DNA of 64,000 nucleotides from Aedoeadaptatus urinae (GTDB taxonomy: Bacteria; Bacillota; Clostridia; Tissierellales; Peptoniphilaceae). The position numbers were made by a program, and so were the translations under genes. Positions 1 through 64,000 of this stretch are shown piece after piece. The number at the start of each line of letters is the position of its first letter. Position 1 is the first letter of the stretch. Below the pieces are notes generated by a model. It saw only the letters and a program-made list of their open reading frames with translations, made no database searches and was not told the origin of the DNA. The stretch lies in assembly GCF_900155585.1 (NCBI RefSeq), contig NZ_LT707415.1, forward strand, positions 1 through 64,000, written 5' to 3'.

Positions 1-57
1 CTCTTATACCATTTAATTAACTTGGTTCAGTGCTGTCTCTTTCGAAACAGCTTATTT

Positions 58-86
58 AGTATATCTCGCAGGCCATGCTTTGTCAA
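58..86 (-). promoter_or_regulatory. Promoter C of a leftward tandem array
   Basis: On the minus strand a TTGACA -35 box (81-86) is followed after 17 bases by a TATACT -10 box (58-63). It is the last of three sigma-A-type promoters before the left edge. Transcription would start near 50 and leave the window, so the target gene is not visible. Confidence 0.7.
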
Positions 87-143
87 GAACTTTTTAATAC
101 TTTGTAAAAATTCTTTCCGCACGCCTCACGCGATAACTTTTTG

Positions 144-173
144 ATTTTACCATTTGAGGCAGAATTTTGTCAA
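144..173 (-). promoter_or_regulatory. Promoter B of a leftward tandem array
   Basis: Minus strand: TTGACA (168-173), an 18-base spacer, then TAAAAT (144-149). It is the middle promoter of the three, weaker than its neighbours at the -10 position and in the spacer. Confidence 0.6.
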
Positions 174-230
174 CCCGTTTTTAAAGATTGTTTCCTTATA
201 AAACAGGGCCCGATTTAGTGGGCAAGTAAT

Positions 231-259
231 ATTATACGCACTGAGTTATTTCTTGTCAA
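231..259 (-). promoter_or_regulatory. Promoter A of a leftward tandem array, perfect consensus
   Basis: Minus strand: TTGACA (254-259), a 17-base spacer and TATAAT (231-236), a perfect sigma-A consensus. Three such promoters in about 200 gene-free bases pointing the same way is typical of rRNA or tRNA operons. No gene is seen in 1-288. A stable-RNA operon to the left is an inference. Confidence 0.8.
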
Positions 260-288
260 TATGAATTTTACGTCAATTTATTCGGTCG

Positions 289-1389
289 TTAACTCACTTT
301 TACGATCTCTTTCGTCTGTTCGATCAGACTCCACAGATCCGGATCCGATGCCAGACGATAGGCCCGCTCAAAGTCGTCTAGTGCTTCCGCAAATTTTCCC
401 GCCCTGTAGTTGAGTATCCCGCGATTCATATAGGCCGTTCGATTGTCTTTTTCTCTTTCAATGACTTCCGCGAGTATTTCCACGGCCTCTCTTTCTTTGC
501 CGACGGCAGCGAGGGCGATGGCCAGGTCGTTTTCGATCTCACCGTCTTCACCGCAGGACGCCGCCTCTTCCAAAAAGCGGATGGCGTTTTCCATGTCCTT
601 CATGCCGTAATAGGCCATGCCTAATATATGGGCGCAGGTGGCGGGCTCCGTATGGCGGGAGTCGATGGACTGAATGGCTTCGATGGCTTCTTCATATTTT
701 CCGTAGTGGAGATAGGTTTTTGCCCCGTCGATAGCCGCCGGCTCTTGTAATCGCTCCAATGCGCGGCGCAGTTGATCCTTTAATAGATCGTCTTCCGCCA
801 AGTTCAGCGCCTTTTCGCTATAAAATTTCGCTTTAATATACATGGCCTGGGCTTCGTAAATGCGACTCAATGCGGCATAGGCTTCGGCGCAATTTTCATC
901 TTCTTCTATTATAGCCTCATAGCGGTCGGTGATTTCTTTTAAAAGGTCGGAGAGGTCCGAGTCTTCGCTCCAATTTTGATTATAAATGCCCTCCATTGCG
1001 GCGGTGGTTTCCAGGCGATCCTCCACGCTTCCCCGTATTCTTTCCTTTGCCCGAGTCATGAGATAGATTTCTTCCGCTCCGTTTCGCTGAAATGCCGAGG
1101 CTATTTGCCCGTCGATGGCTTTCAGTGCATCGTCGGCATTTTCCTTTAGAAATTTCAAATAGGCGTCGGCATAGGGAAATTCTTCGTCCAAGGCCACGAC
1201 GATACACATGGCGGTGAAGATATGGCGATAGTCCATGATGCCGTCTTCATCCTGTGTCTTGATCTCCTCGATTAAATGCTTTTGCAATATGGGAAGGGGA
1301 GCGCCACCTAAAATATGTTTTTTGCCGGGCATTTGCTCGAGAAAGCCGATGGCGTCGTACCATTCGCTTAAATATTTTTTACTGTCCAT
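289..1389 (-). CDS. Tetratricopeptide-repeat protein
   Basis: A 366-residue cytoplasmic protein with no signal peptide or membrane segment. The C-terminal two thirds (about 160-360) reads as TPR helices, with repeat-like units around AYAALSRIYEAQ, HILGMAYYGMKD and AYMNRGILNYRAGKFAEAL. The N-terminal 150 residues are acidic, helical and unrecognised. TPR proteins are protein-protein adaptors; no partner can be named. Its start overlaps the end of the upstream radical SAM gene by 11 bases and has a GGAAGG ribosome-binding site, so the two are co-expressed and the radical SAM enzyme is the likeliest partner. The specific function is unknown. Confidence 0.75.
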   Translation of the reverse strand: MDSKKYLSEWYDAIGFLEQMPGKKHILGGAPLPILQKHLIEEIKTQDEDGIMDYRHIFTAMCIVVALDEEFPYADAYLKFLKENADDALKAIDGQIASAFQRNGAEEIYLMTRAKERIRGSVEDRLETTAAMEGIYNQNWSEDSDLSDLLKEITDRYEAIIEEDENCAEAYAALSRIYEAQAMYIKAKFYSEKALNLAEDDLLKDQLRRALERLQEPAAIDGAKTYLHYGKYEEAIEAIQSIDSRHTEPATCAHILGMAYYGMKDMENAIRFLEEAASCGEDGEIENDLAIALAAVGKEREAVEILAEVIEREKDNRTAYMNRGILNYRAGKFAEALDDFERAYRLASDPDLWSLIEQTKEIVKVS

Positions 1390-3034
1390 GGTCCTTCCTT
1401 TCGTCCATATGGTTTTTGTATTTTCCTTTTTCGTAATAGATGTAGCGCCTCGTGGCGCCTAAGGTGATACCCCGCACCTGTTTCGACGCTTTCAGGGGAT
1501 CGTCCGCGGGCACGAAGTCCGGATGGCTTTTTAAAAAGTCCACCACGGCTTGGCGGCCCAGCTCGGGATCGTCTACGGGCAAGATGCCGCCGATGTATTT
1601 GTTTTCCGCAAAGTAAAAATCTTCTTTGAGGGCAAGGTACATGGCCTCATCCATCCAATGCTTCTCTTTTAAGAAGCGATAGAGGAAGAGGTGCTTGCCC
1701 TGCCGATTTTTTATAGGCTGCTCGTGAATATTTTCCATAAGGGAGACGGCCATACCCATGTAGAAATCCGATGGCTTTACACCCCGCCGCTTCAGCTCGT
1801 CTCTTACGGCGAGAAAGGCATCTTCGTCATAATAATTTTCCACGACGGTGGCGAAGTTTTTTAACAGCAGCACCTCTTCCCCGTTGAGGACATCGGTGCG
1901 AATGACCTCATAGGGGGGCTCGTCGTCGTAGATGATGCGAAATTCCTCGGCCCGCCGGCGCAGCTCCGTCCCTCGCAGCAGCTTCAAAAACCCGATTTGA
2001 ATCTTTTTCGCGCGAAGAGGCACCACCCGATCGAAGCCCGTAAGAAAGCTTTCCATGTCTTCTCCGGGAAGACCCACGATTAAGTCCACGTGGATATGCA
2101 CCTTATCCCGGTCGATAAGGTCCATGGCTTTCTTCATCTTCTCGAGATTCGTGCTTCGATGAATGCGGCGGTTCACCTCGGGATTCACCGACTGGATCCC
2201 CGCTTCGATTTGAAAGAGCCCTGCCGGCGCCTCGTTAATGACTCCCGCTACATCCGGTGTCATGTGCTCCAGATTCATTTCGAAGTGAATGCACATGTCC
2301 TTCGGCGCTTCGTCGATAAAAAAGCGCAGGATTTCTTTGGTGCGCTCGGGGCGAATGTGAAAGCTACGGTCCACAAATTTCACCAGCTGCGTGCCCGTAT
2401 TAAAAATCCGCCTCATCTGCTCTTTGATTTCATCCACGCTGCGGTAGCGCACGTCGTCGTCTTGAGAAGACAAGCAGTAGCTACAGTGGTAAGGGCAGCC
2501 CCGCATGGACTCGTAATAGACGATGCGGTGGTCTAGGGCTTCCTCGTCGTAACCGGCGGGCAGTTCGCTAATGGCAAAGGTATCTTTCAAAGGCACGGAA
2601 AAAATCTCCCCGTCCCTTCGATAGACCAGACCCGGCACCTGTTTCCGGTCCGCCTCCCCTTCCAAACAGGCGAGAAAATCGTCGAAGCTCCTCTCCCCTT
2701 CGCCTCGCAAAATGCCGTCGATCCAGGGCTCCGCTTCCATGCGCTCGGCGCTGTCGTAGGTGGCCTCCGGACCGCCGACATATTGCTTTATAAGAGGAAA
2801 GGCCTTTCGTATATAGCGACCCAGCATTTGTATCTGCGACCAATTCCATATATAGGCGGAATAGAGAATGGCATCGGGCCTTTCCCTCAGGATTTTTTGC
2901 AGCATGACATCTCTCGATTCGTTGATGGTCATTTCCAGAAGAGCCACGGGGCGTTTCGTCGATGCGCGTAGCAGGCGCACGGCCAAATTCGTATGGACGT
3001 AGCTGGCGTTGAGGGCGACCAGTAAAGCTTTCAT
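1379..3034 (-). CDS. B12-binding radical SAM protein (DUF4080 type)
   Basis: A 551-residue protein. Residues 1 to about 130 resemble a cobalamin-binding fold (LLVALNASYVHTNLA, then YVGGPEATY). The radical SAM core follows, with the cluster motif CPYHCSYC giving Cys180, Cys184 and Cys187, which in this superfamily bind a 4Fe-4S cluster that cleaves S-adenosylmethionine. The C-terminal part (about 370-551) matches my memory of the DUF4080 extension found in Bacillota. The substrate is unknown. It is co-translated with the downstream TPR gene. It starts only about 10 bases after the argS terminator, so its transcription depends on read-through or an internal promoter. Confidence 0.85.
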   Translation of the reverse strand: MKALLVALNASYVHTNLAVRLLRASTKRPVALLEMTINESRDVMLQKILRERPDAILYSAYIWNWSQIQMLGRYIRKAFPLIKQYVGGPEATYDSAERMEAEPWIDGILRGEGERSFDDFLACLEGEADRKQVPGLVYRRDGEIFSVPLKDTFAISELPAGYDEEALDHRIVYYESMRGCPYHCSYCLSSQDDDVRYRSVDEIKEQMRRIFNTGTQLVKFVDRSFHIRPERTKEILRFFIDEAPKDMCIHFEMNLEHMTPDVAGVINEAPAGLFQIEAGIQSVNPEVNRRIHRSTNLEKMKKAMDLIDRDKVHIHVDLIVGLPGEDMESFLTGFDRVVPLRAKKIQIGFLKLLRGTELRRRAEEFRIIYDDEPPYEVIRTDVLNGEEVLLLKNFATVVENYYDEDAFLAVRDELKRRGVKPSDFYMGMAVSLMENIHEQPIKNRQGKHLFLYRFLKEKHWMDEAMYLALKEDFYFAENKYIGGILPVDDPELGRQAVVDFLKSHPDFVPADDPLKASKQVRGITLGATRRYIYYEKGKYKNHMDERKDHGQ

Positions 3035-3044
3035 ACTTCCTCCA

Positions 3045-3069
3045 TAAAAAAAGAGGCTTTCGCCTCTCT
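3045..3069 (-). terminator. Rho-independent terminator after argS
   Basis: On the minus strand GAGAGGC, a GAAA loop and GCCTCTT are followed by a T-run (3046-3052). The stem begins at the argS stop codon, and the ribosome-binding site of the radical SAM gene starts right after the T-run. Confidence 0.75.
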
Positions 3070-3070
3070 C

Positions 3071-4780
3071 TTACATTTTGTCCGGGGCTTCGATACCCAA
3101 AAGATCTAAGCCGATACGGATCATATTTTTGACGCCGTAAACCAAAAGCAGGCGAGCCTGTTTCAGTGCTTCGTCGTCGACGAGAATGGGCGTATTGGTG
3201 TAGTACTTGTTAAATGTCTTCGCGCAGTCGGTGATGTAACGAGTCACGAAATAGGGCTCGTACTTTTCGTGGCTGTCGACGATCACTTGATTGAAGCCGT
3301 AAAGCTTTTGCAACAGCTCTTTTTCTTCTTCCGATGAAAGCAGGGATGCATCCACTTTGTTTTTCGGATCGAAGCCGCCTTTTTCCAACAGAGAATTCAT
3401 GCGTGCGTGAGTGTATTGCACATAAGGCCCGGTTTCGCCGTCGAAGCTTAAGGTGCGGTCCCAATCGAAGACGTAGTCTTTAATTCGTTGATTAAAGAGC
3501 TCTTGGAATTTCACGGCGCCGATGCCCACTTGACGGGCAAGCTCGTCGCGATTTTCCATTTTCATGCCACCGGTTTCTTCACGCTCTTTCAAAATGTCTT
3601 CCACCTTGTCCACGGCCCGGTTCAGTACGTCTTCCAGATAGACGACTTTGCCCTTACGCGTGGACAGAGTGCCTTCGGGCAAAGAAACCATGCCGAAGGG
3701 CACGTGGATGCAGTCGTCGGCCCAATCGTAGCCCATTTCCTTTAAAATGGCCTTTAATTGTTGGAAGTGGAGATTTTGCTGACTGCCTACGACGTAGATG
3801 TTTTTGTAGAAATCGTAGTGCTCTTTTCTGAAAATCGCCGTGGCAATGTCCCGCGTCAGGTAGATGGTGGAGCCGTCGCTTTTAATAATAATAGAGGGCG
3901 GCAAATTGTACTTGTCCAAGTTAATGATCTGTGCTCCTTGGTCTTCCACCAACAGGCCCTTCGCCTTGATTTCATCCACGGCCTTGACCATTAAGTCGGA
4001 GTAATAGGATTCGCCGCGGTAGGAATCGAAGTCCACGTCCAGCATGTCGTAGACCCGCTTAAATTCTTCCAAGCTTAAATCGCGGAACCATTGCCAAAGG
4101 GAAACGGCCTCTTCGTCGCCGCTTTCCAGCTTTCTGAACCACTCTCTGGAATTGTCCAAAAGCTCCTTGTCCTCTTCCGCCTCTTTGTTGATGCGCACAT
4201 AGAGCTTTACCAGCTCGGGAATGGGGTTTTTCTCGATGACTTCGTCGTCGCCCCAGCGCTTGTAGGCCTCGATCATCATGCCGAATTGGGTGCCGTAATC
4301 ACCTAAGTGGTTAATGGCCTCTACCTTATATCCCAAGTGCTTGTAAATGCGCTTAATGGAGTCGCCGATAATGGTGGTGCGAATATGGCCGATGTGAAAG
4401 GGCTTGGCAATGTTGGGCGAGGAATATTCCACGATGACGGTCTTGCCTTCGCCTAAATTCGACGCGCCGAAGCGGTCGCCCTCTTCCACCACGGCCTTCA
4501 GCACGTGATCGGCCAGGGTCTTCGTGTCGATGAAAAAGTTCAGATAAGGACCGGCGACGACGATGTCGGCAATGCCTTCCATGCCTTCCAGCTTTTCCTT
4601 CAGCTCTTGGGCGATAATGGCAGGATTTTTCCGCATGGTCTTTGCCAAAGTAAAGGTGGGGAAGGCGTAGTCCCCCATTTTTCTCTCCGGCGGCGTTTCA
4701 ATTTTGAATAGTAAATCTTTTTTATCCAGCCCCGTTTCCCGAGCCAGGCCCTCTGCTATTTGTTCTTTAAAATCGATCAT
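3071..4780 (-). CDS. argS: Arginyl-tRNA synthetase
   Basis: Charges tRNA-Arg with arginine in the cytoplasm. The 569-residue protein is near the family's usual length. The N-terminal additional domain (1 to about 110) is followed by the class I HIGH signature HIGH at 129-132, in SSPNIAKPFHIGHIR. The KMSKS-equivalent loop reads STRKGKVV and the C-terminal DALR anticodon-binding domain occupies about the last 120 residues. It is the last gene before a terminator in the pheS-pheT-zapA-U32-mutS2-argS string, 8 bases after mutS2, with an AGGAGAG ribosome-binding site. No T-box lies in front of it. Confidence 0.97.
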   Translation of the reverse strand: MIDFKEQIAEGLARETGLDKKDLLFKIETPPERKMGDYAFPTFTLAKTMRKNPAIIAQELKEKLEGMEGIADIVVAGPYLNFFIDTKTLADHVLKAVVEEGDRFGASNLGEGKTVIVEYSSPNIAKPFHIGHIRTTIIGDSIKRIYKHLGYKVEAINHLGDYGTQFGMMIEAYKRWGDDEVIEKNPIPELVKLYVRINKEAEEDKELLDNSREWFRKLESGDEEAVSLWQWFRDLSLEEFKRVYDMLDVDFDSYRGESYYSDLMVKAVDEIKAKGLLVEDQGAQIINLDKYNLPPSIIIKSDGSTIYLTRDIATAIFRKEHYDFYKNIYVVGSQQNLHFQQLKAILKEMGYDWADDCIHVPFGMVSLPEGTLSTRKGKVVYLEDVLNRAVDKVEDILKEREETGGMKMENRDELARQVGIGAVKFQELFNQRIKDYVFDWDRTLSFDGETGPYVQYTHARMNSLLEKGGFDPKNKVDASLLSSEEEKELLQKLYGFNQVIVDSHEKYEPYFVTRYITDCAKTFNKYYTNTPILVDDEALKQARLLLVYGVKNMIRIGLDLLGIEAPDKM

Positions 4781-4788
4781 AGTCTCTC

Positions 4789-7164
4789 CTATCTTAAGTA
4801 TGCAATGGTCACGCCACTGCCGCCTTCTGCCGGCTCGGCATCTTCCTGCTTTTTAACCGACGGGTGATGGCGCAGGTATTCCTTTACTTTCTTGCGCAGC
4901 GTCCCCGTGCCTTTTCCGTGAATAATACGTATGCGGTCCAAGGACGCCAGGTAGCCGTCGTCCAAGGCTTTTTCCAAAACGGGCTCCGCCTCTTCGAAGG
5001 TCTTGCCCCGAATGTCGATTTCCGTTTTGGCGTGCTTCTGTTTCTTTTGGCGCACCTTCGACGCGTTGACCTTTTTCTCCGTGGTGGCCGCCGGCTCGCT
5101 TCGAATCAAGGACTCGGCGGATAAGGTCATTTTCATAAGCCCCGCCTGCACCAGCACCTCGCCCTTGGAATCGGGTCCTTCCAGCACCGTGGCGGATACG
5201 CCCAAAGATTCCGCAAAAACTTCGTCCCCCGGCTTCAACGCCTTGGCGGGCTTTGCCGCCCGCTTAAGGACGATGCCTTCGTCCTTATCGCGATATTTGT
5301 CTCGCCCTTCCCGCAAAAGATCCTGTGCCTGTTGCAAGGTTTGGGCGTCTTCCTTGCGCAGCTGTTCGCGAATGTCGCGAATTTCGGACACGGCGAGATC
5401 CGCATCTTCCTTGGCGGATTTTACGATGCGCCGCGCCTCGTCCCTCGCCTTTTGCAAAATTTGATCCTTCTCGGAATTTAAGCGAGCCGCCGATTTTTTT
5501 GCCTCGGCCATCTCCCGTCGGTACTCGCCGGTTAATTGGACCAGCTCCGCCTCTCGCTTTTCCAATCGGCTTCGCTCGGCCTCTAAAGTCGAAAGGACGT
5601 CTTCAAAGGCGATGTCTTCGCTTTCTAAAAATTCCTCGGCGCCGTCTAAAATTTCCTTCGGCAAACCGAGGCGGGAAGAAATTTCAAAGGCGTTGCTCTT
5701 GCCGGGCACGCCGACGTGCAGCCGATAGGTCGGCGTCAAGGTTTCCACGTCAAATTCCATGGAGGCGTTTTGCACGCCCTCCCGCGTCAAGGCGTAAAGC
5801 TTGAGCTGAGTGTAGTGGGTAGTGGCCATAAAGCTCACGCCCCTGGCCATAAGGTGCTCGATGATGCTGACGGCCAAGGCCGCCCCTTCCGTTGGGTCGG
5901 TGCCGGCGCCCAGCTCGTCGAAGAGCACCAGACTGTTTTCGTTTACGGCCTTTAAAATGTCCACGATGTGAACCATGTGGCCGCTGAAGGTGGACAGGGA
6001 TTGCTCGATGCTCTGCTCGTCGCCGATGTCGGCATAGACGCCGTCATAGACGCCGATGACCGTGCCGAGATCCGCCGGAATGTGCAGACCGCACTGGGTC
6101 ATCAGCACCATAAGGCCCAGGGTCTTCAGGCTCACGGTCTTGCCCCCCGTATTAGGGCCGGTAATGATGAGCCCCCGATTCTCGCCGCCCAGCTCCAAGC
6201 TTAAGGGAACCACCTTGTGGCGGTCGATAAGGGGATGACGGGCGTTAATGAGCTTCGTCTCCCGCGCCTTTGAAAGCTTGGGGCGAACGGCGTTTTGATC
6301 CGACGCCAGCTTTGCCTTGGCGAAAATAAAATCCAGTTGGCCGAAGAGCCGCTCGTTTTCCGCAAAGGCTTCGGGGTACTGCCCCACTTCCTCGGAAAGC
6401 TCCTGCAGAATTCGCTGAATCTCTTCCCGCTCCTCCAGTTCCAGCTGACGAATGTCGTTGTTGGCTTCCACGATGGCCATGGGCTCGATATAAACCGTTT
6501 GGCCCGAGGCGCTCATGTCGTGGACCAGACCCTTGACCTTGTTTCTGGCGTCGTGGCGTACGGGCACCACGTAGCGGCCTTCCCGCATGGTGACGATGGA
6601 ATCCTGCAGAGATTCCTGCAGGTCCTTGGCATTTAATATGGACTGCAGCTTGTCCCGTACTTGATCTTTTTTTCGCGCCAAATTGCGCCGTATGCTTTTC
6701 AGCGCCGGCGAGGCGTCGTCGTAAATGGAATCCTCCGATTCGATGGTGGCTTCGATGCGCTCACGCAAGTCCCCTTGAGTCCAAAGGGCCGATACCATGG
6801 CGCGAATGGAGGGATAGGGGTCTTCCACAGACTCGTCTACATCGGTCATGTACTTGCGCATGCGGGAGACGCCGCGCAAAGAATCGCCGATTTCCAAAAG
6901 CTCGCTGATGTGAAGCACGCCGCCGCGAGAAGCGTAGTGGGCGCTTTTCGCCACGGGACGGGCGCCGGATAAGGGCGGCGCCGAACGCTCCACCAACAGG
7001 CGAAAGGCCTCTTGGGTCTCCTGCTGCCATTGTTCGATGACGTCGGGATCGGCGGAAAAGGCCATGGATTCACAGCGCGCTTTGCCGATGCTCGACGTCG
7101 TCAAATTCTTTATTTGGTCCACGATGTCGTGAAATTCAAGAATGGCTTCGATTTTTGGCGCCAT
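4789..7164 (-). CDS. mutS2: Endonuclease MutS2 (Smr domain)
   Basis: A 791-residue MutS paralogue of the Bacillota type, which lacks the mismatch-recognition domain of MutS. It acts in recombination control or ribosome rescue, depending on species. A clamp/lever helical region is followed by the ATPase with Walker A GPNTGGKT and Walker B DELGAGTDP. A long coiled coil (about 500-640) and a C-terminal Smr nuclease domain (about 715-791, DIRGKTFEEAEPV, then IHGKGTGTLRKKV) complete it. It lies 13 bases after the U32 peptidase gene and 8 before argS; a zapA-U32-mutS2 order is common in Bacillota. The start has an AAGGAGGAG ribosome-binding site. Confidence 0.96.
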   Translation of the reverse strand: MAPKIEAILEFHDIVDQIKNLTTSSIGKARCESMAFSADPDVIEQWQQETQEAFRLLVERSAPPLSGARPVAKSAHYASRGGVLHISELLEIGDSLRGVSRMRKYMTDVDESVEDPYPSIRAMVSALWTQGDLRERIEATIESEDSIYDDASPALKSIRRNLARKKDQVRDKLQSILNAKDLQESLQDSIVTMREGRYVVPVRHDARNKVKGLVHDMSASGQTVYIEPMAIVEANNDIRQLELEEREEIQRILQELSEEVGQYPEAFAENERLFGQLDFIFAKAKLASDQNAVRPKLSKARETKLINARHPLIDRHKVVPLSLELGGENRGLIITGPNTGGKTVSLKTLGLMVLMTQCGLHIPADLGTVIGVYDGVYADIGDEQSIEQSLSTFSGHMVHIVDILKAVNENSLVLFDELGAGTDPTEGAALAVSIIEHLMARGVSFMATTHYTQLKLYALTREGVQNASMEFDVETLTPTYRLHVGVPGKSNAFEISSRLGLPKEILDGAEEFLESEDIAFEDVLSTLEAERSRLEKREAELVQLTGEYRREMAEAKKSAARLNSEKDQILQKARDEARRIVKSAKEDADLAVSEIRDIREQLRKEDAQTLQQAQDLLREGRDKYRDKDEGIVLKRAAKPAKALKPGDEVFAESLGVSATVLEGPDSKGEVLVQAGLMKMTLSAESLIRSEPAATTEKKVNASKVRQKKQKHAKTEIDIRGKTFEEAEPVLEKALDDGYLASLDRIRIIHGKGTGTLRKKVKEYLRHHPSVKKQEDAEPAEGGSGVTIAYLR

Positions 7165-7177
7165 GTCTCCTCCTTTT

Positions 7178-9454
7178 CTAAATAATACCTCGATTGTAAT
7201 GACCCCGAGTGAAATTGGTCACCGCCGGCTTCTTAATGGCTTTCCCTTCGATGACCCGATGGGCCTCCGCAATAATTTTATTTAAGTCTTCGCCGATGCG
7301 TCCGCGAATTTTTAAGGCCGCGGGCTTCATGGCCATAATGGCCTTCGCCCTGTCTCCCAGGTAAATGGGGACGCTGTTATAGATCTCCGTCATGTCGCCG
7401 ACGCGGCGGAAGGGGAAGGTGGCGTTGCGCTCGTCCCTCAGCCGATAATTTTTTCTGAAGGCGCAGCTGTCGCACCTCCTATCCACGCCGCAGCCCTTCA
7501 CCAAACTCATGGGGCAGTGGCGCATGGTCATGGAGCGGGGATAACCGTAGTAAAGGATTTCGCCGCAGGTGCCGAAGCGTCGGTAGAGGGCTTCCAACTG
7601 CTGCCTCTTGCACTCGAAGGAGGGAATAATGCTCTCGGCCTCTTTGAAGTGGCGGAAGCTGTAAGCGTTAAAGATATTGAGCCCTTCACCCGCCACGGCG
7701 CGGCCGGAAACTTTTTCGAACTGGCCTAAGCTTTGAACGATGCCACCGTGGAAAAAGTTTTTTACTTTTTCGTAGCCCGCCGGCGTTTCGTAGGGAAAGC
7801 TGTAGTATACCGGCACGCCCACGCCCTTTAAAAAGTCCATGGCCTCCGGCGAGGGCAGGAAATATAATTCCAGCCGATCGAGGAGCTCGTAGGGCAAATC
7901 GTAAATGGCCTCTTCCTCCGAGATCTCTACTGTGAGCAGGGTTTTCTCCGGATTCTTCTTTATAAAGTTTTCGGCGAAAGTAAATGTCGGGCGCTCCCGT
8001 CCTTCATTTTTTTCGTAGCTTGCAAGGGCCCGCCGGCGAAGATCGTTGACCGTGGAGATGGGGAGAAAGACGTCGTCGTCCATATCCAGTGTCACCTTGT
8101 TCAGGGCATAGACGGAACCGTCGAATTTTCCGAGATTTTCCCGAATGCGCTCCTTGTTTGCCTTCGCCTTTTGCGCCCGCTCCAGGGCAACATCTCCCAG
8201 GGCTTCAGCGCGGTGGTCGCCGGATAAGGTGAAGCGTGGCACCTCGCCGATATGGGCGTAAAAATGGCCGTCCACATTTTGCGTGCCCGCAATCTCTTCC
8301 GCTTTCTTCCCCGCCGCTTCGTTAAGCTTCACGGAAGAGAGACGAAGAATCGTGGTCCCTACGTCCGGCTCAAAGGGGAGCTTTATAATATGTTCCGCCT
8401 TGCCGGCGAAGGTGTGCCGCTTCTTTTCGCCGTCCACGGTAAATTCCAAGAGGTCCCCCTCGTCGGGTACCGTCTTCCAGTCCACATGGGTACCTCGGAC
8501 GGGATCGTTGGCCGCCACGACGCCGATCTTTACGCCGCGGTGATTGGGACGTGTCTCGGTGATAAAGGCGTTGCCGAAATCGCCGAAGCCCACGCCCTTG
8601 GTGTAAGAGCGGTTAAACATTTGGGCCATGTCTTCCACGCGAAAGTCTTCGCCGCCCAAGGCCTTGTTGTAATTAGAGGTGACCACCGCCACGTATTCCG
8701 GACTTTTCATGCGCCCTTCCAATTTGAAGGAATAGACGCCGGCTTCCGCCAAGCGGTCCACGAATTCGATGGTGTTTAAATCCCTGGGGCTGATGATATA
8801 TCCCTTGTCGTAAACGGTATGTCCCGCCTCGTCCTCGATGGTGTACTGCTTTCTGCAGGGCTGGGCGCAGTTGCCGCGATTGCCGCTTCGCCCGCCGATA
8901 TAAGAGCTCATTTCGCATTGGCCGCTGATGGAGACGCAGAGGGCGCCGTGACAAAAGGCTTCGATGTCGAGATCCGTGCCTTCTTTAATGCGGCGAATTT
9001 CGTCGAGGGAGATTTCTCTTCCCACCACCACGCGGCTAAAGCCCATCTTTTCCAAATAACGGGCGCCCTCCAGATCCATGACGCTCATCTGGGTGGAGGC
9101 GTGGAGTTCGAAATCGGGCAAATACTTCGCTACCAATTCCGCAAAGCCGATGTCCTGCACGATCAAAGCATCCACGCCTATTTCGTAAAGCTCCGCCGCG
9201 TAATCCAAGGCCCGCTCGCACTCTTCGTCGGAAAGCAAAATGTTTAATGTGACGAAGACGCGCTTGCCCCTGACATGGGCATAGGAGACAGCTTTCGCCA
9301 TCTCCTCTGCCGTGAAATTCTGTGCACTTGCCCTGGCGGAAAATTCCTTCCCGCCTAAATATACGGCGTCGGCGCCGCTGTTAATGGCCGCGTAAAAAGA
9401 CGCCATGCCTCCCGCCGGTGCCAAGAGCTCTACATTATTCCTGTTCATGGTCAC
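7178..9454 (-). CDS. U32 family peptidase-like protein
   Basis: A 758-residue protein opening with the U32 signature ELLAPAGG and GADAVYLGGKEFSARA. The U32 core cysteines are visible in CHGALCVSISGQC and GNCAQPCRK (about 165-205). U32 proteins were named as collagenases, but several (RlhA, TrhP, UbiU/V) are iron-sulfur-dependent hydroxylases of RNA or ubiquinone, so a hydroxylation role is more likely here. The long C-terminal half carries further cysteines (CPMSLVKGCG, CDSCAFRKN). The GTG start at 9454 overlaps zapA by 20 bases; an in-frame ATG at 9448 is an alternative. The substrate is not known. Confidence 0.88.
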   Translation of the reverse strand: MTMNRNNVELLAPAGGMASFYAAINSGADAVYLGGKEFSARASAQNFTAEEMAKAVSYAHVRGKRVFVTLNILLSDEECERALDYAAELYEIGVDALIVQDIGFAELVAKYLPDFELHASTQMSVMDLEGARYLEKMGFSRVVVGREISLDEIRRIKEGTDLDIEAFCHGALCVSISGQCEMSSYIGGRSGNRGNCAQPCRKQYTIEDEAGHTVYDKGYIISPRDLNTIEFVDRLAEAGVYSFKLEGRMKSPEYVAVVTSNYNKALGGEDFRVEDMAQMFNRSYTKGVGFGDFGNAFITETRPNHRGVKIGVVAANDPVRGTHVDWKTVPDEGDLLEFTVDGEKKRHTFAGKAEHIIKLPFEPDVGTTILRLSSVKLNEAAGKKAEEIAGTQNVDGHFYAHIGEVPRFTLSGDHRAEALGDVALERAQKAKANKERIRENLGKFDGSVYALNKVTLDMDDDVFLPISTVNDLRRRALASYEKNEGRERPTFTFAENFIKKNPEKTLLTVEISEEEAIYDLPYELLDRLELYFLPSPEAMDFLKGVGVPVYYSFPYETPAGYEKVKNFFHGGIVQSLGQFEKVSGRAVAGEGLNIFNAYSFRHFKEAESIIPSFECKRQQLEALYRRFGTCGEILYYGYPRSMTMRHCPMSLVKGCGVDRRCDSCAFRKNYRLRDERNATFPFRRVGDMTEIYNSVPIYLGDRAKAIMAMKPAALKIRGRIGEDLNKIIAEAHRVIEGKAIKKPAVTNFTRGHYNRGII

Positions 9455-9992
9455 CGCGCAGGACGTAAATTTCCTTATTCAAATCCACGAGACGCATTTG
9501 CGTTTCGTAATTCTTTTCTTCCAGCTCGCGAATCTTATCGTCCTTTTCTTTCAGATGTTCTTCGGAACCGGCTTTTTCTTCGACCAAGGCGGCATTTTCC
9601 CGCTCCAGCTTTTTCTTTTCGTCGTCCAGCTCTTTCAGGCGAGATTCCAATTCCTCGAGGCGATTATCCTTCGCCGTCAAAGCATCGTTCGCTTCCTTCA
9701 GGCGTTTGTTCAGCGCGTCGATTTCTTCAAGCTTTTCCTTCACGCCTTGGGCATCTCCCGCCAAAGCATCGGCCGCCTCTTGGGCCCGAGCTTCCTTATT
9801 CTTTTCATCCAGAGCATTTAAAAGACTTAAAATATAAACCTGTACGTCGTTTAAGCGATAGTTGTGGCTTTCCACATCCCGAATGCGCTCATTGGCCTCA
9901 TCGGCCAAGGACTTGACGTAAGCGTCGTCGTCTTCTCCGATAACATGAAAGGTCATGCCTGCAATTTCAACCTGTACGCGCGTCTTTGTCAT
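9435..9992 (-). CDS. zapA: Cell division protein ZapA with a long coiled-coil tail
   Basis: The first 90 residues match ZapA, the FtsZ-bundling cytoskeletal protein (TRVQVEIAGMTFHV, then YILSLLNALDE). Residues about 85-175 form a continuous, highly charged coiled coil rich in Glu, Lys and Leu. ZapA is normally about 80-110 residues; this one is 185. I chose the ATG at 9992 because it follows AGAGGTG and starts at the family's usual position; a start further upstream would run into pheT. It sits between pheT and the U32 gene, a common Bacillota location. Confidence 0.85.
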   Translation of the reverse strand: MTKTRVQVEIAGMTFHVIGEDDDAYVKSLADEANERIRDVESHNYRLNDVQVYILSLLNALDEKNKEARAQEAADALAGDAQGVKEKLEEIDALNKRLKEANDALTAKDNRLEELESRLKELDDEKKKLERENAALVEEKAGSEEHLKEKDDKIRELEEKNYETQMRLVDLNKEIYVLRGDHEQE

Positions 9993-10005
9993 CTCACACC
10001 TCTTA

Positions 10006-12399
10006 TTAAGATCGTAATTTGGCGTCAAACTTCTCTTCGATTCCTTCGATAATGCCGTCTACAATATGGGCGATTTCCGATTCCTTCAGCGTGCGTTCGG
10101 CGTGACGGAAGGCCAGCTTCAGTGCAATGCTCTTCTTGCCTTCTTCGATGCCCTTGCCGAAGTAGACGTCAAAGACAGCCACGGATTCGAGAAGTTCGCC
10201 GCCTTCTTTTTCCACATAGTCCAGCAAGTCCTGTGCCGGGAGCTGCTTGTCCACGATAAAGGCCAGGTCCCGCTCGATGGAGGGGAAGCGGGCGATGGGC
10301 TTGTAGGTAATAATGTCCTTCGCCATGGGCACGATTTTCGAGAAGTCCAACTCGGCCATGTAGACGGGCTGTTTCATGCCCAGGTCTGCTTGAGCCTTCG
10401 GGTGAATGCAGCCGAATCGACCGATGCATTCCTCTTCGATATAAACCTCCGCTTGGCGTCCCTTGTGGAACAGAGGGAAGTCTTGTACCTGCACGAAGCG
10501 CACCCCTTCGATACCTAAGCGTTTCAAAACGGTGGCCACGGTTTTTTTCAGGTAGTAGAAATCTTCTTCGCCGTAGAAACCGATGGCGAGCTTCATATAT
10601 TCCTTGGGCAGGCCGTCGGCGTCTTTGTCCACAGAGAACACATTGCCGAATTCAAAACCATAAGCCGAGGGGTTTTTGTAGCTCATGTTCTTCACGAAAA
10701 TATCCAACATATTGGGAAGAAGGGTGGTCCGCATAATGGAGTACTCTTCGCCCAAAGGATTGGAAATTTTTACCGCTTCTCTCAAGGGGTCGTCGGCCGC
10801 CAATTGAATCCGGTCGAAAGCAGAGGGACCCATGAAGGAATAAGTCATAAATTCGTCGAAGCCGGCTGCGAGAAGCACTTGTTCTGCGCTCTTTTGCACC
10901 CGGCGGAACAAGCTCTTGCCCCCGCGGGTCAAGGTGCCCTTTAAGGGTAGCGGCGTAATGTTGCCGAAGCCGTAAATCCGTCCCACTTCTTCCGCCAAGT
11001 CTTCCCAAATGTGCAAGTCGCCTCTGAAGGTGGGAATCTTTGCGTGTAGGTCGTCGCCGTCGAGGGTGGTGGGAATCAAGAGAGATTCTAAAATTTTTAC
11101 CATGCCTTCTCCGGAAATATCCGTGCCTAAGAGGGCGTTAATACGGCTCACTTTGGCATCGACGGTCCAGGGCGTAACTTCCTTCGGGTAGTGATCGAAG
11201 CAGCCCTTGGCCACTTTTGCCGCGCCGATTTCCACGGCCAGTTCGCAGACGCGGTCCACGGCTTCCTTCGCCGTGTTGGGATCCAAGCCTTTTTCAAAGC
11301 GGGTGGAGGCTTCCGAGCGCAGGCTTTGGCGCTTGGAGGTCTTGCGAATGTGATCGGCTTCGAAATTGGCGCCTTCCAAAACGACGGTGGTCGTCTTTTC
11401 GTTGACGCCGGAAATGTCGCCGCCCATGACACCGGCGAGACCGATAATGCCGTCTCTGTCTGCGATGACGATGTCGTCTTCGCACAAGGTATGTTCGTTG
11501 CCGTCCAGGGTGTGCATCTTTTCTTTATCCTTCGCCATGCGCACGTGGATTTCCTTGCCGTTTAAGTGCTCCAGGTCGTAGGCGTGAAGGGGTTGGCCGA
11601 ATTCCAACATGACGTAGTTGGTTAAGTCGACGATATTGTTAATGGGGCGCACGCCTGCGGCCATTAAGTCGTTTTGCATCCATTGGGGCGAAGGTTTGAC
11701 CTCCACATCCGTGAGCATGCGCAAGTAAAAGCGCGACGCATTTTCCGTTTCCACATTGAGTCCGTTAAAGGCGTCTTTCATGGACACGTCGCTATCTTCC
11801 GTGACGGTGACACTCTGTTGTCTCAAGGTGCTGCCCGTGGAAGCCGCCGTTTCGATGGCCATACCGCGAACGCTTAAGCAGTCCGGGCGGTTCGGCGTGA
11901 TTTCAAGCTCGATGACTTCCTTGTCCAGCTCCAACACCTTGGTGTAGTCGCTGCCCAAGGGGGTGTCTTCCGGCAAAATATGAATGCCGTCGCGAGCGTC
12001 CTTGGGAATGACGGAGGTGTCCAGGCCCACTTCTTCCAAGGAACACATCATGCCCTCGCTGGGAAGGCCGCGCATCTTCGTCTTTTTAATTTTCAATCCG
12101 CCGGCCAGCTTTGCGCCGTCTAAGGCCACGGGGACCACGGCCCCTTCAAAGACATTCTTAGCGGCGGTTAAAATTTGTTTCACTTCGCCGCCTACGTCGA
12201 TTTGGCAAACCACTAATTTATCCGCATCGGGGTGGGGTTCGATTTTTAAAATTTTTCCAACGACCACGCCTTCCAGGCCCGCGCTGCGATCGATAATGGA
12301 TTCCACGTGATTGCCCGTGGCGGTAATTTCGTCGCACATGCTCCGCGTGTCGCCGGAGAGTTCTACGTATTTTTCAAGCCATGATTTAGGTAAAAACAT
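10006..12399 (-). CDS. pheT: Phenylalanyl-tRNA synthetase beta subunit
   Basis: A 797-residue beta chain of the alpha2-beta2 enzyme that charges tRNA-Phe. It has an N-terminal EMAP/tRNA-binding domain (about 40-150, with KILKIEPHPDADKL), then B3/B4 editing and B5 regions, a catalytic-like core, and a C-terminal ferredoxin-fold anticodon-binding domain (about 700-797, RFPSIERDLAFIVDK). It starts 13 bases after pheS with an AGGAGGTG ribosome-binding site and is the usual length. Confidence 0.97.
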   Translation of the reverse strand: MFLPKSWLEKYVELSGDTRSMCDEITATGNHVESIIDRSAGLEGVVVGKILKIEPHPDADKLVVCQIDVGGEVKQILTAAKNVFEGAVVPVALDGAKLAGGLKIKKTKMRGLPSEGMMCSLEEVGLDTSVIPKDARDGIHILPEDTPLGSDYTKVLELDKEVIELEITPNRPDCLSVRGMAIETAASTGSTLRQQSVTVTEDSDVSMKDAFNGLNVETENASRFYLRMLTDVEVKPSPQWMQNDLMAAGVRPINNIVDLTNYVMLEFGQPLHAYDLEHLNGKEIHVRMAKDKEKMHTLDGNEHTLCEDDIVIADRDGIIGLAGVMGGDISGVNEKTTTVVLEGANFEADHIRKTSKRQSLRSEASTRFEKGLDPNTAKEAVDRVCELAVEIGAAKVAKGCFDHYPKEVTPWTVDAKVSRINALLGTDISGEGMVKILESLLIPTTLDGDDLHAKIPTFRGDLHIWEDLAEEVGRIYGFGNITPLPLKGTLTRGGKSLFRRVQKSAEQVLLAAGFDEFMTYSFMGPSAFDRIQLAADDPLREAVKISNPLGEEYSIMRTTLLPNMLDIFVKNMSYKNPSAYGFEFGNVFSVDKDADGLPKEYMKLAIGFYGEEDFYYLKKTVATVLKRLGIEGVRFVQVQDFPLFHKGRQAEVYIEEECIGRFGCIHPKAQADLGMKQPVYMAELDFSKIVPMAKDIITYKPIARFPSIERDLAFIVDKQLPAQDLLDYVEKEGGELLESVAVFDVYFGKGIEEGKKSIALKLAFRHAERTLKESEIAHIVDGIIEGIEEKFDAKLRS

Positions 12400-12412
12400 C
12401 CTTCAGCACCTC

Positions 12413-13435
12413 CTAGAATTGAGACAAGAAACGGTCGTCGTTTTCAAACATGAGGCGAATGTCCGTAATGCCGTATTTAACCATGGCGATACGGTCGATG
12501 CCCATACCGAATGCGAAGCCGCTGTAAACGTCCGGATCGATGCCGCAGTTTCTGAGGACGTTGGGGTGAACGACGCCGGCGCCCAATAGTTCCATGCTCC
12601 AGCCCGTGTGATTGCAGGCGGGGCAGCCTTCACCGTGGCAAACGAGGCAGGTGACGTCGACTTCCGTGGAAGGTTCCGTAAAGGGGAAGTTATGGGGACG
12701 GTATCTGATTTGCATATCGTCACCGAACATTTCCTTGACGAAGACATTTAATGTGTCGATTAAATTGGCCAGGCTCACGCCCTTATCTACGACCAAGCCT
12801 TCGAATTGATGGAACATAGGCGAGTGGGTGTCGTCCACGTCGTCGAAGCGGAAGACGCGGCCGCTGCTGACAATGCGAAGGGGCGCGCCGTATTCCTTCA
12901 TGGCGCGGATTTGCATCGGCGATGTGTGGGTGCGAAGCAAGGTCTTGTCGTCGATGTAGAAGGTGTCGCTCTTATCGCGAGACGGGTGGTTCTTCGGCGA
13001 ATTCAAGGCGTCGAAATTGTTTTCGACACTTTCGATTTCCGGACCGTCTACGACGGTAAAGCCCATTTCCACAAAGAGATCTTCCAATTCCTCCTTGGTC
13101 TTTAAGAGAGGATGGCGGTGACCGACGCGCAGTTTTCCCGCGTCCAAAGTCACGTCTAAGTATTCATCTTCCATGCGCGCTTCGTAGACGCTTTCTTTTA
13201 AGCTGACGATTTTTTCATCGAGCTTTGCCTGTACGGCTTCCCGCACCTCGTTGGCATAACTGCCGACGACGGGGCGTTCTTCTTTAGGCAATTTGCCCAG
13301 GCCTTTTAAAATTTGCGTCAACTCGCCTTTTTTGCCGAGATATTGCAAGCGAATTTTTTCCAATTCGTCGATGACCTTTGAGTCGTCGATGGCCGACATG
13401 GCGTCGGATTGTAATTTTTCAAGCAGCTCTTTCAT
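12413..13435 (-). CDS. pheS: Phenylalanyl-tRNA synthetase alpha subunit
   Basis: A 340-residue catalytic alpha chain. The N-terminal coiled-coil tRNA-binding arm (1-90) is followed by class II motifs: LLRTHTSPMQIRAM, VFRFDDVDDTHSPMFHQFEG and the motif 3 region FGMGIDRIAMVKYGI. It also carries a short cysteine patch (CLVCHGEGCPAC). It is the first gene of the leftward operon that runs to argS. The leader is only about 30 bases, so unlike valS there is no T-box. The ATG follows AGGGGG. Confidence 0.97.
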   Translation of the reverse strand: MKELLEKLQSDAMSAIDDSKVIDELEKIRLQYLGKKGELTQILKGLGKLPKEERPVVGSYANEVREAVQAKLDEKIVSLKESVYEARMEDEYLDVTLDAGKLRVGHRHPLLKTKEELEDLFVEMGFTVVDGPEIESVENNFDALNSPKNHPSRDKSDTFYIDDKTLLRTHTSPMQIRAMKEYGAPLRIVSSGRVFRFDDVDDTHSPMFHQFEGLVVDKGVSLANLIDTLNVFVKEMFGDDMQIRYRPHNFPFTEPSTEVDVTCLVCHGEGCPACNHTGWSMELLGAGVVHPNVLRNCGIDPDVYSGFAFGMGIDRIAMVKYGITDIRLMFENDDRFLSQF

Positions 13436-13473
13436 AAGTACCCCCTTCGGTATGTGCTCTGATCTAATGGTTC

Positions 13474-13482
13474 ATTATACCA
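13474..13482 (-). promoter_or_regulatory. Extended -10 promoter of the pheS operon
   Basis: Minus strand TGG-TATAAT, an extended -10 element, lies about 40 bases before the pheS start. No convincing -35 box is seen 16-18 bases upstream, which fits an extended -10 promoter. Confidence 0.55.
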
Positions 13483-13538
13483 TAGAATATTGATCTATAA
13501 GGCTTTCCGAGGCAATTTCTGTAGTGAAAATATGAATC

Positions 13539-13567
13539 TTGCCTTAAATTAAAGTCTATGTTATAAT
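13539..13567 (+). promoter_or_regulatory. Promoter of the tRNA-Cys gene
   Basis: TTGCCT (13539-13544), a 17-base spacer and a perfect TATAAT (13562-13567), 18 bases before the mature tRNA. It diverges from the pheS promoter. Confidence 0.75.
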
Positions 13568-13585
13568 CACATAGTCAACGCGTAA

Positions 13586-13659
13586 GGCGACATAGCCAAG
13601 TGGTAAGGCGCGGGTCTGCAACACCCTTATCCCCGGTTCAAGTCCGGGTGTCGCCTCCA
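13586..13659 (+). tRNA. tRNA-Cys (GCA)
   Basis: A full cloverleaf. The acceptor GGCGACA pairs with TGTCGCC, the discriminator base is T as usual for tRNA-Cys, and CCA is encoded (13657-13659). The anticodon loop CTGCAAC, closed by GGGT and ACCC, gives anticodon GCA. The T arm GGTTCAAGTCC is canonical. It is a single-gene unit with its own promoter and terminator. Confidence 0.96.
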
Positions 13660-13689
13660 AAACCGTCGAGAAATCTCGGCGGTTTTTTT
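13660..13689 (+). terminator. Terminator after tRNA-Cys
   Basis: ACCGTCGAG, an AAAT loop and CTCGGCGGT (one G-T pair) are followed by seven Ts, immediately after the encoded CCA. Confidence 0.85.
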
Positions 13690-13757
13690 ATTGCGAATTT
13701 TAAGAAAATTCCTTTTTCCTTTTTAGCGAAGAAGATTTTGTTCGCTTTAATATAAAT

Positions 13758-13789
13758 AACAGCCCGCAGCTATGCCGAGGGCTGTTTTT
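13758..13789 (-). terminator. Terminator after the first O-antigen-ligase-like gene
   Basis: AACAGCCC and GGGCTGTT arms surround a 13-base loop. T-runs on both sides let it work in either direction. It overlaps the stop codon at 13788. The stretch 13690-13757 between the tRNA-Cys terminator and this hairpin is AT-rich and shows nothing else. Confidence 0.75.
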
Positions 13790-15173
13790 ATTCAGCTTTA
13801 TCTGATTGTGCTTTCACATTATTGAGATTCGATAAGATTCCCACGACGGCAAAAAACAAGACGACGATCCTGAAGTAGAACCAGGTATAATCCACAAAAC
13901 TCATTAAAAAGAAGCCGGCGAGAGAAGCTATGCAGGCGATCTGCAGAATTTTTATCTTACCCTCTTTGCCGCTTTTGTTTTGCGCAAAACTCGAAAGCGC
14001 CTTTAAAACGATTTTTGCCACATAAGATAATAAAAAGATGACGGAAAACATGCCCGCCTCGATAGCGAGTTGTAAATATAAATTGTGGCTATGAGCGACG
14101 GTCGAAAGCTCATTCACCTTGTAGCTTTCGAAGACCTTCTGGAAGATGTCGCCGCCAAGTCCCACGCCGCCTACCCATTGGTAGTCCCCTTTCATCAACG
14201 ACGCAGCCTCGTAAATCATGCGGCGGTATCCGAGGGAAGAGTCATTTTTGTTGAAGATCGACATGACCCGCACCTGAATGGTCTGTGGCATAAAGAAAAA
14301 CGAAATCAACCCCATCATTAAAAAGATCGGCAACAACCGCGGTTTGTACAATGCGATAAACACCGCCATGGCGAAAGCAAAGGAGCCCCACGCCGAGCGG
14401 GAACCCGTCGCCAATAAGACGTACAACGAGAGCAGTAGTGTCATAGCCGCCAGTGCTTTTACGATTTTGGAATCGTGCACTAGGAAAAGTCCGCAAACCA
14501 AAGGCAGGACGAGAAGATAAAATTCGCCTAATATATTGGGGTTGCCAAGGGTGCTGTAAACTCGACCGCTTAATTCCTGGCTAATGCTGATATCCGTCTG
14601 GGATAGATTAACCGATACGCCGATGACGTGTTTTTGTAAGATCCCGTAAACGCTCACCATTAGCGCTGCAAAAGCTAAGGCGATCACCACTTTTGAAAGA
14701 TCCTCCCAAGATCTAATCTGATTGATGAATACAGAAAATATAACGAAGACTGCACCGTATATTAACCCATAAGGGAGGCTAAGGGCGGGATGTATTGAAA
14801 ATACCGTCGCGAGGACTATGGTGATCATAAATAAGACGAAGAAGTCTTCGAAAGGTCGCTTCGCATTATCTTCTCTGTTTATCAGTCCGAGAATCCAAAG
14901 GCCGAAGGCCATTAGGAGGAGATATATATTGGACCACAAACTGTCGGGGATCACGCTACATAACACGAGGCCCACGCCCATGACAAGGGGGATGTGTTTT
15001 GAAAGCAAGGCCAGAAGACTGAAAAGTAAACTATGGTTTGCAAGCCATTCCAAAAGCGTTTGAAGCTTGCTCTCTAAAAATCCGTAAAGAGTCGCCAACC
15101 CCTTTCGAATCATCGAGTCTTCCCAGGGATTGTATCCTAAATTACTTCTAAACCGTTGAATGATATGCTCCAT
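13788..15173 (-). CDS. O-antigen ligase/polymerase-like membrane protein (copy 1)
   Basis: A 461-residue protein with about ten hydrophobic helices from residue 60 on. It has the Wzy/WaaL-type region with LGNPNILGEFYLLVLPLVCG, then a polar outer loop ending in VAHSHNLYLQLAIEAGMF, where the histidines match the family's conserved H-N-x-x-L motif. Such enzymes polymerise or transfer lipid-linked glycans outside the membrane. The first 60 residues form an extra amphipathic region (SKLQTLLEWLANHSLLFSL). The start abuts the DUF4330 stop (TAAATG), making it the last gene of the GT4-DUF4330-DUF4330-ligase unit. A second copy lies at 59340-60710. Confidence 0.82.
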   Translation of the reverse strand: MEHIIQRFRSNLGYNPWEDSMIRKGLATLYGFLESKLQTLLEWLANHSLLFSLLALLSKHIPLVMGVGLVLCSVIPDSLWSNIYLLLMAFGLWILGLINREDNAKRPFEDFFVLFMITIVLATVFSIHPALSLPYGLIYGAVFVIFSVFINQIRSWEDLSKVVIALAFAALMVSVYGILQKHVIGVSVNLSQTDISISQELSGRVYSTLGNPNILGEFYLLVLPLVCGLFLVHDSKIVKALAAMTLLLSLYVLLATGSRSAWGSFAFAMAVFIALYKPRLLPIFLMMGLISFFFMPQTIQVRVMSIFNKNDSSLGYRRMIYEAASLMKGDYQWVGGVGLGGDIFQKVFESYKVNELSTVAHSHNLYLQLAIEAGMFSVIFLLSYVAKIVLKALSSFAQNKSGKEGKIKILQIACIASLAGFFLMSFVDYTWFYFRIVVLFFAVVGILSNLNNVKAQSDKAE

Positions 15174-15650
15174 TTAATCACCCGAGTATTGGATTTTAGA
15201 GAGTCTGATTTGATCCAGCATTACGATGCCGGCGCTGTAATCATTGGACTGACCTACAAAGTAATTGGTCTCGCCGATGAGAATGCCTTTTTCTGTCGGC
15301 GTACCTTTGGCTTTGATATGAATGGTCACTTTTTCGTAAAGATCCTTCTCCACAGAAAGCGTCTTGCCGTTAAAGGTAAAATCCTCGTCATCTAAAGGTT
15401 TCCTGTCTACCGATTCAATGGTACCCAGGGTGATGGACTGTTGAACATCCTTAAAGGGGGCGCCGACTTTTATCTTCTCGGCTATTTCTTTTTCCAAATA
15501 AGGGACGACAATCGTAAGCTCTGCTTCCCTCTCGCCTCCTTTTGTCGAAGTACGACCTTCCGCGATGTTTATTTTATTTGCAAAGAGAACGACCGATGCG
15601 ATGCATGCAACGACGATGAGAACATCAAATAGTCTTATCTTATTTTTCAT
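15174..15650 (-). CDS. DUF4330-type membrane-anchored protein (module 1, second)
   Basis: A 158-residue protein with one N-terminal membrane helix (about 5-27, RLFDVLIVVACIASVVLF). The rest is an extracytoplasmic beta-rich domain (AELTIVVPYLEKEIAEKIKVG, then TLGTIESV). The pattern matches the uncharacterised DUF4330 family. It overlaps the preceding DUF4330 gene by 11 bases and runs straight into the ligase gene. Function is unknown. The position between a cytoplasmic glycosyltransferase and an outer-face ligase suggests a bitopic accessory or regulator of glycan assembly. Confidence 0.65.
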   Translation of the reverse strand: MKNKIRLFDVLIVVACIASVVLFANKINIAEGRTSTKGGEREAELTIVVPYLEKEIAEKIKVGAPFKDVQQSITLGTIESVDRKPLDDEDFTFNGKTLSVEKDLYEKVTIHIKAKGTPTEKGILIGETNYFVGQSNDYSAGIVMLDQIRLSKIQYSGD

Positions 15651-16113
15651 TTTCTACCTCGATGTTTTTTATTTTTCCGTGAACTTGCAAGTCTCCGACG
15701 GTAAAAGTCAGTTCTTCGCCGAGTAGGCACTTTGTGCCGTTGATATAGATTCCGTCGTCACCGAGTTTCGCCCGTGTGGCCACATTTATTCTGAGGGACT
15801 TAAAATTATTTCCTTCCCCTCGCCCGTCTTCTGTTCCTCTGTATTCCGACGACGGATTGTCGATAGGATTCCCTACGGAATAAGATGCCACGGTACCGAT
15901 GGTGTTATTACGCCGCTTGTCGATACATACATCGCCTTCTTTAATGGCTTCCGTACTCACAGCTTCAATTTCATCAGCTTCGATGGTAATCACGCCGTTG
16001 CTCCCGTTTACGTCGCCTTGGTCCATCGTTTTTTGACGCACGATAATGACGAGGAAAGCTACAAGGAGAAGAATAAATAGAATATCTAACAGTTTAAGCT
16101 TTTTTGTTGCCAT
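15640..16113 (-). CDS. DUF4330-type membrane-anchored protein (module 1, first)
   Basis: A 157-residue protein, a paralogue of its downstream neighbour. An N-terminal helix (about 6-25, LLDILFILLLVAFLVIIV) precedes a domain with IEADEIEAVSTEAIKEGD, DKRRNNTIGTVAS and a C-terminal FTVGDLQVHGKIKNIEV. The same order (helix, strand, G-x-V turn) is seen in all three copies in the window. The ATG at 16113 is preferred over one five codons earlier because AAGGAGCAATTC lies directly before it. It overlaps the end of the GT4 gene by 20 bases. Confidence 0.68.
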   Translation of the reverse strand: MATKKLKLLDILFILLLVAFLVIIVRQKTMDQGDVNGSNGVITIEADEIEAVSTEAIKEGDVCIDKRRNNTIGTVASYSVGNPIDNPSSEYRGTEDGRGEGNNFKSLRINVATRAKLGDDGIYINGTKCLLGEELTFTVGDLQVHGKIKNIEVENEK

Positions 16114-17188
16114 GAATTGCTCCTTCATATGTTTTTTCGATCTTTCTGATAATTGCCTCTCGATTGATTTCTTCAGTTACGATGCGCTCAGCATTGCTGA
16201 CAAGCTTCTTTCGTAAATCGGGATCCTTCAAAATTGCCGACGCCTTTTCCGCTAAGGCACCCTTGTCGCCAAAGGGATAGGTTAGAGCGCTTTCGTTCTC
16301 CTCATTAAAATAATCCGACGCCCCGCAATTTTGCGTAATTAACAGTGGCGCCTTACATTGAGCAGCCTCTACGATGGAAAGGCCGAAAGCCTCTTCCCGG
16401 GAATGATTAACATAAAGATCAGCTGATTTCAAATAATCATAGGGCTTGGAATTGTAGCCCAGCATTATGATTTTATCTTCCAAATGGTATTTTTCGATTT
16501 TCTTTCGAGTTTCCTCTTCCAAACGGCCGTTACCTATAATGAGAGCCTTCACATTTTCCACTTCGTGAAAAAGAACCTCTAACGCGTCGATGAAAAATAG
16601 AGGTCCCTTTTCTTCCGATAATCTTCCCACAGAAAGAATCCACTTCTCCCCTTCGGGCTTCTCGACGATTTCGTCAGATTCAATAAGTGGAAAAGGCGGA
16701 GGAAGTGTAATGATCTTTTCAGGATGAACGCCTTCTTCAATAAGCTTTTCTCTGACGATGGAGCTGACGGCAAAAATAGAATGGTTTCTCGTAAAAAACA
16801 AACGGTTGAATACGGCCGCATTCTTATTGATCACCGACACCATATGCCGCGTATTGATAATCGGAGCCCTCATGCCTATAAGTGAACTTAAAAAAGCAAT
16901 GCCGTTTTCACGCATAAAGTGCGTATGCACGACATCGACGTGATTTGCTTTGACGTAGTTTTTTATTTTAATGGCGGCCCTTAAATCTAAAGAGGAACTC
17001 ATGGATACATGAGTGGCCATCATCCCGATTTCCTTAAATTCGCTCAGACCGTCTCCGTCGATATTATAGACGAGTTCATGGGTAATAGAAGGATTATTTG
17101 TATTGACGAGGTTCTTGATGTAACTTTCACTGCCGCCTCTGCCGACATAGTTTAAAATATGTAGAACTTTCATACCATCATCTTTCAT
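16094..17188 (-). CDS. Glycosyltransferase family 4 (copy 1)
   Basis: A 364-residue GT-B enzyme. The acceptor half opens MKVLHILNYVGRGGSESYI. The nucleotide-sugar half has WILSVGRLSEEKGPLFFI, IIGNGRLEEETRKKI and the HSREEAFGLSIVEAAQCKAPLL motif with the conserved E-x7-E. Such enzymes add a sugar from a nucleotide donor to a lipid-linked glycan at the inner membrane face; donor and acceptor cannot be read. First gene of module 1, with a promoter 42 bases upstream and AAGGA before the ATG. Confidence 0.88.
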   Translation of the reverse strand: MKDDGMKVLHILNYVGRGGSESYIKNLVNTNNPSITHELVYNIDGDGLSEFKEIGMMATHVSMSSSLDLRAAIKIKNYVKANHVDVVHTHFMRENGIAFLSSLIGMRAPIINTRHMVSVINKNAAVFNRLFFTRNHSIFAVSSIVREKLIEEGVHPEKIITLPPPFPLIESDEIVEKPEGEKWILSVGRLSEEKGPLFFIDALEVLFHEVENVKALIIGNGRLEEETRKKIEKYHLEDKIIMLGYNSKPYDYLKSADLYVNHSREEAFGLSIVEAAQCKAPLLITQNCGASDYFNEENESALTYPFGDKGALAEKASAILKDPDLRKKLVSNAERIVTEEINREAIIRKIEKTYEGAIHGNKKA

Positions 17189-17229
17189 CCTTCGTTACGC
17201 ACTCGTTTTTACCTAATGTTTCAAAAATG

Positions 17230-17258
17230 ATTTTAGCAATCGAGAAATCAAAAGTCAA
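17230..17258 (-). promoter_or_regulatory. Promoter of glycan module 1
   Basis: Minus strand TTGACT (17253-17258), a 17-base spacer and TAAAAT (17230-17235), leading into the GT4 gene at 17188. Confidence 0.7.
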
Positions 17259-17323
17259 TTTTATTAAGCTTAGGTATCCGTTTCTGATAGGCTTCAGGTA
17301 ATAAGCCATTATAGGCTAGAAAT

Positions 17324-17587
17324 CTATTTATCTTTAACATTCATCCCGAAAATCATACCCAGCAACATACCGATGGAGGTTCCGATTGCCAAATTTTCCG
17401 CGCCAAAGGCGACTCCCACCGCCGTACCCAGGCCCATGCCGATGGCCATGCCCTCAGCTATATGATCCTCGGCTTTCTCTTCTTCACCCGTATCGCCTGA
17501 ATGCTGCGATTTTTTTGCTCTATGAATCGCGTAAATGGCCAGTATGCAGACTAATATGAGCGGCAAAAGGATTCTGATGATTGTCAT
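17324..17587 (-). CDS. Small glycine-zipper membrane protein
   Basis: An 87-residue protein. A membrane helix (about 3-21, IIRILLPLILVCILAIYAI) is followed by a charged linker (HSGDTGEEEKAED) and a glycine-zipper stretch with G-x3-G spacing (MAIGMGLGTAVGVAFGAE, then LAIGTSIGMLLGMIFGM). Glycine zippers pack or insert in membranes; function is unknown. It stands alone, downstream of the tRNA-Gly terminator, with no clear promoter of its own, though an ATG with GAGGAGAC before it looks real. Confidence 0.65.
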   Translation of the reverse strand: MTIIRILLPLILVCILAIYAIHRAKKSQHSGDTGEEEKAEDHIAEGMAIGMGLGTAVGVAFGAENLAIGTSIGMLLGMIFGMNVKDK

Positions 17588-17617
17588 TGAGTAGTCTCCT
17601 CTTCATGTATTGGGCAA

Positions 17618-17643
17618 CAAAAAAGCCCGGTATAAACCGAGCT
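17618..17643 (-). terminator. Terminator after tRNA-Gly
   Basis: Minus strand AGCTCGGT, TTAT and ACCGGGCT then six Ts, starting at the base after the tRNA CCA. Confidence 0.8.
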
Positions 17644-17718
17644 TGGAGCGGAAGACGAGATTCGAACTCGCGACCCTCGCCTTGGCAAGGCGATGCTCTA
17701 CCACTGAGCCACTTCCGC
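17644..17718 (-). tRNA. tRNA-Gly (GCC)
   Basis: On the minus strand the acceptor GCGGAAG pairs with CTTCCGC, the discriminator is T and CCA is encoded. The anticodon loop TTGCCAA reads GCC for glycine. D arm GCTCAGTGGTAGAGC and T loop TTCGAAT are canonical. It is co-transcribed after tRNA-Phe, 3 bases apart. Confidence 0.96.
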
Positions 17719-17721
17719 AAG

Positions 17722-17797
17722 TGGTGCCCAGAGCCGGAATCGAACCAGCGACACGCAGATTTTCAGTCTGCTGCTCTACCGACTGAGCTATCTGGGC
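17722..17797 (-). tRNA. tRNA-Phe (GAA)
   Basis: On the minus strand the acceptor GCCCAGA pairs with TCTGGGC, the discriminator is A and CCA is encoded. The anticodon loop CTGAAAA reads GAA for phenylalanine. D arm GCTCAGTCGGTAGAGC and T loop TTCGATT are canonical. First gene of the Phe-Gly tRNA pair. Confidence 0.96.
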
Positions 17798-17823
17798 AAG
17801 GTCGTCAGCGACAACCTTTTTCT

Positions 17824-17852
17824 ATCTTACAGAAACTTAACGCATCTGTCAA
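17824..17852 (-). promoter_or_regulatory. Promoter of the tRNA-Phe/tRNA-Gly unit
   Basis: Minus strand TTGACA (17847-17852), a 17-base spacer and TAAGAT (17824-17829), 26 bases before tRNA-Phe. It lies between the hslO stop codon and the tRNAs. Confidence 0.85.
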
Positions 17853-17886
17853 GAATTTTTACCTGCGGTGTAAAAAATTACCTTCC

Positions 17887-18777
17887 CTACTCTGCCTCGT
17901 GAGCGGAGAGCATGGCCTCGAGCTCCGCCTCGTCGAAGTGATATCTGCGATTGCAGAAATGACAGGTGGCTTCGCAGCCGTGATCCTCTTTGATCATTTC
18001 CCGAATGTCGAAATCCGGCAGGGCGGCAATGGAATCCGCTACCTTCTCCTTGGAGCATTCGCAGACATAGGCGATGGGCGTCTCGCTTAATAGCTTCAAT
18101 TCGTAACCGGGCAAGAGAGCGTGCAAAAGCCCCTTTGTATCCAGCCCCTGGTCCAACAGCTCAGTCACGGACTTGACGCCCTTCAATGTCTTTTCCAGGT
18201 GATCGATCTCGTCGCTGTCGGCGCCGGGCATAACTTCGATAATAAAGCCGCCGGCGTGTTTCACGCTTAAATCCTTGTCTACGGCGACCCCCAGACCCAC
18301 TGCCGAGGGAATCTGTTCGGACTGATACAGATACTGTGCCACGTCTTCGCCGATTTCGCCGCTCACGAGGGCGACTTTTCCCGTGTAAGGCTCGCGCATG
18401 CCCAAGTCCATGGTGACGGTCAGGGTGCCGGGCAGGCCTACAAGGGCGCCGACGTCCAGCTTGCCGTCGCTTTCCCGGCTTGGAAGGTCCGCTTGCGGAT
18501 GATCCACATAGCCTTTAATTTGGCCGTCGTTATGTCCGGTGACGACGATTCGTCCCAAGGGACCGGAACCATCCACGATCATGGTCATGGACTCGTCCTT
18601 GCCCTTTAATTTGTTCCGGATCAAGAGCCCGGCGATTAAGCTTCGGCCCAAAGCCGCCGTGGCCGTCGCCGAGGTTTGATGGGTGATGCGGGCGGTCTCC
18701 ACTAAGGCTGTGGCCGTGGCCACGCTCACTTTGATCGTTCCCTTTTCATTTATTGCGCGAATACATGTATCGGTCAT
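17887..18777 (-). CDS. hslO: Redox-regulated chaperone Hsp33
   Basis: A cytoplasmic holdase that is switched on by oxidation of its zinc-binding cysteines. The 296-residue length is typical. The substrate-binding domain covers about 1-230 (GTIKVSVATATALVETAR, GPLGRIVVTGHN). The redox switch shows Cys239-x-Cys241 and Cys272-x2-Cys275 (CEC and CHFC), the canonical pattern. The ATG follows GGAGTTTT. It is the last gene of the hpt-CPBP-sirtuin-methyltransferase-hslO series, 9 bases after the methyltransferase. Confidence 0.96.
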   Translation of the reverse strand: MTDTCIRAINEKGTIKVSVATATALVETARITHQTSATATAALGRSLIAGLLIRNKLKGKDESMTMIVDGSGPLGRIVVTGHNDGQIKGYVDHPQADLPSRESDGKLDVGALVGLPGTLTVTMDLGMREPYTGKVALVSGEIGEDVAQYLYQSEQIPSAVGLGVAVDKDLSVKHAGGFIIEVMPGADSDEIDHLEKTLKGVKSVTELLDQGLDTKGLLHALLPGYELKLLSETPIAYVCECSKEKVADSIAALPDFDIREMIKEDHGCEATCHFCNRRYHFDEAELEAMLSAHEAE

Positions 18778-18786
18778 AAAACTCCT

Positions 18787-19515
18787 TTATTCATCGATTC
18801 CCGCGACGACACTGATTCGCTTCGATTGATCTGTCGCGGGAGAAAAGCTATAGCCGTCGTAGATGGCGAGCACCTTCATGCCCGCTTCCTTTAAGCATCG
18901 TCTCACGGTCTCTTCGTCGTAAACATATTCCTCGTGGACCTCGTCGAAGCGCTCGTAGGCCCCGTCCTCTCCTTCTAAAAAGGCGGTAATGGCGTAGCGA
19001 TTTATCCGTCCGTCGAAGTGATTTTCCCAAGTTAAAAAGTAGCCCTCTTCGTCGCGAATTTCCTTCAGGTCGCCGTATTCCCGAAAACGGGCGGCGGTGT
19101 TTAAGTCGAAGAGGAAGCGCCCGTCGTCCTTTAAATGGGCACGAACCTGTTTAAAGCAGGCCAAAAGCTCCGCCTCGGCAGGCAAATAATTGAGCCCGTC
19201 GCAGAGACAGAGGATCAGGTCGAAGGAGTGGCTGAAGGAAAAATCCCTCAGATCCATCTTCGTCCACTTGGCACGAGGATTTTTATAGAGCCGCCGGTAG
19301 GCCTGCATCAGCATTTCCTCGGAGCGATCGAAGCCCGTGACGTTGCCGATGGACGTCAGTTTTTCCGCCAGCTTTCCCGTGCCCATGGCCATTTCCAAAA
19401 TATCAAAGCGGTCCCCTTCGCCGGCTACTTCTTTTACCCAGCGAAAGGCCTCGTCGTAGTCGTAATTAGCCATGACGGCGTCATAGATCAGGCTGAAGGC
19501 CTCGTATTCATTCAC
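18787..19515 (-). CDS. Class I SAM-dependent methyltransferase
   Basis: A 242-residue protein with the Rossmann motif I DILEMAMGTGKLAEKL (about 34-49) that binds S-adenosylmethionine. It also has an acidic motif II (VTGFDRSEEML), FDLILCLCDGLNYL, and an all-beta C-terminal region. The substrate cannot be inferred. The start is GTG at 19515 with GGAG upstream; it overlaps the sirtuin gene by 8 bases. Confidence 0.85.
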   Translation of the reverse strand: MNEYEAFSLIYDAVMANYDYDEAFRWVKEVAGEGDRFDILEMAMGTGKLAEKLTSIGNVTGFDRSEEMLMQAYRRLYKNPRAKWTKMDLRDFSFSHSFDLILCLCDGLNYLPAEAELLACFKQVRAHLKDDGRFLFDLNTAARFREYGDLKEIRDEEGYFLTWENHFDGRINRYAITAFLEGEDGAYERFDEVHEEYVYDEETVRRCLKEAGMKVLAIYDGYSFSPATDQSKRISVVAGIDE

Positions 19516-20242
19516 TGAGTCGCTTCTCCAGTTCCGTTAAAATCGAGGAGGCCTCACCGTCGAATACCACATCCGCCATGTGATCGTAGGGCGTGGAGCC
19601 CTTGTTGATGATGATGAGATGCTCAACCATTCGCGGCAAATAAGCCACGGGCATGACCTTTAGGGAGCTGCCCACGACGATCATGGTGTCGGCTTTTTCC
19701 GTGGCCTTGATAGCGTCGTCGAAGGCTTGGGGCATGGCGTCGCCGAAGAGCACCACATTGGTTCGCATGGTGCCTCCGCATCTCGGGCATTTCGGCGGAA
19801 TTTCTCCCGACTGCACCCGCTCGTCAAAGGCTTTGAAATCCTCGCGATAGCTACAGCGCTCACACCGCGCCGTGGAAGCGTCGCCGTGAACCTGAAGCAC
19901 CCGCTTCGCTCCCGCCGCCTGATGAAGGTCGTCGATGTTTTGCGTAATGATTTCGTGAATAAAGCCCTCGTCCTGCATTTTCGCCAAGGCCACGTGACCG
20001 GGATTGGGCTTTTTGCCCTCCAGATCCTTTAAAATCGTGTAGCCCTCTCTGTAAAAGCGTTGGGGATCCCCTTCCAGCACGCCGACGGAGAGGGCGTCCT
20101 CCGGAACAAAATTGGTGTAGTAGCCCCGATCGCTTCTGAAATCGGGAATGCCGGATTCAGTCGAGATGCCGGCGCCGGTCAAGCAGACGGCGTAGTTTGC
20201 TTTTTTTAAAATTTCTGTCGCTTGTGTTAATTTATCCATCAT
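19508..20242 (-). CDS. cobB: Sir2-family NAD-dependent protein deacylase
   Basis: Removes acyl groups from protein lysines using NAD. The 244-residue core-only form shows GAGISTESGIPDFRS (23-37), TQNIDDLH (100-107), the catalytic His119 in LQVHGD, and a zinc site of Cys127, Cys130, Cys152 and Cys155. VGSSLKVMP and a late INKG support NAD binding. The gene starts ATGATG after TAGGAGGTCG; either ATG could be used. It lies 7 bases after the CPBP protease gene. Confidence 0.95.
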   Translation of the reverse strand: MMDKLTQATEILKKANYAVCLTGAGISTESGIPDFRSDRGYYTNFVPEDALSVGVLEGDPQRFYREGYTILKDLEGKKPNPGHVALAKMQDEGFIHEIITQNIDDLHQAAGAKRVLQVHGDASTARCERCSYREDFKAFDERVQSGEIPPKCPRCGGTMRTNVVLFGDAMPQAFDDAIKATEKADTMIVVGSSLKVMPVAYLPRMVEHLIIINKGSTPYDHMADVVFDGEASSILTELEKRLSE

Positions 20243-20249
20243 CGACCTC

Positions 20250-21122
20250 CTATAACATTAATTGAATCACATAAATCACTGCGAGCACGGCCACGGGTAT
20301 CCATTCCTTTCTGCGCAACACTTTTCTTCCCCGAGGCAAAGGCCGCTTCATGGACGCCCGTAAAATCAAAGCTACGCCTATAACACCGGCCAAAAGAAGA
20401 AGCACGGTGGTGGCGTTTTTTATGCCGCCCAATCGCAACACGAGACCGGTTTTTGAAAAGGAAGCGATCCATCGTTCGTTAAAGAAGTAAATAAACAGAA
20501 TGGACGAAAGGTTATAGAGAAAGTGGGAAAAGATACAGGCCTTTAAGCCACCGTAAAGGTAAATGTATCCCAGGACCAATCCGAAGAGAAAGGGCGCCAG
20601 GCTGTTTTGCGCCTCGAAATGAAAGAGGGCGAAAAGTGCCGCCGACAAAACTACGGCGCCTCGCGGACTGCGGCGAGCGAAGCGCTCGCACAACACGCCG
20701 CGAAAAAAGAACTCTTCCATAACCGCCGGCGCCAAGGCCACGGTGAGAATCTGCTTGAAAAGCCCGGCGTCGCGAAGGAGATCCAAATTTTGATTTTCCA
20801 AAAGATAAATACGGCTCAGGGCATCTAAAAAAATGCCGTTGATCACGAGAATAATGGGAAAGACGGCCACGGTCAAAAGAGCCGCCTCGGCTAAGCCCAT
20901 GCCCTTATTCGTTTTCGCCGGAAAATTTCGTCTGAAGATAAGGGCCGGCGCAAAAATCGCCACGGCCTCCGTGAGCACGATGCCGAGCAATGGATCGGAA
21001 CGGGAAAGAATCGGCCCCAACAGCAGAAACAGAATGCCCGCGAGGACACACCACCAGAGCAGGGCGATTGAATTAATCCTCGTAGGTGTAGATATAGGGT
21101 TTGTTTCTGTAGTACGGCCCAT
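20250..21122 (-). CDS. CPBP-family intramembrane metalloprotease
   Basis: A 290-residue protein with about eight membrane helices. Family motifs are EEFFFRG (EExxxR type), FALFHF and HFLYN, which hold the metal-binding Glu and His residues. CPBP proteases cut prenylated or membrane proteins; in bacteria many serve bacteriocin immunity or membrane homeostasis, and the substrate here is unknown. The ATG at 21122 lies 50 bases inside hpt, and the first 16 residues are polar and unlike the family. No ATG, GTG or TTG follows before the first helix, so the true start is uncertain. Confidence 0.8.
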   Translation of the reverse strand: MGRTTETNPISTPTRINSIALLWWCVLAGILFLLLGPILSRSDPLLGIVLTEAVAIFAPALIFRRNFPAKTNKGMGLAEAALLTVAVFPIILVINGIFLDALSRIYLLENQNLDLLRDAGLFKQILTVALAPAVMEEFFFRGVLCERFARRSPRGAVVLSAALFALFHFEAQNSLAPFLFGLVLGYIYLYGGLKACIFSHFLYNLSSILFIYFFNERWIASFSKTGLVLRLGGIKNATTVLLLLAGVIGVALILRASMKRPLPRGRKVLRRKEWIPVAVLAVIYVIQLML

Positions 21123-21594
21123 AATTCAATCCATAGCCCACAATAAAGACATCGTCGATGGTGAAGCCCGTGAAGTCCGCATGAAAATCCACTTCTCTAC
21201 GGGAAGGCTTGTCCAACATAACCGCCGACTTCACCGACGCCGGTTCCATTTTCTTAATGGCCTCCGTCACCGTCTGCAGGGTGTGGCCCGTGTCGATAAT
21301 GTCGTCGACGATCAATACGTCCCGCCCCTTCACGTCTGAGCGCAGATCGCCGAAGACCTTCACGTCGCCGGAAGAGGATTCGTTGTTTTCGTAGCTGGAG
21401 GTGGTCATAAAGTCGATTTCCATTTTGCTTTTCATTTCGCGAACCAAGTCCGAGCAAAAGACAAAGCTACCACGCAACAGGCCGATGACAAGAATTTCCT
21501 TTCCTTCATAGCCCTTATCCACTTCCTTCGCCAAAGCGCGCACGCGTTCGGCAATGGCTTCTCTCGAATACAAAACCAATTCTTTCTTTTCCAT
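21073..21594 (-). CDS. hpt: Hypoxanthine phosphoribosyltransferase
   Basis: Salvages hypoxanthine and guanine to nucleotides using PRPP. The 173-residue protein shows the PRPP-binding loop VLIVDDIIDTGHTL, the early GLLRGSFVFCSDLVR and VGYGLNYGPYYRN near the end, as in Bacillota Hpt. A strong AAAGGAGG precedes the ATG. First gene of the leftward set that ends with hslO. Confidence 0.95.
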   Translation of the reverse strand: MEKKELVLYSREAIAERVRALAKEVDKGYEGKEILVIGLLRGSFVFCSDLVREMKSKMEIDFMTTSSYENNESSSGDVKVFGDLRSDVKGRDVLIVDDIIDTGHTLQTVTEAIKKMEPASVKSAVMLDKPSRREVDFHADFTGFTIDDVFIVGYGLNYGPYYRNKPYIYTYED

Positions 21595-21681
21595 GGGATC
21601 CTCCTTTATATTGTCCCACCATTATATCATTATCCGACCCATCTTTTCCCCTTCGGTGTTATAATTCTTATAGGTGATAGG

Positions 21682-22143
21682 ATGAAAAAAGAAACATTAC
21701 ACACACTGGCGGCGGATAAACTTTACCTCCTCTCCTCCATGAACGCTCGTGGCGGCGTGGCGGATCGGAAGGATTTTTACGACGCCGTGTTAAAAGAAGG
21801 GCGCATGAATTACTTCTTTCTGTGCCAATACATGAGCGAACTGGCCGATGCCGCCCTCATCGACGAGGCGGATGGCACCCTGACCCTGACGCCGGAAGGC
21901 ATGGAGGTGCTGGCTATGTTCGGCGACGAGGCCGCGTCCGTGCCTCAAGAGGAAAAAGAAGGCTTAGCCACCTATGCCGTCTACAGCGAAGGGAATTTTA
22001 CCGTTTACCAAAAGCGATTGGACGACGTGCTGGTATTCTCTTTGGCTCTGTCGAAAAAAGAATTTCCCGAAACGGATCAATCCTTAAGCGACGAGGCCCG
22101 GGTGGAGGCCTTTATCGCGACAATAAAAAATATAGAAAGCTAA
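21682..22143 (+). CDS. DUF4364-type protein
   Basis: A 153-residue soluble protein. The N-terminal half reads like a winged helix (DKLYLLSSMNARGGVADRKDFYDAV, then a wing at ADGTLTLTPEGMEVL); the C-terminal half is a small beta domain. This resembles the DUF4364 family of Bacillota, thought to be DNA-binding-like. A TATAAT box at 21660 and AGGTGATAGG precede the ATG. It is monocistronic and diverges from hpt. No target is evident. Confidence 0.65.
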   Translation: MKKETLHTLAADKLYLLSSMNARGGVADRKDFYDAVLKEGRMNYFFLCQYMSELADAALIDEADGTLTLTPEGMEVLAMFGDEAASVPQEEKEGLATYAVYSEGNFTVYQKRLDDVLVFSLALSKKEFPETDQSLSDEARVEAFIATIKNIES

Positions 22144-22160
22144 GGCAGTTTTGCATTTGA

Positions 22161-22195
22161 AAAGCCATGGGAGAGATCTTCCCATGGCTTTTTTT
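22161..22195 (+). terminator. Bidirectional terminator between DUF4364 and the ICMT-like gene
   Basis: An 11-base arm AAGCCATGGGA and its complement TCCCATGGCTT surround a short loop, with seven Ts after it. It serves both converging genes. Confidence 0.88.
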
Positions 22196-22205
22196 GGTTA
22201 ACATG

Positions 22206-22700
22206 CTATTTCTTTTTTCGAAACCAAGGGATAACCCGATTCACTTCCCTGCAATAGGCGGCATACTCCTCACCGAATTGGCGAAGCAGCCACTTCTCTT
22301 CCGTCTTTTTCATCAGCACCGTTAAAAATCCCCAGTAGAAGATCGGCAGAAGGAGCAAGAGAAAATTGGCGGCGAAAAGCAAAGCGCCGGTGAATACAAA
22401 AATAAAGGCAGAGTAGACGGGATTACGCACCACCCCGTAGACGCCGGTGGTTGCGAGCTTCGCCTCCCGCACCTTAAGATTGATTTTCTCCACGAGCACC
22501 GCCGCGATCCACAGCATCGCCCCGAAAAGGACAGAGAGGATTCCGGCGACTTTGAAGATAATTTTTCCCTGCATGCAGAGTCCCGCACTTAAAAGCCCAT
22601 GATGACTTAATAATATCCCCGCCACGGTAAGACAGAAACAGATGAAAACATAAATCGGACCGACGCCGAAGGTAGGCATTTTAAAATCCTTTTCTCTCAT
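22206..22700 (-). CDS. Isoprenylcysteine carboxyl methyltransferase-like membrane enzyme
   Basis: A 164-residue protein with four membrane helices. The conserved core GVYGVVRNPVYSAF and a C-terminal EEKWLLRQFGEEYAAYCREVNRVIPWF are typical of bacterial ICMT/PEMT-like methyltransferases, which methylate small lipid or isoprenoid substrates. I placed the start at 22700, where GGAGGAGATA precedes the ATG, not at the earlier ATG at 22763 that would add 21 polar residues. Substrate unknown; transcribed alone. Confidence 0.78.
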   Translation of the reverse strand: MREKDFKMPTFGVGPIYVFICFCLTVAGILLSHHGLLSAGLCMQGKIIFKVAGILSVLFGAMLWIAAVLVEKINLKVREAKLATTGVYGVVRNPVYSAFIFVFTGALLFAANFLLLLLPIFYWGFLTVLMKKTEEKWLLRQFGEEYAAYCREVNRVIPWFRKKK

Positions 22701-22723
22701 TATCTCCTCCGAAAACCTGCGCA

Positions 22724-22739
22724 AATGGCGTGCGCCATT
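22724..22739. repeat. Short inverted repeat in the ICMT leader
   Basis: AATGGCG and CGCCATT arms flank TG. The repeat lies between a TATAAT box (22762-22767, minus strand) and the ribosome-binding site of the ICMT-like gene. It could be an operator or a small RNA hairpin. Confidence 0.45.
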
Positions 22740-22790
22740 CATGATACTTTTTATCAGAACCATTATATATGAAAAAGTCAGTCAGGGCAT

Positions 22791-22821
22791 AAAAAATAGA
22801 TGCCGAAAAACTCGGCATCCA
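22791..22821 (-). terminator. Terminator after the Asp23 gene
   Basis: Minus strand GATGCCGA, GTTTT, TCGGCATC, then TATTTTTT. Confidence 0.8.
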
Positions 22822-22850
22822 TTAAAAATTATTTTCAACCAAATCGGTCA

Positions 22851-23366
22851 TTACCATTGGCGATTGTAATCTTGTTTGTTTCCGGTGACTTGACCGGCGA
22901 CTTGATTGGTCAGGCTCTTTTGTTTCTTTTCTTCAAAATCTTTTCGCGTCATGACGTCGACGATTTCTACATTCAATTCGACGACATCCAGCCCGGTCAT
23001 GAGCTTCAGTTGTTTTTCCGTGTATTCTTTTAATTCTTCAAAAATACGGGGAGCCGATTGACCGAATTCCAAAAGCATTTTGACGTCAAGAACCACTTCT
23101 TTTCCGTTAATGGTGGCATCCACACCCTTGGTGTCGTTGGATGCGCCGAAGCTTTCCGTAATGCCGGAGATAAAGCCGCCCTTTAAATCCAGGACGCCCT
23201 TTATTTCACGAGCGGCCAAGGAGACGATTTTTTCTACGACGGAATTGTTAAAGATCAAAGAGTCCTTGTGTTCCACTTCCTTTGCATCTTCGCCGGGAAC
23301 CTCCGGTAAATCCTTTAAGGCTTCCTTTACTTCTTCTGCATTTTTTTTGATTTCGTTAGTCATCAT
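22851..23366 (-). CDS. Asp23/Gls24 family envelope stress protein
   Basis: A 171-residue protein with the Asp23 domain at about 35-150 (NNSVVEKIVSLAAREIKGV, then DVKMLLEFGQSAPRIFEEL and VELNVEIVDV). Asp23 is an abundant cytoplasmic protein tethered to the membrane by AmaP. The first 35 residues are acidic and the tail is Gln/Lys-rich. It is the last gene of amaP-DUF2273-asp23, 13 bases after the DUF2273 gene. Confidence 0.9.
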   Translation of the reverse strand: MMTNEIKKNAEEVKEALKDLPEVPGEDAKEVEHKDSLIFNNSVVEKIVSLAAREIKGVLDLKGGFISGITESFGASNDTKGVDATINGKEVVLDVKMLLEFGQSAPRIFEELKEYTEKQLKLMTGLDVVELNVEIVDVMTRKDFEEKKQKSLTNQVAGQVTGNKQDYNRQW

Positions 23367-23379
23367 CCGGTCCTTTCTC

Positions 23380-23706
23380 TTAGCCGATAGAACTTAAAAA
23401 CTTGTGCACCACGGGATTGCCGTCGAAAAATCCTCCGACGACGAAGCCTGCGGCGATTAAAATAACGAGTAGCAAGGTTTTGAAAAATCCCGCGGTGATA
23501 AGCAACAGTCCGAGAATTAAACCCGCCACCATACCCAGGGCGGTCTTTTTGTAACGCATCAACAGAGGCGATGAGAAAAGACCTCTTCCCGGTCGGTCCA
23601 AGGGACGCCCGTCCGTTGCTTGAGGCAGGAGCCCTTGCTTGGGGACGATGTCGTATTCCCCCAGGTAATGAAATTGTTGCTGTTCATCCTGTGTAAATAG
23701 TCGCAT
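23380..23706 (-). CDS. DUF2273-like membrane protein with an N-terminal extension
   Basis: A 108-residue protein. The C-terminal 59 residues (RYKKTALGMVAGLILGLLLI onward) match DUF2273, a two-helix companion of AmaP and Asp23. The first 49 residues (RLFTQDEQQQFHYLGEYDIVP, then Pro/Gly-rich) are extra, because the family is usually about 60 residues. The start at 23706 follows GGGGTGAGG; the internal ATG at 23559 has no ribosome-binding site near it, so the long form looks real. It starts 4 bases after amaP. Confidence 0.75.
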   Translation of the reverse strand: MRLFTQDEQQQFHYLGEYDIVPKQGLLPQATDGRPLDRPGRGLFSSPLLMRYKKTALGMVAGLILGLLLITAGFFKTLLLVILIAAGFVVGGFFDGNPVVHKFLSSIG

Positions 23707-23710
23707 AGCC

Positions 23711-24271
23711 TCACCCCGCTACCTGTTCTGTCTTCGCCTCACCGGGATCGGTGAAGGTGACTTCTACATCCCCCACGGGAAAGCCTACGTAGTTTTCTAA
23801 ATTGTCCCGCACATTCTTTTGAATAGCTTCGGCCAAGGCCTGTAAGTCTTCCAAGTCCTTGACGCCGCAGGCAATTTTCGATTTAATCGTCGGCTCTTTG
23901 CCGCTGCGAATATACACGGCGACTTCCGGGCGAGACACTTGATGGAAGTCTCTCACCGTGCAGTCCACAACGGACCGCACCGAAGATTCCGTCAAATAGA
24001 CCTCGCCGTCGTCTCGCTTCAAACGAATGCTTCTTTCCCGTGTCTTTACGATTAAGGAACGCAGGAACAGAAACAAGCCGTAGACGGCGGTGAGTGCCGC
24101 AAAGACAGCGAAGAGATAGAATCCCCATTCCTGATTTAAAATCGGCAGCAAGGCCTCTTGCCAGGAGCTCAGCCCCACGGTGTTTCCGTAAAAAGAAAAG
24201 AAGCAGACGCAGGAAAAGACGAGAAGTATCAGGGCCACGATAATATCCATGGCCTTTTTGCTTTTTCTCAC
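23711..24271 (-). CDS. amaP: Alkaline-shock membrane anchor AmaP
   Basis: A 186-residue protein with two N-terminal membrane helices (about 9-27 and 52-70) followed by an Asp23-like domain (VRSVVDCTVRDFHQVSRPEV, then a C-terminal VEVTFTDPGEAK). AmaP recruits Asp23 to the membrane in staphylococci. The start is GTG with GGGAGG upstream. First gene of the three-gene envelope-stress unit. Confidence 0.85.
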   Translation of the reverse strand: MRKSKKAMDIIVALILLVFSCVCFFSFYGNTVGLSSWQEALLPILNQEWGFYLFAVFAALTAVYGLFLFLRSLIVKTRERSIRLKRDDGEVYLTESSVRSVVDCTVRDFHQVSRPEVAVYIRSGKEPTIKSKIACGVKDLEDLQALAEAIQKNVRDNLENYVGFPVGDVEVTFTDPGEAKTEQVAG

Positions 24272-24393
24272 AAATACGCCTCCCTTGTACGCTTTTGAAT
24301 CTTATGATTCATCCTTCCTTAAACAGTTACCCGAAGGACTCCGAGTTATGCACGAATTCAATATGAATTGATTTTCTTTCAGAAATAGAAGAC

Positions 24394-27057
24394 CTATTCG
24401 CCTAATTGTTTTTCGACAAAGGCGGCCCGTTCCTTTAGGTTCTTCAGGTTTTCCTTGTACATTTCCAATTTTTCCCGCTCTTTTTGAACGACTTCGGGCT
24501 TGGCCTTGCTGACGAAGCTTTCGTTGGCTAATTTCTTTTCCGCCCGTTCAATTTCCGACAGGGTCTTTTCCATATCCTTTTTCAAGCGTTGGGCTTCCTT
24601 GTCGTAATCCACCAGGTCCTTCATGGGAAGGAAGAGCTCCGCCTTTTCCACGACGACGGAGATCACGTCGTCGGATACGGCGTCGCGATCGCCAATTCGC
24701 TCGATGGAAGTGCAGTTAGCCAGATTGGCGAAGTGGGCTTTTATTTCGTCGTAGACCTCCGCCCGGGCATCGTCGTCAGTTAAGAGATAGAGCTTGCTCT
24801 TTCTGAAGGGCTCGATGTCCATTTCGGCCTTGGCGTTGCGAATGCCGCGAATGGCTTCGCGAAGAATGGAAATTTTTTCCACATCGTCATGATAATTATA
24901 GACGCCGCATTCCGGCCAATCGCTGACGATAAGATCCCCTTCCGTGGAGGGCAGGAAGGCGTAAATTTCTTCCGTGATGAAGGGCATAAAGGGATGAAGC
25001 AACTTCAAAATCTTTTCAAGCACGTCGAGGAGGACGCCGTAAACCACTTCTCTGTCTTCCACGTCGTCCCCGTAGAGGCGGGGCTTGACCATTTCGATGT
25101 ACCAGTCACAGTATTCGTCCCAAATAAAGTCGTGTACCACTTCCGCCGCCATGCCGATATCGTATTTTTCGATTTTTTCCTGAACCTCGGCAATGGTTTC
25201 ATCCACGCGGGTCAAAATCCAGCGATCTTCCGTATGCAGCTTATCTTTCATGACCTTGGCGCCGTAGAAATCCTCCGGCAGATTCATGAGCACGAAGCGG
25301 GATGCATTCCACAATTTATTGCAGAAATTCCGATTGCTTTCCACCCGCTTATAGCTGAAGCGCATATCGTTGCCGGGGCTGTTGCCCGTGACCAAGGTGA
25401 GACGCAGGGCGTCGGCACCGTATTGATCGATGACTTCCAAGGGATCGATGCCGTTGCCCAAGCTCTTGGACATCTTCCGTCCCTGCTCGTCGCGGATCAG
25501 GCCAGTGAGGTAGACGTCGGTAAAGGGCAGCTCCTCGGTGATTTCCAAGGCGGAAAAGACCATGCGAATAACCCAGAAGAAGATGATGTCGTAGCCCGTG
25601 ATGAGGACATCGGTGGGATAGTAGTAATCCAAGTCCGGCGTAGAATCCGGCCAGCCCATGGTGGAGAAGGGCCACAGGGCGGAGCTGAACCAGGTGTCCA
25701 AGGTGTCTTCGTCTTGACGAATGTTTTTGCTACCGCAGGCGCTGCAGGTATGCACGGCTTCCTTAGAAACCATGACTTCGCCGCAATCGTCGCAGTAGTA
25801 AACGGGCAGGCGGTGGCCCCACCATAATTGTCTGGAGATACACCAGTCGCGAATGTTTTCGAGCCAGTGGGTGTAGATCTTGCCGAAGCGTTCCGGTACG
25901 AAGTGCAGCTCGCCTTTTTCGTAAGCTTCCAAGGCGGGCTTGGCCAATTCTTCCATGGCGACAAACCATTGCTTGGACAGCATGGGCTCGATGACGGTCT
26001 TGCAGCGCTCGCAGTGACCCACAGCGTTGTGGTGATCGTCGATTTTTACCAAATAACCGCCTTCGTCGAAATCCTTGACGATGGCTTTGCGCGCTTCATC
26101 ACGCATTAATCCCGCATACTTGCCGGCGTTTTCGTTGAGGCGAGCCTCTTCGTCCATAATTAAAAGTTGGCCCAGGTCGTGGCGTGCCCCCACTTCAAAG
26201 TCGTTGGGGTCGTGAGACGGCGTGATTTTTACGGCGCCGGTGCCGAATTCCGAATCCACATAGCTGTCGGCGATAATGGGGATCTTCCGTTCGATGACGG
26301 GAATAATCGCGTGCTTGCCGATGTAATCTTTGTAGCGTTCGTCTTCCGGATTGACGGCAATGGCCAAGTCGCCGGGAATGGTTTCCGGCCGCGTCGTGGA
26401 AATCATAATGGCGTCGTCTTCACCGTCGATGGGATAGCGGAAGGTCCACATACGACCTTCCTGCTCCTTGTGTTCCACTTCCGCATCGGAAAGGGCGGTT
26501 TTATCGTGGGGGCACCAGTTGATGATGCGGTCTCCCTGATAGACCAGGCCTTTGTTATACAGGCGGATAAACATTTCTTCCACGGCATGGGAAAGGCCTT
26601 CGTCTAATGTGAAGCGCTCTCTGGACCAGTCGCAGGAGACGCCCAGCTTCTTTAATTGATTGTTAATGTTGCCGCCGTATTCCTTCGTCCACGCCCAAGC
26701 GGCTTCCAGGAATTTTTCCCGGCCCAGGCCGTCCTTGGACTTCCCTTCGTTGCGAAGCTTCTCTACCACCTTCACTTCTGTGGAAATGGAGGCGTGGTCC
26801 GTTCCGGGAACCCACAGGGCACTGTAGCCCCTCATGCGTTTAAAACGAATCAAAATATCCTGCAAGGTATTGTTCATGGCGTGACCCATGTGCAAATTCC
26901 CCGTGACGTTCGGCGGCGGCATGACGATGGTGAAGGGCTTCTTGCCCTCTGCCTTGTCTTTGTCGCGATTCGGGGTAAATTCGCCTTTGTCCATCCAATC
27001 GGCATAGATGCGCGATTCAAAATCCTTGGGATCATAAGTCTTCTGCATACTGTTCAT
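24394..27057 (-). CDS. valS: Valyl-tRNA synthetase
   Basis: Charges tRNA-Val and edits mischarged threonine. The 887-residue class I enzyme has the HIGH-type motif PPPNVTGNLHMGHAMNN, the editing insertion, the KMSKSLGNG motif, a zinc-like CDDCGEVMV/CSACGSK pair, and a C-terminal coiled-coil tRNA-binding arm of about 65 residues. I chose the ATG at 27057 because AGGAGGAATT precedes it; the longer reading frame upstream translates T-box leader RNA and is spurious. It is expressed from its own T-box-controlled promoter. Confidence 0.97.
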   Translation of the reverse strand: MNSMQKTYDPKDFESRIYADWMDKGEFTPNRDKDKAEGKKPFTIVMPPPNVTGNLHMGHAMNNTLQDILIRFKRMRGYSALWVPGTDHASISTEVKVVEKLRNEGKSKDGLGREKFLEAAWAWTKEYGGNINNQLKKLGVSCDWSRERFTLDEGLSHAVEEMFIRLYNKGLVYQGDRIINWCPHDKTALSDAEVEHKEQEGRMWTFRYPIDGEDDAIMISTTRPETIPGDLAIAVNPEDERYKDYIGKHAIIPVIERKIPIIADSYVDSEFGTGAVKITPSHDPNDFEVGARHDLGQLLIMDEEARLNENAGKYAGLMRDEARKAIVKDFDEGGYLVKIDDHHNAVGHCERCKTVIEPMLSKQWFVAMEELAKPALEAYEKGELHFVPERFGKIYTHWLENIRDWCISRQLWWGHRLPVYYCDDCGEVMVSKEAVHTCSACGSKNIRQDEDTLDTWFSSALWPFSTMGWPDSTPDLDYYYPTDVLITGYDIIFFWVIRMVFSALEITEELPFTDVYLTGLIRDEQGRKMSKSLGNGIDPLEVIDQYGADALRLTLVTGNSPGNDMRFSYKRVESNRNFCNKLWNASRFVLMNLPEDFYGAKVMKDKLHTEDRWILTRVDETIAEVQEKIEKYDIGMAAEVVHDFIWDEYCDWYIEMVKPRLYGDDVEDREVVYGVLLDVLEKILKLLHPFMPFITEEIYAFLPSTEGDLIVSDWPECGVYNYHDDVEKISILREAIRGIRNAKAEMDIEPFRKSKLYLLTDDDARAEVYDEIKAHFANLANCTSIERIGDRDAVSDDVISVVVEKAELFLPMKDLVDYDKEAQRLKKDMEKTLSEIERAEKKLANESFVSKAKPEVVQKEREKLEMYKENLKNLKERAAFVEKQLGE

Positions 27058-27073
27058 AATTCCTCCTGCAAAC

Positions 27074-27283
27074 AAAAAAATCTCGCCCTGAAAAGGACGA
27101 GATTCCGCGGTACCACCTTTATTCCGTATTGCTACGGCACTTCTTCCCCATAACGACGGGACGCCGTTTCGCTCTCGCGAAAGGAAATGAAGGCGACCTT
27201 CGATTGCTTCGCCAATCGCTTCCAGCACGCGCGACCTCTCTAAAGACGAGGGACAATCTACTCTTCCTTCACTGAATTAAGTT
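27074..27283 (-). promoter_or_regulatory. T-box riboswitch controlling valS
   Basis: A tRNA-sensing leader on the minus strand. The signature GGTGGTACCGCG lies just before the terminator stem AATCTCGTCC/GGGCGAGATT with a T-run (27074-27080). Stem I begins AGTGAAGGAAGAGTAGA, with GCTGG near its apex. The predicted specifier codon is GUC (27195-27197, in GAAGGTCGCC), consistent with valine. Uncharged tRNA-Val would favour the antiterminator and valS expression. Confidence 0.95.
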
Positions 27284-27289
27284 GGCTTA

Positions 27290-27318
27290 ATTATAGAAAG
27301 TTTTCTGTCATAAGTCAA
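27290..27318 (-). promoter_or_regulatory. Promoter of the valS T-box leader
   Basis: Minus strand TTGACT (27313-27318), a 17-base spacer and TATAAT (27290-27295), placed so that the transcript begins at the base of stem I. Confidence 0.85.
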
Positions 27319-27325
27319 GTCTTGT

Positions 27326-28315
27326 TTAAAATTGTACTATTCCCACTTTCCTATAGACCTTTCTTAGCGTCTTCTGTGCCAAGTAGGATGCTTTTTCCGC
27401 ACCTTCTCTGCAAATGGCCTCCAGCTCATCCTTGTCGCCGCGAATGGCGTGGAAGCGCTCTTGCACCGGAGCCAAACCTTCCACTACCGCTTCCGCCACG
27501 GACTCCTTCAACTCGCCGTAGCCCGCGGATTTAAATTCCCGCTCCGCCTCTTCGGGGCTGATGTGCTTAAAGGAGGAGTAAATGTCCAGCAGATTCTTCA
27601 CCCCCGGCTGCTCGTCGGTATAGGCGATGGTGGCCTTGGAGTCGGTGACCGCCCGCTTGATCTTTCTGCGAATGACGTCGGGCTCGTCGAGAATTAAAAT
27701 AAAGGCGTTTTCGTCGGGATCGGATTTGCTCATCTTCGACGTGGGATCCTGTAAGCTCATAATCCGCGCGCCTACCTTCGGCGCCATAATGTCGGGGATG
27801 GTGAAGGTCGGCGAGTAACGAGTGTTGAACCGCTCGGCGATGTCACGGGTGAGCTCGATATGTTGCCGTTGATCTTCCCCCACGGGCACGAAGGACGATT
27901 GATAGAGAAGAATGTCCGCCACCATAAGCACGGGATAGTTTAATAGGCCGGCATAGACTTCCTTTTGTTTTTGGGACTTGTCCTTAAACTGCGTCATGCG
28001 ATTTAATTGTCCGATGGAGGTAATGGTGTTTAAGACCCATGCCAGCTCCGTGTGCTCCGGCACTTGGGATTGAATGTATAAAATGGATTCCTTCGGGTCC
28101 ACGCCGCAAGCGACGTAGAGGGCGATTAAATCCAAGGTGCGCTTTCTTAAATCGGCGGGCTTTTGGGGCACGGTAATGGCGTGCATATTGGCGACGCAGT
28201 AGATGCATTGAAACTCCCTCTGCAAATCGGAAAAATTGCTGAGGGCACCCAGGTAATTGCCGATGGTTAAATTTCCGGAGGGTTGTATGGCGGAGTAAAC
28301 TACTTTTTTATCCAA
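27326..28315 (-). CDS. trpS: Tryptophanyl-tRNA synthetase
   Basis: Charges tRNA-Trp. The 329-residue class I enzyme shows the HIGH-type PSGNLTIGNYLGA near the start, the tryptophan-site region NYPVLMVADILLYQS, and KMSKSDPDENAF. The start is TTG at 28315, preceded by GAGGAAATT. It follows the amidohydrolase gene by 21 bases and likely shares its transcript. There is no T-box of its own. Confidence 0.96.
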   Translation of the reverse strand: MDKKVVYSAIQPSGNLTIGNYLGALSNFSDLQREFQCIYCVANMHAITVPQKPADLRKRTLDLIALYVACGVDPKESILYIQSQVPEHTELAWVLNTITSIGQLNRMTQFKDKSQKQKEVYAGLLNYPVLMVADILLYQSSFVPVGEDQRQHIELTRDIAERFNTRYSPTFTIPDIMAPKVGARIMSLQDPTSKMSKSDPDENAFILILDEPDVIRRKIKRAVTDSKATIAYTDEQPGVKNLLDIYSSFKHISPEEAEREFKSAGYGELKESVAEAVVEGLAPVQERFHAIRGDKDELEAICREGAEKASYLAQKTLRKVYRKVGIVQF

Positions 28316-28336
28316 AATTTCCTCACTTTCCGCGGC

Positions 28337-29653
28337 CTATCGGTCGCCGTTCATTTCATCGCTCACGGCTTTTCGCTCCAAGAGCTCTTTAAATTTATTT
28401 TCCACGGTCTCGCGAATCTCGTCCAGATCCACCCTCGTCAATCGACGATCTTTCAGGACGAATTCGCCGCCGATTAAGACGTGCTTTACATCTTCCGCCT
28501 GCGCCGAATAGCACAGAGCGCTGATGAGATTATTTTTCGGCGTAAAGCTCGGAGAATTTAAATTAAAGCAGGTAATATCGGCGAGCTTTCCTTCTTCGAT
28601 GGAGCCGATTTCATCTTCCCGCGCCAGGGCCTTTGCCCCGTTAATGGTGGCCATGCGCAGCACGTCCTCCGCCCTTAAGACCTCGGGATCGTAGCTCACG
28701 CCCTTGGCGATCAGACTCGCGATGTGCATTTCCTCCAGCATGTTTTGATTGTTGTTGGAGCTGTCCCCGTCGGTGCCCAAGGCCACGGTAAGGCCCTTGT
28801 CCATCATTTTTTGTATGGGGGCGATGCCGCTTGCCAATTTTAAATTACTGGATGGATTGTGTACCGGGAAAAATTTCTCGGGATCCACCAGATCCATGTC
28901 CTCTTCCGTCATGTGGACGCAGTGGGCGGCAATGGTGTGCACCTTGTCCAGACCCAGACCCCACATGTATTGAATGGGCGTGGCGCCGTAAAGGGCCTCG
29001 GCATCTTCCATTTCCTTTTTCGATTCGGACAGGTGGGTGTGAAGAATGCCGTCCATTTCGCCGGCCAGCTCGATGATCTGTTTAATGTAATCGCCGCTGC
29101 AGGTATAAATTGCGTGAGGTGCCGGTGCCACTTCCATCAGGCCGTCGCCCTTGCCGTGGCTGCTGACGTAAAGCATGCGGGCTTCTTCCAGCTTTTCGTC
29201 GCCGCCGCCGTCGATGTCCGTAAGGCCGCGGGTTAAAAGCCCCCGCATGCCGATAGCTACCGCCGCATCGGCCACACGATCCAGCTCGTAATACATGTCG
29301 CAGAAGGTCGTTGTTCCGGACAAAATGCCTTCCGCCATGGAAAGCATGCTGGCCCAGTAAATATCCTCACGGGTCAAGTGGGCCTCCAGGGGCCATATGG
29401 CCGTGGTGAGCCAGGTGTTTAGGTCCATATCGTCGGCGTAATTTCTGAAATAGCTCATGCCCAGGTGGGTGTGGGCGTTAATAAAGCCCGGCACAAGCAA
29501 CAGATCCCGGCCGTCGACGATGTCCCCGCCCTTTAAGCTGCCGCCCTCGGCAATGGCTGCGATCTTTCCGTCTTTAAGTTCAATATCCTTGTGTTCCATG
29601 ACCTTTCCGGCCACCACGTCGATATATTGGGTGTCTTGAAAAATGAAATGCAT
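28337..29653 (-). CDS. mtaD: Amidohydrolase, MTA/SAH deaminase type
   Basis: A 438-residue metal-dependent deaminase of the 5'-methylthioadenosine/S-adenosylhomocysteine family. The metal-binding HxH is in NAHTHLGMSYFRN, with EAHLTREDIYWASMLS, HTHLSES, AHCVHM and the aspartate in LGTDGDSSNNNQNM, all in family order. It would act in the methionine/SAM salvage cycle. Assignment within the subtype (MTA, SAH or other purine) rests on motifs only. The ATG follows AGGAGGGCTT, and an extended -10 box (TGC-TATACT) lies just upstream near 29680. First gene before trpS. Confidence 0.85.
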   Translation of the reverse strand: MHFIFQDTQYIDVVAGKVMEHKDIELKDGKIAAIAEGGSLKGGDIVDGRDLLLVPGFINAHTHLGMSYFRNYADDMDLNTWLTTAIWPLEAHLTREDIYWASMLSMAEGILSGTTTFCDMYYELDRVADAAVAIGMRGLLTRGLTDIDGGGDEKLEEARMLYVSSHGKGDGLMEVAPAPHAIYTCSGDYIKQIIELAGEMDGILHTHLSESKKEMEDAEALYGATPIQYMWGLGLDKVHTIAAHCVHMTEEDMDLVDPEKFFPVHNPSSNLKLASGIAPIQKMMDKGLTVALGTDGDSSNNNQNMLEEMHIASLIAKGVSYDPEVLRAEDVLRMATINGAKALAREDEIGSIEEGKLADITCFNLNSPSFTPKNNLISALCYSAQAEDVKHVLIGGEFVLKDRRLTRVDLDEIRETVENKFKELLERKAVSDEMNGDR

Positions 29654-29723
29654 AAGCCCTCCTCTTCAGTCTCGTTTCAGTATAGCACAAGGGATAAAAA
29701 AGCGGTATATGCCCTTTTTTTCC

Positions 29724-29752
29724 TTTACAAGCCGCCTATTATCTTGTATAAT
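29724..29752 (+). promoter_or_regulatory. Promoter of rpsD
   Basis: TTTACA (29724-29729), a 17-base spacer and TATAAT (29747-29752). The leader is about 40 bases, too short for an obvious S4 autoregulatory fold. Confidence 0.8.
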
Positions 29753-29802
29753 GCTAGAGGTTCTAAATTATCGCGGCAAATTATAATTTAGGAGTGAAGA
29801 CA

Positions 29803-30396
29803 ATGGCAAAAATGATGGGACCTAGATTTAAACAATCCAGAAGATTAGGTCTTAACGTATGTGGACATCCGAAGGCAATGAACCGCGCCGGCAGAGGCAC
29901 GGCTCGTTCCGACAAGAAGTTAACCGAATACGGTAAGCAATTGTTGGAAAAACAAAGACTGAGAGCGTACTACGGTGTGATGGAAAAACAATTCTATCGC
30001 TACGTCCTCGACGCCCAAAAGGCCGGCGAAGAAACCGGTCCTGCATTGGTTAAGCGCTTAGAAGTCCGCTTAGATAATTTAACGTATCGTATGGGTTTTG
30101 CATCCTCCATTCGTCAAGCAAGACAAATGGTAACCCACGGTCACATTCACGTCAACGGCAAGAAGATCAACATTCCTTCTTACCAAGTCCAAGTCGGCGA
30201 CGTGATTTCTTTAAGCGACCGCGGCCGCAAGGTTGACATGTTCAAAGAAAACTTTGAAACCAATTTCGTCAACGCCTATCCCTACATCACGAAGGAAAAA
30301 AACAATCGGGCTACCTTAAGCTCCGAACCCGCTCGTGAAGATATCCCGATCGAAATCGAAGACCAATTGATCGTCGAATTCTATTCCGGAAAATAA
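29803..30396 (+). CDS. rpsD: 30S ribosomal protein S4
   Basis: A 197-residue primary 16S-binding protein. The N-terminal domain retains only one zinc-region cysteine (LNVCGHPKAMNRAG), the zinc-less type. The S4 RNA-binding domain follows (LDNLTYRMGFASSIRQARQM, then THGHIHVNGKKINIPSY). I placed the start at ATG 29803 after AGGAG, giving MAKMMGPRF; an in-frame GTG three codons earlier overlaps the ribosome-binding site. It is monocistronic with its own promoter and terminator. Confidence 0.97.
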   Translation: MAKMMGPRFKQSRRLGLNVCGHPKAMNRAGRGTARSDKKLTEYGKQLLEKQRLRAYYGVMEKQFYRYVLDAQKAGEETGPALVKRLEVRLDNLTYRMGFASSIRQARQMVTHGHIHVNGKKINIPSYQVQVGDVISLSDRGRKVDMFKENFETNFVNAYPYITKEKNNRATLSSEPAREDIPIEIEDQLIVEFYSGK

Positions 30397-30397
30397 G

Positions 30398-30425
30398 AAA
30401 TTGCGGTTTTTCCGCAATTTTTTTA
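30398..30425 (+). terminator. Terminator after rpsD
   Basis: AAATTGCGG, TTTT, CCGCAATTT, then a run of Ts. Confidence 0.88.
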
Positions 30426-30464
30426 TTGTCGTTTCATAAATAACTACCAGGAAGTGAGGTAAGC

Positions 30465-31865
30465 ATGTTTCAATTCCAATTTGGTACAAAGGATTACCAC
30501 CATATCCACTTTATCGGCATCGGCGGCATTAGCATGTCCGGCCTCGCGGCGTTGATGCTTTCAAAGGGCTACACCATCTCCGGCAGCGACCGGAAGGCGT
30601 CGCCCATTACGGATCACTTAAAAGAATTGGGCATTACGGTTTACGAAGACCACGATCCCGCCCAAATCGAAGATGCGGATCTCGTCGTCTACACCGACGC
30701 CATTCAAATGGACAATCCGGAATACTTGGCGGCCATCGCGAAAAAAATCGACGTCGTGGATCGCGCCACATTCTTAGGCGCTGTCATGAAAAATTTCCAC
30801 GTCTCCATCGCCGTCTCCGGCACTCACGGCAAGACGACCACCACGTCCATGATCGCCACGGCCATTAAAGACGAGCCCTTCTCCCCGACCATTATGGTGG
30901 GCGGCAACCTCGGCGAAATCAGCGGCAATGTGCGCATCGGCACCGGAGACTTTTTCCTTACGGAAGCCTGCGAATACCGGGCCAATGTGTTGAAATACTT
31001 CCCCTCCACGGCGATTATTTTAAACATCGACGAAGACCACTTGGACTTTTTCGACAATATCGACCACATTCTCGAAACCTTCCGCGCCTACGCAGGCAAT
31101 TTAGGCGAGGACGATCTGTTGATTTTAAATAAAGACGACGACTACGCCTACAGCATGAAGGATGCCACCAAGAGTCGGATCGTCACCTTCAGCCACAAGG
31201 GCGAGGCCGATTACGAAGCGCGGAATCTGGTTATCGATCCCCACACGGGACGCCCGCACTACGACCTGTACATTCGCGGCAAAAAAATAGCCCCCATTCA
31301 ACTGCAGGTCATGGGCCTGCACAATGTGTCCAACTCTTTGGCCGCCATCAGTGCCTGTGTGGAAAACAACATCCCCGTGGAGGATGCCGTTAAAGGCGTT
31401 TTAAACTACCACGGCGTCGGTCGCCGCTTGGAATTTAAAGGCGAAGTGGACGGCATCCGCGTCATCGACGACTACGCCCACCACCCGACGGAAATCGCAT
31501 CGACCCTTCACGCCTTAAAGCCCACGGTGAAGAATCGGCTGATCTGTATTTTCCAACCTCACACCTACACTCGGACCAAGTTGCTCTTGGACAGCTTCAG
31601 CCACAGCTTCAAGGAATCGGACATGACCATTATCGCCGACATCTACGCGGCGAGAGAAAAAGATTACGGCGACATCCATTCCAAGACACTGGTGGAAGCG
31701 GTGAAGGCCAATCACGATTCAGCCATCTACATCGGCGAACAGGACGAAATCCTGGAGTATGTAAAAGAAAAAAGCCGCCCGGGCGATGTGATCCTCACCA
31801 TGGGTGCCGGCGATATCTATCGCGTCGGTGAACGCTTCTTGGAAGATGCCGAAAAAAATGCGTAA
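30465..31865 (+). CDS. murC: UDP-N-acetylmuramate-L-alanine ligase
   Basis: Adds L-alanine to UDP-MurNAc in peptidoglycan synthesis, in the cytoplasm. The 466-residue protein has the N-terminal Rossmann signature FIGIGGISMSGLA (about 14-26), the ATP loop SGTHGKTTTTS, ITACEYR-like TEACEYRANV, and the C-terminal VIDDYAHHPTEI with FQPHTYTRT. Full length. AGGAAGTGAGG precedes the ATG. A terminator separates it from rpsD. Confidence 0.97.
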   Translation: MFQFQFGTKDYHHIHFIGIGGISMSGLAALMLSKGYTISGSDRKASPITDHLKELGITVYEDHDPAQIEDADLVVYTDAIQMDNPEYLAAIAKKIDVVDRATFLGAVMKNFHVSIAVSGTHGKTTTTSMIATAIKDEPFSPTIMVGGNLGEISGNVRIGTGDFFLTEACEYRANVLKYFPSTAIILNIDEDHLDFFDNIDHILETFRAYAGNLGEDDLLILNKDDDYAYSMKDATKSRIVTFSHKGEADYEARNLVIDPHTGRPHYDLYIRGKKIAPIQLQVMGLHNVSNSLAAISACVENNIPVEDAVKGVLNYHGVGRRLEFKGEVDGIRVIDDYAHHPTEIASTLHALKPTVKNRLICIFQPHTYTRTKLLLDSFSHSFKESDMTIIADIYAAREKDYGDIHSKTLVEAVKANHDSAIYIGEQDEILEYVKEKSRPGDVILTMGAGDIYRVGERFLEDAEKNA

Positions 31866-31871
31866 ACAAAT

Positions 31872-31905
31872 AGCGCCTCATCATTCTCGATGAGACGCTT
31901 TTTTT
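31872..31905 (+). terminator. Terminator after murC
   Basis: GCGcCTCATC and GATGAGaCGC arms with a T-run. The minus side lacks a T-run, so it acts on murC only. Confidence 0.8.
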
Positions 31906-31909
31906 GTGC

Positions 31910-32641
31910 CTATTTTTCCTCTACTAGCCTGCCGTGGACGACCATTCGTCGGTCTTTCTCCGTACAGGTCTGCAAGGTGATGATTTTTTCTCCCTGCCAG
32001 TCCATAGGTCCCTTTATAATGTTTTTTGCTTCCACCCGGGTGCGGAAGGCCGCAAGCTTTTCCCCCTCGTAATTGGGCGAGCGGAAATCTTCGTAGGGGC
32101 TCGCCTCGTAGGCGGCGAAAATTTGATACACCTTGCGGCCCTCTGCCGTGTTTAAAATGATCTGCGGCGCCTTTTCTACGAAAGCCGGATCTTCGTAGGC
32201 GGTCAAGGGATGAAAGACCTTCCCGTTTTTCACCCGGTGGCCGTAGATGATGGTGTTGCCGTCGGAAAAATCCTTTTTGTTCCTGTAGTCTATAAAGGGC
32301 ACGCCCAAGGCATTGTAGCTGCCCTCAATGTCGTGATTCAGATAATAGTCGTTGTCCTTGCCCTGCACCACCGGCAGGGAAAGGGGCGTTCCGGGGATTT
32401 CGATCCACGCCACGAGATTGGGATAGGTCTCTTGCATGGAGCGGATTCGATTCCTCGTCGAGGCGTCGGCATCTTCCCCGCCCGAATTTATTTTCTCGCT
32501 TTGTTTGTAGACGGCCTCCACTTCTTTTTTTGTGCGATCGTAGGCGTATTGATCTTTGTAATAGAGGCCGATCTTTCCCAGAGAAAAAAGCAGGACGGCA
32601 ATTAAAACAAGGCGCAAGGCCATGAAAACTCTTTTTTTCAT
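31910..32641 (-). CDS. srtB: Class B sortase
   Basis: A 243-residue transpeptidase anchored by an N-terminal helix (about 5-25). The triad is visible: His135 in IIYGHRVKNG, Cys226 in TLQTC and an Arg shortly after it (ARMVV-like RRMVVHGRL). Class B sortases anchor NPQTN-like or NVQTG-like proteins, often for heme or pilus use. No protein with a clear sorting signal occurs in the window, so the substrate is elsewhere. The ATG follows AAAGGAG. Monocistronic. Confidence 0.92.
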   Translation of the reverse strand: MKKRVFMALRLVLIAVLLFSLGKIGLYYKDQYAYDRTKKEVEAVYKQSEKINSGGEDADASTRNRIRSMQETYPNLVAWIEIPGTPLSLPVVQGKDNDYYLNHDIEGSYNALGVPFIDYRNKKDFSDGNTIIYGHRVKNGKVFHPLTAYEDPAFVEKAPQIILNTAEGRKVYQIFAAYEASPYEDFRSPNYEGEKLAAFRTRVEAKNIIKGPMDWQGEKIITLQTCTEKDRRMVVHGRLVEEK

Positions 32642-32696
32642 AAGACTCCTTTCGTCTTTGATTTATACCCATCGCTCCGAGAAAAATGTATTCAGC

Positions 32697-32731
32697 AAAA
32701 AACAGCGCCTCACGAAAAGACGCTGTTTTTA
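32697..32731 (-). terminator. Terminator after the 135-residue membrane protein gene
   Basis: AACAGCG and CGCTGTT arms with T-runs on both sides, between the sortase start and the next gene's end. Confidence 0.75.
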
Positions 32732-32759
32732 TTCGAAAGCGATGATCAAAAAATTGCCC

Positions 32760-33167
32760 TTACGCTTTCTTATTTGATTTTATAAATAACAGGCATTGGA
32801 TCATGCTCATTGCCCAACAGATCGCCAAGATCCCCACAATGTAGGGATAGATCAATACCGCTCTGGCCTGAGGGAGCAAGAGTCCGAGAATGAGGACGCC
32901 GGCCCAAGTAGAAAGCCCTTTGGCTCGATCGTCCAATCTTCTTTTCTTCGCCATAACAACAAAGGCCAGACTGATGATTAGAATCGCCGCCGCCATCATT
33001 AAGGTGTTGGTCTTTGTAAAGAGATGAAGCAAGTAATAGCTCTGCTTAAGGTGTAAGTGGCGGCTTAAGCCCGCCGTCACTTTGCTCAGCACATGCAAGA
33101 CGACGAGGGCGATGACCAGGACGATTTGTATCATCGAGGTAATGGCCAGGCACACTTCTTTTTTCAT
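32760..33167 (-). CDS. Small membrane protein of unknown function
   Basis: A 135-residue protein with four predicted helices (about 7-29, 53-70, 85-101 and 107-127) separated by short charged loops (HLHLKQ, KKRRLDDR). I do not recognise the family. It ends in the basic SNKKA. GGGAGGAAAGAA precedes the ATG, and a TATAAT (33222-33227, minus) with a weak -35 precedes that. Stands alone between terminators. Confidence 0.65.
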   Translation of the reverse strand: MKKEVCLAITSMIQIVLVIALVVLHVLSKVTAGLSRHLHLKQSYYLLHLFTKTNTLMMAAAILIISLAFVVMAKKRRLDDRAKGLSTWAGVLILGLLLPQARAVLIYPYIVGILAICWAMSMIQCLLFIKSNKKA

Positions 33168-33309
33168 TTCTTTCCTCCCGAATCTTTTCTTGCGAACCCA
33201 ATCAGCTCGTCTGTTTATTTTATTATATCTTATTTATCTTCATCTCGGCATTTTTTAGTAATGACATTTTACTTGCGGGTTAAATCAAATTCTTATAATT
33301 TTAGAAGAC

Positions 33310-33343
33310 AAAAAAAGATGTGCACTTATCGAACGTGCACATC
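33310..33343 (-). terminator. Terminator after the amino-acid ABC transporter operon
   Basis: Perfect GATGTGCAC and GTGCACATC arms with a 9-base loop, then seven Ts on the minus strand. A pyrimidine-rich TCCTTTTTT on the plus side may give it activity there too. Nothing else is seen in 33231-33410. Confidence 0.85.
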
Positions 33344-33410
33344 TCCTTTTTTCTATGCTATTGATTATCCGGAACTATCTCTCGTCACTATAATAGTTTT
33401 CTATAAGCGC

Positions 33411-34133
33411 CTAGAGCACTTTGTTTAAAAATTCTTGCGTCCGGGCTTCCTTCGGATGGCCGAAAACTTCTTCCGGCGTGCCTTCTTCAAGCAAATAGCC
33501 TTCGTCTAAGAACAGGATGCGATCCCCCACTTCTCTGGCAAAGCCCATTTCGTGGGTGACCACCACCATGGTCATTCCCTCTTTGGCGAGCTGCTGCATA
33601 ACGTCGAGGACTTCGCCCACCATTTCCGGGTCGAGAGCTGAGGTGGGCTCGTCAAAGAGCATGACCTGAGGCTCCATGGCCAGGGCGCGCACAATGGCGA
33701 TCCGCTGCTTTTGTCCCCCGGAGAGTTGACTGGGGTAGCTGTCTTTTTTGTCCAAAAGGCCAACGCGGTCCAAGAGCTTTTCCGCCTTGGCCTGAGCCGC
33801 CTTTTGATCCATGCCCTTAACCAGCACCGGCGCCATGGTGATATTTTCCATGACGGTCTTGTGGGGAAAGAGGTTAAAGGACTGAAAGACCATGCCCATG
33901 TCTTCGCGAATTTTTTCGATTTCCGTCTTCTTGTCGTTGACGTCCACGCCTTCGAAGATAATTTCGCCGCCATCGGCTTCTTCCAGCCGATTTAAACAGC
34001 GAAGGAAGGTGGATTTGCCGGAGCCCGAAGGCCCGATGACGACCACCACTTCCCCGTCTGCGATTTCCGTGGAAATGCCTTTCAGGACTTGGTTGTCGCC
34101 GAAACTTTTTGTCAGATTATGAATGCGAATCAC
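33411..34133 (-). CDS. Polar amino-acid ABC transporter ATPase
   Basis: A 240-residue ATPase of the GlnQ type. Walker [10 protein letters not shown] (about 35-43), Q-loop [11 protein letters not shown], signature [11 protein letters not shown], Walker [16 protein letters not shown] and the switch [10 protein letters not shown] are present. It powers the adjacent permease. I chose the GTG at 34133 (giving [13 protein letters not shown], the family start) rather than the GTG at 34160, which adds nine residues, because AGAGG lies 10 bases before it. It overlaps the permease gene by 17 bases. Confidence 0.94.
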
Positions 34134-34806
34134 TGTTAGCCAACCTCTTTTCAAATACACCGATGACCTTGGAAAGACTCGTTACGAGAATCAAGTAAAT
34201 AAGTGCCGCCGTTACATAGGGCATAAAGGGCTTATAGGTCGCCCCTCCCACTACTCTCGCCTGATACATTAAATCGCCGATGCCCACAATGGAGACAATG
34301 GCCGTTTCTTTAATCAAGGTAACGAACTCGTTGGCCAGAGCGGGAAGCACGGTCTTAACGGCTTGGGGCAAGATAATGTAGCGCATAATTTGGCTCTTCT
34401 TCATACCCAAGGACGCCGCCGCTTCCCCTTGGCCGCGATCCACTGCGTTGATCCCGCCGCGAATAATCTCCGACACATAGGCCGAGGAGTTCATGCACAC
34501 GGCGATTAAGCTTAAAGCAAAGGGATTTTTTAAGGACGCGTATTGATCCGGGAGAACGCTGGAAAAACCGTAGTAAAATATCGTTACTTGAACCAATAAT
34601 GGCGTGCCTCGAAACAGCTGCACGTAAATTTTTGCGATGGCTTGCAGAGGCTTTAGCCTCGAGCGACGAAGCAGCACGATAATAATGCCCAGGATAAAAC
34701 CGAAGAGCACCCCTAAAAAGGAGAGCTTCAGGGTCATCAAGGTGCCGTCTAAATAGGATGGGCCGTATTTATTTAGAAAGGCCATCCAAGATTTCATTAA
34801 CTTCAT
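34117..34806 (-). CDS. Polar amino-acid ABC transporter permease
   Basis: A 229-residue inner-membrane protein with about five helices and the HisM/GlnP signature. [23 protein letters not shown]-type motifs ([13 protein letters not shown]) and the EAA loop region ([15 protein letters not shown]) contact the ATPase. Such permeases work as dimers with a lipoprotein binding protein, encoded just upstream. A hairpin lies in the 82-base gap after the binding-protein gene. Confidence 0.94.
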
Positions 34807-34822
34807 TCTTCCTCCTCGATAG

Positions 34823-34852
34823 AAAAAACTGTTTCACGAGGAAACAGTTTTA
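34823..34852 (-). terminator. Intercistronic hairpin between binding protein and permease genes
   Basis: Minus strand AAAACTGTTTC, CTCGT, GAAACAGTTTTTT. It has the form of a partial terminator, so it may keep binding-protein mRNA more abundant than permease mRNA. Confidence 0.7.
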
Positions 34853-34888
34853 ACTCTGTAATTAGAACAATTCTTAATTGCCGTTGTT

Positions 34889-35797
34889 TTAGTTGGCAGC
34901 GTTATTGGCAGCGGCTTCGTCACCGGCGGGAGCGTCAGTAGTGGATTCGTCGGCCAGTTTTTCGTATTCTGCGATCCAGCCTTCGATCTTCCCTTCGTCG
35001 ATCAGCTTTTGAACCACTTGATTAATGTATGCGGTCAAGGCGTCGTTGCCTTTTTTCGATGCGACACATACGCCCGGTTCTTCGGGAACGCCGGCATCGA
35101 TGACGACGAGGTCGGGGAATTGCTTAGCGTATTGTTCGCCGGAGCTTTTGGAGATGACCAGGGCGTCGGCGGTTTTGTTTTTAACTTCCATTGCCAGATT
35201 GTTTAATTTGGCAAGGCTCTTTAATTCCACGTCTTTCGGGAAGTTTTCGCGAACGGTGTCCTCTTGAATGGATCCCGTTTGTGCGCCGACGACCTTGCCG
35301 GCGAAGTCTTCCATCTTCTTGTACTTGTCCGCATCTTCTTTGCGAACGAGAACCACTTGTTCGTTGGTGAAGTAGGGTACGGAGAAGTTGACGGCTTCTT
35401 CACGTTCCGGAGTGGCGGAGAGGCCGGCGATGCCGATGTCCGCTTGACCGGAGGCGATGCTGGGGATAATGCCGTCGAAGTCCAAGTCTTTGACTTCAAG
35501 CTCCACGCCCATTTCATCGGCGATGGCCTTGGCGATTTCCACGTCGAAGCCGACGATTTCGTCTTTACCGTCTTTTACAAGGTGCCATTCGTAGGGCGGG
35601 TAGTCGGCGCTGGTGGCCAAGACCAATTTGCCCTTGTCCTTAATGGCCTTGACGGCGGCATCCATTTCTTCCTGGCTCACTTGAGGTGCTTCCTTCTTAC
35701 CTTCATTGTTCGCTGCGTTGTTTGCGCCGGATCCGCATCCGACTAATGCAAATGCCATGACCATGGCTAAAATACTAAGTAAACCGAATTTTTTCAT
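34889..35797 (-). CDS. Amino-acid ABC transporter substrate-binding lipoprotein
   Basis: A 302-residue family-3 binding protein. The lipobox LVGC puts the lipidated Cys at 21. The mature chain has KLVLATSADYPPYEW, VGFDVEIAKAIADEMGVEL and the C-terminal KIEGWIAEYEKL, typical of polar amino-acid binding. An Asn/Ala-rich tail (ANNAAN) repeats the linker type near the N terminus. Ligand is not readable; cystine, Glu/Gln, Arg or His are possible. A cysteine-rich upstream ORF (35838-35933) may hint at cysteine or cystine. Confidence 0.92.
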   Translation of the reverse strand: MKKFGLLSILAMVMAFALVGCGSGANNAANNEGKKEAPQVSQEEMDAAVKAIKDKGKLVLATSADYPPYEWHLVKDGKDEIVGFDVEIAKAIADEMGVELEVKDLDFDGIIPSIASGQADIGIAGLSATPEREEAVNFSVPYFTNEQVVLVRKEDADKYKKMEDFAGKVVGAQTGSIQEDTVRENFPKDVELKSLAKLNNLAMEVKNKTADALVISKSSGEQYAKQFPDLVVIDAGVPEEPGVCVASKKGNDALTAYINQVVQKLIDEGKIEGWIAEYEKLADESTTDAPAGDEAAANNAAN

Positions 35798-35837
35798 GAT
35801 GTTCTCCCTCCAATCTCAAATACACAGGCGTTCTCTA

Positions 35838-35933
35838 TTATACACGATGTCTCATAGAGCCGGAGGTGCAAGTGATCTTTGCGTCGTGCTTGCAACAAAT
35901 CCGACGTCTCTCGAAAAGTTTTGTTGTATTCAA
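35838..35933 (-). CDS. Possible 31-residue upstream peptide (uORF) of the amino-acid transporter
   Basis: A TTG start (35931-35933) lies 8 bases after a strong AGGAGG. The frame codes MNTTKLFERRRICCKHDAKI followed by TCTSGSMRHRV and stop (35838). Three Cys codons, two adjacent, make it look like a cysteine-sensing leader peptide. The stem TGCAAG/CTTGCA lies within the coding part. No classic attenuator hairpin follows, so translation itself, or coupling to the next gene, would be the mechanism. Tentative. Confidence 0.35.
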   Translation of the reverse strand: MNTTKLFERRRICCKHDAKITCTSGSMRHRV

Positions 35934-35968
35934 GATTAAGGCCTCCTTCTGTGCTTTTCTTTTTTGAG

Positions 35969-35997
35969 ATTATACTATAGCGTACTAAAACCTACAA
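35969..35997 (-). promoter_or_regulatory. Promoter of the amino-acid transporter operon
   Basis: Minus strand TTGTAG (35992-35997), a 17-base spacer and TATAAT (35969-35974). It gives a leader of about 165 bases that contains the 31-codon uORF. Confidence 0.7.
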
Positions 35998-36004
35998 GAT
36001 AATC

Positions 36005-36032
36005 AAAAAGAAAACGAGAAACGGCGTTTCTC
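36005..36032 (-). terminator. Terminator after uvrA
   Basis: Minus strand GAGAAAC, GCC, GTTTCTC, then GTTTTCTTTTT. Confidence 0.7.
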
Positions 36033-36050
36033 ATTCTCTCTTTGTCTTTC

Positions 36051-38879
36051 TTATCTTTTCAGCAGCGGTTTTAAATAGATGCCGGTGTAGGACGCGTCGT
36101 TCTTCGCCACGTCCTCGGGCCGTCCCGTGGCCACCACTTCGCCGCCGCCGTCGCCGCCGTCGGGCCCCAGGTCGATAATGTGATCCGCCACTTTAATGAC
36201 GTCCAGATTATGCTCGATAACCACCACGGTGTTGCCCATGTCCACCAGCTTCGACAGCACGCTTAAGAGCTTTCGAATGTCTTCTGCGTGAAGGCCGGTG
36301 GTGGGCTCGTCTAAAATATAGAGGGTGTTGCCCGTCCCCCGCTTGGACAGCTCCGTGGCCAGCTTGATCCGCTGGGCCTCGCCGCCGGAGAGCTGAGTGG
36401 AGGGCTGACCCAGCTTAATATAGCCAAGGCCCACCTCCTGCAGGGTGTTGATCTTTCTCAGGATCCGCGGATGGTTTTCGAAAAATTCCGCCGCCTGATC
36501 CACGGTCATGTCCAAGACATCGGCGATGTTTTTGCCCTTAAACTTGACCTGCAAGGTCTCCCGATTGTAGCGCTTGCCGCCGCAGACCTCGCAGGGCACG
36601 TAGACGTCCGGGAGAAAGTGCATTTCCACCTTCAAAATCCCGTCGCCCTTACAGGCCTCGCAGCGGCCGCCCTTGACGTTAAAGGAGAAGCGGCCCTTGG
36701 CATAGCCGCGGATCTTCGCCTCGTTAGTTTGGGCGAAGACGTCGCGAATGGAATCGAAGACGCCGGTGTAGGTGGCGGGATTGGAACGGGGCGTGCGGCC
36801 GATGGGGCTCTGGTCGATGGAGACGATTTTGTCCACGTGCTCCAGGCCCTCGATTTTTTTGTACTTGCCCGGGCGCACTTTGTTTTTGTTTACCTTTTGC
36901 GCCACGGCTTTTTTCAAAATTTCGTTGATGAGGGAGCTCTTCCCCGAACCGGAGACGCCGGTGACGCAGATAAATTGCCCCAGGGGGAAGTGCACGTCGA
37001 TGTCCTTTAAATTGTTTTGCGCCGCGCCGTAGACCACGATCTCTTCTCCCGTGTAGGGACGGCGCTCCTCGGGCACGGCGATTTTTTTCTTGCCGGAAAG
37101 GTATTGGCCCGTGAGGGACTCTTCCACTTTGACGATCTCGTCGTAGGTGCCCTGGGCCACGATGTGGCCGCCGTGGACGCCGGCACCGGGGCCGATGTCT
37201 AGTATCTCGTCGGCTTCCCGCATGGTATCCTCGTCGTGCTCCACGACGATGAGGGTGTTGCCGATGTCCGTCAAATTCCGAAGGGACTTTAAAAGCATGG
37301 CATTGTCCTTTTGGTGAAGGCCGATGGAGGGCTCGTCGAGAACGTAGGTGACGCCGACGAGGGCGGAGCCGATTTGGGTGGCGAGGCGAATCCGCTGGGC
37401 TTCGCCGCCGGAAAGGGTGCCCGCCATGCGCGCCAAGGTGAGATAGCCCAGACCCACTTCCTTTAAAAAGGACAGGCGCTCGTGAATTTCCTTTAAAATT
37501 TGATCAGCGATGTTTCTATCCATGTCGCTGAGATCCAAGGAATCGAAAAATTTCATGGCGTCGACGACGGAAAGCAGGGTGGACTCATAAATATTTTTTC
37601 CGCCCAGCTTAAAGACCAAAGACTCCATCTTCAGCCGCGCCCCGTGGCAATCGGGACAGGGGATGTCGGATAAGAAGGGTTCGATTTTTTCGATGGCTCG
37701 GTCGCTGGCGGTCTCCCTGTAGCGGCGATCCAGATTTTTCAAGATCCCCTCGAAGTGGCCGCGGTATTCTTTCGCCCCGCTGAAATAAGATTTAAAGACG
37801 AAGTGCAGGGGCTTCTTCGTACCGTACATTAATTCGTCGATCATGGCTTTCGGCGCCTCTTTAATGGGCGCCTTGGTGGAAAAATCGTAGCGGGCAGCGA
37901 TCTGGTCGATGATTTCCTTGTAATAGGTGCCTTCCGTGGTACCGTAGCAGGCGATGGCCCCCTCGTCGATGGAAAGCTCCCTGTTGGGAATGATCAGCTC
38001 CGGATCCGCCCGTCGGCTGCTCCCCAAGCCCTTGCAGGTGGGGCAGGCCCCCATAGGCGTGTTAAAGGAAAAGGATCGGGGCGTGGCGGGCTCGATGGCG
38101 ATGTCGTGCTCCGGACAGGAGTAGCTGGTGGAGTAAAGCTTTTCGTTGCCGTCTAATGTATCCACGATGACCGTGGAGCCGGAGATCTCCAGGGCCGTCT
38201 CGATGCTGTCCGTAAGACGGGTCTCGATGCCCTCGCGAATGACGATTCGGTCCACCACGATGAGAATATCGTGGACCTTGTTTTTATCCAGCTCGATGTC
38301 CTCTTCCGTGCGGTGCATTTCCCCGTCGATGATCATGCGCAAAAAGCCATCCTTGCGAATGCGATTCAAGACCTTCTTGTGCTGCCCTTTTTTCTGACGC
38401 ACCACCGGCGCCAAGAGCTGGAAGCGGGTGCCCTCTTTCATCTCCATAATCTTGTCCACGATCTGATCTTCCGCAAAGGCCTCAATGGGCTTGCCGCACA
38501 CCGGGCAATAGGGCTTTGCCACCCGGGCGTAGAGCAGACGGATGTAGTCGTAAATTTCCGTCACCGTCCCCACAGTGGAGCGGGGATTTTTCGACGTGGT
38601 CTTCTGGTCGATGGCAATGGCGGGGCTCATGCCCTCGATGTAGTCCACCTCGGGCTTGTCCATTTGGCCCAAGAATTGCCGCGCGTAGGAGGACAAGCTT
38701 TCCACATAGCGCCGCTGCCCTTCGGCGTAGATGGTGTCGAAGGCCAGGGAGCTCTTCCCGGAGCCGGAGAGGCCCGTGATGACGGTCATTTTATTTCTCG
38801 GAATATAGACGTCGAGATTTTTTAAATTGTGCTGGCGCGCCCCGTGTATGTGGATCGCCTGTTCAATGGATGGGTTCAT
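36051..38879 (-). CDS. uvrA: Excinuclease ABC subunit A
   Basis: The damage-scanning ATPase of nucleotide excision repair, loading UvrB at lesions. Two ABC modules show [11 protein letters not shown] (early) and [11 protein letters not shown] (about 640), signature LSGGEAQRI twice, and Walker [10 protein letters not shown] and ILDEPTTGL. Zinc-binding pairs occur at [15 protein letters not shown] and CEACKGDG...CEVCGGK. The 942-residue length is typical. It starts 20 bases after uvrB. Confidence 0.98.
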
Positions 38880-38899
38880 CTATTTCCTTTCTTTCAGGA

Positions 38900-40870
38900 T
38901 TACTCATTTAATCCGTAACGTTCTTTTATTTCTCTTATTTGGTCGCGAATGCTCGCCGCCCGCTCGAAATCCAATTGCTCGGCGGCCTTAAACATTTCCG
39001 TTTCCAGATTTTTCAGCATGGCGACGATGTCTTCCTTGGCAAAGTCTTCGCCGAAGTCTTCCTCTTCTTCCGCCGCAATGGTATTTTCGATGGTGTCGCG
39101 AATGCCTTTGACGATGGATTGCGGCACGATACCGTGTTTCTTATTATAGTCCATTTGTATGGCTCGGCGCCGTTCCGTCTCTTCGATGGTGCGGGCCATG
39201 GAGCCGGTGATGGTGTCGGCATACATAATGACGCGGCCGTCTACATTTCTCGCGGCCCGCCCCGCCGTTTGAATGAGGGAGGTTTCCGAGCGCAAAAAGC
39301 CCTCTTTGTCCGCATCCAGTATGGCCACGAGGCCCACCTCGGGAATGTCCAGCCCCTCACGCAAGAGGTTGATGCCTACGAGGAAGTCGTAGACGCCGAG
39401 GCGCAGATCCCGAATGATTTCCATGCGCTCGATGGTCTTGACATCGGAGTGAAGATAGGCCACCTTCATGCCCATGTCCTTAAAGTACTTGCTCAGGTCC
39501 TCCGCCATGCGCTTGGTCAGGGTGGTGACAAAGGTCCGCATATTTTTCGACGTCATGTCGTTGATCTGTTCCGTCAGATGATCGATTTGATTTTTCGTCG
39601 GCACCACGTCGATTTTCGGATCCACCAGGCCCGTGGGGCGAATGATCTGTTCCACCCGCTGCTCTTCGTGTTCCGTTTCGTAGGGGCCCGGCGTGGCAGA
39701 GACGTAGACCACTTGATTTTGCATGGATTCGAATTCCTCGAAGCGCAAGGGACGGTTGTCCAGCGCCGAGGGCAGGCGAAAGCCATATTCCACCAGGGTC
39801 TCTTTTCTCGCCCGGTCGCCGTTAAACATGCCGCGAATTTGCGGCACCGTGGCGTGGGACTCGTCGATAATGGTCATGAAGTCCTTCGGGAAGTAGTCGA
39901 TAAGGGTGTAGGGTCGGCTCCCCGCTTCCCTGCCGCTTAGGTGGCGGGTATAGTTTTCGATGCCGGAGCAAAAGCCCATTTCCTCCAGCATTTCCACATC
40001 GTAATTGGTGCGCTGCTCAAGCCGTTGGGCTTCTAAAAGTTTTTCTTGATCACGCAAAGTGAAGAGCCGCTCTTCCAGTTCCTTTCGAATGGTTTTGACG
40101 CCTCGCTCGATTTTTTCCGGCCGCGTGGCAAAGTGAGATGCCGGGAAGATGGACACGTGCTTGCGATAGCTTTCGATGCGACCGGTGACCGCGTCCACTT
40201 CGGCGATTTCATCGATTTCGTCGCCGAAAAATTCCACGCGAATGGTCTTTTCGGAATTGCCGGCGGGAAAAATTTCCAGCACGTCGCCGCGAACGCGGAA
40301 GGTGCCGCGTGAAAAATCCACGTCGTTTCTCACGTATTGAATGTCCACCAGCTTGCTCATGAGGGCGTTTCTGTCCCATTCCATGCCCGGGCGCAGACTC
40401 ACCACCAAATTCTTGTAGTCGATAGGGTCACCCAAGCCGTAGATGCAGCTCACCGACGCGACGATAATCACGTCCCGCCGCTCGAAGAGAGCCATGGTGG
40501 CGGAGTGGCGCAGCTTGTCGATCTCGTCGTTAATGCTGGCGTCTTTTGCGATAAAGGTATCCGTCCCGGGGACATAGGCCTCGGGCTGATAGTAGTCGTA
40601 GTAGCTGACGAAGTATTCCACGGCGTTTTCCGGAAAAAATTCGCGAAACTCCGAGGCCAGTTGATAGGCCAGTGTCTTATTGTGGGCGATGACCAAGGTG
40701 GGCTTTTGCACCCGCTCAATTAAATTGGCCATGGTAAAGGTCTTGCCGCTTCCCGTGACCCCCAACAGGGTTTGGTGCTTCATGCCCCCTTGGATGCCCT
40801 CGGTCAATCGATCGATGGCCTGCGGCTGATCGCCGGTGGGCTTAAATTTCGAATGAATTTTAAAATCCAT
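38900..40870 (-). CDS. uvrB: Excinuclease ABC subunit B
   Basis: The DNA-helicase-like subunit that verifies damage and recruits UvrC. The 656-residue protein has Walker [15 protein letters not shown] (about 34-47), the beta-hairpin [16 protein letters not shown], helicase motifs ([32 protein letters not shown]) and a C-terminal UVR domain ([13 protein letters not shown]). AGGAGGAATC precedes the ATG. It follows ctp by 24 bases with an intervening terminator. Confidence 0.98.
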
Positions 40871-40882
40871 GATTCCTCCTGC

Positions 40883-40911
40883 AAAAAGAGCGATCTAACG
40901 ACCGCTCTTTT
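40883..40911 (-). terminator. Terminator overlapping the ctp stop codon
   Basis: Minus strand AAAGAGCG, a loop holding the TAG stop, CGCTCTTT, then TT. Because it lies between ctp and uvrB it may be leaky. Confidence 0.65.
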
Positions 40912-42058
40912 CTATAATGGAAATTGCCTTTTGCAATTGTGTATCCTGATCTCGATGCTCGAGCCCGATGGCCTTGACGTTTTCCGGCAAGCTGACTTTC
41001 ACGTCGGGTTCGATGCCCTTGTCTTGAATACATACCCCGGAAGGCGTGAAATATTCACTGGTGGTGAGCTTAATGCCGCCTCCGCCGGGCAGAGGCACCA
41101 AGGTTTGCACCACGCCCTTGCCGTAGGTCTTTTCGCCTACAAGGGTGGCGGCCTTGTTGTCCTTTAAAGCCCCCGCCACGATTTCCGATGCCGATGCGCT
41201 GCCCCCGTTGACCAAAACCACAACGGGCTTCTTCCACGCGGCTTCGTCAGATTTATAGTGGAAGACTTCTTTGCCCCGATTGTCCTTGGCGCTGACGATG
41301 TCCGCCTCGGGAAGCAATTGATCGCTGACGCCTACCGCCGCTTCCAAAATGCCGCCGGGATTGCCGCGAAGATCCAGGATCAACCCCTTCTTCCCCGCCG
41401 CCGCCTTCATGGCTTTGGTAAATTCTTCCACGGTGTCGTCTTCGAATTGCGTGAGGCCGATATAGGCGATGTCGCCGATGGAGCCCGTGATCACCGATTC
41501 CATATGGATCTCGTCCCGGGTCACCTTCACATCACGCACACTGCCCTTCCCTTCGGGCATAATGCCCAAGGTGACGGTTGTGCCCTTGTCCCCTTTAATA
41601 TGTTTCACCGCTTCTTCCATTTCGTCCACGGTGTATTCAACGCCGTCCACGGAGACGATTTTGTCGCCGGACTTTATGCCCGCCGCCTCCGCAGGAGAAC
41701 CCTTAATAGGCGCGATGACGGTAATCATTTTGGAATCCTCCACGGCGCCGATTTGCACGCCGATGCCGTAAAATTCGCCGGTAGTGGATTCCATAAACTG
41801 CTTGTACTCAGCTTCGTCGAAGTACTGACTATAGGGGTCGTTTAGTGCCGCCACCGTGCCTTTCTTTCTGCCTTCGATAAAATCCTTCTCCGTGATTTCG
41901 TCACTGCGCAAATAGTATTTTTTTAAAAATCGCTCCAGAACCTTAGTCTGTGCCACTTCCTTCACGCTGCCCGTGGCGAATTGCACGGAGGCGAAGGCGG
42001 TGATGATATTGGTCACGAGCAACAGAGCGAGAAGGCCCGCAATGTGTTTCTTTTTCAT
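40895..42058 (-). CDS. ctpA: S41 family carboxy-terminal processing protease
   Basis: A 387-residue membrane-anchored serine protease. The N-terminal helix (about 5-24) is followed by a PDZ domain (GIGVQIGAVEDSKMIT, GIKSGDKIVSVDG). The catalytic core has the Ser in NGGSASASEIVAGAL and the Lys in KTYGKGVVQT. These enzymes trim extracytoplasmic proteins, often cell-wall hydrolases. It sits directly after the M23 hydrolase gene, a possible substrate. The ATG follows CAGGAG. Confidence 0.95.
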   Translation of the reverse strand: MKKKHIAGLLALLLVTNIITAFASVQFATGSVKEVAQTKVLERFLKKYYLRSDEITEKDFIEGRKKGTVAALNDPYSQYFDEAEYKQFMESTTGEFYGIGVQIGAVEDSKMITVIAPIKGSPAEAAGIKSGDKIVSVDGVEYTVDEMEEAVKHIKGDKGTTVTLGIMPEGKGSVRDVKVTRDEIHMESVITGSIGDIAYIGLTQFEDDTVEEFTKAMKAAAGKKGLILDLRGNPGGILEAAVGVSDQLLPEADIVSAKDNRGKEVFHYKSDEAAWKKPVVVLVNGGSASASEIVAGALKDNKAATLVGEKTYGKGVVQTLVPLPGGGGIKLTTSEYFTPSGVCIQDKGIEPDVKVSLPENVKAIGLEHRDQDTQLQKAISIIEKSGR

Positions 42059-42083
42059 TGGAACTCCTGTTTTTAAATGGAAG

Positions 42084-42114
42084 AAAGAACCTTCCCGAAG
42101 AAAGGTTCTTTGTC
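42084..42114 (-). terminator. Hairpin between M23 hydrolase and ctp genes
   Basis: Minus strand AAAGAACCTT and AAGGTTCTTT arms around TCTTCGGG. The following T-run is weak, so this may be a partial terminator. Confidence 0.55.
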
Positions 42115-42120
42115 TTTGAA

Positions 42121-43455
42121 TTATAAATAGTTAAGGGGATTCTGCACGGCACCGTTTACGCGCACTTCAAAGTGCAAGTGTGCGCCGGTACTCATGCCGG
42201 TGCTGCCCACGTAGCCGATGGTTTGTCCCGCGGAAACCGTCTGTCCCGCACTCACCGCTCTGCCGGATAAGTGGCCGTAAACCGTGACCTTGCCGCCGTG
42301 GTCGATCATAATGCAGTTGCCGTAGCCGCCCATAAAACGGGAGGCGATGACCGTCCCTGACGCCGCACTTACGACCGGCGTGCCGTTAGGCGCGCCGATG
42401 TCCACGCCGGTGTGGAGCTTGCGGTATTTTAAAATCGGGTGAATACGATAGCCGAAGGGCGAGGTGATCCGGTGATGACCGGGTACGGGCCAGTAGAGCT
42501 CGCCGGTTCTCGCTTCAGGCTGAGCTTGAACGCCGTATTGAACGACGTCCGAAGACGTGTTGGCACTTATGCTCCTGCTTGCTTTGTAAGAAGCACTGCC
42601 GGAGCGCTTCGATGCGCTGCTTGCCCTACCTGCCGCCGCTTCCTTTTGGCTACGGGCTTCGGCTTCGGCCGCTCTTTGTCTGGCCAGACGGGCCGCTTCT
42701 TCTTCCTTCGCCTTTTTAATGGAGATATCCAGGTTCGCAATTTGCGATTGAATGGCGTCGGATTCGCGGAGCATTTCGTCGTATTGCGCTTCGTAGCTGC
42801 TTAAGTCGTTGACCAAATTGTTCATGAAGCTTGTCTTTTGAGCGTTGGCCGCTTCGAGATTGTTTTTTTCCGTCCGCGCTTGTTCCTGCTTTTGAGCCAG
42901 TTGTTTTTCCTGCTCGGCGAGGAGGGCCTGCTTCTCTTCGATTTCCTTCACCTTGGCTTTTATTTCTTCAATAAGCTCCCGGTCGCTGGTGGCGATGGAA
43001 CGAATCATGCGGGCGCTGCCGATTAAAGAGGCTGCGTCGGTGGAATCGAGAAGAATATCTAAATAACCGCGATCGTTGGCGATATACATGGCGCGAAGGC
43101 GCTTGGCATAGAGATCTTTTTTCTCTAAAAGCTCCGCCTTGGCGGCTTCAAGCTCCGCCTTGGTTTGGGCGATTTCCACTTGAAGCTTTTGCATCTCGCC
43201 GTTTAATTGATCGAGTTTTAAATTAACCTGGGTGATTTGCGCATCCAAGGCGCGAATTTCCGCTTGAACCGTGGCCACTTGACCCTTCGTCTGACTGATC
43301 ATCGATTGGGTTCCGGCCATATTGGATTCGATGGAACTCTTCTTTTGCACCGCCTTCGACCGTTCGGCTTCTAATCCTGAAGCCAAAACCGGTTGGGAGC
43401 TTAACATTAAAAGCGCCAGTGCCGCGGAAAGTTTCTTTCTGTGATTCGCGTCCAA
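42121..43455 (-). CDS. Coiled-coil M23 peptidoglycan hydrolase (EnvC/PcsB-like)
   Basis: A 444-residue secreted protein. A signal peptide (LSAALALLMLSSQPVLASG) precedes a long coiled coil (about 30-260) rich in Gln, Glu and Lys. A Ser/Ala-rich linker leads to a C-terminal LytM/M23 domain with HRITSPFGYRIHP, LHTGVDIGAPNGTPV and HLHFEVRVNG. The zinc ligands (His, Asp, His) are present, so it should be active. The coiled coil plus ftsE/ftsX neighbours mark it as the FtsEX-controlled hydrolase. The start is TTG at 43455, six bases after AAGGAGG; an earlier ATG would overlap ftsX. Confidence 0.92.
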   Translation of the reverse strand: MDANHRKKLSAALALLMLSSQPVLASGLEAERSKAVQKKSSIESNMAGTQSMISQTKGQVATVQAEIRALDAQITQVNLKLDQLNGEMQKLQVEIAQTKAELEAAKAELLEKKDLYAKRLRAMYIANDRGYLDILLDSTDAASLIGSARMIRSIATSDRELIEEIKAKVKEIEEKQALLAEQEKQLAQKQEQARTEKNNLEAANAQKTSFMNNLVNDLSSYEAQYDEMLRESDAIQSQIANLDISIKKAKEEEAARLARQRAAEAEARSQKEAAAGRASSASKRSGSASYKASRSISANTSSDVVQYGVQAQPEARTGELYWPVPGHHRITSPFGYRIHPILKYRKLHTGVDIGAPNGTPVVSAASGTVIASRFMGGYGNCIMIDHGGKVTVYGHLSGRAVSAGQTVSAGQTIGYVGSTGMSTGAHLHFEVRVNGAVQNPLNYL

Positions 43456-43477
43456 AGTGAACCTCCTTCTGTTTATC

Positions 43478-44383
43478 TTATACATCCAAGAATCGCTTCA
43501 GCGACAATGAGCTTCCGATTAAGCCGACGCCGACGCCGATACATAGAAACATAATGGCCATGTCTTGCAGCATATCCTTGGGACGGATCAGCTTCAGGCC
43601 CATGAGTACATTGAGTTTTTCGTCGAACAGGCCAAACATGCCTTTATAACCTAAATACACAAGCACCAGCGCCAATGCCCCGGCGACGATGCCGAAGACC
43701 AAGCCTTCGATGAGCAAGGGCCTGCGAATGTAGCCGTTGCTGGCACCGATGTATTTCATGATTTGAATTTCCTGACTGCGATTGGCGATGGTGGATTTAA
43801 TGGTGTTGTGAATCAGGACGACGGCGATGATGAGAAGAATCGCCACGATGACCACGCCCAGGATGCGCACCCAATCGTTCACTTGAACGATTTTACCGAT
43901 GAGCTCGTTTAAATAATCCACCTGATAGACCCCGGGCATGCCCTGCAGGGTTTTCGCCACGGTCTTCGCCTCTTTAATATTGGAAAGCTGCAAGGTCAAT
44001 GATGCGGGAAGGGGGTTTTCTTCCATGCCTTCGAGGAAATAAGCGTCGTTTGACAGCTCCATGTTCTCGGAAAAATCCTTCCACGCCTGTTCCTTGGAGG
44101 TGAAGCTCACGTCCTTGACGTATCCCGTGCTTTCCGCCTTTGAAATAATATCGCGGACCGCATCTTCGCTCGCGTCGTCGGTTAAGTAAACGACGACCTT
44201 GTCCACTTTCTTTTCCGTTTCGTTGACGAGGCCGGTCATGTTTAAGACCAAGAGAACCACGACGCCGAAGAGGACCAGAACGGCCATAATGGAAATAACG
44301 GACAAGAGGCTCATGCCCTTGTTTCTCGCAATGCCTTGAAAGGCTTCTTTTATGTTATTTATTAATTGTCTAATCCAACGCAT
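43478..44383 (-). CDS. ftsX: Cell division ABC permease FtsX
   Basis: A 301-residue protein with an N-terminal cytoplasmic arm, one helix, a large outer loop (about 45-165) that in homologues activates a hydrolase, and three C-terminal helices. VYLTDDASEDAVRDI and NTIKSTIANRSQEIQIMKYIGAS are typical FtsX sequences. I placed the start at 44383, after GGGAGG, not at the in-frame ATG 21 bases upstream. It overlaps ftsE by 14 bases. Confidence 0.95.
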   Translation of the reverse strand: MRWIRQLINNIKEAFQGIARNKGMSLLSVISIMAVLVLFGVVVLLVLNMTGLVNETEKKVDKVVVYLTDDASEDAVRDIISKAESTGYVKDVSFTSKEQAWKDFSENMELSNDAYFLEGMEENPLPASLTLQLSNIKEAKTVAKTLQGMPGVYQVDYLNELIGKIVQVNDWVRILGVVIVAILLIIAVVLIHNTIKSTIANRSQEIQIMKYIGASNGYIRRPLLIEGLVFGIVAGALALVLVYLGYKGMFGLFDEKLNVLMGLKLIRPKDMLQDMAIMFLCIGVGVGLIGSSLSLKRFLDV

Positions 44384-45056
44384 CGTAACCTCCCACGTCC
44401 ACATCGCTGATGATTCGACCGTTGTCGAGGGTGATGACTCGGCGCTGCATGTGGTTGACGATATTTCTGGCGTGGGTCGCCATAATCACCGTGGCGCCGT
44501 CGTCGTTAATGCGCTTTAAGGTTTTCATAACGGTCATGGCCGTTTCAAAATCCAAATTGCCAGTTGGCTCGTCGCACACCAATACCGGCGGCTTGTTTAC
44601 AATGGCGCGGGCAATGGCGAGCCGCTGCCCTTCCCCGCCGGACAATTCGCTCGGGTAGCTGTTTAATTTATCGCTCAAGCCGACGAGCTCCAACACCTCC
44701 GGCACCCGCTTTTTAATGGTGCGGCCGCTTTCGCCGATGATTTCGAGGGCGTATGCCACATTTTCGTAGGCGGTCTTTTTTTGAAGCAGTCGAAAGTCTT
44801 GAAAGACGACGCTGACTTGGCGCCGCAGCTTGGGTATATACCAGGGAGACAATTCCGTAATATCCGTATTGTTTACGTAAATGTTCCCGCGGGTAACTTT
44901 TTCTTCGCAGATCAACAGTTTAATCAAAGAGCTTTTCCCCGCGCCCGATGCGCCGACGATAAAAGCAAATTGACCGTATGGGATTTCCAGATTAATGTCC
45001 ATTAAAGCCTGTACGCCGTTTTTGTACTCTTTATAGACATTTTGAAACGTAATCAA
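44370..45056 (-). CDS. ftsE: Cell division ABC ATPase FtsE
   Basis: A 228-residue ATPase partner of FtsX. Walker A GASGAGKSS, Q-loop FQDFRLLQKKT, signature LSGGEGQRLAIA, Walker B LVCDEPTGNLD and switch THARNIVNH are seen. Two TTG codons in tandem can start it; the second (45056) gives MITFQNVYKEY, the family start, and sits about 6 bases after GAGGTG. First gene of the operon that ends with uvrA. Confidence 0.94.
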   Translation of the reverse strand: MITFQNVYKEYKNGVQALMDINLEIPYGQFAFIVGASGAGKSSLIKLLICEEKVTRGNIYVNNTDITELSPWYIPKLRRQVSVVFQDFRLLQKKTAYENVAYALEIIGESGRTIKKRVPEVLELVGLSDKLNSYPSELSGGEGQRLAIARAIVNKPPVLVCDEPTGNLDFETAMTVMKTLKRINDDGATVIMATHARNIVNHMQRRVITLDNGRIISDVDVGGYDALD

Positions 45057-45137
45057 CAATACACCTCATTCCATACAATTTATCTCATTTATTATAGTAT
45101 AAGTTACAAAATTATGAAAGGCGGCAGACCGTTTGCC

Positions 45138-45695
45138 ATGAAAAAGAAATGTTTACGTAATAATTACATCGCCCTTCGAGACGAAATTCCCGAATCATCG
45201 CGAAAAGAGAAGTCCCGCGCGATTTTTTCTCGCCTTAAGTCCCTGGATGAGTACAAAAAGGCGCGGCGAATTTTTATTTTCGTCTCCATGGGTAGCGAGG
45301 TGGAGACCCTTCATTGGCTCGACGAGATGCTGAAGGACAAAGAGGTTTTGATCCCCGCCACGAAAAAAGGCGATCCGGAAATGAAAATGGCCCGCCTTCT
45401 TTCGAAAGACGAGCTCGTAACAAATTATTGGGGCCTTTTGGAGCTGCCGGAGGATATGGTGCCGGCGCGGGAAGAAAAAGCCTGTGATTTAATCATCACC
45501 CCCGGCCTGGCCTTCGGCCGGCAGGGCTACCGACTGGGCTACGGCGGCGGCTTTTACGACCGCTTCTTCTCGAGCCACGAAGGCTTTCGATTAGGCGTGG
45601 GCTTTCACGAACAGTTAGTCGGTGAAGTCCCCCACGACGAATACGATCTGCCCGTTCACGCCTTTTTGTCGGAGACGGATTATCTTTTCTTTTGA
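45138..45695 (+). CDS. 5-formyltetrahydrofolate cyclo-ligase
   Basis: Converts 5-formyl-THF to 5,10-methenyl-THF with ATP, salvaging a folate side product. The 185-residue protein has the N-terminal LRNNYIALRDEIP, the ATP-binding GFGRQGYRLGYGGGFYDRF (here LAFGRQGYRLGYGGGFYDRF) and the C-terminal VPHDEYDLPVHAFLSE, as in the family. I chose the ATG at 45138 for length; no good ribosome-binding site precedes it, and an ATG at 45114 is an alternative. Its end overlaps larB tail to tail by 16 bases. Confidence 0.92.
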   Translation: MKKKCLRNNYIALRDEIPESSRKEKSRAIFSRLKSLDEYKKARRIFIFVSMGSEVETLHWLDEMLKDKEVLIPATKKGDPEMKMARLLSKDELVTNYWGLLELPEDMVPAREEKACDLIITPGLAFGRQGYRLGYGGGFYDRFFSSHEGFRLGVGFHEQLVGEVPHDEYDLPVHAFLSETDYLFF

Positions 45696-46351
45696 TACAT
45701 GGCGTAGACGATTTCCGCCGCCATGTAGGCGGCGCCGTAGCCGTTGTCGATGTTTACCACGGCCACGCCCTCGGCACAGGCGTTGAGCATGCTTAAAAGG
45801 GCCGCTACGCCCTCAAAGGATGCCCCGTAGCCCACGGAGGTGGGCACGGCGATCACCGGCGATGTGACGAGGCCCGCCACCACGGAGGGCAGGGCGCCGT
45901 CCATGCCGGCAATGACGACGATGACGTCACAGGCCGAGATGGCGTCGATATTTTCGAAAAGGCGGTGAATCCCCGCCACGCCTACGTCGTAAAAGCGCGC
46001 GCTGCCCACGCCGAAATAACACAGACTCCGCACGCACTCCTCCGCCACTGCTGCGTCGGAGGTGCCCGCCGTCACCACGGCCACAGAGCCTACGGGCTCT
46101 TTTTTTGTGCCGGCCGCGGCGGTTTCGGAAAGGGGATCGTAGTCCAGTCGCTCTTTTAATTCGTCTAATTTTTCGTAAGCCTCGGGCGCCAGCCGCGTCA
46201 CGAAGACTTCCCCCTTCGCTTCAAGCAGCTCTTGAATGCAAGCTTTTAAATGATCCCTCGCCTTGCCTTCCGCGTAAACCACTTCGCCGAAAAGCCGGCG
46301 CTCATTTCGATTTTTGTCCAAATTATAAAATTGTTTGTCCTCTCTTTTCAT
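45680..46351 (-). CDS. larB: LarB, nickel-pincer cofactor synthesis carboxylase/hydrolase
   Basis: The first enzyme of the lactate-racemase nickel-pincer cofactor pathway, carboxylating nicotinic acid adenine dinucleotide. The 223-residue PurE-like protein has GEVVYAEGK, VAVVTAGTSDAAVAEE and VPTSVGYGASFEGVAALLSMLNACAEGVAVVNIDNG. The usual N terminus is about 30 residues longer. A stop codon lies 12 codons upstream with no start between, so the gene begins here as written. larC and larE are not in the window. Confidence 0.85.
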   Translation of the reverse strand: MKREDKQFYNLDKNRNERRLFGEVVYAEGKARDHLKACIQELLEAKGEVFVTRLAPEAYEKLDELKERLDYDPLSETAAAGTKKEPVGSVAVVTAGTSDAAVAEECVRSLCYFGVGSARFYDVGVAGIHRLFENIDAISACDVIVVIAGMDGALPSVVAGLVTSPVIAVPTSVGYGASFEGVAALLSMLNACAEGVAVVNIDNGYGAAYMAAEIVYAMYQKKR

Positions 46352-46451
46352 GGGCCGCTTTCCACCTTTGACAAGTCTTAAATTACGTCACTCCATCGAC
46401 ATTTCCATTCGACTTTTCCCAATGTTATAATAGTCGGGAGGATGTGATGCT

Positions 46452-47204
46452 TTGGTTCCATTGATTCGCATAAGGAATTTGTACCGAGTCTACCACATGG
46501 GCGAAGAAAAAGTCTATGCCCTTCGTGGTGTTAATTTAGATATACAGAAAGAAGAGATCCTTTGTCTTTTGGGCACGTCGGGCAGCGGCAAATCGACGCT
46601 GTTAAATATGATGGCCGGCCTGGATCGACCGAGCAAGGGCGAAATTGTTATTAACGACAAAATCCATATGGAGAAGCTTTCCGAGGAAAAGCTCACGAAG
46701 TTTCGTCAGTTAAACGTGGGCTTCGTCTTTCAGTCCTATAATTTAATTCCCACTTTGACGGCGACGGAAAATGTCAGCCTGGGGCTTATTTTTAAGGGCG
46801 TAAAGAAAAAGGAGCGGGAAGAAAAAGCCCGCGCCATTTTAGAGCGAGTGGGCCTCGGCGATCGGCTGAACCATAAGCCCAGCGAAATGAGCGGCGGCCA
46901 ACAACAACGGGTGTCCATCGCCCGGGCCTTTGTGGACGCACCGCCCATACTTTTCGCCGACGAGCCCACAGGCAATCTGGATACGAATACCTCGGTGGAG
47001 ATTATGGAAATGATGTGCGAGCTCGCCAAGGAACATAGGCAGACCCTGATCATCGTCACCCACGATTTGGAAACCGCCGTCTATGCCAATCGCATCGTCG
47101 AACTCAGGGACGGAAAAATCGTGCGGGATGAGACGCAACAGGTCAAGGAAAAAGCGCGGGAGCTGGAGCTTCTCCCCCAAGAAAACAACGAGGAGTCACT
47201 ATGA
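46452..47204 (+). CDS. ABC ATPase, LolD/MacB-like
   Basis: A 250-residue ATPase with Walker A GTSGSGKST (about 40-48), Q-loop FQSYNLIPTLT, signature MSGGQQQRVSIA, Walker B LFADEPTGNLD and a switch THDLE. MacB/LolD ATPases drive mechanotransmission across the membrane rather than solute transport. The start is TTG at 46452 after GGGAGGATG; another TTG at 46461 is possible. A TATAAT box (46426-46431) lies upstream. First of a three-gene operon; it overlaps the next gene by 4 bases (ATGA). Confidence 0.9.
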   Translation: MVPLIRIRNLYRVYHMGEEKVYALRGVNLDIQKEEILCLLGTSGSGKSTLLNMMAGLDRPSKGEIVINDKIHMEKLSEEKLTKFRQLNVGFVFQSYNLIPTLTATENVSLGLIFKGVKKKEREEKARAILERVGLGDRLNHKPSEMSGGQQQRVSIARAFVDAPPILFADEPTGNLDTNTSVEIMEMMCELAKEHRQTLIIVTHDLETAVYANRIVELRDGKIVRDETQQVKEKARELELLPQENNEESL

Positions 47205-48745
47205 AAAAACAAGCATGGCTTTTAGCCGGTTGTCTGATCCTGACAAGTGTCGCACCGCTTCATGCGGCGGCATCGAACAATGTAGGCACCATTCCCCCGA
47301 CCAAGGTGGAATCCTCGAGCCAGGCGCCCATGTCGATTTTAGATTTTACCGACATCACCTGGCCTCAAGACAACGGCACGGGAGCCGACATTCCCATTCG
47401 CTTTTCCATTAAAAACAACGGCAAGGGCGGTGCAAAAAACATTCGCATTCAAGCGGAATCTCAGGATCTAAACGGTCTGGTGCCGAAATCCGTGTCCACG
47501 GTCAATGCGAAGTACTTTGCGCCGAATCAAAAGGAGACTTACACCTTTGTCTTTCAATTGACGCCCGGTGCCGAAAAGAAAAACTACCCGGTGAAATTTA
47601 CCGTGGCCTATGTCGACGTAAACACAAATGAAGTCTTGGAAAGCAAGCAATTCGTCACCGTGCGCTCCGCCGATGGCCCCATGGACGCCTCTCGAGGCGG
47701 CGATGGCTCTGCCGGCGGCTTTTCCGGCGGCGGCGATATGGGCGGCTTCTCCGGCGGCGACATGGGCTCGCCTCTCCCCGTCACCGGTTCCGAAGGAGCT
47801 TCTTCCGGGCAGGCGCCTTCCGGCAACAACACGCCGAAGCTGGTCATCGACCACTACTCCTACGACCCAGTGGACGTCAAGGCCGGCGTGCCCTTCACCC
47901 TCTACTTCCGCATCTTAAATACTAACAGCAAAAAGACCGTACAAAATTTGCGCGTCGCCCTCACTGCCGATGCGGCTGAGGCGGTGGACGTGCCCACTGC
48001 GCCGGGACAAGGGCCTGATCAGGCTGCGGCGGCTGCCGCACCCTCGGGTGGCGGTGGCGGCAGTGCCTTTATTCCCATCGGCAGCAGCAATACTTTTTAC
48101 GTAGACAAGATCAAGCCGAAAAACCACGCGGAAAAGGAAATTACCTTGACCACGGCACCGGACACGGCGCCCCGGACCTATACCATTACGGCTAATTTCG
48201 AATACGAGGACGCCGCGGGCAATCCCTATACTTCATCGGAAGTCATCGGCATTCCCGTCATCCAAAGCTCGGAAATCGAGCTCGGCGATTTAAAAGTCGA
48301 CAAGGAAGGCTTCGTCGGCGGCGAAATGCCTTTGTCTCTGGAATTTTTTAACACGGGCAAATCAGTACTCTCTAATGTCATGGTGAAGCTGCGGGGTAAT
48401 TTCGATGCGGATACCAGTACGTATTTCGCGGGCAATGTGGCTCCCGGCAGCTCCCAAACTTACGACGTGAACATTACGCCGACGAAAAAAGGCGAACAGA
48501 AAGGCGAAGTCGTCATTACTTACGACGATTCCACGGGAAGAAAACAGGAACTGGTGAAGCCTTTCGTCATCAATGTGGAAGGCGACATGCCCACCGATGA
48601 CAAGGACGAAGAAAAAACCCGCCCCGCTTGGGCCGTTCCCTTGGGCATTCTCCTTATCGCAGGCATTGCCGGCGGCATCGGCTTCTATGTCTATAAAAAG
48701 CGCAAGAAGAATGACGGCGGCGACGACGAGGATTTGACGATCTGA
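47201..48745 (+). CDS. Membrane-anchored surface protein with CARDB-like domains
   Basis: A 514-residue protein. The signal peptide (about 1-26, LLAGCLILTSVAPLHAAA) is followed by beta-sandwich domains of the CARDB/NEW3 kind (FSIKNNGKGGAKNIRI, then LYFRILNTNSKKTVQN, then LEFFNTGKSVLSNVMV). A Gly/Ser-rich linker (about 165-205) and a second Ala/Gly stretch separate them. A C-terminal helix (about 475-497) ends in KKRKKN. The domain type is common in surface and S-layer-associated proteins. No ligand is known. It overlaps both neighbours (ATGA and TGATG), so it is part of the ABC system. Confidence 0.85.
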   Translation: MKKQAWLLAGCLILTSVAPLHAAASNNVGTIPPTKVESSSQAPMSILDFTDITWPQDNGTGADIPIRFSIKNNGKGGAKNIRIQAESQDLNGLVPKSVSTVNAKYFAPNQKETYTFVFQLTPGAEKKNYPVKFTVAYVDVNTNEVLESKQFVTVRSADGPMDASRGGDGSAGGFSGGGDMGGFSGGDMGSPLPVTGSEGASSGQAPSGNNTPKLVIDHYSYDPVDVKAGVPFTLYFRILNTNSKKTVQNLRVALTADAAEAVDVPTAPGQGPDQAAAAAAPSGGGGGSAFIPIGSSNTFYVDKIKPKNHAEKEITLTTAPDTAPRTYTITANFEYEDAAGNPYTSSEVIGIPVIQSSEIELGDLKVDKEGFVGGEMPLSLEFFNTGKSVLSNVMVKLRGNFDADTSTYFAGNVAPGSSQTYDVNITPTKKGEQKGEVVITYDDSTGRKQELVKPFVINVEGDMPTDDKDEEKTRPAWAVPLGILLIAGIAGGIGFYVYKKRKKNDGGDDEDLTI

Positions 48746-50037
48746 TGAGTTATCGCGATCTATTCGATATGGCGAAGAAGAATCTTCTCGCCAGAAAACT
48801 CCGCACGGGCCTCACCCTCCTCGGCGTGGTCATCGGCTGCGTCTCCATTATTATCATGCTCAGCTTCGGCTACGGCATGACGGAAAACAACAAGCGCATG
48901 ATCGAAGACTTCGGCGACGTGAAAAATATTAACGTCACTCAAAAGGAAGAAGGCGGTAAGGGCAAGGCCCTGACGCGCAAGACCATTTCGGAATTAAAGG
49001 AGCTGCCCCACGTGGTGGACGTGACGCCGGTTTACAACGCCAGCGTCGGCATGAAGCTTCGCAAATTTCAATCGGATTTCGTGGGCATCACCGCCATGGA
49101 AAAGCACACCTACGATTCTTTAGGTTGGGAAATGGACAAGGGCAGCTTCTTTCACGGCGACGGCAAGGGCCAAATGCTTTTCGGAAGCGGCGTCGTGGAT
49201 ATGTTTTACGATCCCACGGGCTCTACGACTATGCCCGCCATGGACGACGGCGAAGCTCCGCCTCCTTTGTTTGAAGCCGCGGGAAAGACCATGACCATTA
49301 CCTCCTCCGACGTTTCCATGATGGGAGGCAACGGGACCGGCACCGGCCTTTCCACGGAAATGAAAGTCACCGGGCTTATCGCCAAGACGAAAAAAATGGA
49401 TTACGACAACAATGTCTTTATGACCGTGGACGGCTTTATGGATTTAATGGACCGCTTAAAAATGGAACGGCCCAACACCCACGCCTACGAACGGATTCAG
49501 GTGCGGGTAGACGATATGAAAAATGCCGAAGAGGTATCCGACGGCATTAAGGCCCTGGACTACGACGCCATGGGCATGCTGGAAATGATCAAGAGCATGA
49601 ACAAGGCTATGACCATCGTCAATGCCATCTTTGCCGGCATCGGCTCCATCTCCTTTATCGTCGCCGCCATCGGCATCGCCAACACCATGATTATGTCTAT
49701 TTACGAACGCACACGGGAAATCGGCGTAATGAAAGTTATCGGCGCGTCGATTCAGGACATACAGAAGCTCTTTCTCACCGAAGCCGCCCTTATCGGCCTC
49801 ATCGGCGGGATCATCGGCGTCTTTTTAAGCCTCATGATGAGCGCGGGCTTTAATCTTATCGGCAATCGCTTTGCCATGGCCCAGGGAGCCGAGGAAGCCA
49901 TTAAGATCTCCCACATTCCCCTGTGGCTCGTGTTGGTGGCTCTCATCTTTTCCACCTTGGTGGGCATCGCCGCGGGCTACTTCCCCGCCAAGCGCGCGAT
50001 GAATCTGTCGGCACTGGATGCCATTCGCAGCGATTAA
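48745..50037 (+). CDS. FtsX/MacB-type ABC permease
   Basis: A 430-residue permease. An N-terminal helix (about 18-45), a periplasmic-side MacB core domain (about 50-275) and three C-terminal helices (about 290-410) are seen. NKAMTIVNAIFAGIGSISFIVAAIGIANTM is typical of the FtsX core, shown here in part. The conserved IYERTREIGVMKVIGAS motif contacts the ATPase. Met-rich in the outer domain. It ends the operon with the ATPase and the surface protein. Confidence 0.92.
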   Translation: MSYRDLFDMAKKNLLARKLRTGLTLLGVVIGCVSIIIMLSFGYGMTENNKRMIEDFGDVKNINVTQKEEGGKGKALTRKTISELKELPHVVDVTPVYNASVGMKLRKFQSDFVGITAMEKHTYDSLGWEMDKGSFFHGDGKGQMLFGSGVVDMFYDPTGSTTMPAMDDGEAPPPLFEAAGKTMTITSSDVSMMGGNGTGTGLSTEMKVTGLIAKTKKMDYDNNVFMTVDGFMDLMDRLKMERPNTHAYERIQVRVDDMKNAEEVSDGIKALDYDAMGMLEMIKSMNKAMTIVNAIFAGIGSISFIVAAIGIANTMIMSIYERTREIGVMKVIGASIQDIQKLFLTEAALIGLIGGIIGVFLSLMMSAGFNLIGNRFAMAQGAEEAIKISHIPLWLVLVALIFSTLVGIAAGYFPAKRAMNLSALDAIRSD

Positions 50038-50059
50038 ATTTATTCTATTCAACAAAGCG

Positions 50060-50097
50060 GAAGCCCATTGTTTTTATCTATGGGCTTCTGTTTTTTT
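50060..50097 (+). terminator. Terminator after the ABC/surface-protein operon
   Basis: GAAGCCCAT, an 11-base loop, ATGGGCTTC, then TGTTTTTTT. Confidence 0.88.
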
Positions 50098-50200
50098 ATA
50101 GAAAATCACAATGGGCATTTTCCGGTTTGCCATCCTTTTCTGTCCTTTATTTGGTAGAATGTACTCATAGTTATTGCATATCTAGAGGAGGAAGAAAACT

Positions 50201-50983
50201 ATGAAAAAACTGAACGTATTGGCTTTGGCTGCAGTCCTGGCTTTAGGTCTGACCGCCTGCGGTTCCGGCGCAAACAGCGGCGATAACGCTGCTAAAAACA
50301 ATGCTACCGCTAACAACACAGCTGCTGCCGAAAACAACAAAGCCGAAGACAAAAAGGCTGATGTAGCCGAAGTCGGTGAAATTTCCGGCGAAGAATTAGA
50401 CAAGATCATGGAAGATAAGGACGCGAAGGAAAAAGTAACGGTTATCGACGTTCGCCCTGTTGAAGATTACGAAGCAGGCCACGTTAAATATGCCATCAAC
50501 ATGCCTATCGATACCTTCGAAGAAAATCTTAACAAGATCGAAGACTTAAAGGATTCCGAAGTTATCACCATTTGCAACACCGGTAAGAAGAGCGGCCAAG
50601 CTGCCGACATTCTCGTTAAAAACGGCTTCACCAATGTTAAAAACGCTCAAGGTGTAAAAGACTTCAAATACACCACCATGACCAAGGTCACCAACGTTCG
50701 CGGTCCCGAATTTTTGGAACTCGCTAAGAGCGGCGACTACACCATTATCGACGCACGCGACGCAAAAGACTTCGAAGCAGGTCACTTAGACGGCGCTATC
50801 AACGTTCTTGTCGACGAATTCGATGCAAAATATCCCGAACTCCCCACCGACAAGCCCTTCTTGGTTCACTGCTATTCCGGCAACCGTTCCTGGGAAGTTG
50901 CTAACAAGCTGGTTGAAAAAGGCCACAAAGCAATTAACTCCAACGACGGTACGAAAGAATTTGACGGCTTCGGATTGAAGTAA
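50201..50983 (+). CDS. Lipoprotein with two rhodanese domains
   Basis: A 260-residue lipoprotein. The lipobox LTAC gives Cys20, followed by an Asn/Ala-rich linker to about 50. Two rhodanese domains follow, about 60-155 and 165-260, each with a catalytic cysteine: Cys125 in ICNTGKKS and Cys224 in HCYSGNRS. Both loops keep the RxS/KxS pattern, so both domains may be active as sulfur (or selenium) carriers. It faces the outside of the cell. It has its own terminator and AGAGGAGGAAG before the ATG. It lies just upstream of the 51-55 kb operon but is a separate unit. Confidence 0.88.
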   Translation: MKKLNVLALAAVLALGLTACGSGANSGDNAAKNNATANNTAAAENNKAEDKKADVAEVGEISGEELDKIMEDKDAKEKVTVIDVRPVEDYEAGHVKYAINMPIDTFEENLNKIEDLKDSEVITICNTGKKSGQAADILVKNGFTNVKNAQGVKDFKYTTMTKVTNVRGPEFLELAKSGDYTIIDARDAKDFEAGHLDGAINVLVDEFDAKYPELPTDKPFLVHCYSGNRSWEVANKLVEKGHKAINSNDGTKEFDGFGLK

Positions 50984-50987
50984 ATCA

Positions 50988-51021
50988 AAAAAGTGCCTTG
51001 TCGAAAGACAGGGCCTTTTTT
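50988..51021 (+). terminator. Terminator after the rhodanese lipoprotein gene
   Basis: TGCCTTGTC, GAAA, GACAGGGC, then six Ts, with A-runs upstream. Confidence 0.8.
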
Positions 51022-51030
51022 CTTATGTAG

Positions 51031-51768
51031 TTGTTTATGGAAACCATTGTTTTTTTTGCTCGCACGCCGGAAATCGGCCACGGAAAGACTCGCCTCAGGA
51101 CCGCCCTCAGCGAGGAACAGATTTTTCATATTACTCGAAAGCTTTACGACGATCTTTTAGTGACGCTGACGGACACCGGCTACCGCGTCGTGGTCTATTA
51201 CGACGGCAAGGAGCCTTCCCTCTCCCTTCCCTGCGTCCCTCAAAAGGAAGCCGATCTGGGCGAGAGGATGGCATCGTCCATCCGCACCGAAATCCAAAAG
51301 GGACCGGTGCTTCTTATGGGATGCGATCTCCTAGGCGTGGACGGCGATTTAATCGAGGAAGGCTTTCGCCTTTTAAAAGACCGGGACGTGGTTTTCGCCC
51401 CGGCGGAAGACGGCGGTTACGGCATCGTGGGCATGAGGCGATTTGTAGACGTGTTTTCCTCCATCACCTACAGCCGCCCCGACGTATTGGAAAAGACCGT
51501 TGAAAAGGCAAAGACCGCCGGTGCCACGGTGGCTCTTCTTCCCACGATTCGCGACATCGACTACTTCGAAGATTTAGTACGCGAGGCTTTGAATAGCCCC
51601 GTCGTATCAAAAGAAGAAGATGTTTTCGGCACGGTCTACACCTCCGAGGAGGGCAGCCGCCTTTGGATTTTAAAGGATAAAAACCGTGTCCCCGAACATT
51701 CCCTCTATTGCGAGCCTAAAATTATGCTCCCCTTTTACCATTCTATTCAAGCGAAGGAGGTCAAATGA
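51031..51768 (+). CDS. CofC-like transferase (DUF2064/TIGR04282 type)
   Basis: A 245-residue GT-A fold protein. It begins ETIVFFARTPEIGHGKTRLR (compare CofC's GKTRL), has LMGCDLLGVDGDLI as the nucleotide-binding acidic motif, and VFAPAEDGGYGIVGMRR, a family hallmark. The family is named transferase 1, rSAM/selenodomain-associated. The substrate is unknown, and the usual radical SAM partner is not in the window. The first codon may be TTG 51031 or ATG 51037; neither has a clear ribosome-binding site. First gene of the overlapping operon. Confidence 0.85.
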   Translation: MFMETIVFFARTPEIGHGKTRLRTALSEEQIFHITRKLYDDLLVTLTDTGYRVVVYYDGKEPSLSLPCVPQKEADLGERMASSIRTEIQKGPVLLMGCDLLGVDGDLIEEGFRLLKDRDVVFAPAEDGGYGIVGMRRFVDVFSSITYSRPDVLEKTVEKAKTAGATVALLPTIRDIDYFEDLVREALNSPVVSKEEDVFGTVYTSEEGSRLWILKDKNRVPEHSLYCEPKIMLPFYHSIQAKEVK

Positions 51769-52457
51769 AAGTCAATAAAAAAATCGTGATGCTGGCCGTT
51801 ATCGCAGCATGCGTCCTCGTTTATCTGTTTGTCCCCTCGGTCAATCAAGGCATTAACCGATCCGTTCGCATTTTAACTTCGGAAGGTATCGAAGGCATTG
51901 CCGCTTACATCCGAAGCTTCGGCGTCTATGCCGTTATCGTGTCCTTTGCGCTGATGATTTTGCAATCGTTGATTTCGCCGATTCCGGCATTCTTTATTAC
52001 CCTCGCCAACTCCGCTATTTTCGGCTGGGTCAACGGCGCCATCCTCTCCTGGTCGTCGGCCATGGCCGGAGCGGCTCTCTGCTTTTATATTTCCAGGGTC
52101 CTGGGCCGCGACGTGGCCGAAAAGTTCACGGGCAAGGGCATGCTGGAAACCGTGGATAAATTTTTCCACGACTACGGCAAATATGCCATCTTGATCGCCC
52201 GCCTCTTGCCCTTTATGTCTTTCGACCTGGTCAGCTACGCCGCCGGCCTTACGGGCATGAGCTTTTTGGCCTTCTTCGTCGCCACCGGCATCGGCCAACT
52301 TCCCGCCACCATCGTCTACTCCTATGTAGGCGGCACCTTAACCGGCGGCGCACAAAAGTTGATGACCGGCCTCTTGATTTTGTTCGCCGTCTCCATCGCG
52401 ATCTTTGTAGGCAAGAAATTGTACAATGACAAACAAAAAAACAAATCAATCGACTAA
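51765..52457 (+). CDS. TVP38/TMEM64 family membrane protein (first)
   Basis: A 230-residue protein of the DedA/VTT superfamily with five helices. The hallmark SxxGFPxSx-like region reads LARLLPFMSFDLVSYAAGLTG and PAFFITLANSAIFGWVNG. Related proteins are lipid scramblases or ion-coupled transporters. It overlaps the CofC-like gene by ATGA and the next gene by 32 bases. It is clearly a paralogue of that gene. AAGGAGGTCA precedes the ATG. Confidence 0.88.
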   Translation: MKVNKKIVMLAVIAACVLVYLFVPSVNQGINRSVRILTSEGIEGIAAYIRSFGVYAVIVSFALMILQSLISPIPAFFITLANSAIFGWVNGAILSWSSAMAGAALCFYISRVLGRDVAEKFTGKGMLETVDKFFHDYGKYAILIARLLPFMSFDLVSYAAGLTGMSFLAFFVATGIGQLPATIVYSYVGGTLTGGAQKLMTGLLILFAVSIAIFVGKKLYNDKQKNKSID

Positions 52458-53106
52458 ATTATGGGGCTACGCCAAGGTGATCCTGGCGGCAGCCCTATTC
52501 ATCCTTATTTTTCGAGAAACCAAGGACTACTTTACGGAAGCGCGCATCCGCTCCATGTTGGAAGCGGCCGGGCTTTGGGCGCCGGTGATCTACATCGGCC
52601 TGTGGGCGGTGCTGCCTGTCTTTTTCTTCCCCGTCCCCCTCTTGGTGGTGCCCAGCGGATACATTTTCGGCTCGGCCCTGGGCGTCGTCTATACTCTGGT
52701 GGGCTGTGCCGTGAATATTACCATTATGTATTTTCTGGCCGCCTCCGTGGCCCGAGACAAGATTTTGCATTTGGTGGAGGAAAAGAGCAACGACAAGATC
52801 AAAAAAGTCTTCCTGAGTCCCACGGGCACGAGTCAGGGCGTGTTTTTTATCTTTCGCCTGATTCCTTTGATCTCTTACAATCTGATCAACTACATGGCGG
52901 GAATTTTGCGCATTCGCTTTCTTCCCTATTTCGTCTTAAGCTTGATCGGCATCACCCCTGGGATCTTCGCCTTTATTTATCTTGGCGAGCAGATCCACGA
53001 TCCCTCTTCCCCGGAATTTAAGCTGGCCATTCTCTTTCTCGTTCTTTTGACCGCGGTTTCTCTCGTCCTCTTGAAAATCTACAATAAAAGGCAAAACCGT
53101 GATTAG
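52426..53106 (+). CDS. TVP38/TMEM64 family membrane protein (second)
   Basis: A 226-residue paralogue of the preceding protein, with the family motif FIFRLIPLISYNLINYMAGI and VPSGYIFGSALGVVYTL. Basic N terminus (NKKTNQSTK), then about five helices. The ATG lies 32 bases inside the previous gene; no other start with a ribosome-binding site occurs before the first helix. Two tandem members in one operon suggest a heterodimer or two separate transport steps. Confidence 0.88.
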   Translation: MTNKKTNQSTKLWGYAKVILAAALFILIFRETKDYFTEARIRSMLEAAGLWAPVIYIGLWAVLPVFFFPVPLLVVPSGYIFGSALGVVYTLVGCAVNITIMYFLAASVARDKILHLVEEKSNDKIKKVFLSPTGTSQGVFFIFRLIPLISYNLINYMAGILRIRFLPYFVLSLIGITPGIFAFIYLGEQIHDPSSPEFKLAILFLVLLTAVSLVLLKIYNKRQNRD

Positions 53107-53746
53107 TATCGTCATTCCCACTTACAACGAAATCGAGCACATCCACGCCTTTCAAGAGGCTCTGGACGCCTTCGGCGGCCGGGCGGAAATCTTGTTTTCC
53201 GACGGCGGCAGCACCGACGGCACCTATGATGCCATTCGCTATCCGAAAATTCGGGAGGCGAAGGGCCGCGGCGCACAGCTGGCGGCCGGTGCGAAAAAAG
53301 CGACGGGAGACGTGCTCTGGTTTTTACACGCCGACACCTTTTTCCCGAAAGAGGCCTTGGATGCCGTGGAAGCCTGCGGAGCCCCTTGGGGCGCCTTTAA
53401 GCTTCGCTTTTCGTCGAAGGACCCCATGATGAAGGTGGTGGCCTTTAATTCCAACAACCGCGTTCGCTTTCGTCGCATCGTCTTCGGCGATCAGGGTATG
53501 TTTTTAAAGCGGGAGCTTTACGAAAAAATCGGCGGCTTTCAACCCATTCCCCTTATGGAAGATTACGATCTGTCCATCCGTCTGAAAAGCGCCGGCTACG
53601 TGCCCGAGCTGCTGCCTTTAAAGCTTACCACCGACGCCTGCCGCTTCGAGGAGAACGGCATTTGGAAGACGATTCTGCATATGCAGCGCCTACAACGGGA
53701 CTTTCGCCGCGGCGTGGACCCTGCGGAGCTCGCCAAGCGCTACTGA
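53099..53746 (+). CDS. Family 2 glycosyltransferase (TIGR04283 type)
   Basis: A 215-residue GT-A glycosyltransferase. It starts at GTG 53099 with ISIVIPTYNE. The DxD-like motif is in SDGGSTDGT, followed by KGRGAQLAAGAKKATGDVLW, FLHADTFFP and GDQGMFLKRELYEKIGGF-PIPLMEDYDL, all hallmarks of transferase 2, rSAM/selenodomain-associated. It overlaps the TVP38 gene by 8 bases. Acceptor unknown. Its pairing with the CofC-like transferase matches the co-occurrence that gave both families their names. Confidence 0.87.
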   Translation: MISIVIPTYNEIEHIHAFQEALDAFGGRAEILFSDGGSTDGTYDAIRYPKIREAKGRGAQLAAGAKKATGDVLWFLHADTFFPKEALDAVEACGAPWGAFKLRFSSKDPMMKVVAFNSNNRVRFRRIVFGDQGMFLKRELYEKIGGFQPIPLMEDYDLSIRLKSAGYVPELLPLKLTTDACRFEENGIWKTILHMQRLQRDFRRGVDPAELAKRY

Positions 53747-53757
53747 AAGGAGCCATT

Positions 53758-54702
53758 ATGATTTCTTACGCCAGGGACAACTGCATCCAATGCGGCCGCT
53801 GCACCCGCGTCTGTCCCTTTCTTGAGCACTACGCCATGGATCTTGAGGGCTTTTCACATCGCCCGGATCTGCGCAGCGAGTGCTACCTTTGCGACAATTG
53901 CAAGCGAGTCTGCCCGAAGACTATTTCCGGCCGGGAGATCGCCATGGAAATGCGCGTGAAGGATCCCTTGCCCGCCCGCAAGGTGCGCTTTCAAAAGGAT
54001 CCCTATCTGCTTCGCAATTTGCAGAAGAAAAACACGAAGACCCTCCTCTACCTGGGCTGCAATTATCCCGGCCAATATCCGGAAACCTGCAAGGCCTTAA
54101 TCGCCCTCTGCGCCGAGCGGGGCGTGGATTTTTCCGTGGACTGCTGCAAGAAGCCCATCGAGCAAAAGGGCATTCCCCTTTCCGCCGACAAGATTTTCGA
54201 TTCGGTGAAAGATCGGGGCATCGAACGCTTGATTTGCTGCTGCCCCAATTGTTACCGCACCATGAAAAATCGCGGGGACATTGAGGTCATTTCCGTCTAC
54301 GATTATTTAGAGGAAGAAGGGCTTTTACACACCTTGCCCGAAGAAGATATTCCCGTCTACATACCCTGCGGCGATCGTGAAAATTTGGATTTCTTCCGCG
54401 CCATCGAGCCCTATTTAAAGAGCTACCGCATGCCCTACGAATCCGTTCATTGCTGCGGTTTGGGCGGCGGCGGAAAACACAATGCCGACGTGGACGGGAC
54501 GATTAAAGATCGCTTCAAGGAAATCTACGAGGAGGAAAAGAGCATTTGGACCTACTGCGCCAGCTGCTCCATTCGATTCAACGCCTACGAAATGAATCAT
54601 GCGGTTAATTTCCTCTCCGCCTTTTTAGGCATTTACGAAGCGCCCTCCACCTCTTATATGAAAAATGTCATTTCTTTTAAAGGATATCCCCATGGAAAGT
54701 AA
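53758..54702 (+). CDS. Iron-sulfur protein with two CCG domains
   Basis: A 314-residue protein resembling HdrB/GlcF-type subunits. Two ferredoxin clusters at the N terminus: Cys9, 12, 15, 19 and Cys42, 45, 48, 52. The first CCG-type domain has Cys101, Cys129-Cys130-Lys131 and CPNC (162-165), so it reads CCK instead of CCG. The second has Cys204, CCG at 232-234 and CASC (267-270), a complete motif. It probably carries electrons or cleaves disulfides, and cytoplasmic location is likely. AAGGAGCC precedes the ATG at 53758; a longer reading frame into the GT2 gene is spurious. Confidence 0.9.
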   Translation: MISYARDNCIQCGRCTRVCPFLEHYAMDLEGFSHRPDLRSECYLCDNCKRVCPKTISGREIAMEMRVKDPLPARKVRFQKDPYLLRNLQKKNTKTLLYLGCNYPGQYPETCKALIALCAERGVDFSVDCCKKPIEQKGIPLSADKIFDSVKDRGIERLICCCPNCYRTMKNRGDIEVISVYDYLEEEGLLHTLPEEDIPVYIPCGDRENLDFFRAIEPYLKSYRMPYESVHCCGLGGGGKHNADVDGTIKDRFKEIYEEEKSIWTYCASCSIRFNAYEMNHAVNFLSAFLGIYEAPSTSYMKNVISFKGYPHGK

Positions 54703-55081
54703 CGAAGAAAAGAATTGCGCCCAAGTGGTGCTTGGAAGCTTCAGCGAAGGCCTCGGCTTGGACAAGGAAAAGGCGGAAGCCTTGGCCGCCCCCTTCGGCG
54801 GCGGTCGCTACGGCGGCGAAACCTGCGGCTGCGTCACCGCCGCTACCATGGTCCTGGGCCTGGCCTACGACGGCACCGACTTGTTTGAAAAGGTCAAGGC
54901 CTTCGACAATGCGTTTAACGAGGAAAACGGCCACACCGTCTGCCGGGATATTTTAGGCCACGACTTTTCTCGTCCCGGCGAATTGGAGGCGGCTTATGCC
55001 GACGGCAGCGTCCAAAGCCACTGCCCCCGCTGCATCGAATCTTCCATCTCCATTTTGAATAAACTCTTGGAAGAAGAATAA
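54692..55081 (+). CDS. C_GCAxxG_C_C family redox protein
   Basis: A 129-residue cysteine-rich protein. The pattern is Cys9 (NCAQVVLGSF), Cys45 and Cys47 (GGETCGCVTAATMVLGLAY), Cys84 (HTVCRDILGHD), and Cys111 and Cys114. This is the C_GCAxxG_C_C family, thought to bind an iron-sulfur cluster or act in redox reactions. Cysteines are standard, with no in-frame TGA selenocysteine. The start at 54692 follows AAAGGA and overlaps the iron-sulfur gene by 11 bases. Last gene of the operon. Confidence 0.87.
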   Translation: MESNEEKNCAQVVLGSFSEGLGLDKEKAEALAAPFGGGRYGGETCGCVTAATMVLGLAYDGTDLFEKVKAFDNAFNEENGHTVCRDILGHDFSRPGELEAAYADGSVQSHCPRCIESSISILNKLLEEE

Positions 55082-55094
55082 TTTTTCCCATTAG

Positions 55095-55124
55095 AAAAGG
55101 ACCTCGCGAAAGAGGTCCTTTTTT
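55095..55124 (+). terminator. Bidirectional terminator between two converging operons
   Basis: AAAAGGACCTC, GCGAAA, GAGGTCCTTTT with T-runs on both sides. It ends the 51-55 kb operon and the leftward glycan operon. Confidence 0.88.
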
Positions 55125-55128
55125 CGTG

Positions 55129-55491
55129 CTAATCCTGTGCTTGTGCCATGGCATCCTCCACCGCCGCCTTCAATCCCTCGGAAGTTTCCGTGGCGCCGGC
55201 AATGCCGTCTACCGCCGTGGAATTTTTCTTCGTCATGGCGCCGGGAATCTTTTCCAGGGCGCTCTCTACCTGAGGCACTTGCTGTGGCGATTCGCCGTGG
55301 CTCTTCACGACGATCTCGGCGATCCGCCCGTCTTGAACGGTGACGCTCACCACAATGGGCTCGGATTGATTGTACCCCTCTCCCCTGCCTTCGTAGGTGC
55401 CGTCCTTGTGCGGTCGGTTCTTCCCGCAACCGCTGAGAAAGAGGGCGACGAGCAGGCTAAGGACGAGGAGAGTCTTCCTCACAGATTTCAT
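55129..55491 (-). CDS. FMN-binding-domain lipoprotein
   Basis: A 120-residue lipoprotein; lipobox LSGC gives Cys22. The rest is one FMN-binding domain (DGTYEGRGEGYNQSEP, then VSVTVQDGRIAEIVV) ending in the flavinylation motif DGIAGATETS (95-104). Such domains carry covalent FMN and take part in extracytoplasmic electron transfer. Its ATG overlaps the transketolase stop (TAATG). Why it ends a glycan operon is unclear. Confidence 0.9.
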   Translation of the reverse strand: MKSVRKTLLVLSLLVALFLSGCGKNRPHKDGTYEGRGEGYNQSEPIVVSVTVQDGRIAEIVVKSHGESPQQVPQVESALEKIPGAMTKKNSTAVDGIAGATETSEGLKAAVEDAMAQAQD

Positions 55492-57482
55492 TACTTGCGG
55501 CTCTTTAAATAGGCCGCGGCATGTTCGTAGACGCCTTCCGCCGTTAAGCCGAAGCGCTTAAAGACATCGGCGGCATTGCCCGATGCGCCGAAGGATTCCA
55601 TGCCCAGGGCCAAGCCGTCCAGGCCCACGTATTTGTGCCAGCCCATGGTGGATGCGGCTTCCACGGAAATTCTGTTGCGAAGATCGGCGGGAAGCACGGC
55701 TTCTTTGTATTCCGCCGGCTGTTCGTTGAAGAGTTCCTGCGACGGCATACTGACGACACGCACGCCGTAGCCGTCTTTTTCTAAAGCTTCGGCGCTTTCA
55801 AGGGCGAGGTGCACCTCGCTTCCCGTGGCGATAATGATCAGATCCAAATTTCCTGATTCTTTCTTTATGACGTAGCCGCCCTTTAAGGCGTCTTTGGACG
55901 AGCCATCGAGCTCCGGCAAGGTTTGACGCGTAAAGATCATGCTCACGGGCTCATCTTTGCTGTGCATGGCCACGTACCAGGCGGCGGCCACTTCCGTGGA
56001 ATCCGCCGGGCGGAAGGTAATCATATTGGGAATGGAGCGCAGCATGGCCAGATGCTCGATAGGTTGGTGAGTGGGCCCGTCTTCGCCGACGCCGATGCTG
56101 TCGTGGGTGAAGATGTAGGACGTGGGAATGCCCATAAGGGCCGCCAGACGCAGCTGCGGCTTCATGTAGTCGCTGAAAACCAGGAAGGTGGCGCCGTAGG
56201 AGCGGAAGCCGCCGTGGAGGTAGATGCCGTTCACGATGGCGCCCATGGCGTGTTCTCTGACGCCGAAATTAATATTGCCTCCGGGACGATTGTCCACGCT
56301 GTATTGGCCTTCGCCCTTCATGTCGCTCTTGTTGGAGGGGCCCAGGTCGGCGCTACCGCCGAAGAGGTTGCCCATGCCGGCGGCGACGCGCTGCAGCATT
56401 TCGTGGGAGCTGGCCCTGGTGGCCATGTCTTTTTCCACCGGCGCCCAATAGGCGTCCTCGTCCATAAAGGAGAGGTCCTGTTTCTTCGTATCGTAGGTGG
56501 CGAGGAAATCCTCGTACTTTTGAGGGAAGGCTTCCTTATACTCTGCTTCCATGGCCTTCCACGCCTCGTAGACCTTGCGCTTTTCTTCCATCTTTTCGGC
56601 AACCAATGCCTTGACTTCATCGGCCACTTCAAAGGGTGCCACGTCGTAGCCTAGTTTTTCCCTGGTGGCTTTATTTTTTTCTTCGCCCAAGGGCGAGCCG
56701 TGAACGCCGGCGGAGCCTTCCAAGGGCGAGCCGTAGCCGATGGCGGTTTTAATTTCGATAAGGGTAGGCTTGACCTTTTCCTGTTTCGCCGCTTCCACCG
56801 CCTGAGTAATGGCTTCGATGTCCGTACCGTCTTCCACGATAAGGACTTGCCAGCCCAAGGCGCGGTAGCGCGCGGCGATGTCTTCTTTAAAGGAAAGCTC
56901 CGTATTGCCTTCGATGGTAATGTTATTGGAGTCGTAAAGGACGACAAGTTTTCCCAGCTCCAAGGTGCCGGCGATGGACGAGGCTTCGTTGCTGATGCCT
57001 TCCATTAGGTCGCCGTCGCCGCAAAGGACGTAAGTATAGTGGTCGACGAAATCATAGCCCGGCTCGTTGTACTTGGCCGCCAGGCGGGTTTCCGCCATGG
57101 CAAAGCCCACGGCCGTGGAAATCCCGGCTCCTAAGGGCCCCGTCGTGGTTTCCACGCCGGCGGTGTGGCCGTATTCCGGATGGCCCGGCGTCTTGGAATC
57201 CAGTTGACGGAAATTCTTTAAATCTTCCACCGTGAGACCCAAGCCGAAAAGATGGAACAGGGAATACAAGAGGGCGCTGCCGTGGCCGGCGCTTAAAATA
57301 AATCGGTCGCGATTGGGCCACAGATGATCCTCGGGATCGAAGTTTAATGTGTTGGCCCACAAGGCCCAAGCCATGGGCGCCGCGCCCAGGGGAAGCCCCG
57401 GGTGACCTGAATTGGCCGCGTCGATCTGATCGATGGACAGAGCCCGCAAGGTATTGACCGCGAACTGTTCGTTATGATTCAT
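55491..57482 (-). CDS. tkt: Transketolase
   Basis: Thiamine-diphosphate enzyme of the pentose phosphate pathway. The 663-residue full-length form shows the TPP motif CGDGDLMEGISNEAASIAG-like stretch (GDGDLMEGISNEASS), the N-terminal GHPGLPLGAAPMAWALW, the PYR-domain GVREHAMGAIVNG and a C-terminal domain. It overlaps the TagA gene by 11 bases with AGGAGGATCTC before the ATG. Placement at the end of a cell-wall glycan operon suggests its sugar phosphates feed the pathway, but this is inference. Confidence 0.97.
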   Translation of the reverse strand: MNHNEQFAVNTLRALSIDQIDAANSGHPGLPLGAAPMAWALWANTLNFDPEDHLWPNRDRFILSAGHGSALLYSLFHLFGLGLTVEDLKNFRQLDSKTPGHPEYGHTAGVETTTGPLGAGISTAVGFAMAETRLAAKYNEPGYDFVDHYTYVLCGDGDLMEGISNEASSIAGTLELGKLVVLYDSNNITIEGNTELSFKEDIAARYRALGWQVLIVEDGTDIEAITQAVEAAKQEKVKPTLIEIKTAIGYGSPLEGSAGVHGSPLGEEKNKATREKLGYDVAPFEVADEVKALVAEKMEEKRKVYEAWKAMEAEYKEAFPQKYEDFLATYDTKKQDLSFMDEDAYWAPVEKDMATRASSHEMLQRVAAGMGNLFGGSADLGPSNKSDMKGEGQYSVDNRPGGNINFGVREHAMGAIVNGIYLHGGFRSYGATFLVFSDYMKPQLRLAALMGIPTSYIFTHDSIGVGEDGPTHQPIEHLAMLRSIPNMITFRPADSTEVAAAWYVAMHSKDEPVSMIFTRQTLPELDGSSKDALKGGYVIKKESGNLDLIIIATGSEVHLALESAEALEKDGYGVRVVSMPSQELFNEQPAEYKEAVLPADLRNRISVEAASTMGWHKYVGLDGLALGMESFGASGNAADVFKRFGLTAEGVYEHAAAYLKSRK

Positions 57483-58287
57483 GAGATCCTCCTCTGTTTT
57501 CTTTCACGACGGTGACCGCCTTTTTATTTCGTGCAATGGCCCACAAGAATTTCGGAATGGCTATCTGCCTCCCGATGCGGGACGGATTTTTCAGCAAGCG
57601 GTAAAACCATTCCAGGTGCAGGCGAATGAAAACCTCCGGCGCCCGCTTGGCCTTTCCCGCCAGCACATCCAGTACGCCGCCGTTGCCGATGGCTAGGGTT
57701 ATGTGCTCCAGCTTGTCTCTATTGTTTAAAATAAAATCTTCCTGCTTGGGAAAGCCCAGGCCCACGAAGAGAATGGAGGCGCCGCTTTCGTTGATGGCCC
57801 TGATCACCGCCGCCTCCTCCTCGGAATTTTCGAAGCCGCGGTGGGCGCCTTTAAAGTAGCCGTGGTTCTCCCCGGCGACGATGGGGCCGTATTTTTCCTC
57901 CACCCGCTTCTTCGCCTCCTTGGCGATGCCGGGCTCGCCGCCTAAAAAGAAAATCGTCTTGTTTTTCTCCCGCGCCAGCTCCAAAAGGTAGAGGGAAAGA
58001 TCGTAGCCGGTGACCCGCTCCTTCAGGGGATGGCCTCCCATTTTCGAGCCGATGACCAGGCCGATGCCGTCGGGAACAACCAGATCCGCGCCGTTCATGA
58101 CGCGGGCTTTCTCTCTATCGCCTTTCAGTGCCATGACGATTTCCGTGTTGGGGGTGAAGACCCAATGGAAGCCCCCTTTGTCGATGAAGTCGGAAAGAAT
58201 CCTGCGGCTCTCCTCTTCGCTGACGTCGTCCACGGCGGTGTTAAAGATTTTAATCTTATCCTTAGGATTGCAAAAGTTCGAAGACAT
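57472..58287 (-). CDS. TagA/WecG/CpsF family glycosyltransferase
   Basis: A 271-residue glycosyltransferase that, in family members, adds N-acetylmannosamine to a lipid-linked GlcNAc (TagA) or similar. Signature features are FTPNTEIVMALKGDRE, ADLVVPDGIGLVIGSK, FFLGGEPGIAKEA and a C-terminal IFVGLGFPKQEDFI-like stretch (ILFVGLGFPKQEDFI). I placed the start at 58287, about 10 bases after AGGAGG, since the earlier ATG is too close. It overlaps csaB by 26 bases. Confidence 0.93.
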   Translation of the reverse strand: MSSNFCNPKDKIKIFNTAVDDVSEEESRRILSDFIDKGGFHWVFTPNTEIVMALKGDREKARVMNGADLVVPDGIGLVIGSKMGGHPLKERVTGYDLSLYLLELAREKNKTIFFLGGEPGIAKEAKKRVEEKYGPIVAGENHGYFKGAHRGFENSEEEAAVIRAINESGASILFVGLGFPKQEDFILNNRDKLEHITLAIGNGGVLDVLAGKAKRAPEVFIRLHLEWFYRLLKNPSRIGRQIAIPKFLWAIARNKKAVTVVKENRGGSHES

Positions 58288-59362
58288 GTTGCACATTCCT
58301 CCTGCTTTTTTCCAAAAGCTCCCCATGGCGGGTTCGTAAACGCAGCCGCTCCTCGTCCTTTTTTCGATACATGGCCACCACGGCGTTTAAAAGCTTTTTC
58401 TCATCCATGCCCTCGGCGCAAATGTCCGAAGGAATGGCCAGGGAATCCAGCTGGGCCTTGACCTTGGGATCGTAGACGATGCCCACCGCCGGGGTCTTCG
58501 ACGTCACGGCGTAAATCAACGCGTGAAGACGCATGCCGATAATGAGGTCGCAGAGGCCGATGATGCCTTCCATTTCCTCCACGGCGTAATTGCCGCTTAG
58601 AACGTGGCAATGATTCCTGTGAACCATCTTCGTCTTAATGGCCTCGGCGAAGTGTTTGTCTTCCGGATAATGGAGGGGCGTAAACAAAATGTCGATGCCC
58701 AATTCTTCATAAGCCCGGTCGGCGACGTAGGCGATTTTAGACGCCAAAGCCGGCGCCTTCTTCCATTGGCGCACGGCGACGCCCAAAAAATGCTTGTCAC
58801 TGTCGATGCCTTCTTCCCGAAGGAGGGCCTTCGCCGCCTCGAGGCTGATGCCGTCGATACCGTAAACGGGATCGGCGGTGACTTCCACAGGGGGGACGTC
58901 GACGCCGATGTCTTTCAGCACCTGAGCGCTGTCTTCATCGCGAAGGGTAATATAATCCACCTTGTTTAAAATCCGCGCCGTCAATTTGCGGTTCAGGGCC
59001 TTGTGAATGGGGCCGACGCCGTTGGCATAGACGTAAATCTTTTTTCCCATGCGCTTGGCAAGGGCCATGACGCCCAGATAGTAATACAAGCTCCTCGACG
59101 AGGTTTCGTCTTGTAAGAGGGATCCCCCGCCGCTGATCAACAGATCCGCGTTCGACAGCGCCTTCTTCACGGACTTATAGTGAAAGCGCTGAGTTGCGTT
59201 CACGCCGTAGAGCCTGCGGGTTCTCGGCGGATCGTAGGAGAGGACATTTAATTGTACGGTGGGATCACAGGCGCGAATATCGTTGACGATGGCGTGCAGG
59301 ATCGCATCGTCGCCGCTATTGTCGAAGCCGTAATAGCCGCTAAATAAAACTTTCTTTCCCAT
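58262..59362 (-). CDS. csaB: Polysaccharide pyruvyl transferase CsaB
   Basis: A 366-residue enzyme that pyruvylates a cell-wall polymer, a modification which SLH-domain surface proteins bind. It opens KVLFSGYYGFDNSGDDAIL and has DLLISGGGSLLQDETSSRSL, VYANGVGPI and a C-terminal CDLIIGMRLHALI (about 260-275). AAAGGATGG precedes the ATG at 59362; the earlier in-frame ATG at 59428 is inside the ligase gene and is less likely. No SLH-domain protein lies in the window. Confidence 0.95.
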   Translation of the reverse strand: MGKKVLFSGYYGFDNSGDDAILHAIVNDIRACDPTVQLNVLSYDPPRTRRLYGVNATQRFHYKSVKKALSNADLLISGGGSLLQDETSSRSLYYYLGVMALAKRMGKKIYVYANGVGPIHKALNRKLTARILNKVDYITLRDEDSAQVLKDIGVDVPPVEVTADPVYGIDGISLEAAKALLREEGIDSDKHFLGVAVRQWKKAPALASKIAYVADRAYEELGIDILFTPLHYPEDKHFAEAIKTKMVHRNHCHVLSGNYAVEEMEGIIGLCDLIIGMRLHALIYAVTSKTPAVGIVYDPKVKAQLDSLAIPSDICAEGMDEKKLLNAVVAMYRKKDEERLRLRTRHGELLEKSRRNVQHVFELLQS

Positions 59363-60710
59363 AACAATCCATCCTTTTCTCCGCAAGGGGGTTTGCGAGA
59401 TCTTTTTTGCAAATTCGTACGAGGGCAAAGGTCACGGCCAAAAGCAGCCAAAAGGTGGTGGTGATCTTGGTCATGTATAAAATATTTTCAAATATACCGT
59501 GAAAGAGCATGCCGGCAATTGACGACGCCACCGCCGCGCCCATAATCTTTACATAGCAGTTTTCGCTCTTTAGAGGATAGCGGGCCAGATTGACGAAGAT
59601 GCTGACCATGAAAATCAGAAAGAGCAGGAAGCCGATAACGCCCATTTCCGCAAAGATTTGTAGAAAAGTGTTGTGGGCGTGGAAAATGCCCATGCCGGGC
59701 ATATACTGCTCGAAAACCGCTTTAAAGGGCCGATGTCCAAGACCCAGTCCCACGAGAAAGTGGTTGTGGATGATGATTTCCGTGATCTCCCAAATTTTAA
59801 ATCGATAGGAGGTGGATGAGTCGGCAAAATTGAAAATCGTCATAAAGCGATTGACGATGCTCGTGGGCACGAAAAACACGGCGGCTCCCATCAGGGGAAT
59901 GACCAAAAGCAAGAGCTCTTTCCTGACGAGGCAGATAAAGACGAAGGCCGCTACGGCGAGGCCCAGCCAACCGCCCCGGGACATAGTCAAAACGAGGGCT
60001 GCCGCTTGCAAAAGGAACATGGCCAGGAACAAGAGGCGCACGCCGTCCCGCTTCGTAGACCAGAAGATGCCCACGGTGAGAGGGATGGCAATGACCAAAT
60101 ACTCGGCGAAAATATTGGGATTGCCGAAAAGCGAATAGGCCCTGGCGCGAATGGGGCTGTTGGAATAGGCATCCACCCATCCCTCCTTCACATCCACCCC
60201 TCCGAGGTACTGGTAAATACCGTGGAGGGCGAGAATAGTGGCGGCGACACTGACGGCGACGATGACGCCGTGGAGCTGTTCTTCGGTCTTGATCTCGTTA
60301 ATTATAAAGATTAAATACATAAAGCCGCCGGTGTGGATGACCAAATCCCGAACCGAGCCCATGGGATAAATCGACGTCGCCGTTTGAATAATCATCAAGA
60401 GAAAATAGATATAGGGCACGATCTCGTGGCCGGCAACGATGAGAGGATCGTCTTTTTTTATAAACTTTCTAATGAGAAACAATCCGAAGGTTCCGTACAA
60501 AAGCACGAGAACGAGAGTATCCGGCAGGAAAACATAGCCGAAGGTGGTGGCAATAAGGCTGATCATGGGGTTTTCGAAAAAGACCACGACCCCGATGAAT
60601 CCCAGAAAGAGCAAGATGACAAGAGGGATCTTAACGCTCAATCCCACCCCGCCGATGACAAAGCCCAGGGCAAACAAAAGGAGGGGATTGATTTTTACTC
60701 GCGTTTCCAT
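59340..60710 (-). CDS. O-antigen ligase/polymerase-like membrane protein (copy 2)
   Basis: A 456-residue protein with about eleven helices. FGNPNIFAEYLVIAIPLTVG, LTMSRGGWLGLAVAAFVF and FHAHNTFLQIFAEMGVIGF match the Wzy/WaaL core of copy 1 (13788-15173), including the paired H-x-H region. It lacks the extra N-terminal 60 residues of copy 1. The ATG follows AAGGAGGCC and the gene overlaps both neighbours: 16 bases with the 186-residue membrane protein and 23 bases with csaB. Confidence 0.85.
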   Translation of the reverse strand: METRVKINPLLLFALGFVIGGVGLSVKIPLVILLFLGFIGVVVFFENPMISLIATTFGYVFLPDTLVLVLLYGTFGLFLIRKFIKKDDPLIVAGHEIVPYIYFLLMIIQTATSIYPMGSVRDLVIHTGGFMYLIFIINEIKTEEQLHGVIVAVSVAATILALHGIYQYLGGVDVKEGWVDAYSNSPIRARAYSLFGNPNIFAEYLVIAIPLTVGIFWSTKRDGVRLLFLAMFLLQAAALVLTMSRGGWLGLAVAAFVFICLVRKELLLLVIPLMGAAVFFVPTSIVNRFMTIFNFADSSTSYRFKIWEITEIIIHNHFLVGLGLGHRPFKAVFEQYMPGMGIFHAHNTFLQIFAEMGVIGFLLFLIFMVSIFVNLARYPLKSENCYVKIMGAAVASSIAGMLFHGIFENILYMTKITTTFWLLLAVTFALVRICKKDLANPLAEKRMDCYGKESFI

Positions 60711-61255
60711 GACTCGGCCTCCTTATCGTGTAGAAGCAGGCACCACAAGCTTTTCACCGCAGACACCACATAGGAGCTTTCAATCTTCTCTTCCAGGCCC
60801 GTCCCCAAGCTGTTGGCGAGAAGGCCGCCGAAAAGAAAGACGACGCCTAAGATGCCGTAAAGGCTGCGGTGCAAGAGGCCTAAAATAATCAAGCTCAGGC
60901 CGAAGCCCATGGAAGCCATGCCCGATACCTTCAGGGCGGAATCCAAGGATGTGTAGCTGTCTGCAATGCCGAAGCCTACCGAGCCTTCGACGGCGCCTGT
61001 AATTCTAAGGCGCACCCAATGGCAAATGGTATTGATCAACCGATAGAAAAAACGGAGGATGCGAAAGAACAGGGTGCGGGCAAAGACGCCCTCCGCCCCG
61101 TCGAGAGCTCTGCGAACCTTCGATGCCTTCCACTGCCTGCTCACGGCGCCAACCACGGCAGCTAATAAACCGTGAAGCATGCTTTGTTTATAGCAATTCT
61201 CCAATGCCCTAATGATGGAAAGTAAAAATTGAATCAGTACACTGGATTGAATCAT
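60695..61255 (-). CDS. Small membrane protein, possible split N-terminal part of the ligase
   Basis: A 186-residue protein. The first 60 residues are basic and amphipathic (ALENCYKQSMLHGLLAAVVG, SRQWKASKVRRALDGAEG), then a basic aromatic stretch (RILRFFYRLINTICHWVRLR) and two membrane helices (about 118-152). I do not recognise it as a separate family. Long ligase-like proteins of other anaerobes carry similar basic N-terminal parts, so it may be the N-terminal half of a split ligase. A strong GGAG and ATG show it is translated. It overlaps the ligase gene by 16 bases. Confidence 0.6.
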   Translation of the reverse strand: MIQSSVLIQFLLSIIRALENCYKQSMLHGLLAAVVGAVSRQWKASKVRRALDGAEGVFARTLFFRILRFFYRLINTICHWVRLRITGAVEGSVGFGIADSYTSLDSALKVSGMASMGFGLSLIILGLLHRSLYGILGVVFLFGGLLANSLGTGLEEKIESSYVVSAVKSLWCLLLHDKEAESWKRE

Positions 61256-61258
61256 AAA

Positions 61259-61741
61259 TTACTCCCCGTCTTTTTTGATGCCGACACAAACACCCGTAAA
61301 AGCGGAGGTTTTCGTATTGACGCGGTAATCATTGCCGACGCGAATCTCTTCGCTGCCCACCGCGTAGGACCTATCCGATTCCTTAATGTCAACTTCCACA
61401 TCCAGGTAGACGGAATATTTGTCCGGCACCGGCGCATTCACCCACTGACCTTCGTACTCCACGGCATCTTCATAGGGCTTCACGGTCTTGCGTACGACTT
61501 TGCCCAAATAGGTTCCCTTGTCGGAGCTATAGATTTCTTGGCCTTCGGTAATATTCTCTGCCGTGGGCATGCGCACATTGTCCACGAGAAAAGTAATCAT
61601 TCCTTTCGACGTGCTTTCCACGGAAATGGGAGATTTCTTAAAACGGGATGCGCCACCTACGACGGCGACGATGAGAATAATCAAAAACAGCAAGTCGATG
61701 ATATTGATCTTGCCGAAGAGTTTTCCTTCTTTATCGATCAT
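61259..61741 (-). CDS. DUF4330-type membrane-anchored protein (module 2)
   Basis: A 160-residue protein and third DUF4330 copy. It opens IDKEGKLFGKINIIDLLF, a classic DUF4330 start, with one helix (about 12-32) and an outer beta-domain (MITFLVDNVRMPTAENI, then GTYLGKVVRKTVKPY). I put the start at 61741, with AAAGGAGGCAAA before it, not at the earlier ATG inside the GT4 gene. It overlaps the GT4 gene by 11 bases. The family is uncharacterised. Its placement repeats that of module 1. Confidence 0.8.
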   Translation of the reverse strand: MIDKEGKLFGKINIIDLLFLIILIVAVVGGASRFKKSPISVESTSKGMITFLVDNVRMPTAENITEGQEIYSSDKGTYLGKVVRKTVKPYEDAVEYEGQWVNAPVPDKYSVYLDVEVDIKESDRSYAVGSEEIRVGNDYRVNTKTSAFTGVCVGIKKDGE

Positions 61742-62858
61742 TTTGCCTCCTTTGAAGTATTTTTTCGTATATTTCCACATGGCTCTCGGCCATGGCTTCT
61801 TGGCTAAAGTGTTCGTTGACGTAATCGTAAAGGCCCTCGCCCCGCTCCTTCATTTCTTCCGGGTGGTTTAAGGCATAGACCATTTTTTCGCCTAAGCCTT
61901 CGGCATCCTTCGGTTGAAAGACCATGCCGTAGGGCCCGGCCATTTCGCTGATGCCGCCGACGTCCGTGGCGATAAAGGGGATCTTCGCCTTGGCCCCTTC
62001 CAAGAGGGCGTAGGGGAAGGATTCGGAAACGGAGGTGAGCATATTCACGTCCCCGGCCCCGTAAAGGCTGAAGGGATCGGAAACCTGACCTAAAAAGCTC
62101 ACCAAATCCTCTAAACCCTCTTCCTCCACAAAGGCCATGAGCTTTTCACGCTCCGGTCCCCTGCCGGCGATTAAAACGTGGGCGCGGGACAGGGCTTCTT
62201 TGTTTAAGGCCACGGCCTTTAACAGGCTCTTGTGGTCTTTCACCAAATCCAAGCGGGCGGCGATGACAAAGAGCATGCGGTCCGAATATTTTCCCAGCCC
62301 GTAACGCGCCAGAAAGGCCTCTTTATCCACGGCGGGTTCCGATTTTTTCATATCGATCCCATTGTAGGTGACAAAGATATCCTCTTCCGGAAAACCCCGC
62401 TCCACTAACATGGCCTTGAACCGCTCCGTAATGGCGATGTAATTATTAAATCGCTTCAGGGCGTATTGGTTTAGCGCCGTAAACACTTTATCCTTAATGA
62501 AATTGTCTTTGAAATCCAACAGATAGTCGCTGTGCAAGGTGGTGACCATGGGCACGTCCACGCGCTTTCTCAAATACAGGGCGTTGAAATTGGCCCGCGC
62601 GCCGTGGCAATGCACCAGATCGAAACCTTCCTCTTCGATCATGCGAACCACTTTTTTCAAAGTCCCCATGTCGAAGCGGTTTTTCTGCTCCACCAGACGG
62701 GCGTCGATGCCCAAGGCCACGGCGCCGTCTAAAAAGGACCCCGGGCGAAAACACACCATACTCACATCGTGATAGGCTTCCAGGCCTTTCAACAAGGTGT
62801 ATATATGGGTCTTCGCTCCACCCGTGTCGCCCCCGCTGATAAGATGAAGAACTTTCAT
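61731..62858 (-). CDS. Glycosyltransferase family 4 (copy 2)
   Basis: A 375-residue GT-B enzyme. It opens KVLHLISGGDTGGAKTHIY, has an acceptor-side VHCHGARANFNALYL, and the donor half shows LFVIAARLDLVKDHKSLL, IAGRGPEREKLMAFV and the E-x7-E motif in VSESFPYALLEGAKAKIP. The N terminus resembles copy 1 (MKVLHILNYVGRGGSESYI). Sugar specificity is not visible. It is 12 bases after the secreted protein gene. Confidence 0.9.
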   Translation of the reverse strand: MKVLHLISGGDTGGAKTHIYTLLKGLEAYHDVSMVCFRPGSFLDGAVALGIDARLVEQKNRFDMGTLKKVVRMIEEEGFDLVHCHGARANFNALYLRKRVDVPMVTTLHSDYLLDFKDNFIKDKVFTALNQYALKRFNNYIAITERFKAMLVERGFPEEDIFVTYNGIDMKKSEPAVDKEAFLARYGLGKYSDRMLFVIAARLDLVKDHKSLLKAVALNKEALSRAHVLIAGRGPEREKLMAFVEEEGLEDLVSFLGQVSDPFSLYGAGDVNMLTSVSESFPYALLEGAKAKIPFIATDVGGISEMAGPYGMVFQPKDAEGLGEKMVYALNHPEEMKERGEGLYDYVNEHFSQEAMAESHVEIYEKILQRRQNDR

Positions 62859-62870
62859 CGTCGTCTCCCA

Positions 62871-63329
62871 CTAATTATTCTGTACCACGCGGTAGCTTCC
62901 CCGAACCAATACGATGGCGTCGGTCGCGGCGGATAGGCCTCTGCCGTCGCTTCTCGGTGCGATTAACAAATGGTTCATCGGAGCCCGTTGGCCTTGTTTT
63001 AAATCCGATCCGCCGGTGACGTCACTTAGCCCGCCCAAGTCCTGAGCAATGGTGTCGACGCGGCCGCTTCTCGGAATCATTTCCGTCCCCTGAGCGACGA
63101 TTAAACGGTCACCGGCCTTTAGGTTCACCACTTCCAGTGTGGCAGAAGCTTGGGCAGCACCGGGCGCCGAACCTTGGGACATTTTCTTTTCTATGGCTTC
63201 GAGCCGTTGATTTAAATAGCTTAAAGATACTAAGGGATCGTCATCTTTGGCAAAGGCGGGTATGGCCGCACCGATGAGCATAAAGCTGAGTCCGCAGGCG
63301 GCTACGATTTTTTTCCAATTGCGTTTCAC
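62871..63329 (-). CDS. Secreted protein of unknown function, first in glycan operon 2
   Basis: A 152-residue protein. A signal peptide (KIVAACGLSFMLIGAAIPAFA) is followed by a helical segment (SLSYLNQRLEAIEKK) and a small beta domain with VVNLKAGDRLIVAQGTEMIP and LVRGSYRVVQ. I recall similar short exported proteins in clostridia near polysaccharide genes, but no function. I prefer the GTG at 63329, which has AAGGAT upstream, to the ATG at 63353. It leads the long leftward operon from a consensus-like promoter. Confidence 0.7.
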   Translation of the reverse strand: MKRNWKKIVAACGLSFMLIGAAIPAFAKDDDPLVSLSYLNQRLEAIEKKMSQGSAPGAAQASATLEVVNLKAGDRLIVAQGTEMIPRSGRVDTIAQDLGGLSDVTGGSDLKQGQRAPMNHLLIAPRSDGRGLSAATDAIVLVRGSYRVVQNN

Positions 63330-63364
63330 AATCTCATCCTTTCTGTGATTCATTCATCCTATCT

Positions 63365-63393
63365 ATTATACAACAATCCCAGTTCCAGACCAA
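63365..63393 (-). promoter_or_regulatory. Promoter of glycan operon 2
   Basis: Minus strand TTGGTC (63388-63393), a 17-base spacer and TATAAT (63365-63370), about 35 bases before the GTG start. Confidence 0.75.
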
Positions 63394-63401
63394 CGAAAAC
63401 G

Positions 63402-63430
63402 ACAAAAGCGCGGGAATGATCCCGCGCTTT
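63402..63430 (-). terminator. Terminator after mazF
   Basis: Minus strand AAAGCGCGGGA, TCAT, TCCCGCGCTTTT. It separates mazF from the glycan operon promoter. Confidence 0.88.
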
Positions 63431-63440
63431 CTTTTATGTA

Positions 63441-63782
63441 CTATAGTCCGACACTGATTCTTAACGCTTCGTCGACATCGTCCATCACTTTCGATCCGAA
63501 CTTCCCGATCTTTTCGCGCAAGCGCTTTTTGTCGATGGTGCGCACCTGCTCCAAAAGGATGACGGAATTTTTCGGCAAATCGTTATTCGCCGCCTTCACC
63601 TTCACGTGGGTGGGCAGCTTTGTTTTGTTCATTTGCGATGTAATCGCCGCGACGATCGTCGTAGGCGAATACTTGTTGCCCACGTCATTTTGAATGACGA
63701 CCACGGGCCTGACGCCGCCTTGCTCCGAGCCGATGACCGGGCTCAGATCGGCGTAAAACACATCGCCTCTCTTAATAACCAT
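63441..63782 (-). CDS. mazF: MazF/EndoA-type mRNA endoribonuclease toxin
   Basis: A 113-residue toxin that cleaves mRNA at short sequences. It begins [21 protein letters not shown]-type residues ([18 protein letters not shown]), with [27 protein letters not shown] and [11 protein letters not shown]-like [15 protein letters not shown], all matching EndoA of Bacillus. AAAGGTTGTG precedes the ATG, 14 bases after nnrD. No mazE/ndoAI antitoxin gene lies in the 14-base gap or elsewhere in the window; the antitoxin usually directly precedes the toxin. Confidence 0.93.
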
Positions 63783-63796
63783 GAATCACAACCTTT

Positions 63797-64000
63797 CTAT
63801 TTTGCCGGCGAAGATTCTCTTATAGCCTCTAGGCGAAGGAAGGCTTCGGATAAGTATGTGATTAAATCCGAAGCGATGAGCCCCCGCTCGCTCTTATGTA
63901 AGGCGCCGAGATCTCCTGCCAGACCGTGAATATATACCCCGAGGCGGGCCGCTTGAAAACAATTCATGCCCTGGGCCAAGCAGGCGGTGATGATGCCCGT
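63797..64000 (-). CDS. nnrD: NAD(P)H-hydrate dehydratase, C-terminal fragment
   Basis: The 3' end of a gene that runs off the right edge. The last 67 residues include TGIITACLAQGMNCFQAARL, GVYIHGLAGDLGAL and ERGLIASDLITYLSEAF, typical of the ATP/ADP-dependent repair enzyme for hydrated NADH. The rest lies outside the window. It is followed at once by mazF, a rearrangement of the usual nnrD-alr-ndoAI-ndoA order in which alr and ndoAI are missing. Confidence 0.88.
   Translation of the reverse strand, partial: TGIITACLAQGMNCFQAARLGVYIHGLAGDLGALHKSERGLIASDLITYLSEAFLRLEAIRESSPAK

Follow-up and report, generated by a model that had tools for sequence, protein, structure and literature searches.

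Operon architecture and flanking features

The window, that is, the whole stretch of 64,000 nucleotides that was analysed, contains six plus-strand open reading frames confirmed as an operon, which spans positions 51031–55081. The locus comprises the following features:

50201–50983, plus strand: double-rhodanese lipoprotein gene (PF00581, 115 bits in two stretches)
50995–51024, plus strand: terminator-like hairpin (50995–51014; 8 pairs, 5 of them G-C) and T-run, downstream of the rhodanese gene and ahead of the operon
51037–51768, plus strand: CofC-like protein (TIGR04282), putative sugar-1-phosphate nucleotidyltransferase; ATG start, alternative TTG start at 51031
51765–52457, plus strand: TVP38-A, YdjZ-type membrane protein (PF09335, 90.5 bits); ATGA overlap with the CofC-like gene
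52426–53106, plus strand: TVP38-B, second TVP38 membrane protein (PF09335, 68.0 bits); 32-base overlap with the TVP38-A gene
53099–53746, plus strand: GT2 glycosyltransferase (TIGR04283); GTG start, 8-base overlap with the TVP38-B gene
53758–54702, plus strand: [4Fe-4S] dicluster and CCG (cysteine-rich) redox protein (Fer4 models and PF02754)
54692–55081, plus strand: C_GCAxxG_C_C redox protein (PF09719); 11-base overlap with the CCG gene
55099–55124, plus strand: operon terminator, a 7-pair stem and T-run, read directly from the sequence

The initial annotation described six tightly packed genes. Its overlaps (ATGA, 32, 8 and 11 bases) were reproduced, but the gap before the CCG gene is 11 bases rather than 12. 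The single terminator that it placed at the operon end corresponds to the hairpin and T-run at 55099–55124, a feature missing from the list made by a simple scan. Depending on the start codon, 47 or 53 bases separate the end of the rhodanese gene from the operon, and relatives also have a rhodanese gene adjoining the operon. The rhodanese protein scores 84.6 bits against NF045521 ('rhoda_near_glyco'), below the cut-off of 145. Judged from its sequence, the hairpin at 50995–51024 is a possible attenuator. No promoter-like site was detected between this hairpin and the operon by a simple scan, which itself performs at chance level (3 sites found, 3.5 expected), and an Rfam search of window positions 44000–58000 returned no matches.

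Family assignments of the encoded proteins

The CofC-like protein scores 144.9 bits against TIGR04282 (cut-off 134) and the GT2 protein, the sole TIGR04283 match in its genome, scores 228.1 bits against that model (cut-off 182). The two transferases thus belong to the families originally proposed, and a check for misassignment did not overturn this. Both TVP38 proteins exceed the VTT PF09335 cut-off of 33.9 bits, the CCG protein exceeds that of PF02754 by a slim margin (23.0 bits, cut-off 20.6), and the C_GCAxxG protein scores 88.8 bits against PF09719 (cut-off 27), which bears out the annotated set of two TVP38 proteins, one CCG protein and one C_GCAxxG_C_C protein. Against TIGR01909 the last of these scores 39.4 bits, below the cut-off of 47.4. 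Identity of the CofC-like protein with the CofC of F420 biosynthesis was rejected (TIGR03552, 24.3 bits, cut-off 105), as was identity of TVP38-A and TVP38-B with the undecaprenyl phosphate transporter UptA (NF052604, 38.6 and 26.4 bits, cut-off 250).

The CofC-like protein and the kinase of its relatives

The structure model of the CofC-like protein has a pLDDT of 96, and its fold matches are almost all nucleotidyltransferases. The model suggests a probable sugar-1-phosphate nucleotidyltransferase with a guanylyltransferase-like fold. The protein resembles CofC/FbiD-type guanylyltransferases in fold and in a K-T-R-L stretch, which we take to be a feature of CofC also, but differs in that its gene is found with that of a GT2 and, in relatives, is fused to a kinase.

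In alignments, the CofC-like protein ends in 55 residues (51601–51765, plus strand) that occupy the position of the fused APH-type kinase of relatives; the catalytic part is gone and a short tail is left. On these alignments the APH-type kinase is lost from the CofC-like protein in this genome, and no match to one was found elsewhere in the genome at E ≤ 0.001. The kinase is fused to the CofC-like domain in all seven family genomes that have it, which fits the expectation for enzymes of consecutive steps. The relatives' kinase, fused to or beside the CofC-like domain, has the predicted fold of the choline kinase/APH/S-methyl-5-thioribose kinase superfamily, but is distinguished by an N-T-E-x-N-[SN]-x-N-F loop (19 kinase-bearing alignment rows). 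The catalytic residue of APH enzymes at that loop is Asp, and the alignment places Glu at this site in the relatives' family. One related cluster (L043) contains an MTR kinase (TIGR01767, 378 bits), with no APH-type kinase seen in the same stretch; the GT2 of the MTR-kinase genome scores below the cut-off, and its branch is very long. A dedicated gene for base removal (nucleoside hydrolase) was not found in the Aedoeadaptatus genome. PNP/MTAP-type enzymes (PF01048) occur in 31 of the 31 family genomes and therefore have no discriminating power as substitutes for the missing hydrolase and kinase.

ArsS and ArsM-like genes elsewhere in the genome

ArsS is described in the literature as adenosylating arsenic (PMC12159101). 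The initial annotation had reported this partner absent. It is indeed missing from the cluster, but the genome does encode ArsS, on another contig (C2:232012–232875; 355.5–355.9 bits, cut-off 300). ArsS does not adjoin the transferases here; it lies within the same stretch in other genera. At a locus apart from the operon, likewise on another contig, a gene for an ArsM-like methyltransferase adjoins a MIP channel gene in the same direction. The ArsM-like protein scores 187.6 bits against NF008823 (cut-off 263) and has cysteines in the motifs FYGCGSP, NCVINL and GECIGG, presumably the places of the arsenic-binding cysteines of ArsM.

Distribution of the gene set

The initial annotation had named confinement of the cluster to this strain as a result that would tell against it, and this is not the case: TIGR04283 is above cut-off in 34 of the 150 genomes of the order (Tissierellales). 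Counts for the order use 35 TIGR04283-type genomes, namely these 34 and G043, whose match (167 bits) is below cut-off and lies beside ArsS. Eleven of the twelve ArsS-positive genomes of the order are among the 34, and the twelfth is G043. There is no ArsS above cut-off in 23 of the 35, and the back end of the operon is thus not bound to arsenic. Among the 31 genomes of the family, ArsS is above cut-off in 10 of 12 TIGR04283-positive genomes vs 0 of 19 negative ones; the corresponding figures for an ArsM-like protein above 175 bits, a threshold placed post hoc within the interval that separates scores of 180.5 and 67.7 bits, are 11 of 12 and 0 of 19. Two family genomes, G076 and G116, carry the operon but lack ArsS, and G133 has ArsS with a best ArsM match of 32.6 bits. 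Across the class, ArsS is above cut-off in 7 of 341 genomes and is too rare to help.

The gene set recurs in Firmicutes, Spirochaetes, Synergistaceae, Propionigenium (a Fusobacterium relative) and Coriobacteriales, with taxa as labelled in the records. Among 80 loci from several phyla, the families are present in rearranged orders, with a CofC-like gene in 67, TVP38 in 67, an Fe-S protein in 61, rhodanese in 52 and ArsS inside 20, the absences being upper bounds since short contigs and repeats are included. Fifty of the 80 loci were taken on for further comparison. The 30 left out were apparent repeats of order genomes, short contigs, L083 (nearly the window itself) and seven others omitted to limit numbers only (L086, L112, L115, L121, L132, L139 and L145). 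No TVP38 was found within ~8 kb in Finegoldia-type loci.

Relationship to the E. coli ydjXYZ-ynjABCDE genes

Over 223 amino acids, TVP38-A shares 51.6% identity with YdjZ of E. coli (244 bits), which ties the locus to the ydjXYZ-ynjABCD operon; TVP38-B scores 64 bits to YdjX and 53 to YdjZ. The E. coli operon is FNR-activated, and ydjXYZ-ynjAB are termed predicted proteins in PMC3688515. Common to the E. coli genes, including ynjE, and the present locus are a YdjZ-type TVP38, a second TVP38, an Fe-S protein and a nearby rhodanese, and relatives' loci hold homologues of YnjB, YnjD, YnjE and, in some cases, YdjY. The systems differ in that no YnjB above cut-off occurs in the Aedoeadaptatus genome (best, 21.6 bits), the CCG protein and YdjY do not match each other, and no GT2 or CofC-like gene is annotated in the 22 kb viewed in E. 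coli.

Exactly one of ArsS and the YnjB importer protein is present in 75 of 85 genomes, both in 5 and neither in 5. The two nearly replace each other, in a pattern for which the kinship-aware test is too weak for proof. A speculative and rather unlikely extension is that one conserved back end (kinase, CofC-type protein, GT2, YdjZ-type TVP38, Fe-S protein and rhodanese) would be served by two interchangeable inputs, either ArsM and ArsS making a 5'-metalloid nucleoside in the cell, or YnjBCD importing a nucleoside that a nucleoside hydrolase cuts. On this view, the E. coli ydjXYZ-ynjABCDE genes would represent a reduced form of the importer type, handling nucleosides that contain arsenic, sulfur or selenium and that other microbes have made. 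The near either/or pattern and the YdjZ orthology would offer a concrete substrate class for this uncharacterised operon.

Proposed pathway and alternatives

Because ArsS and an ArsM-like protein are encoded in the genome and track TIGR04283 in the family, we propose, with a probability of roughly 0.6, that the operon provides the arm of an arsenosugar-type pathway that activates the sugar, glycosylates and acts at the membrane; ArsM and ArsS, encoded at two sites apart from it in this genome, would catalyse the first steps. The chemical steps, the substrates and the roles of the TVP38, CCG, C_GCAxxG and rhodanese proteins are inferred. ArsM would methylate arsenite, and ArsS would place a 5'-deoxyadenosyl group on the dimethylated arsenic. 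The base would then be removed and a C1 phosphate added to the 5-substituted ribose, presumably by a nucleoside hydrolase and an APH-type kinase in many relatives; since neither was found in this genome, a PNP/MTAP-type phosphorylase is our guess for the stand-in. The CofC-like protein would join the sugar-1-phosphate to a nucleotide, the GT2 would transfer the sugar onto an acceptor, TVP38-A and TVP38-B may move a lipid or the product across the membrane, and the CCG, C_GCAxxG and rhodanese proteins may maintain the redox state that the pathway requires of arsenic or sulfur.

The NCBIfam names of both transferases support this reading, as do the presence of ArsS within the same stretch in other genera, the nucleotidyltransferase-like fold of the CofC-like protein, its fusion to the kinase in relatives and the MTR kinase in the L043 cluster. 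The NCBIfam 'arsenosugar biosynthesis' set (ArsS, TIGR04282 and TIGR04283) is matched by both transferases above cut-off and by ArsS in the genome, which also encodes the ArsM-like protein; differences are that ArsS and ArsM lie at other loci here and that the operon adds two TVP38 proteins, CCG and C_GCAxxG proteins and a rhodanese neighbour. Counted against it are the lack of linkage of ArsS and ArsM to the operon, the 23 of 35 order genomes with no ArsS above cut-off (in the family, G076 and G116), the base-removal and kinase steps for which no dedicated gene was found here, the ArsM-like score below the NF008823 cut-off, G133 without a good ArsM match, the Glu for Asp in the kinase family, the low-scoring GT2 of the MTR-kinase genome, and the Finegoldia-type loci without TVP38. 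Rather than a new pathway, the operon probably encodes the half of a known arsenic-into-sugar route that deals with the sugar; the points put forward as new are the guanylyltransferase fold and kinase fusion of the CofC-like protein, the YdjZ link and the ArsS–YnjB exchange. The earlier proposal of a pathway to a nucleotide-activated, glycosylated metabolite was judged right, its TVP38 and redox components being putative partners. Among the literature matches listed, none concerns a system composed of exactly these genes, and TIGR04283 is not mentioned by name in the literature searched. If the proposal is true, anaerobic Peptoniphilaceae commensals have a complete arsenic-to-sugar route distributed among three loci, and candidate enzymes that are testable singly become available for the unassigned steps that follow ArsS, namely base removal, phosphorylation, activation and transfer.

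A somewhat unlikely alternative is that the back end acts on a ribose modified at position 5 with sulfur, selenium or another group, arsenosugar synthesis being only one of its uses; the Aedoeadaptatus substrate may then lack arsenic. The 23 of 35 order genomes without ArsS have the YnjB importer protein, and in other families halves of a YedE-type thiosulfate/selenium transporter, rhodaneses and a LysR regulator of the selenium-metabolism type (246 bits, below the cut-off of 250) are found near the operon; the E. coli genes, in whose 22 kb neither a GT2 nor a CofC-like gene is annotated, also fit such a use. However, ArsM and ArsS closely track the operon in the window's own family, and window positions 43001–61000 contain no gene that clusters with the YedE or LysR genes.

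The operon might instead serve the cell envelope, with the GT2 making a glycolipid that the TVP38 pair flips, or with the pair recycling undecaprenyl phosphate in the manner of UptA, and with incidental redox genes. The weak similarity of the VTT domains to UptA speaks for this. We regard it as very unlikely: TVP38-A scores far below the UptA cut-off and is instead related to YdjZ at 51.6% identity, and the association with redox, rhodanese and ArsS genes is repeated across phyla. A chance assembly of unrelated neighbours, for which only the mixed annotations speak, has a negligible probability and was rejected on the recurrence of the same families, rearranged, among the 80 loci from several phyla.

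Organization of the operon and its surroundings

Re-reading of the sequence reproduced the six open reading frames at 51031-55081, their overlaps and the closing terminator as described in the initial annotation, except that the gap given there as 12 bases spans 11. Both transferases pass the NCBIfam cut-offs of TIGR04282 (CofC-like) and TIGR04283 (GT2), and Pfam returns the same assignments for the TVP38 pair as well as for the CCG and C_GCAxxG proteins, the CCG domain with a thin margin. Upstream lies a gene for a double-rhodanese lipoprotein; its end is 47 or 53 bases from the operon, according to which start codon is used, and a terminator-like hairpin stands in between. Because a simple scan of this short spacer shows no promoter, transcription read-through from the rhodanese gene into the operon is possible. 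The flanking features are as follows.

46452-50037, upstream of the operon: ABC ATPase-like ORF, CARDB-domain protein (Pfam) and, by appearance, permease-like ORF
55129-55491, minus strand: small FMN-binding protein gene (PF04205), convergent with the operon

The upstream trio adjoins the operon in the relatives' loci L032, L036 and L083-L087 and is not seen in the other maps; therefore, it is probably a separate exporter. The FMN-binding gene has a counterpart at the equivalent position in L032 and L036.

ArsS and ArsM-like genes

The initial annotation regarded the partner ArsS as absent; however, the same genome encodes it on contig 2 (G000:C2:232012-232875). This protein scores 355.5 bits with TIGR04167, whose cut-off is 300, and its C-terminal GSSCGG contains Cys. 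Arsenic adenosylation by ArsS in oxo-arsenosugar biosynthesis has been reported (PMC12159101). Contig 4 carries an ArsM-like protein that scores 187.6 bits with NF008823, under the cut-off of 263, and whose gene is adjoined in the same direction by that of a MIP channel, the ORFs overlapping or abutting depending on the start codon.

Among the 31 Peptoniphilaceae genomes, ArsS is over cut-off in 10 of the 12 that are TIGR04283-positive and in 0 of the 19 that are negative. ArsM-like matches above 175 bits follow the same division (11/12 vs 0/19, top negative score 67.7), with a Fisher p of 1.4e-7 that is uncorrected for kinship and depends on a 175-bit line chosen after the scores were seen. 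An operon-free genome of the same genus (G124) has neither gene. The sole two breaks in the ArsS link within the family, G076 and G116 (L035, L172, L037), hold ArsM-like genes and the YnjB importer without ArsS.

One in-frame TGA occurs within ArsS in 4 of the 12 ArsS genomes of the order (G133, G047, G145 and G100) and in 6 of the 22 ArsS genomes of the wide set, and such genes may encode selenoproteins. A TGA of this kind is also present in eight of the family's ArsM-like matches. At L169:7734-9625, Cys runs close both the ArsM-like protein and the MIP channel (GGCCC, NNCCC), resembling a metalloid-binding tail.

Conservation of the gene set

The cluster recurs beyond this strain: of 150 order genomes, a set that includes the window's own, 34 exceed the TIGR04283 cut-off. 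G043, with a match of 167 bits under the cut-off beside ArsS, brings the TIGR04283-type genomes to 35, and surroundings were retrieved for 34 of them, all but the window's own. The nearest GT2 among named genomes is that of Aedoeadaptatus pacaensis (96% identity), followed by Peptoniphilus nemausensis (68%), A. coxii (67%), a MAG (67% over part) and A. ivorii (63%). This ranking makes Aedoeadaptatus the probable genus of the window. The CofC-like gene lies in the GT2 stretch in 35/35, and the order rhodanese, CofC-like, TVP38, TVP38, GT2, CCG, C_GCAxxG is largely preserved across the genus and family, with the exceptions of the rearranged L040 and the Finegoldia-type L033 and L034. These last two contain ArsS, a CofC-kinase fusion, GT2, CCG and C_GCAxxG, with TVP38 absent within ~8 kb.

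A GTDB scan found 315 GT2 relatives, and the best 80 were retained for locus counts. These loci hold CofC-like (67), TVP38 (67), some Fe-S partner (61), kinase (57), rhodanese (52), YnjB (35), nucleoside hydrolase (34), C_GCAxxG (30) and ArsS (20).

Near-replacement of ArsS by the YnjB importer

By over-cut-off matches, 12 of the 35 TIGR04283-type genomes have ArsS without YnjB and 23 have YnjB without ArsS; the remaining 115 genomes of the order yield 0 ArsS and 8 YnjB. The 50 genomes searched in the wide set comprise 17 with ArsS alone, 23 with YnjB alone, 5 with both and 5 with neither, such that exactly one of the two is found in 75 of 85 genomes over both sets. At the locus level, the best 80 of 315 loci include 1 with both, 19 with ArsS only, 34 with YnjB only and 26 with neither. 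A GT2 tree built by a quick method requires at least 14 changes of ArsS and at least 15 of YnjB. In supported-branch pairs, YnjB moves on average opposite to ArsS in 4.1, in the same direction in 0.1 and is unchanged in 2.8; with only 7 pairs available, the sign test gives a weak result, at a median p of 0.125 (range 0.03-0.63).

The CofC-like protein, the kinase and a proposed order of steps

In relatives, an APH/choline-kinase-fold kinase lies beside or is fused to the CofC-like protein, the fusion occurring in 7/7 family genomes that have the kinase. No kinase match was obtained in 5 of the 12 TIGR04283 family genomes, the window's included, and in the window's genus the kinase part has shrunk to ~55 residues. 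Elsewhere in the window's genome neither kinase nor nucleoside hydrolase is matched; PNP-type enzymes occur in every family genome and hence do not discriminate for the missing steps. The outlying relative L043 has an S-methyl-5-thioribose kinase inside the cluster, and no APH-type kinase is seen in that stretch.

The CofC-like alignment retains 14 invariant columns over 21 proteins, the window's included, and 9 over 48. The structure model is confident (pLDDT 96). Its best 50 fold matches are headed by the uncharacterised 3cgx, the only entry recovered by sequence search, followed by 2i5e (a probable nucleotidyltransferase), Rv2983 and 3-phosphoglycerate guanylyltransferase; mannosylglycerate synthase, in 3 rows, is the only glycosyltransferase kind. 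Given the kinase fusion or adjacency and these fold matches, we read TIGR04282 as a nucleotidyltransferase acting after the kinase, and TIGR04283 as a glycosyltransferase. The kinase step would thus precede nucleotidyl transfer by the CofC-like protein, followed by glycosyl transfer by GT2.

Relationship to E. coli ydjXYZ-ynjABCDE

The initial annotation knew of no described system with this exact set. No such paper occurs among the literature matches listed, and two key papers, both cited in PMC13188914, lie outside the scope of that search. The operon is ordinary in that the NCBIfam names of both transferases already refer to arsenosugar biosynthesis. As far as seen, the new aspects are its accessory genes, the fusion of the kinase and the loss of that kinase, the three-locus split, the YdjZ link and the near-replacement of ArsS by the importer.

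The E. coli MG1655 row comprises ydjX (TVP38), ydjY (Fe-S), ydjZ (TVP38), ynjA (AhpD-like), ynjBCD (ABC) and ynjE (rhodanese). YdjZ is 51.6% identical to the first TVP38 protein of the operon over 223 residues. Homologues of YnjB (35-37%), YnjD (38-40%) and YnjE (34-43%) occur at the loci of relatives, and homologues of YdjY (51-53%) at Facklamia loci, in each case over the best five matches. According to PMC3688515, ydjXYZ-ynjABCD and ynjE are both activated by FNR.

In L044, L049, L054, L059 and L061, a LysR regulator clusters with the two halves of a split YedE/TsuA-type transporter for thiosulfate or selenium; in the scanned members L061 and L059, the halves and LysR match NF033796 and NF040786 (246 bits against a cut-off of 250).
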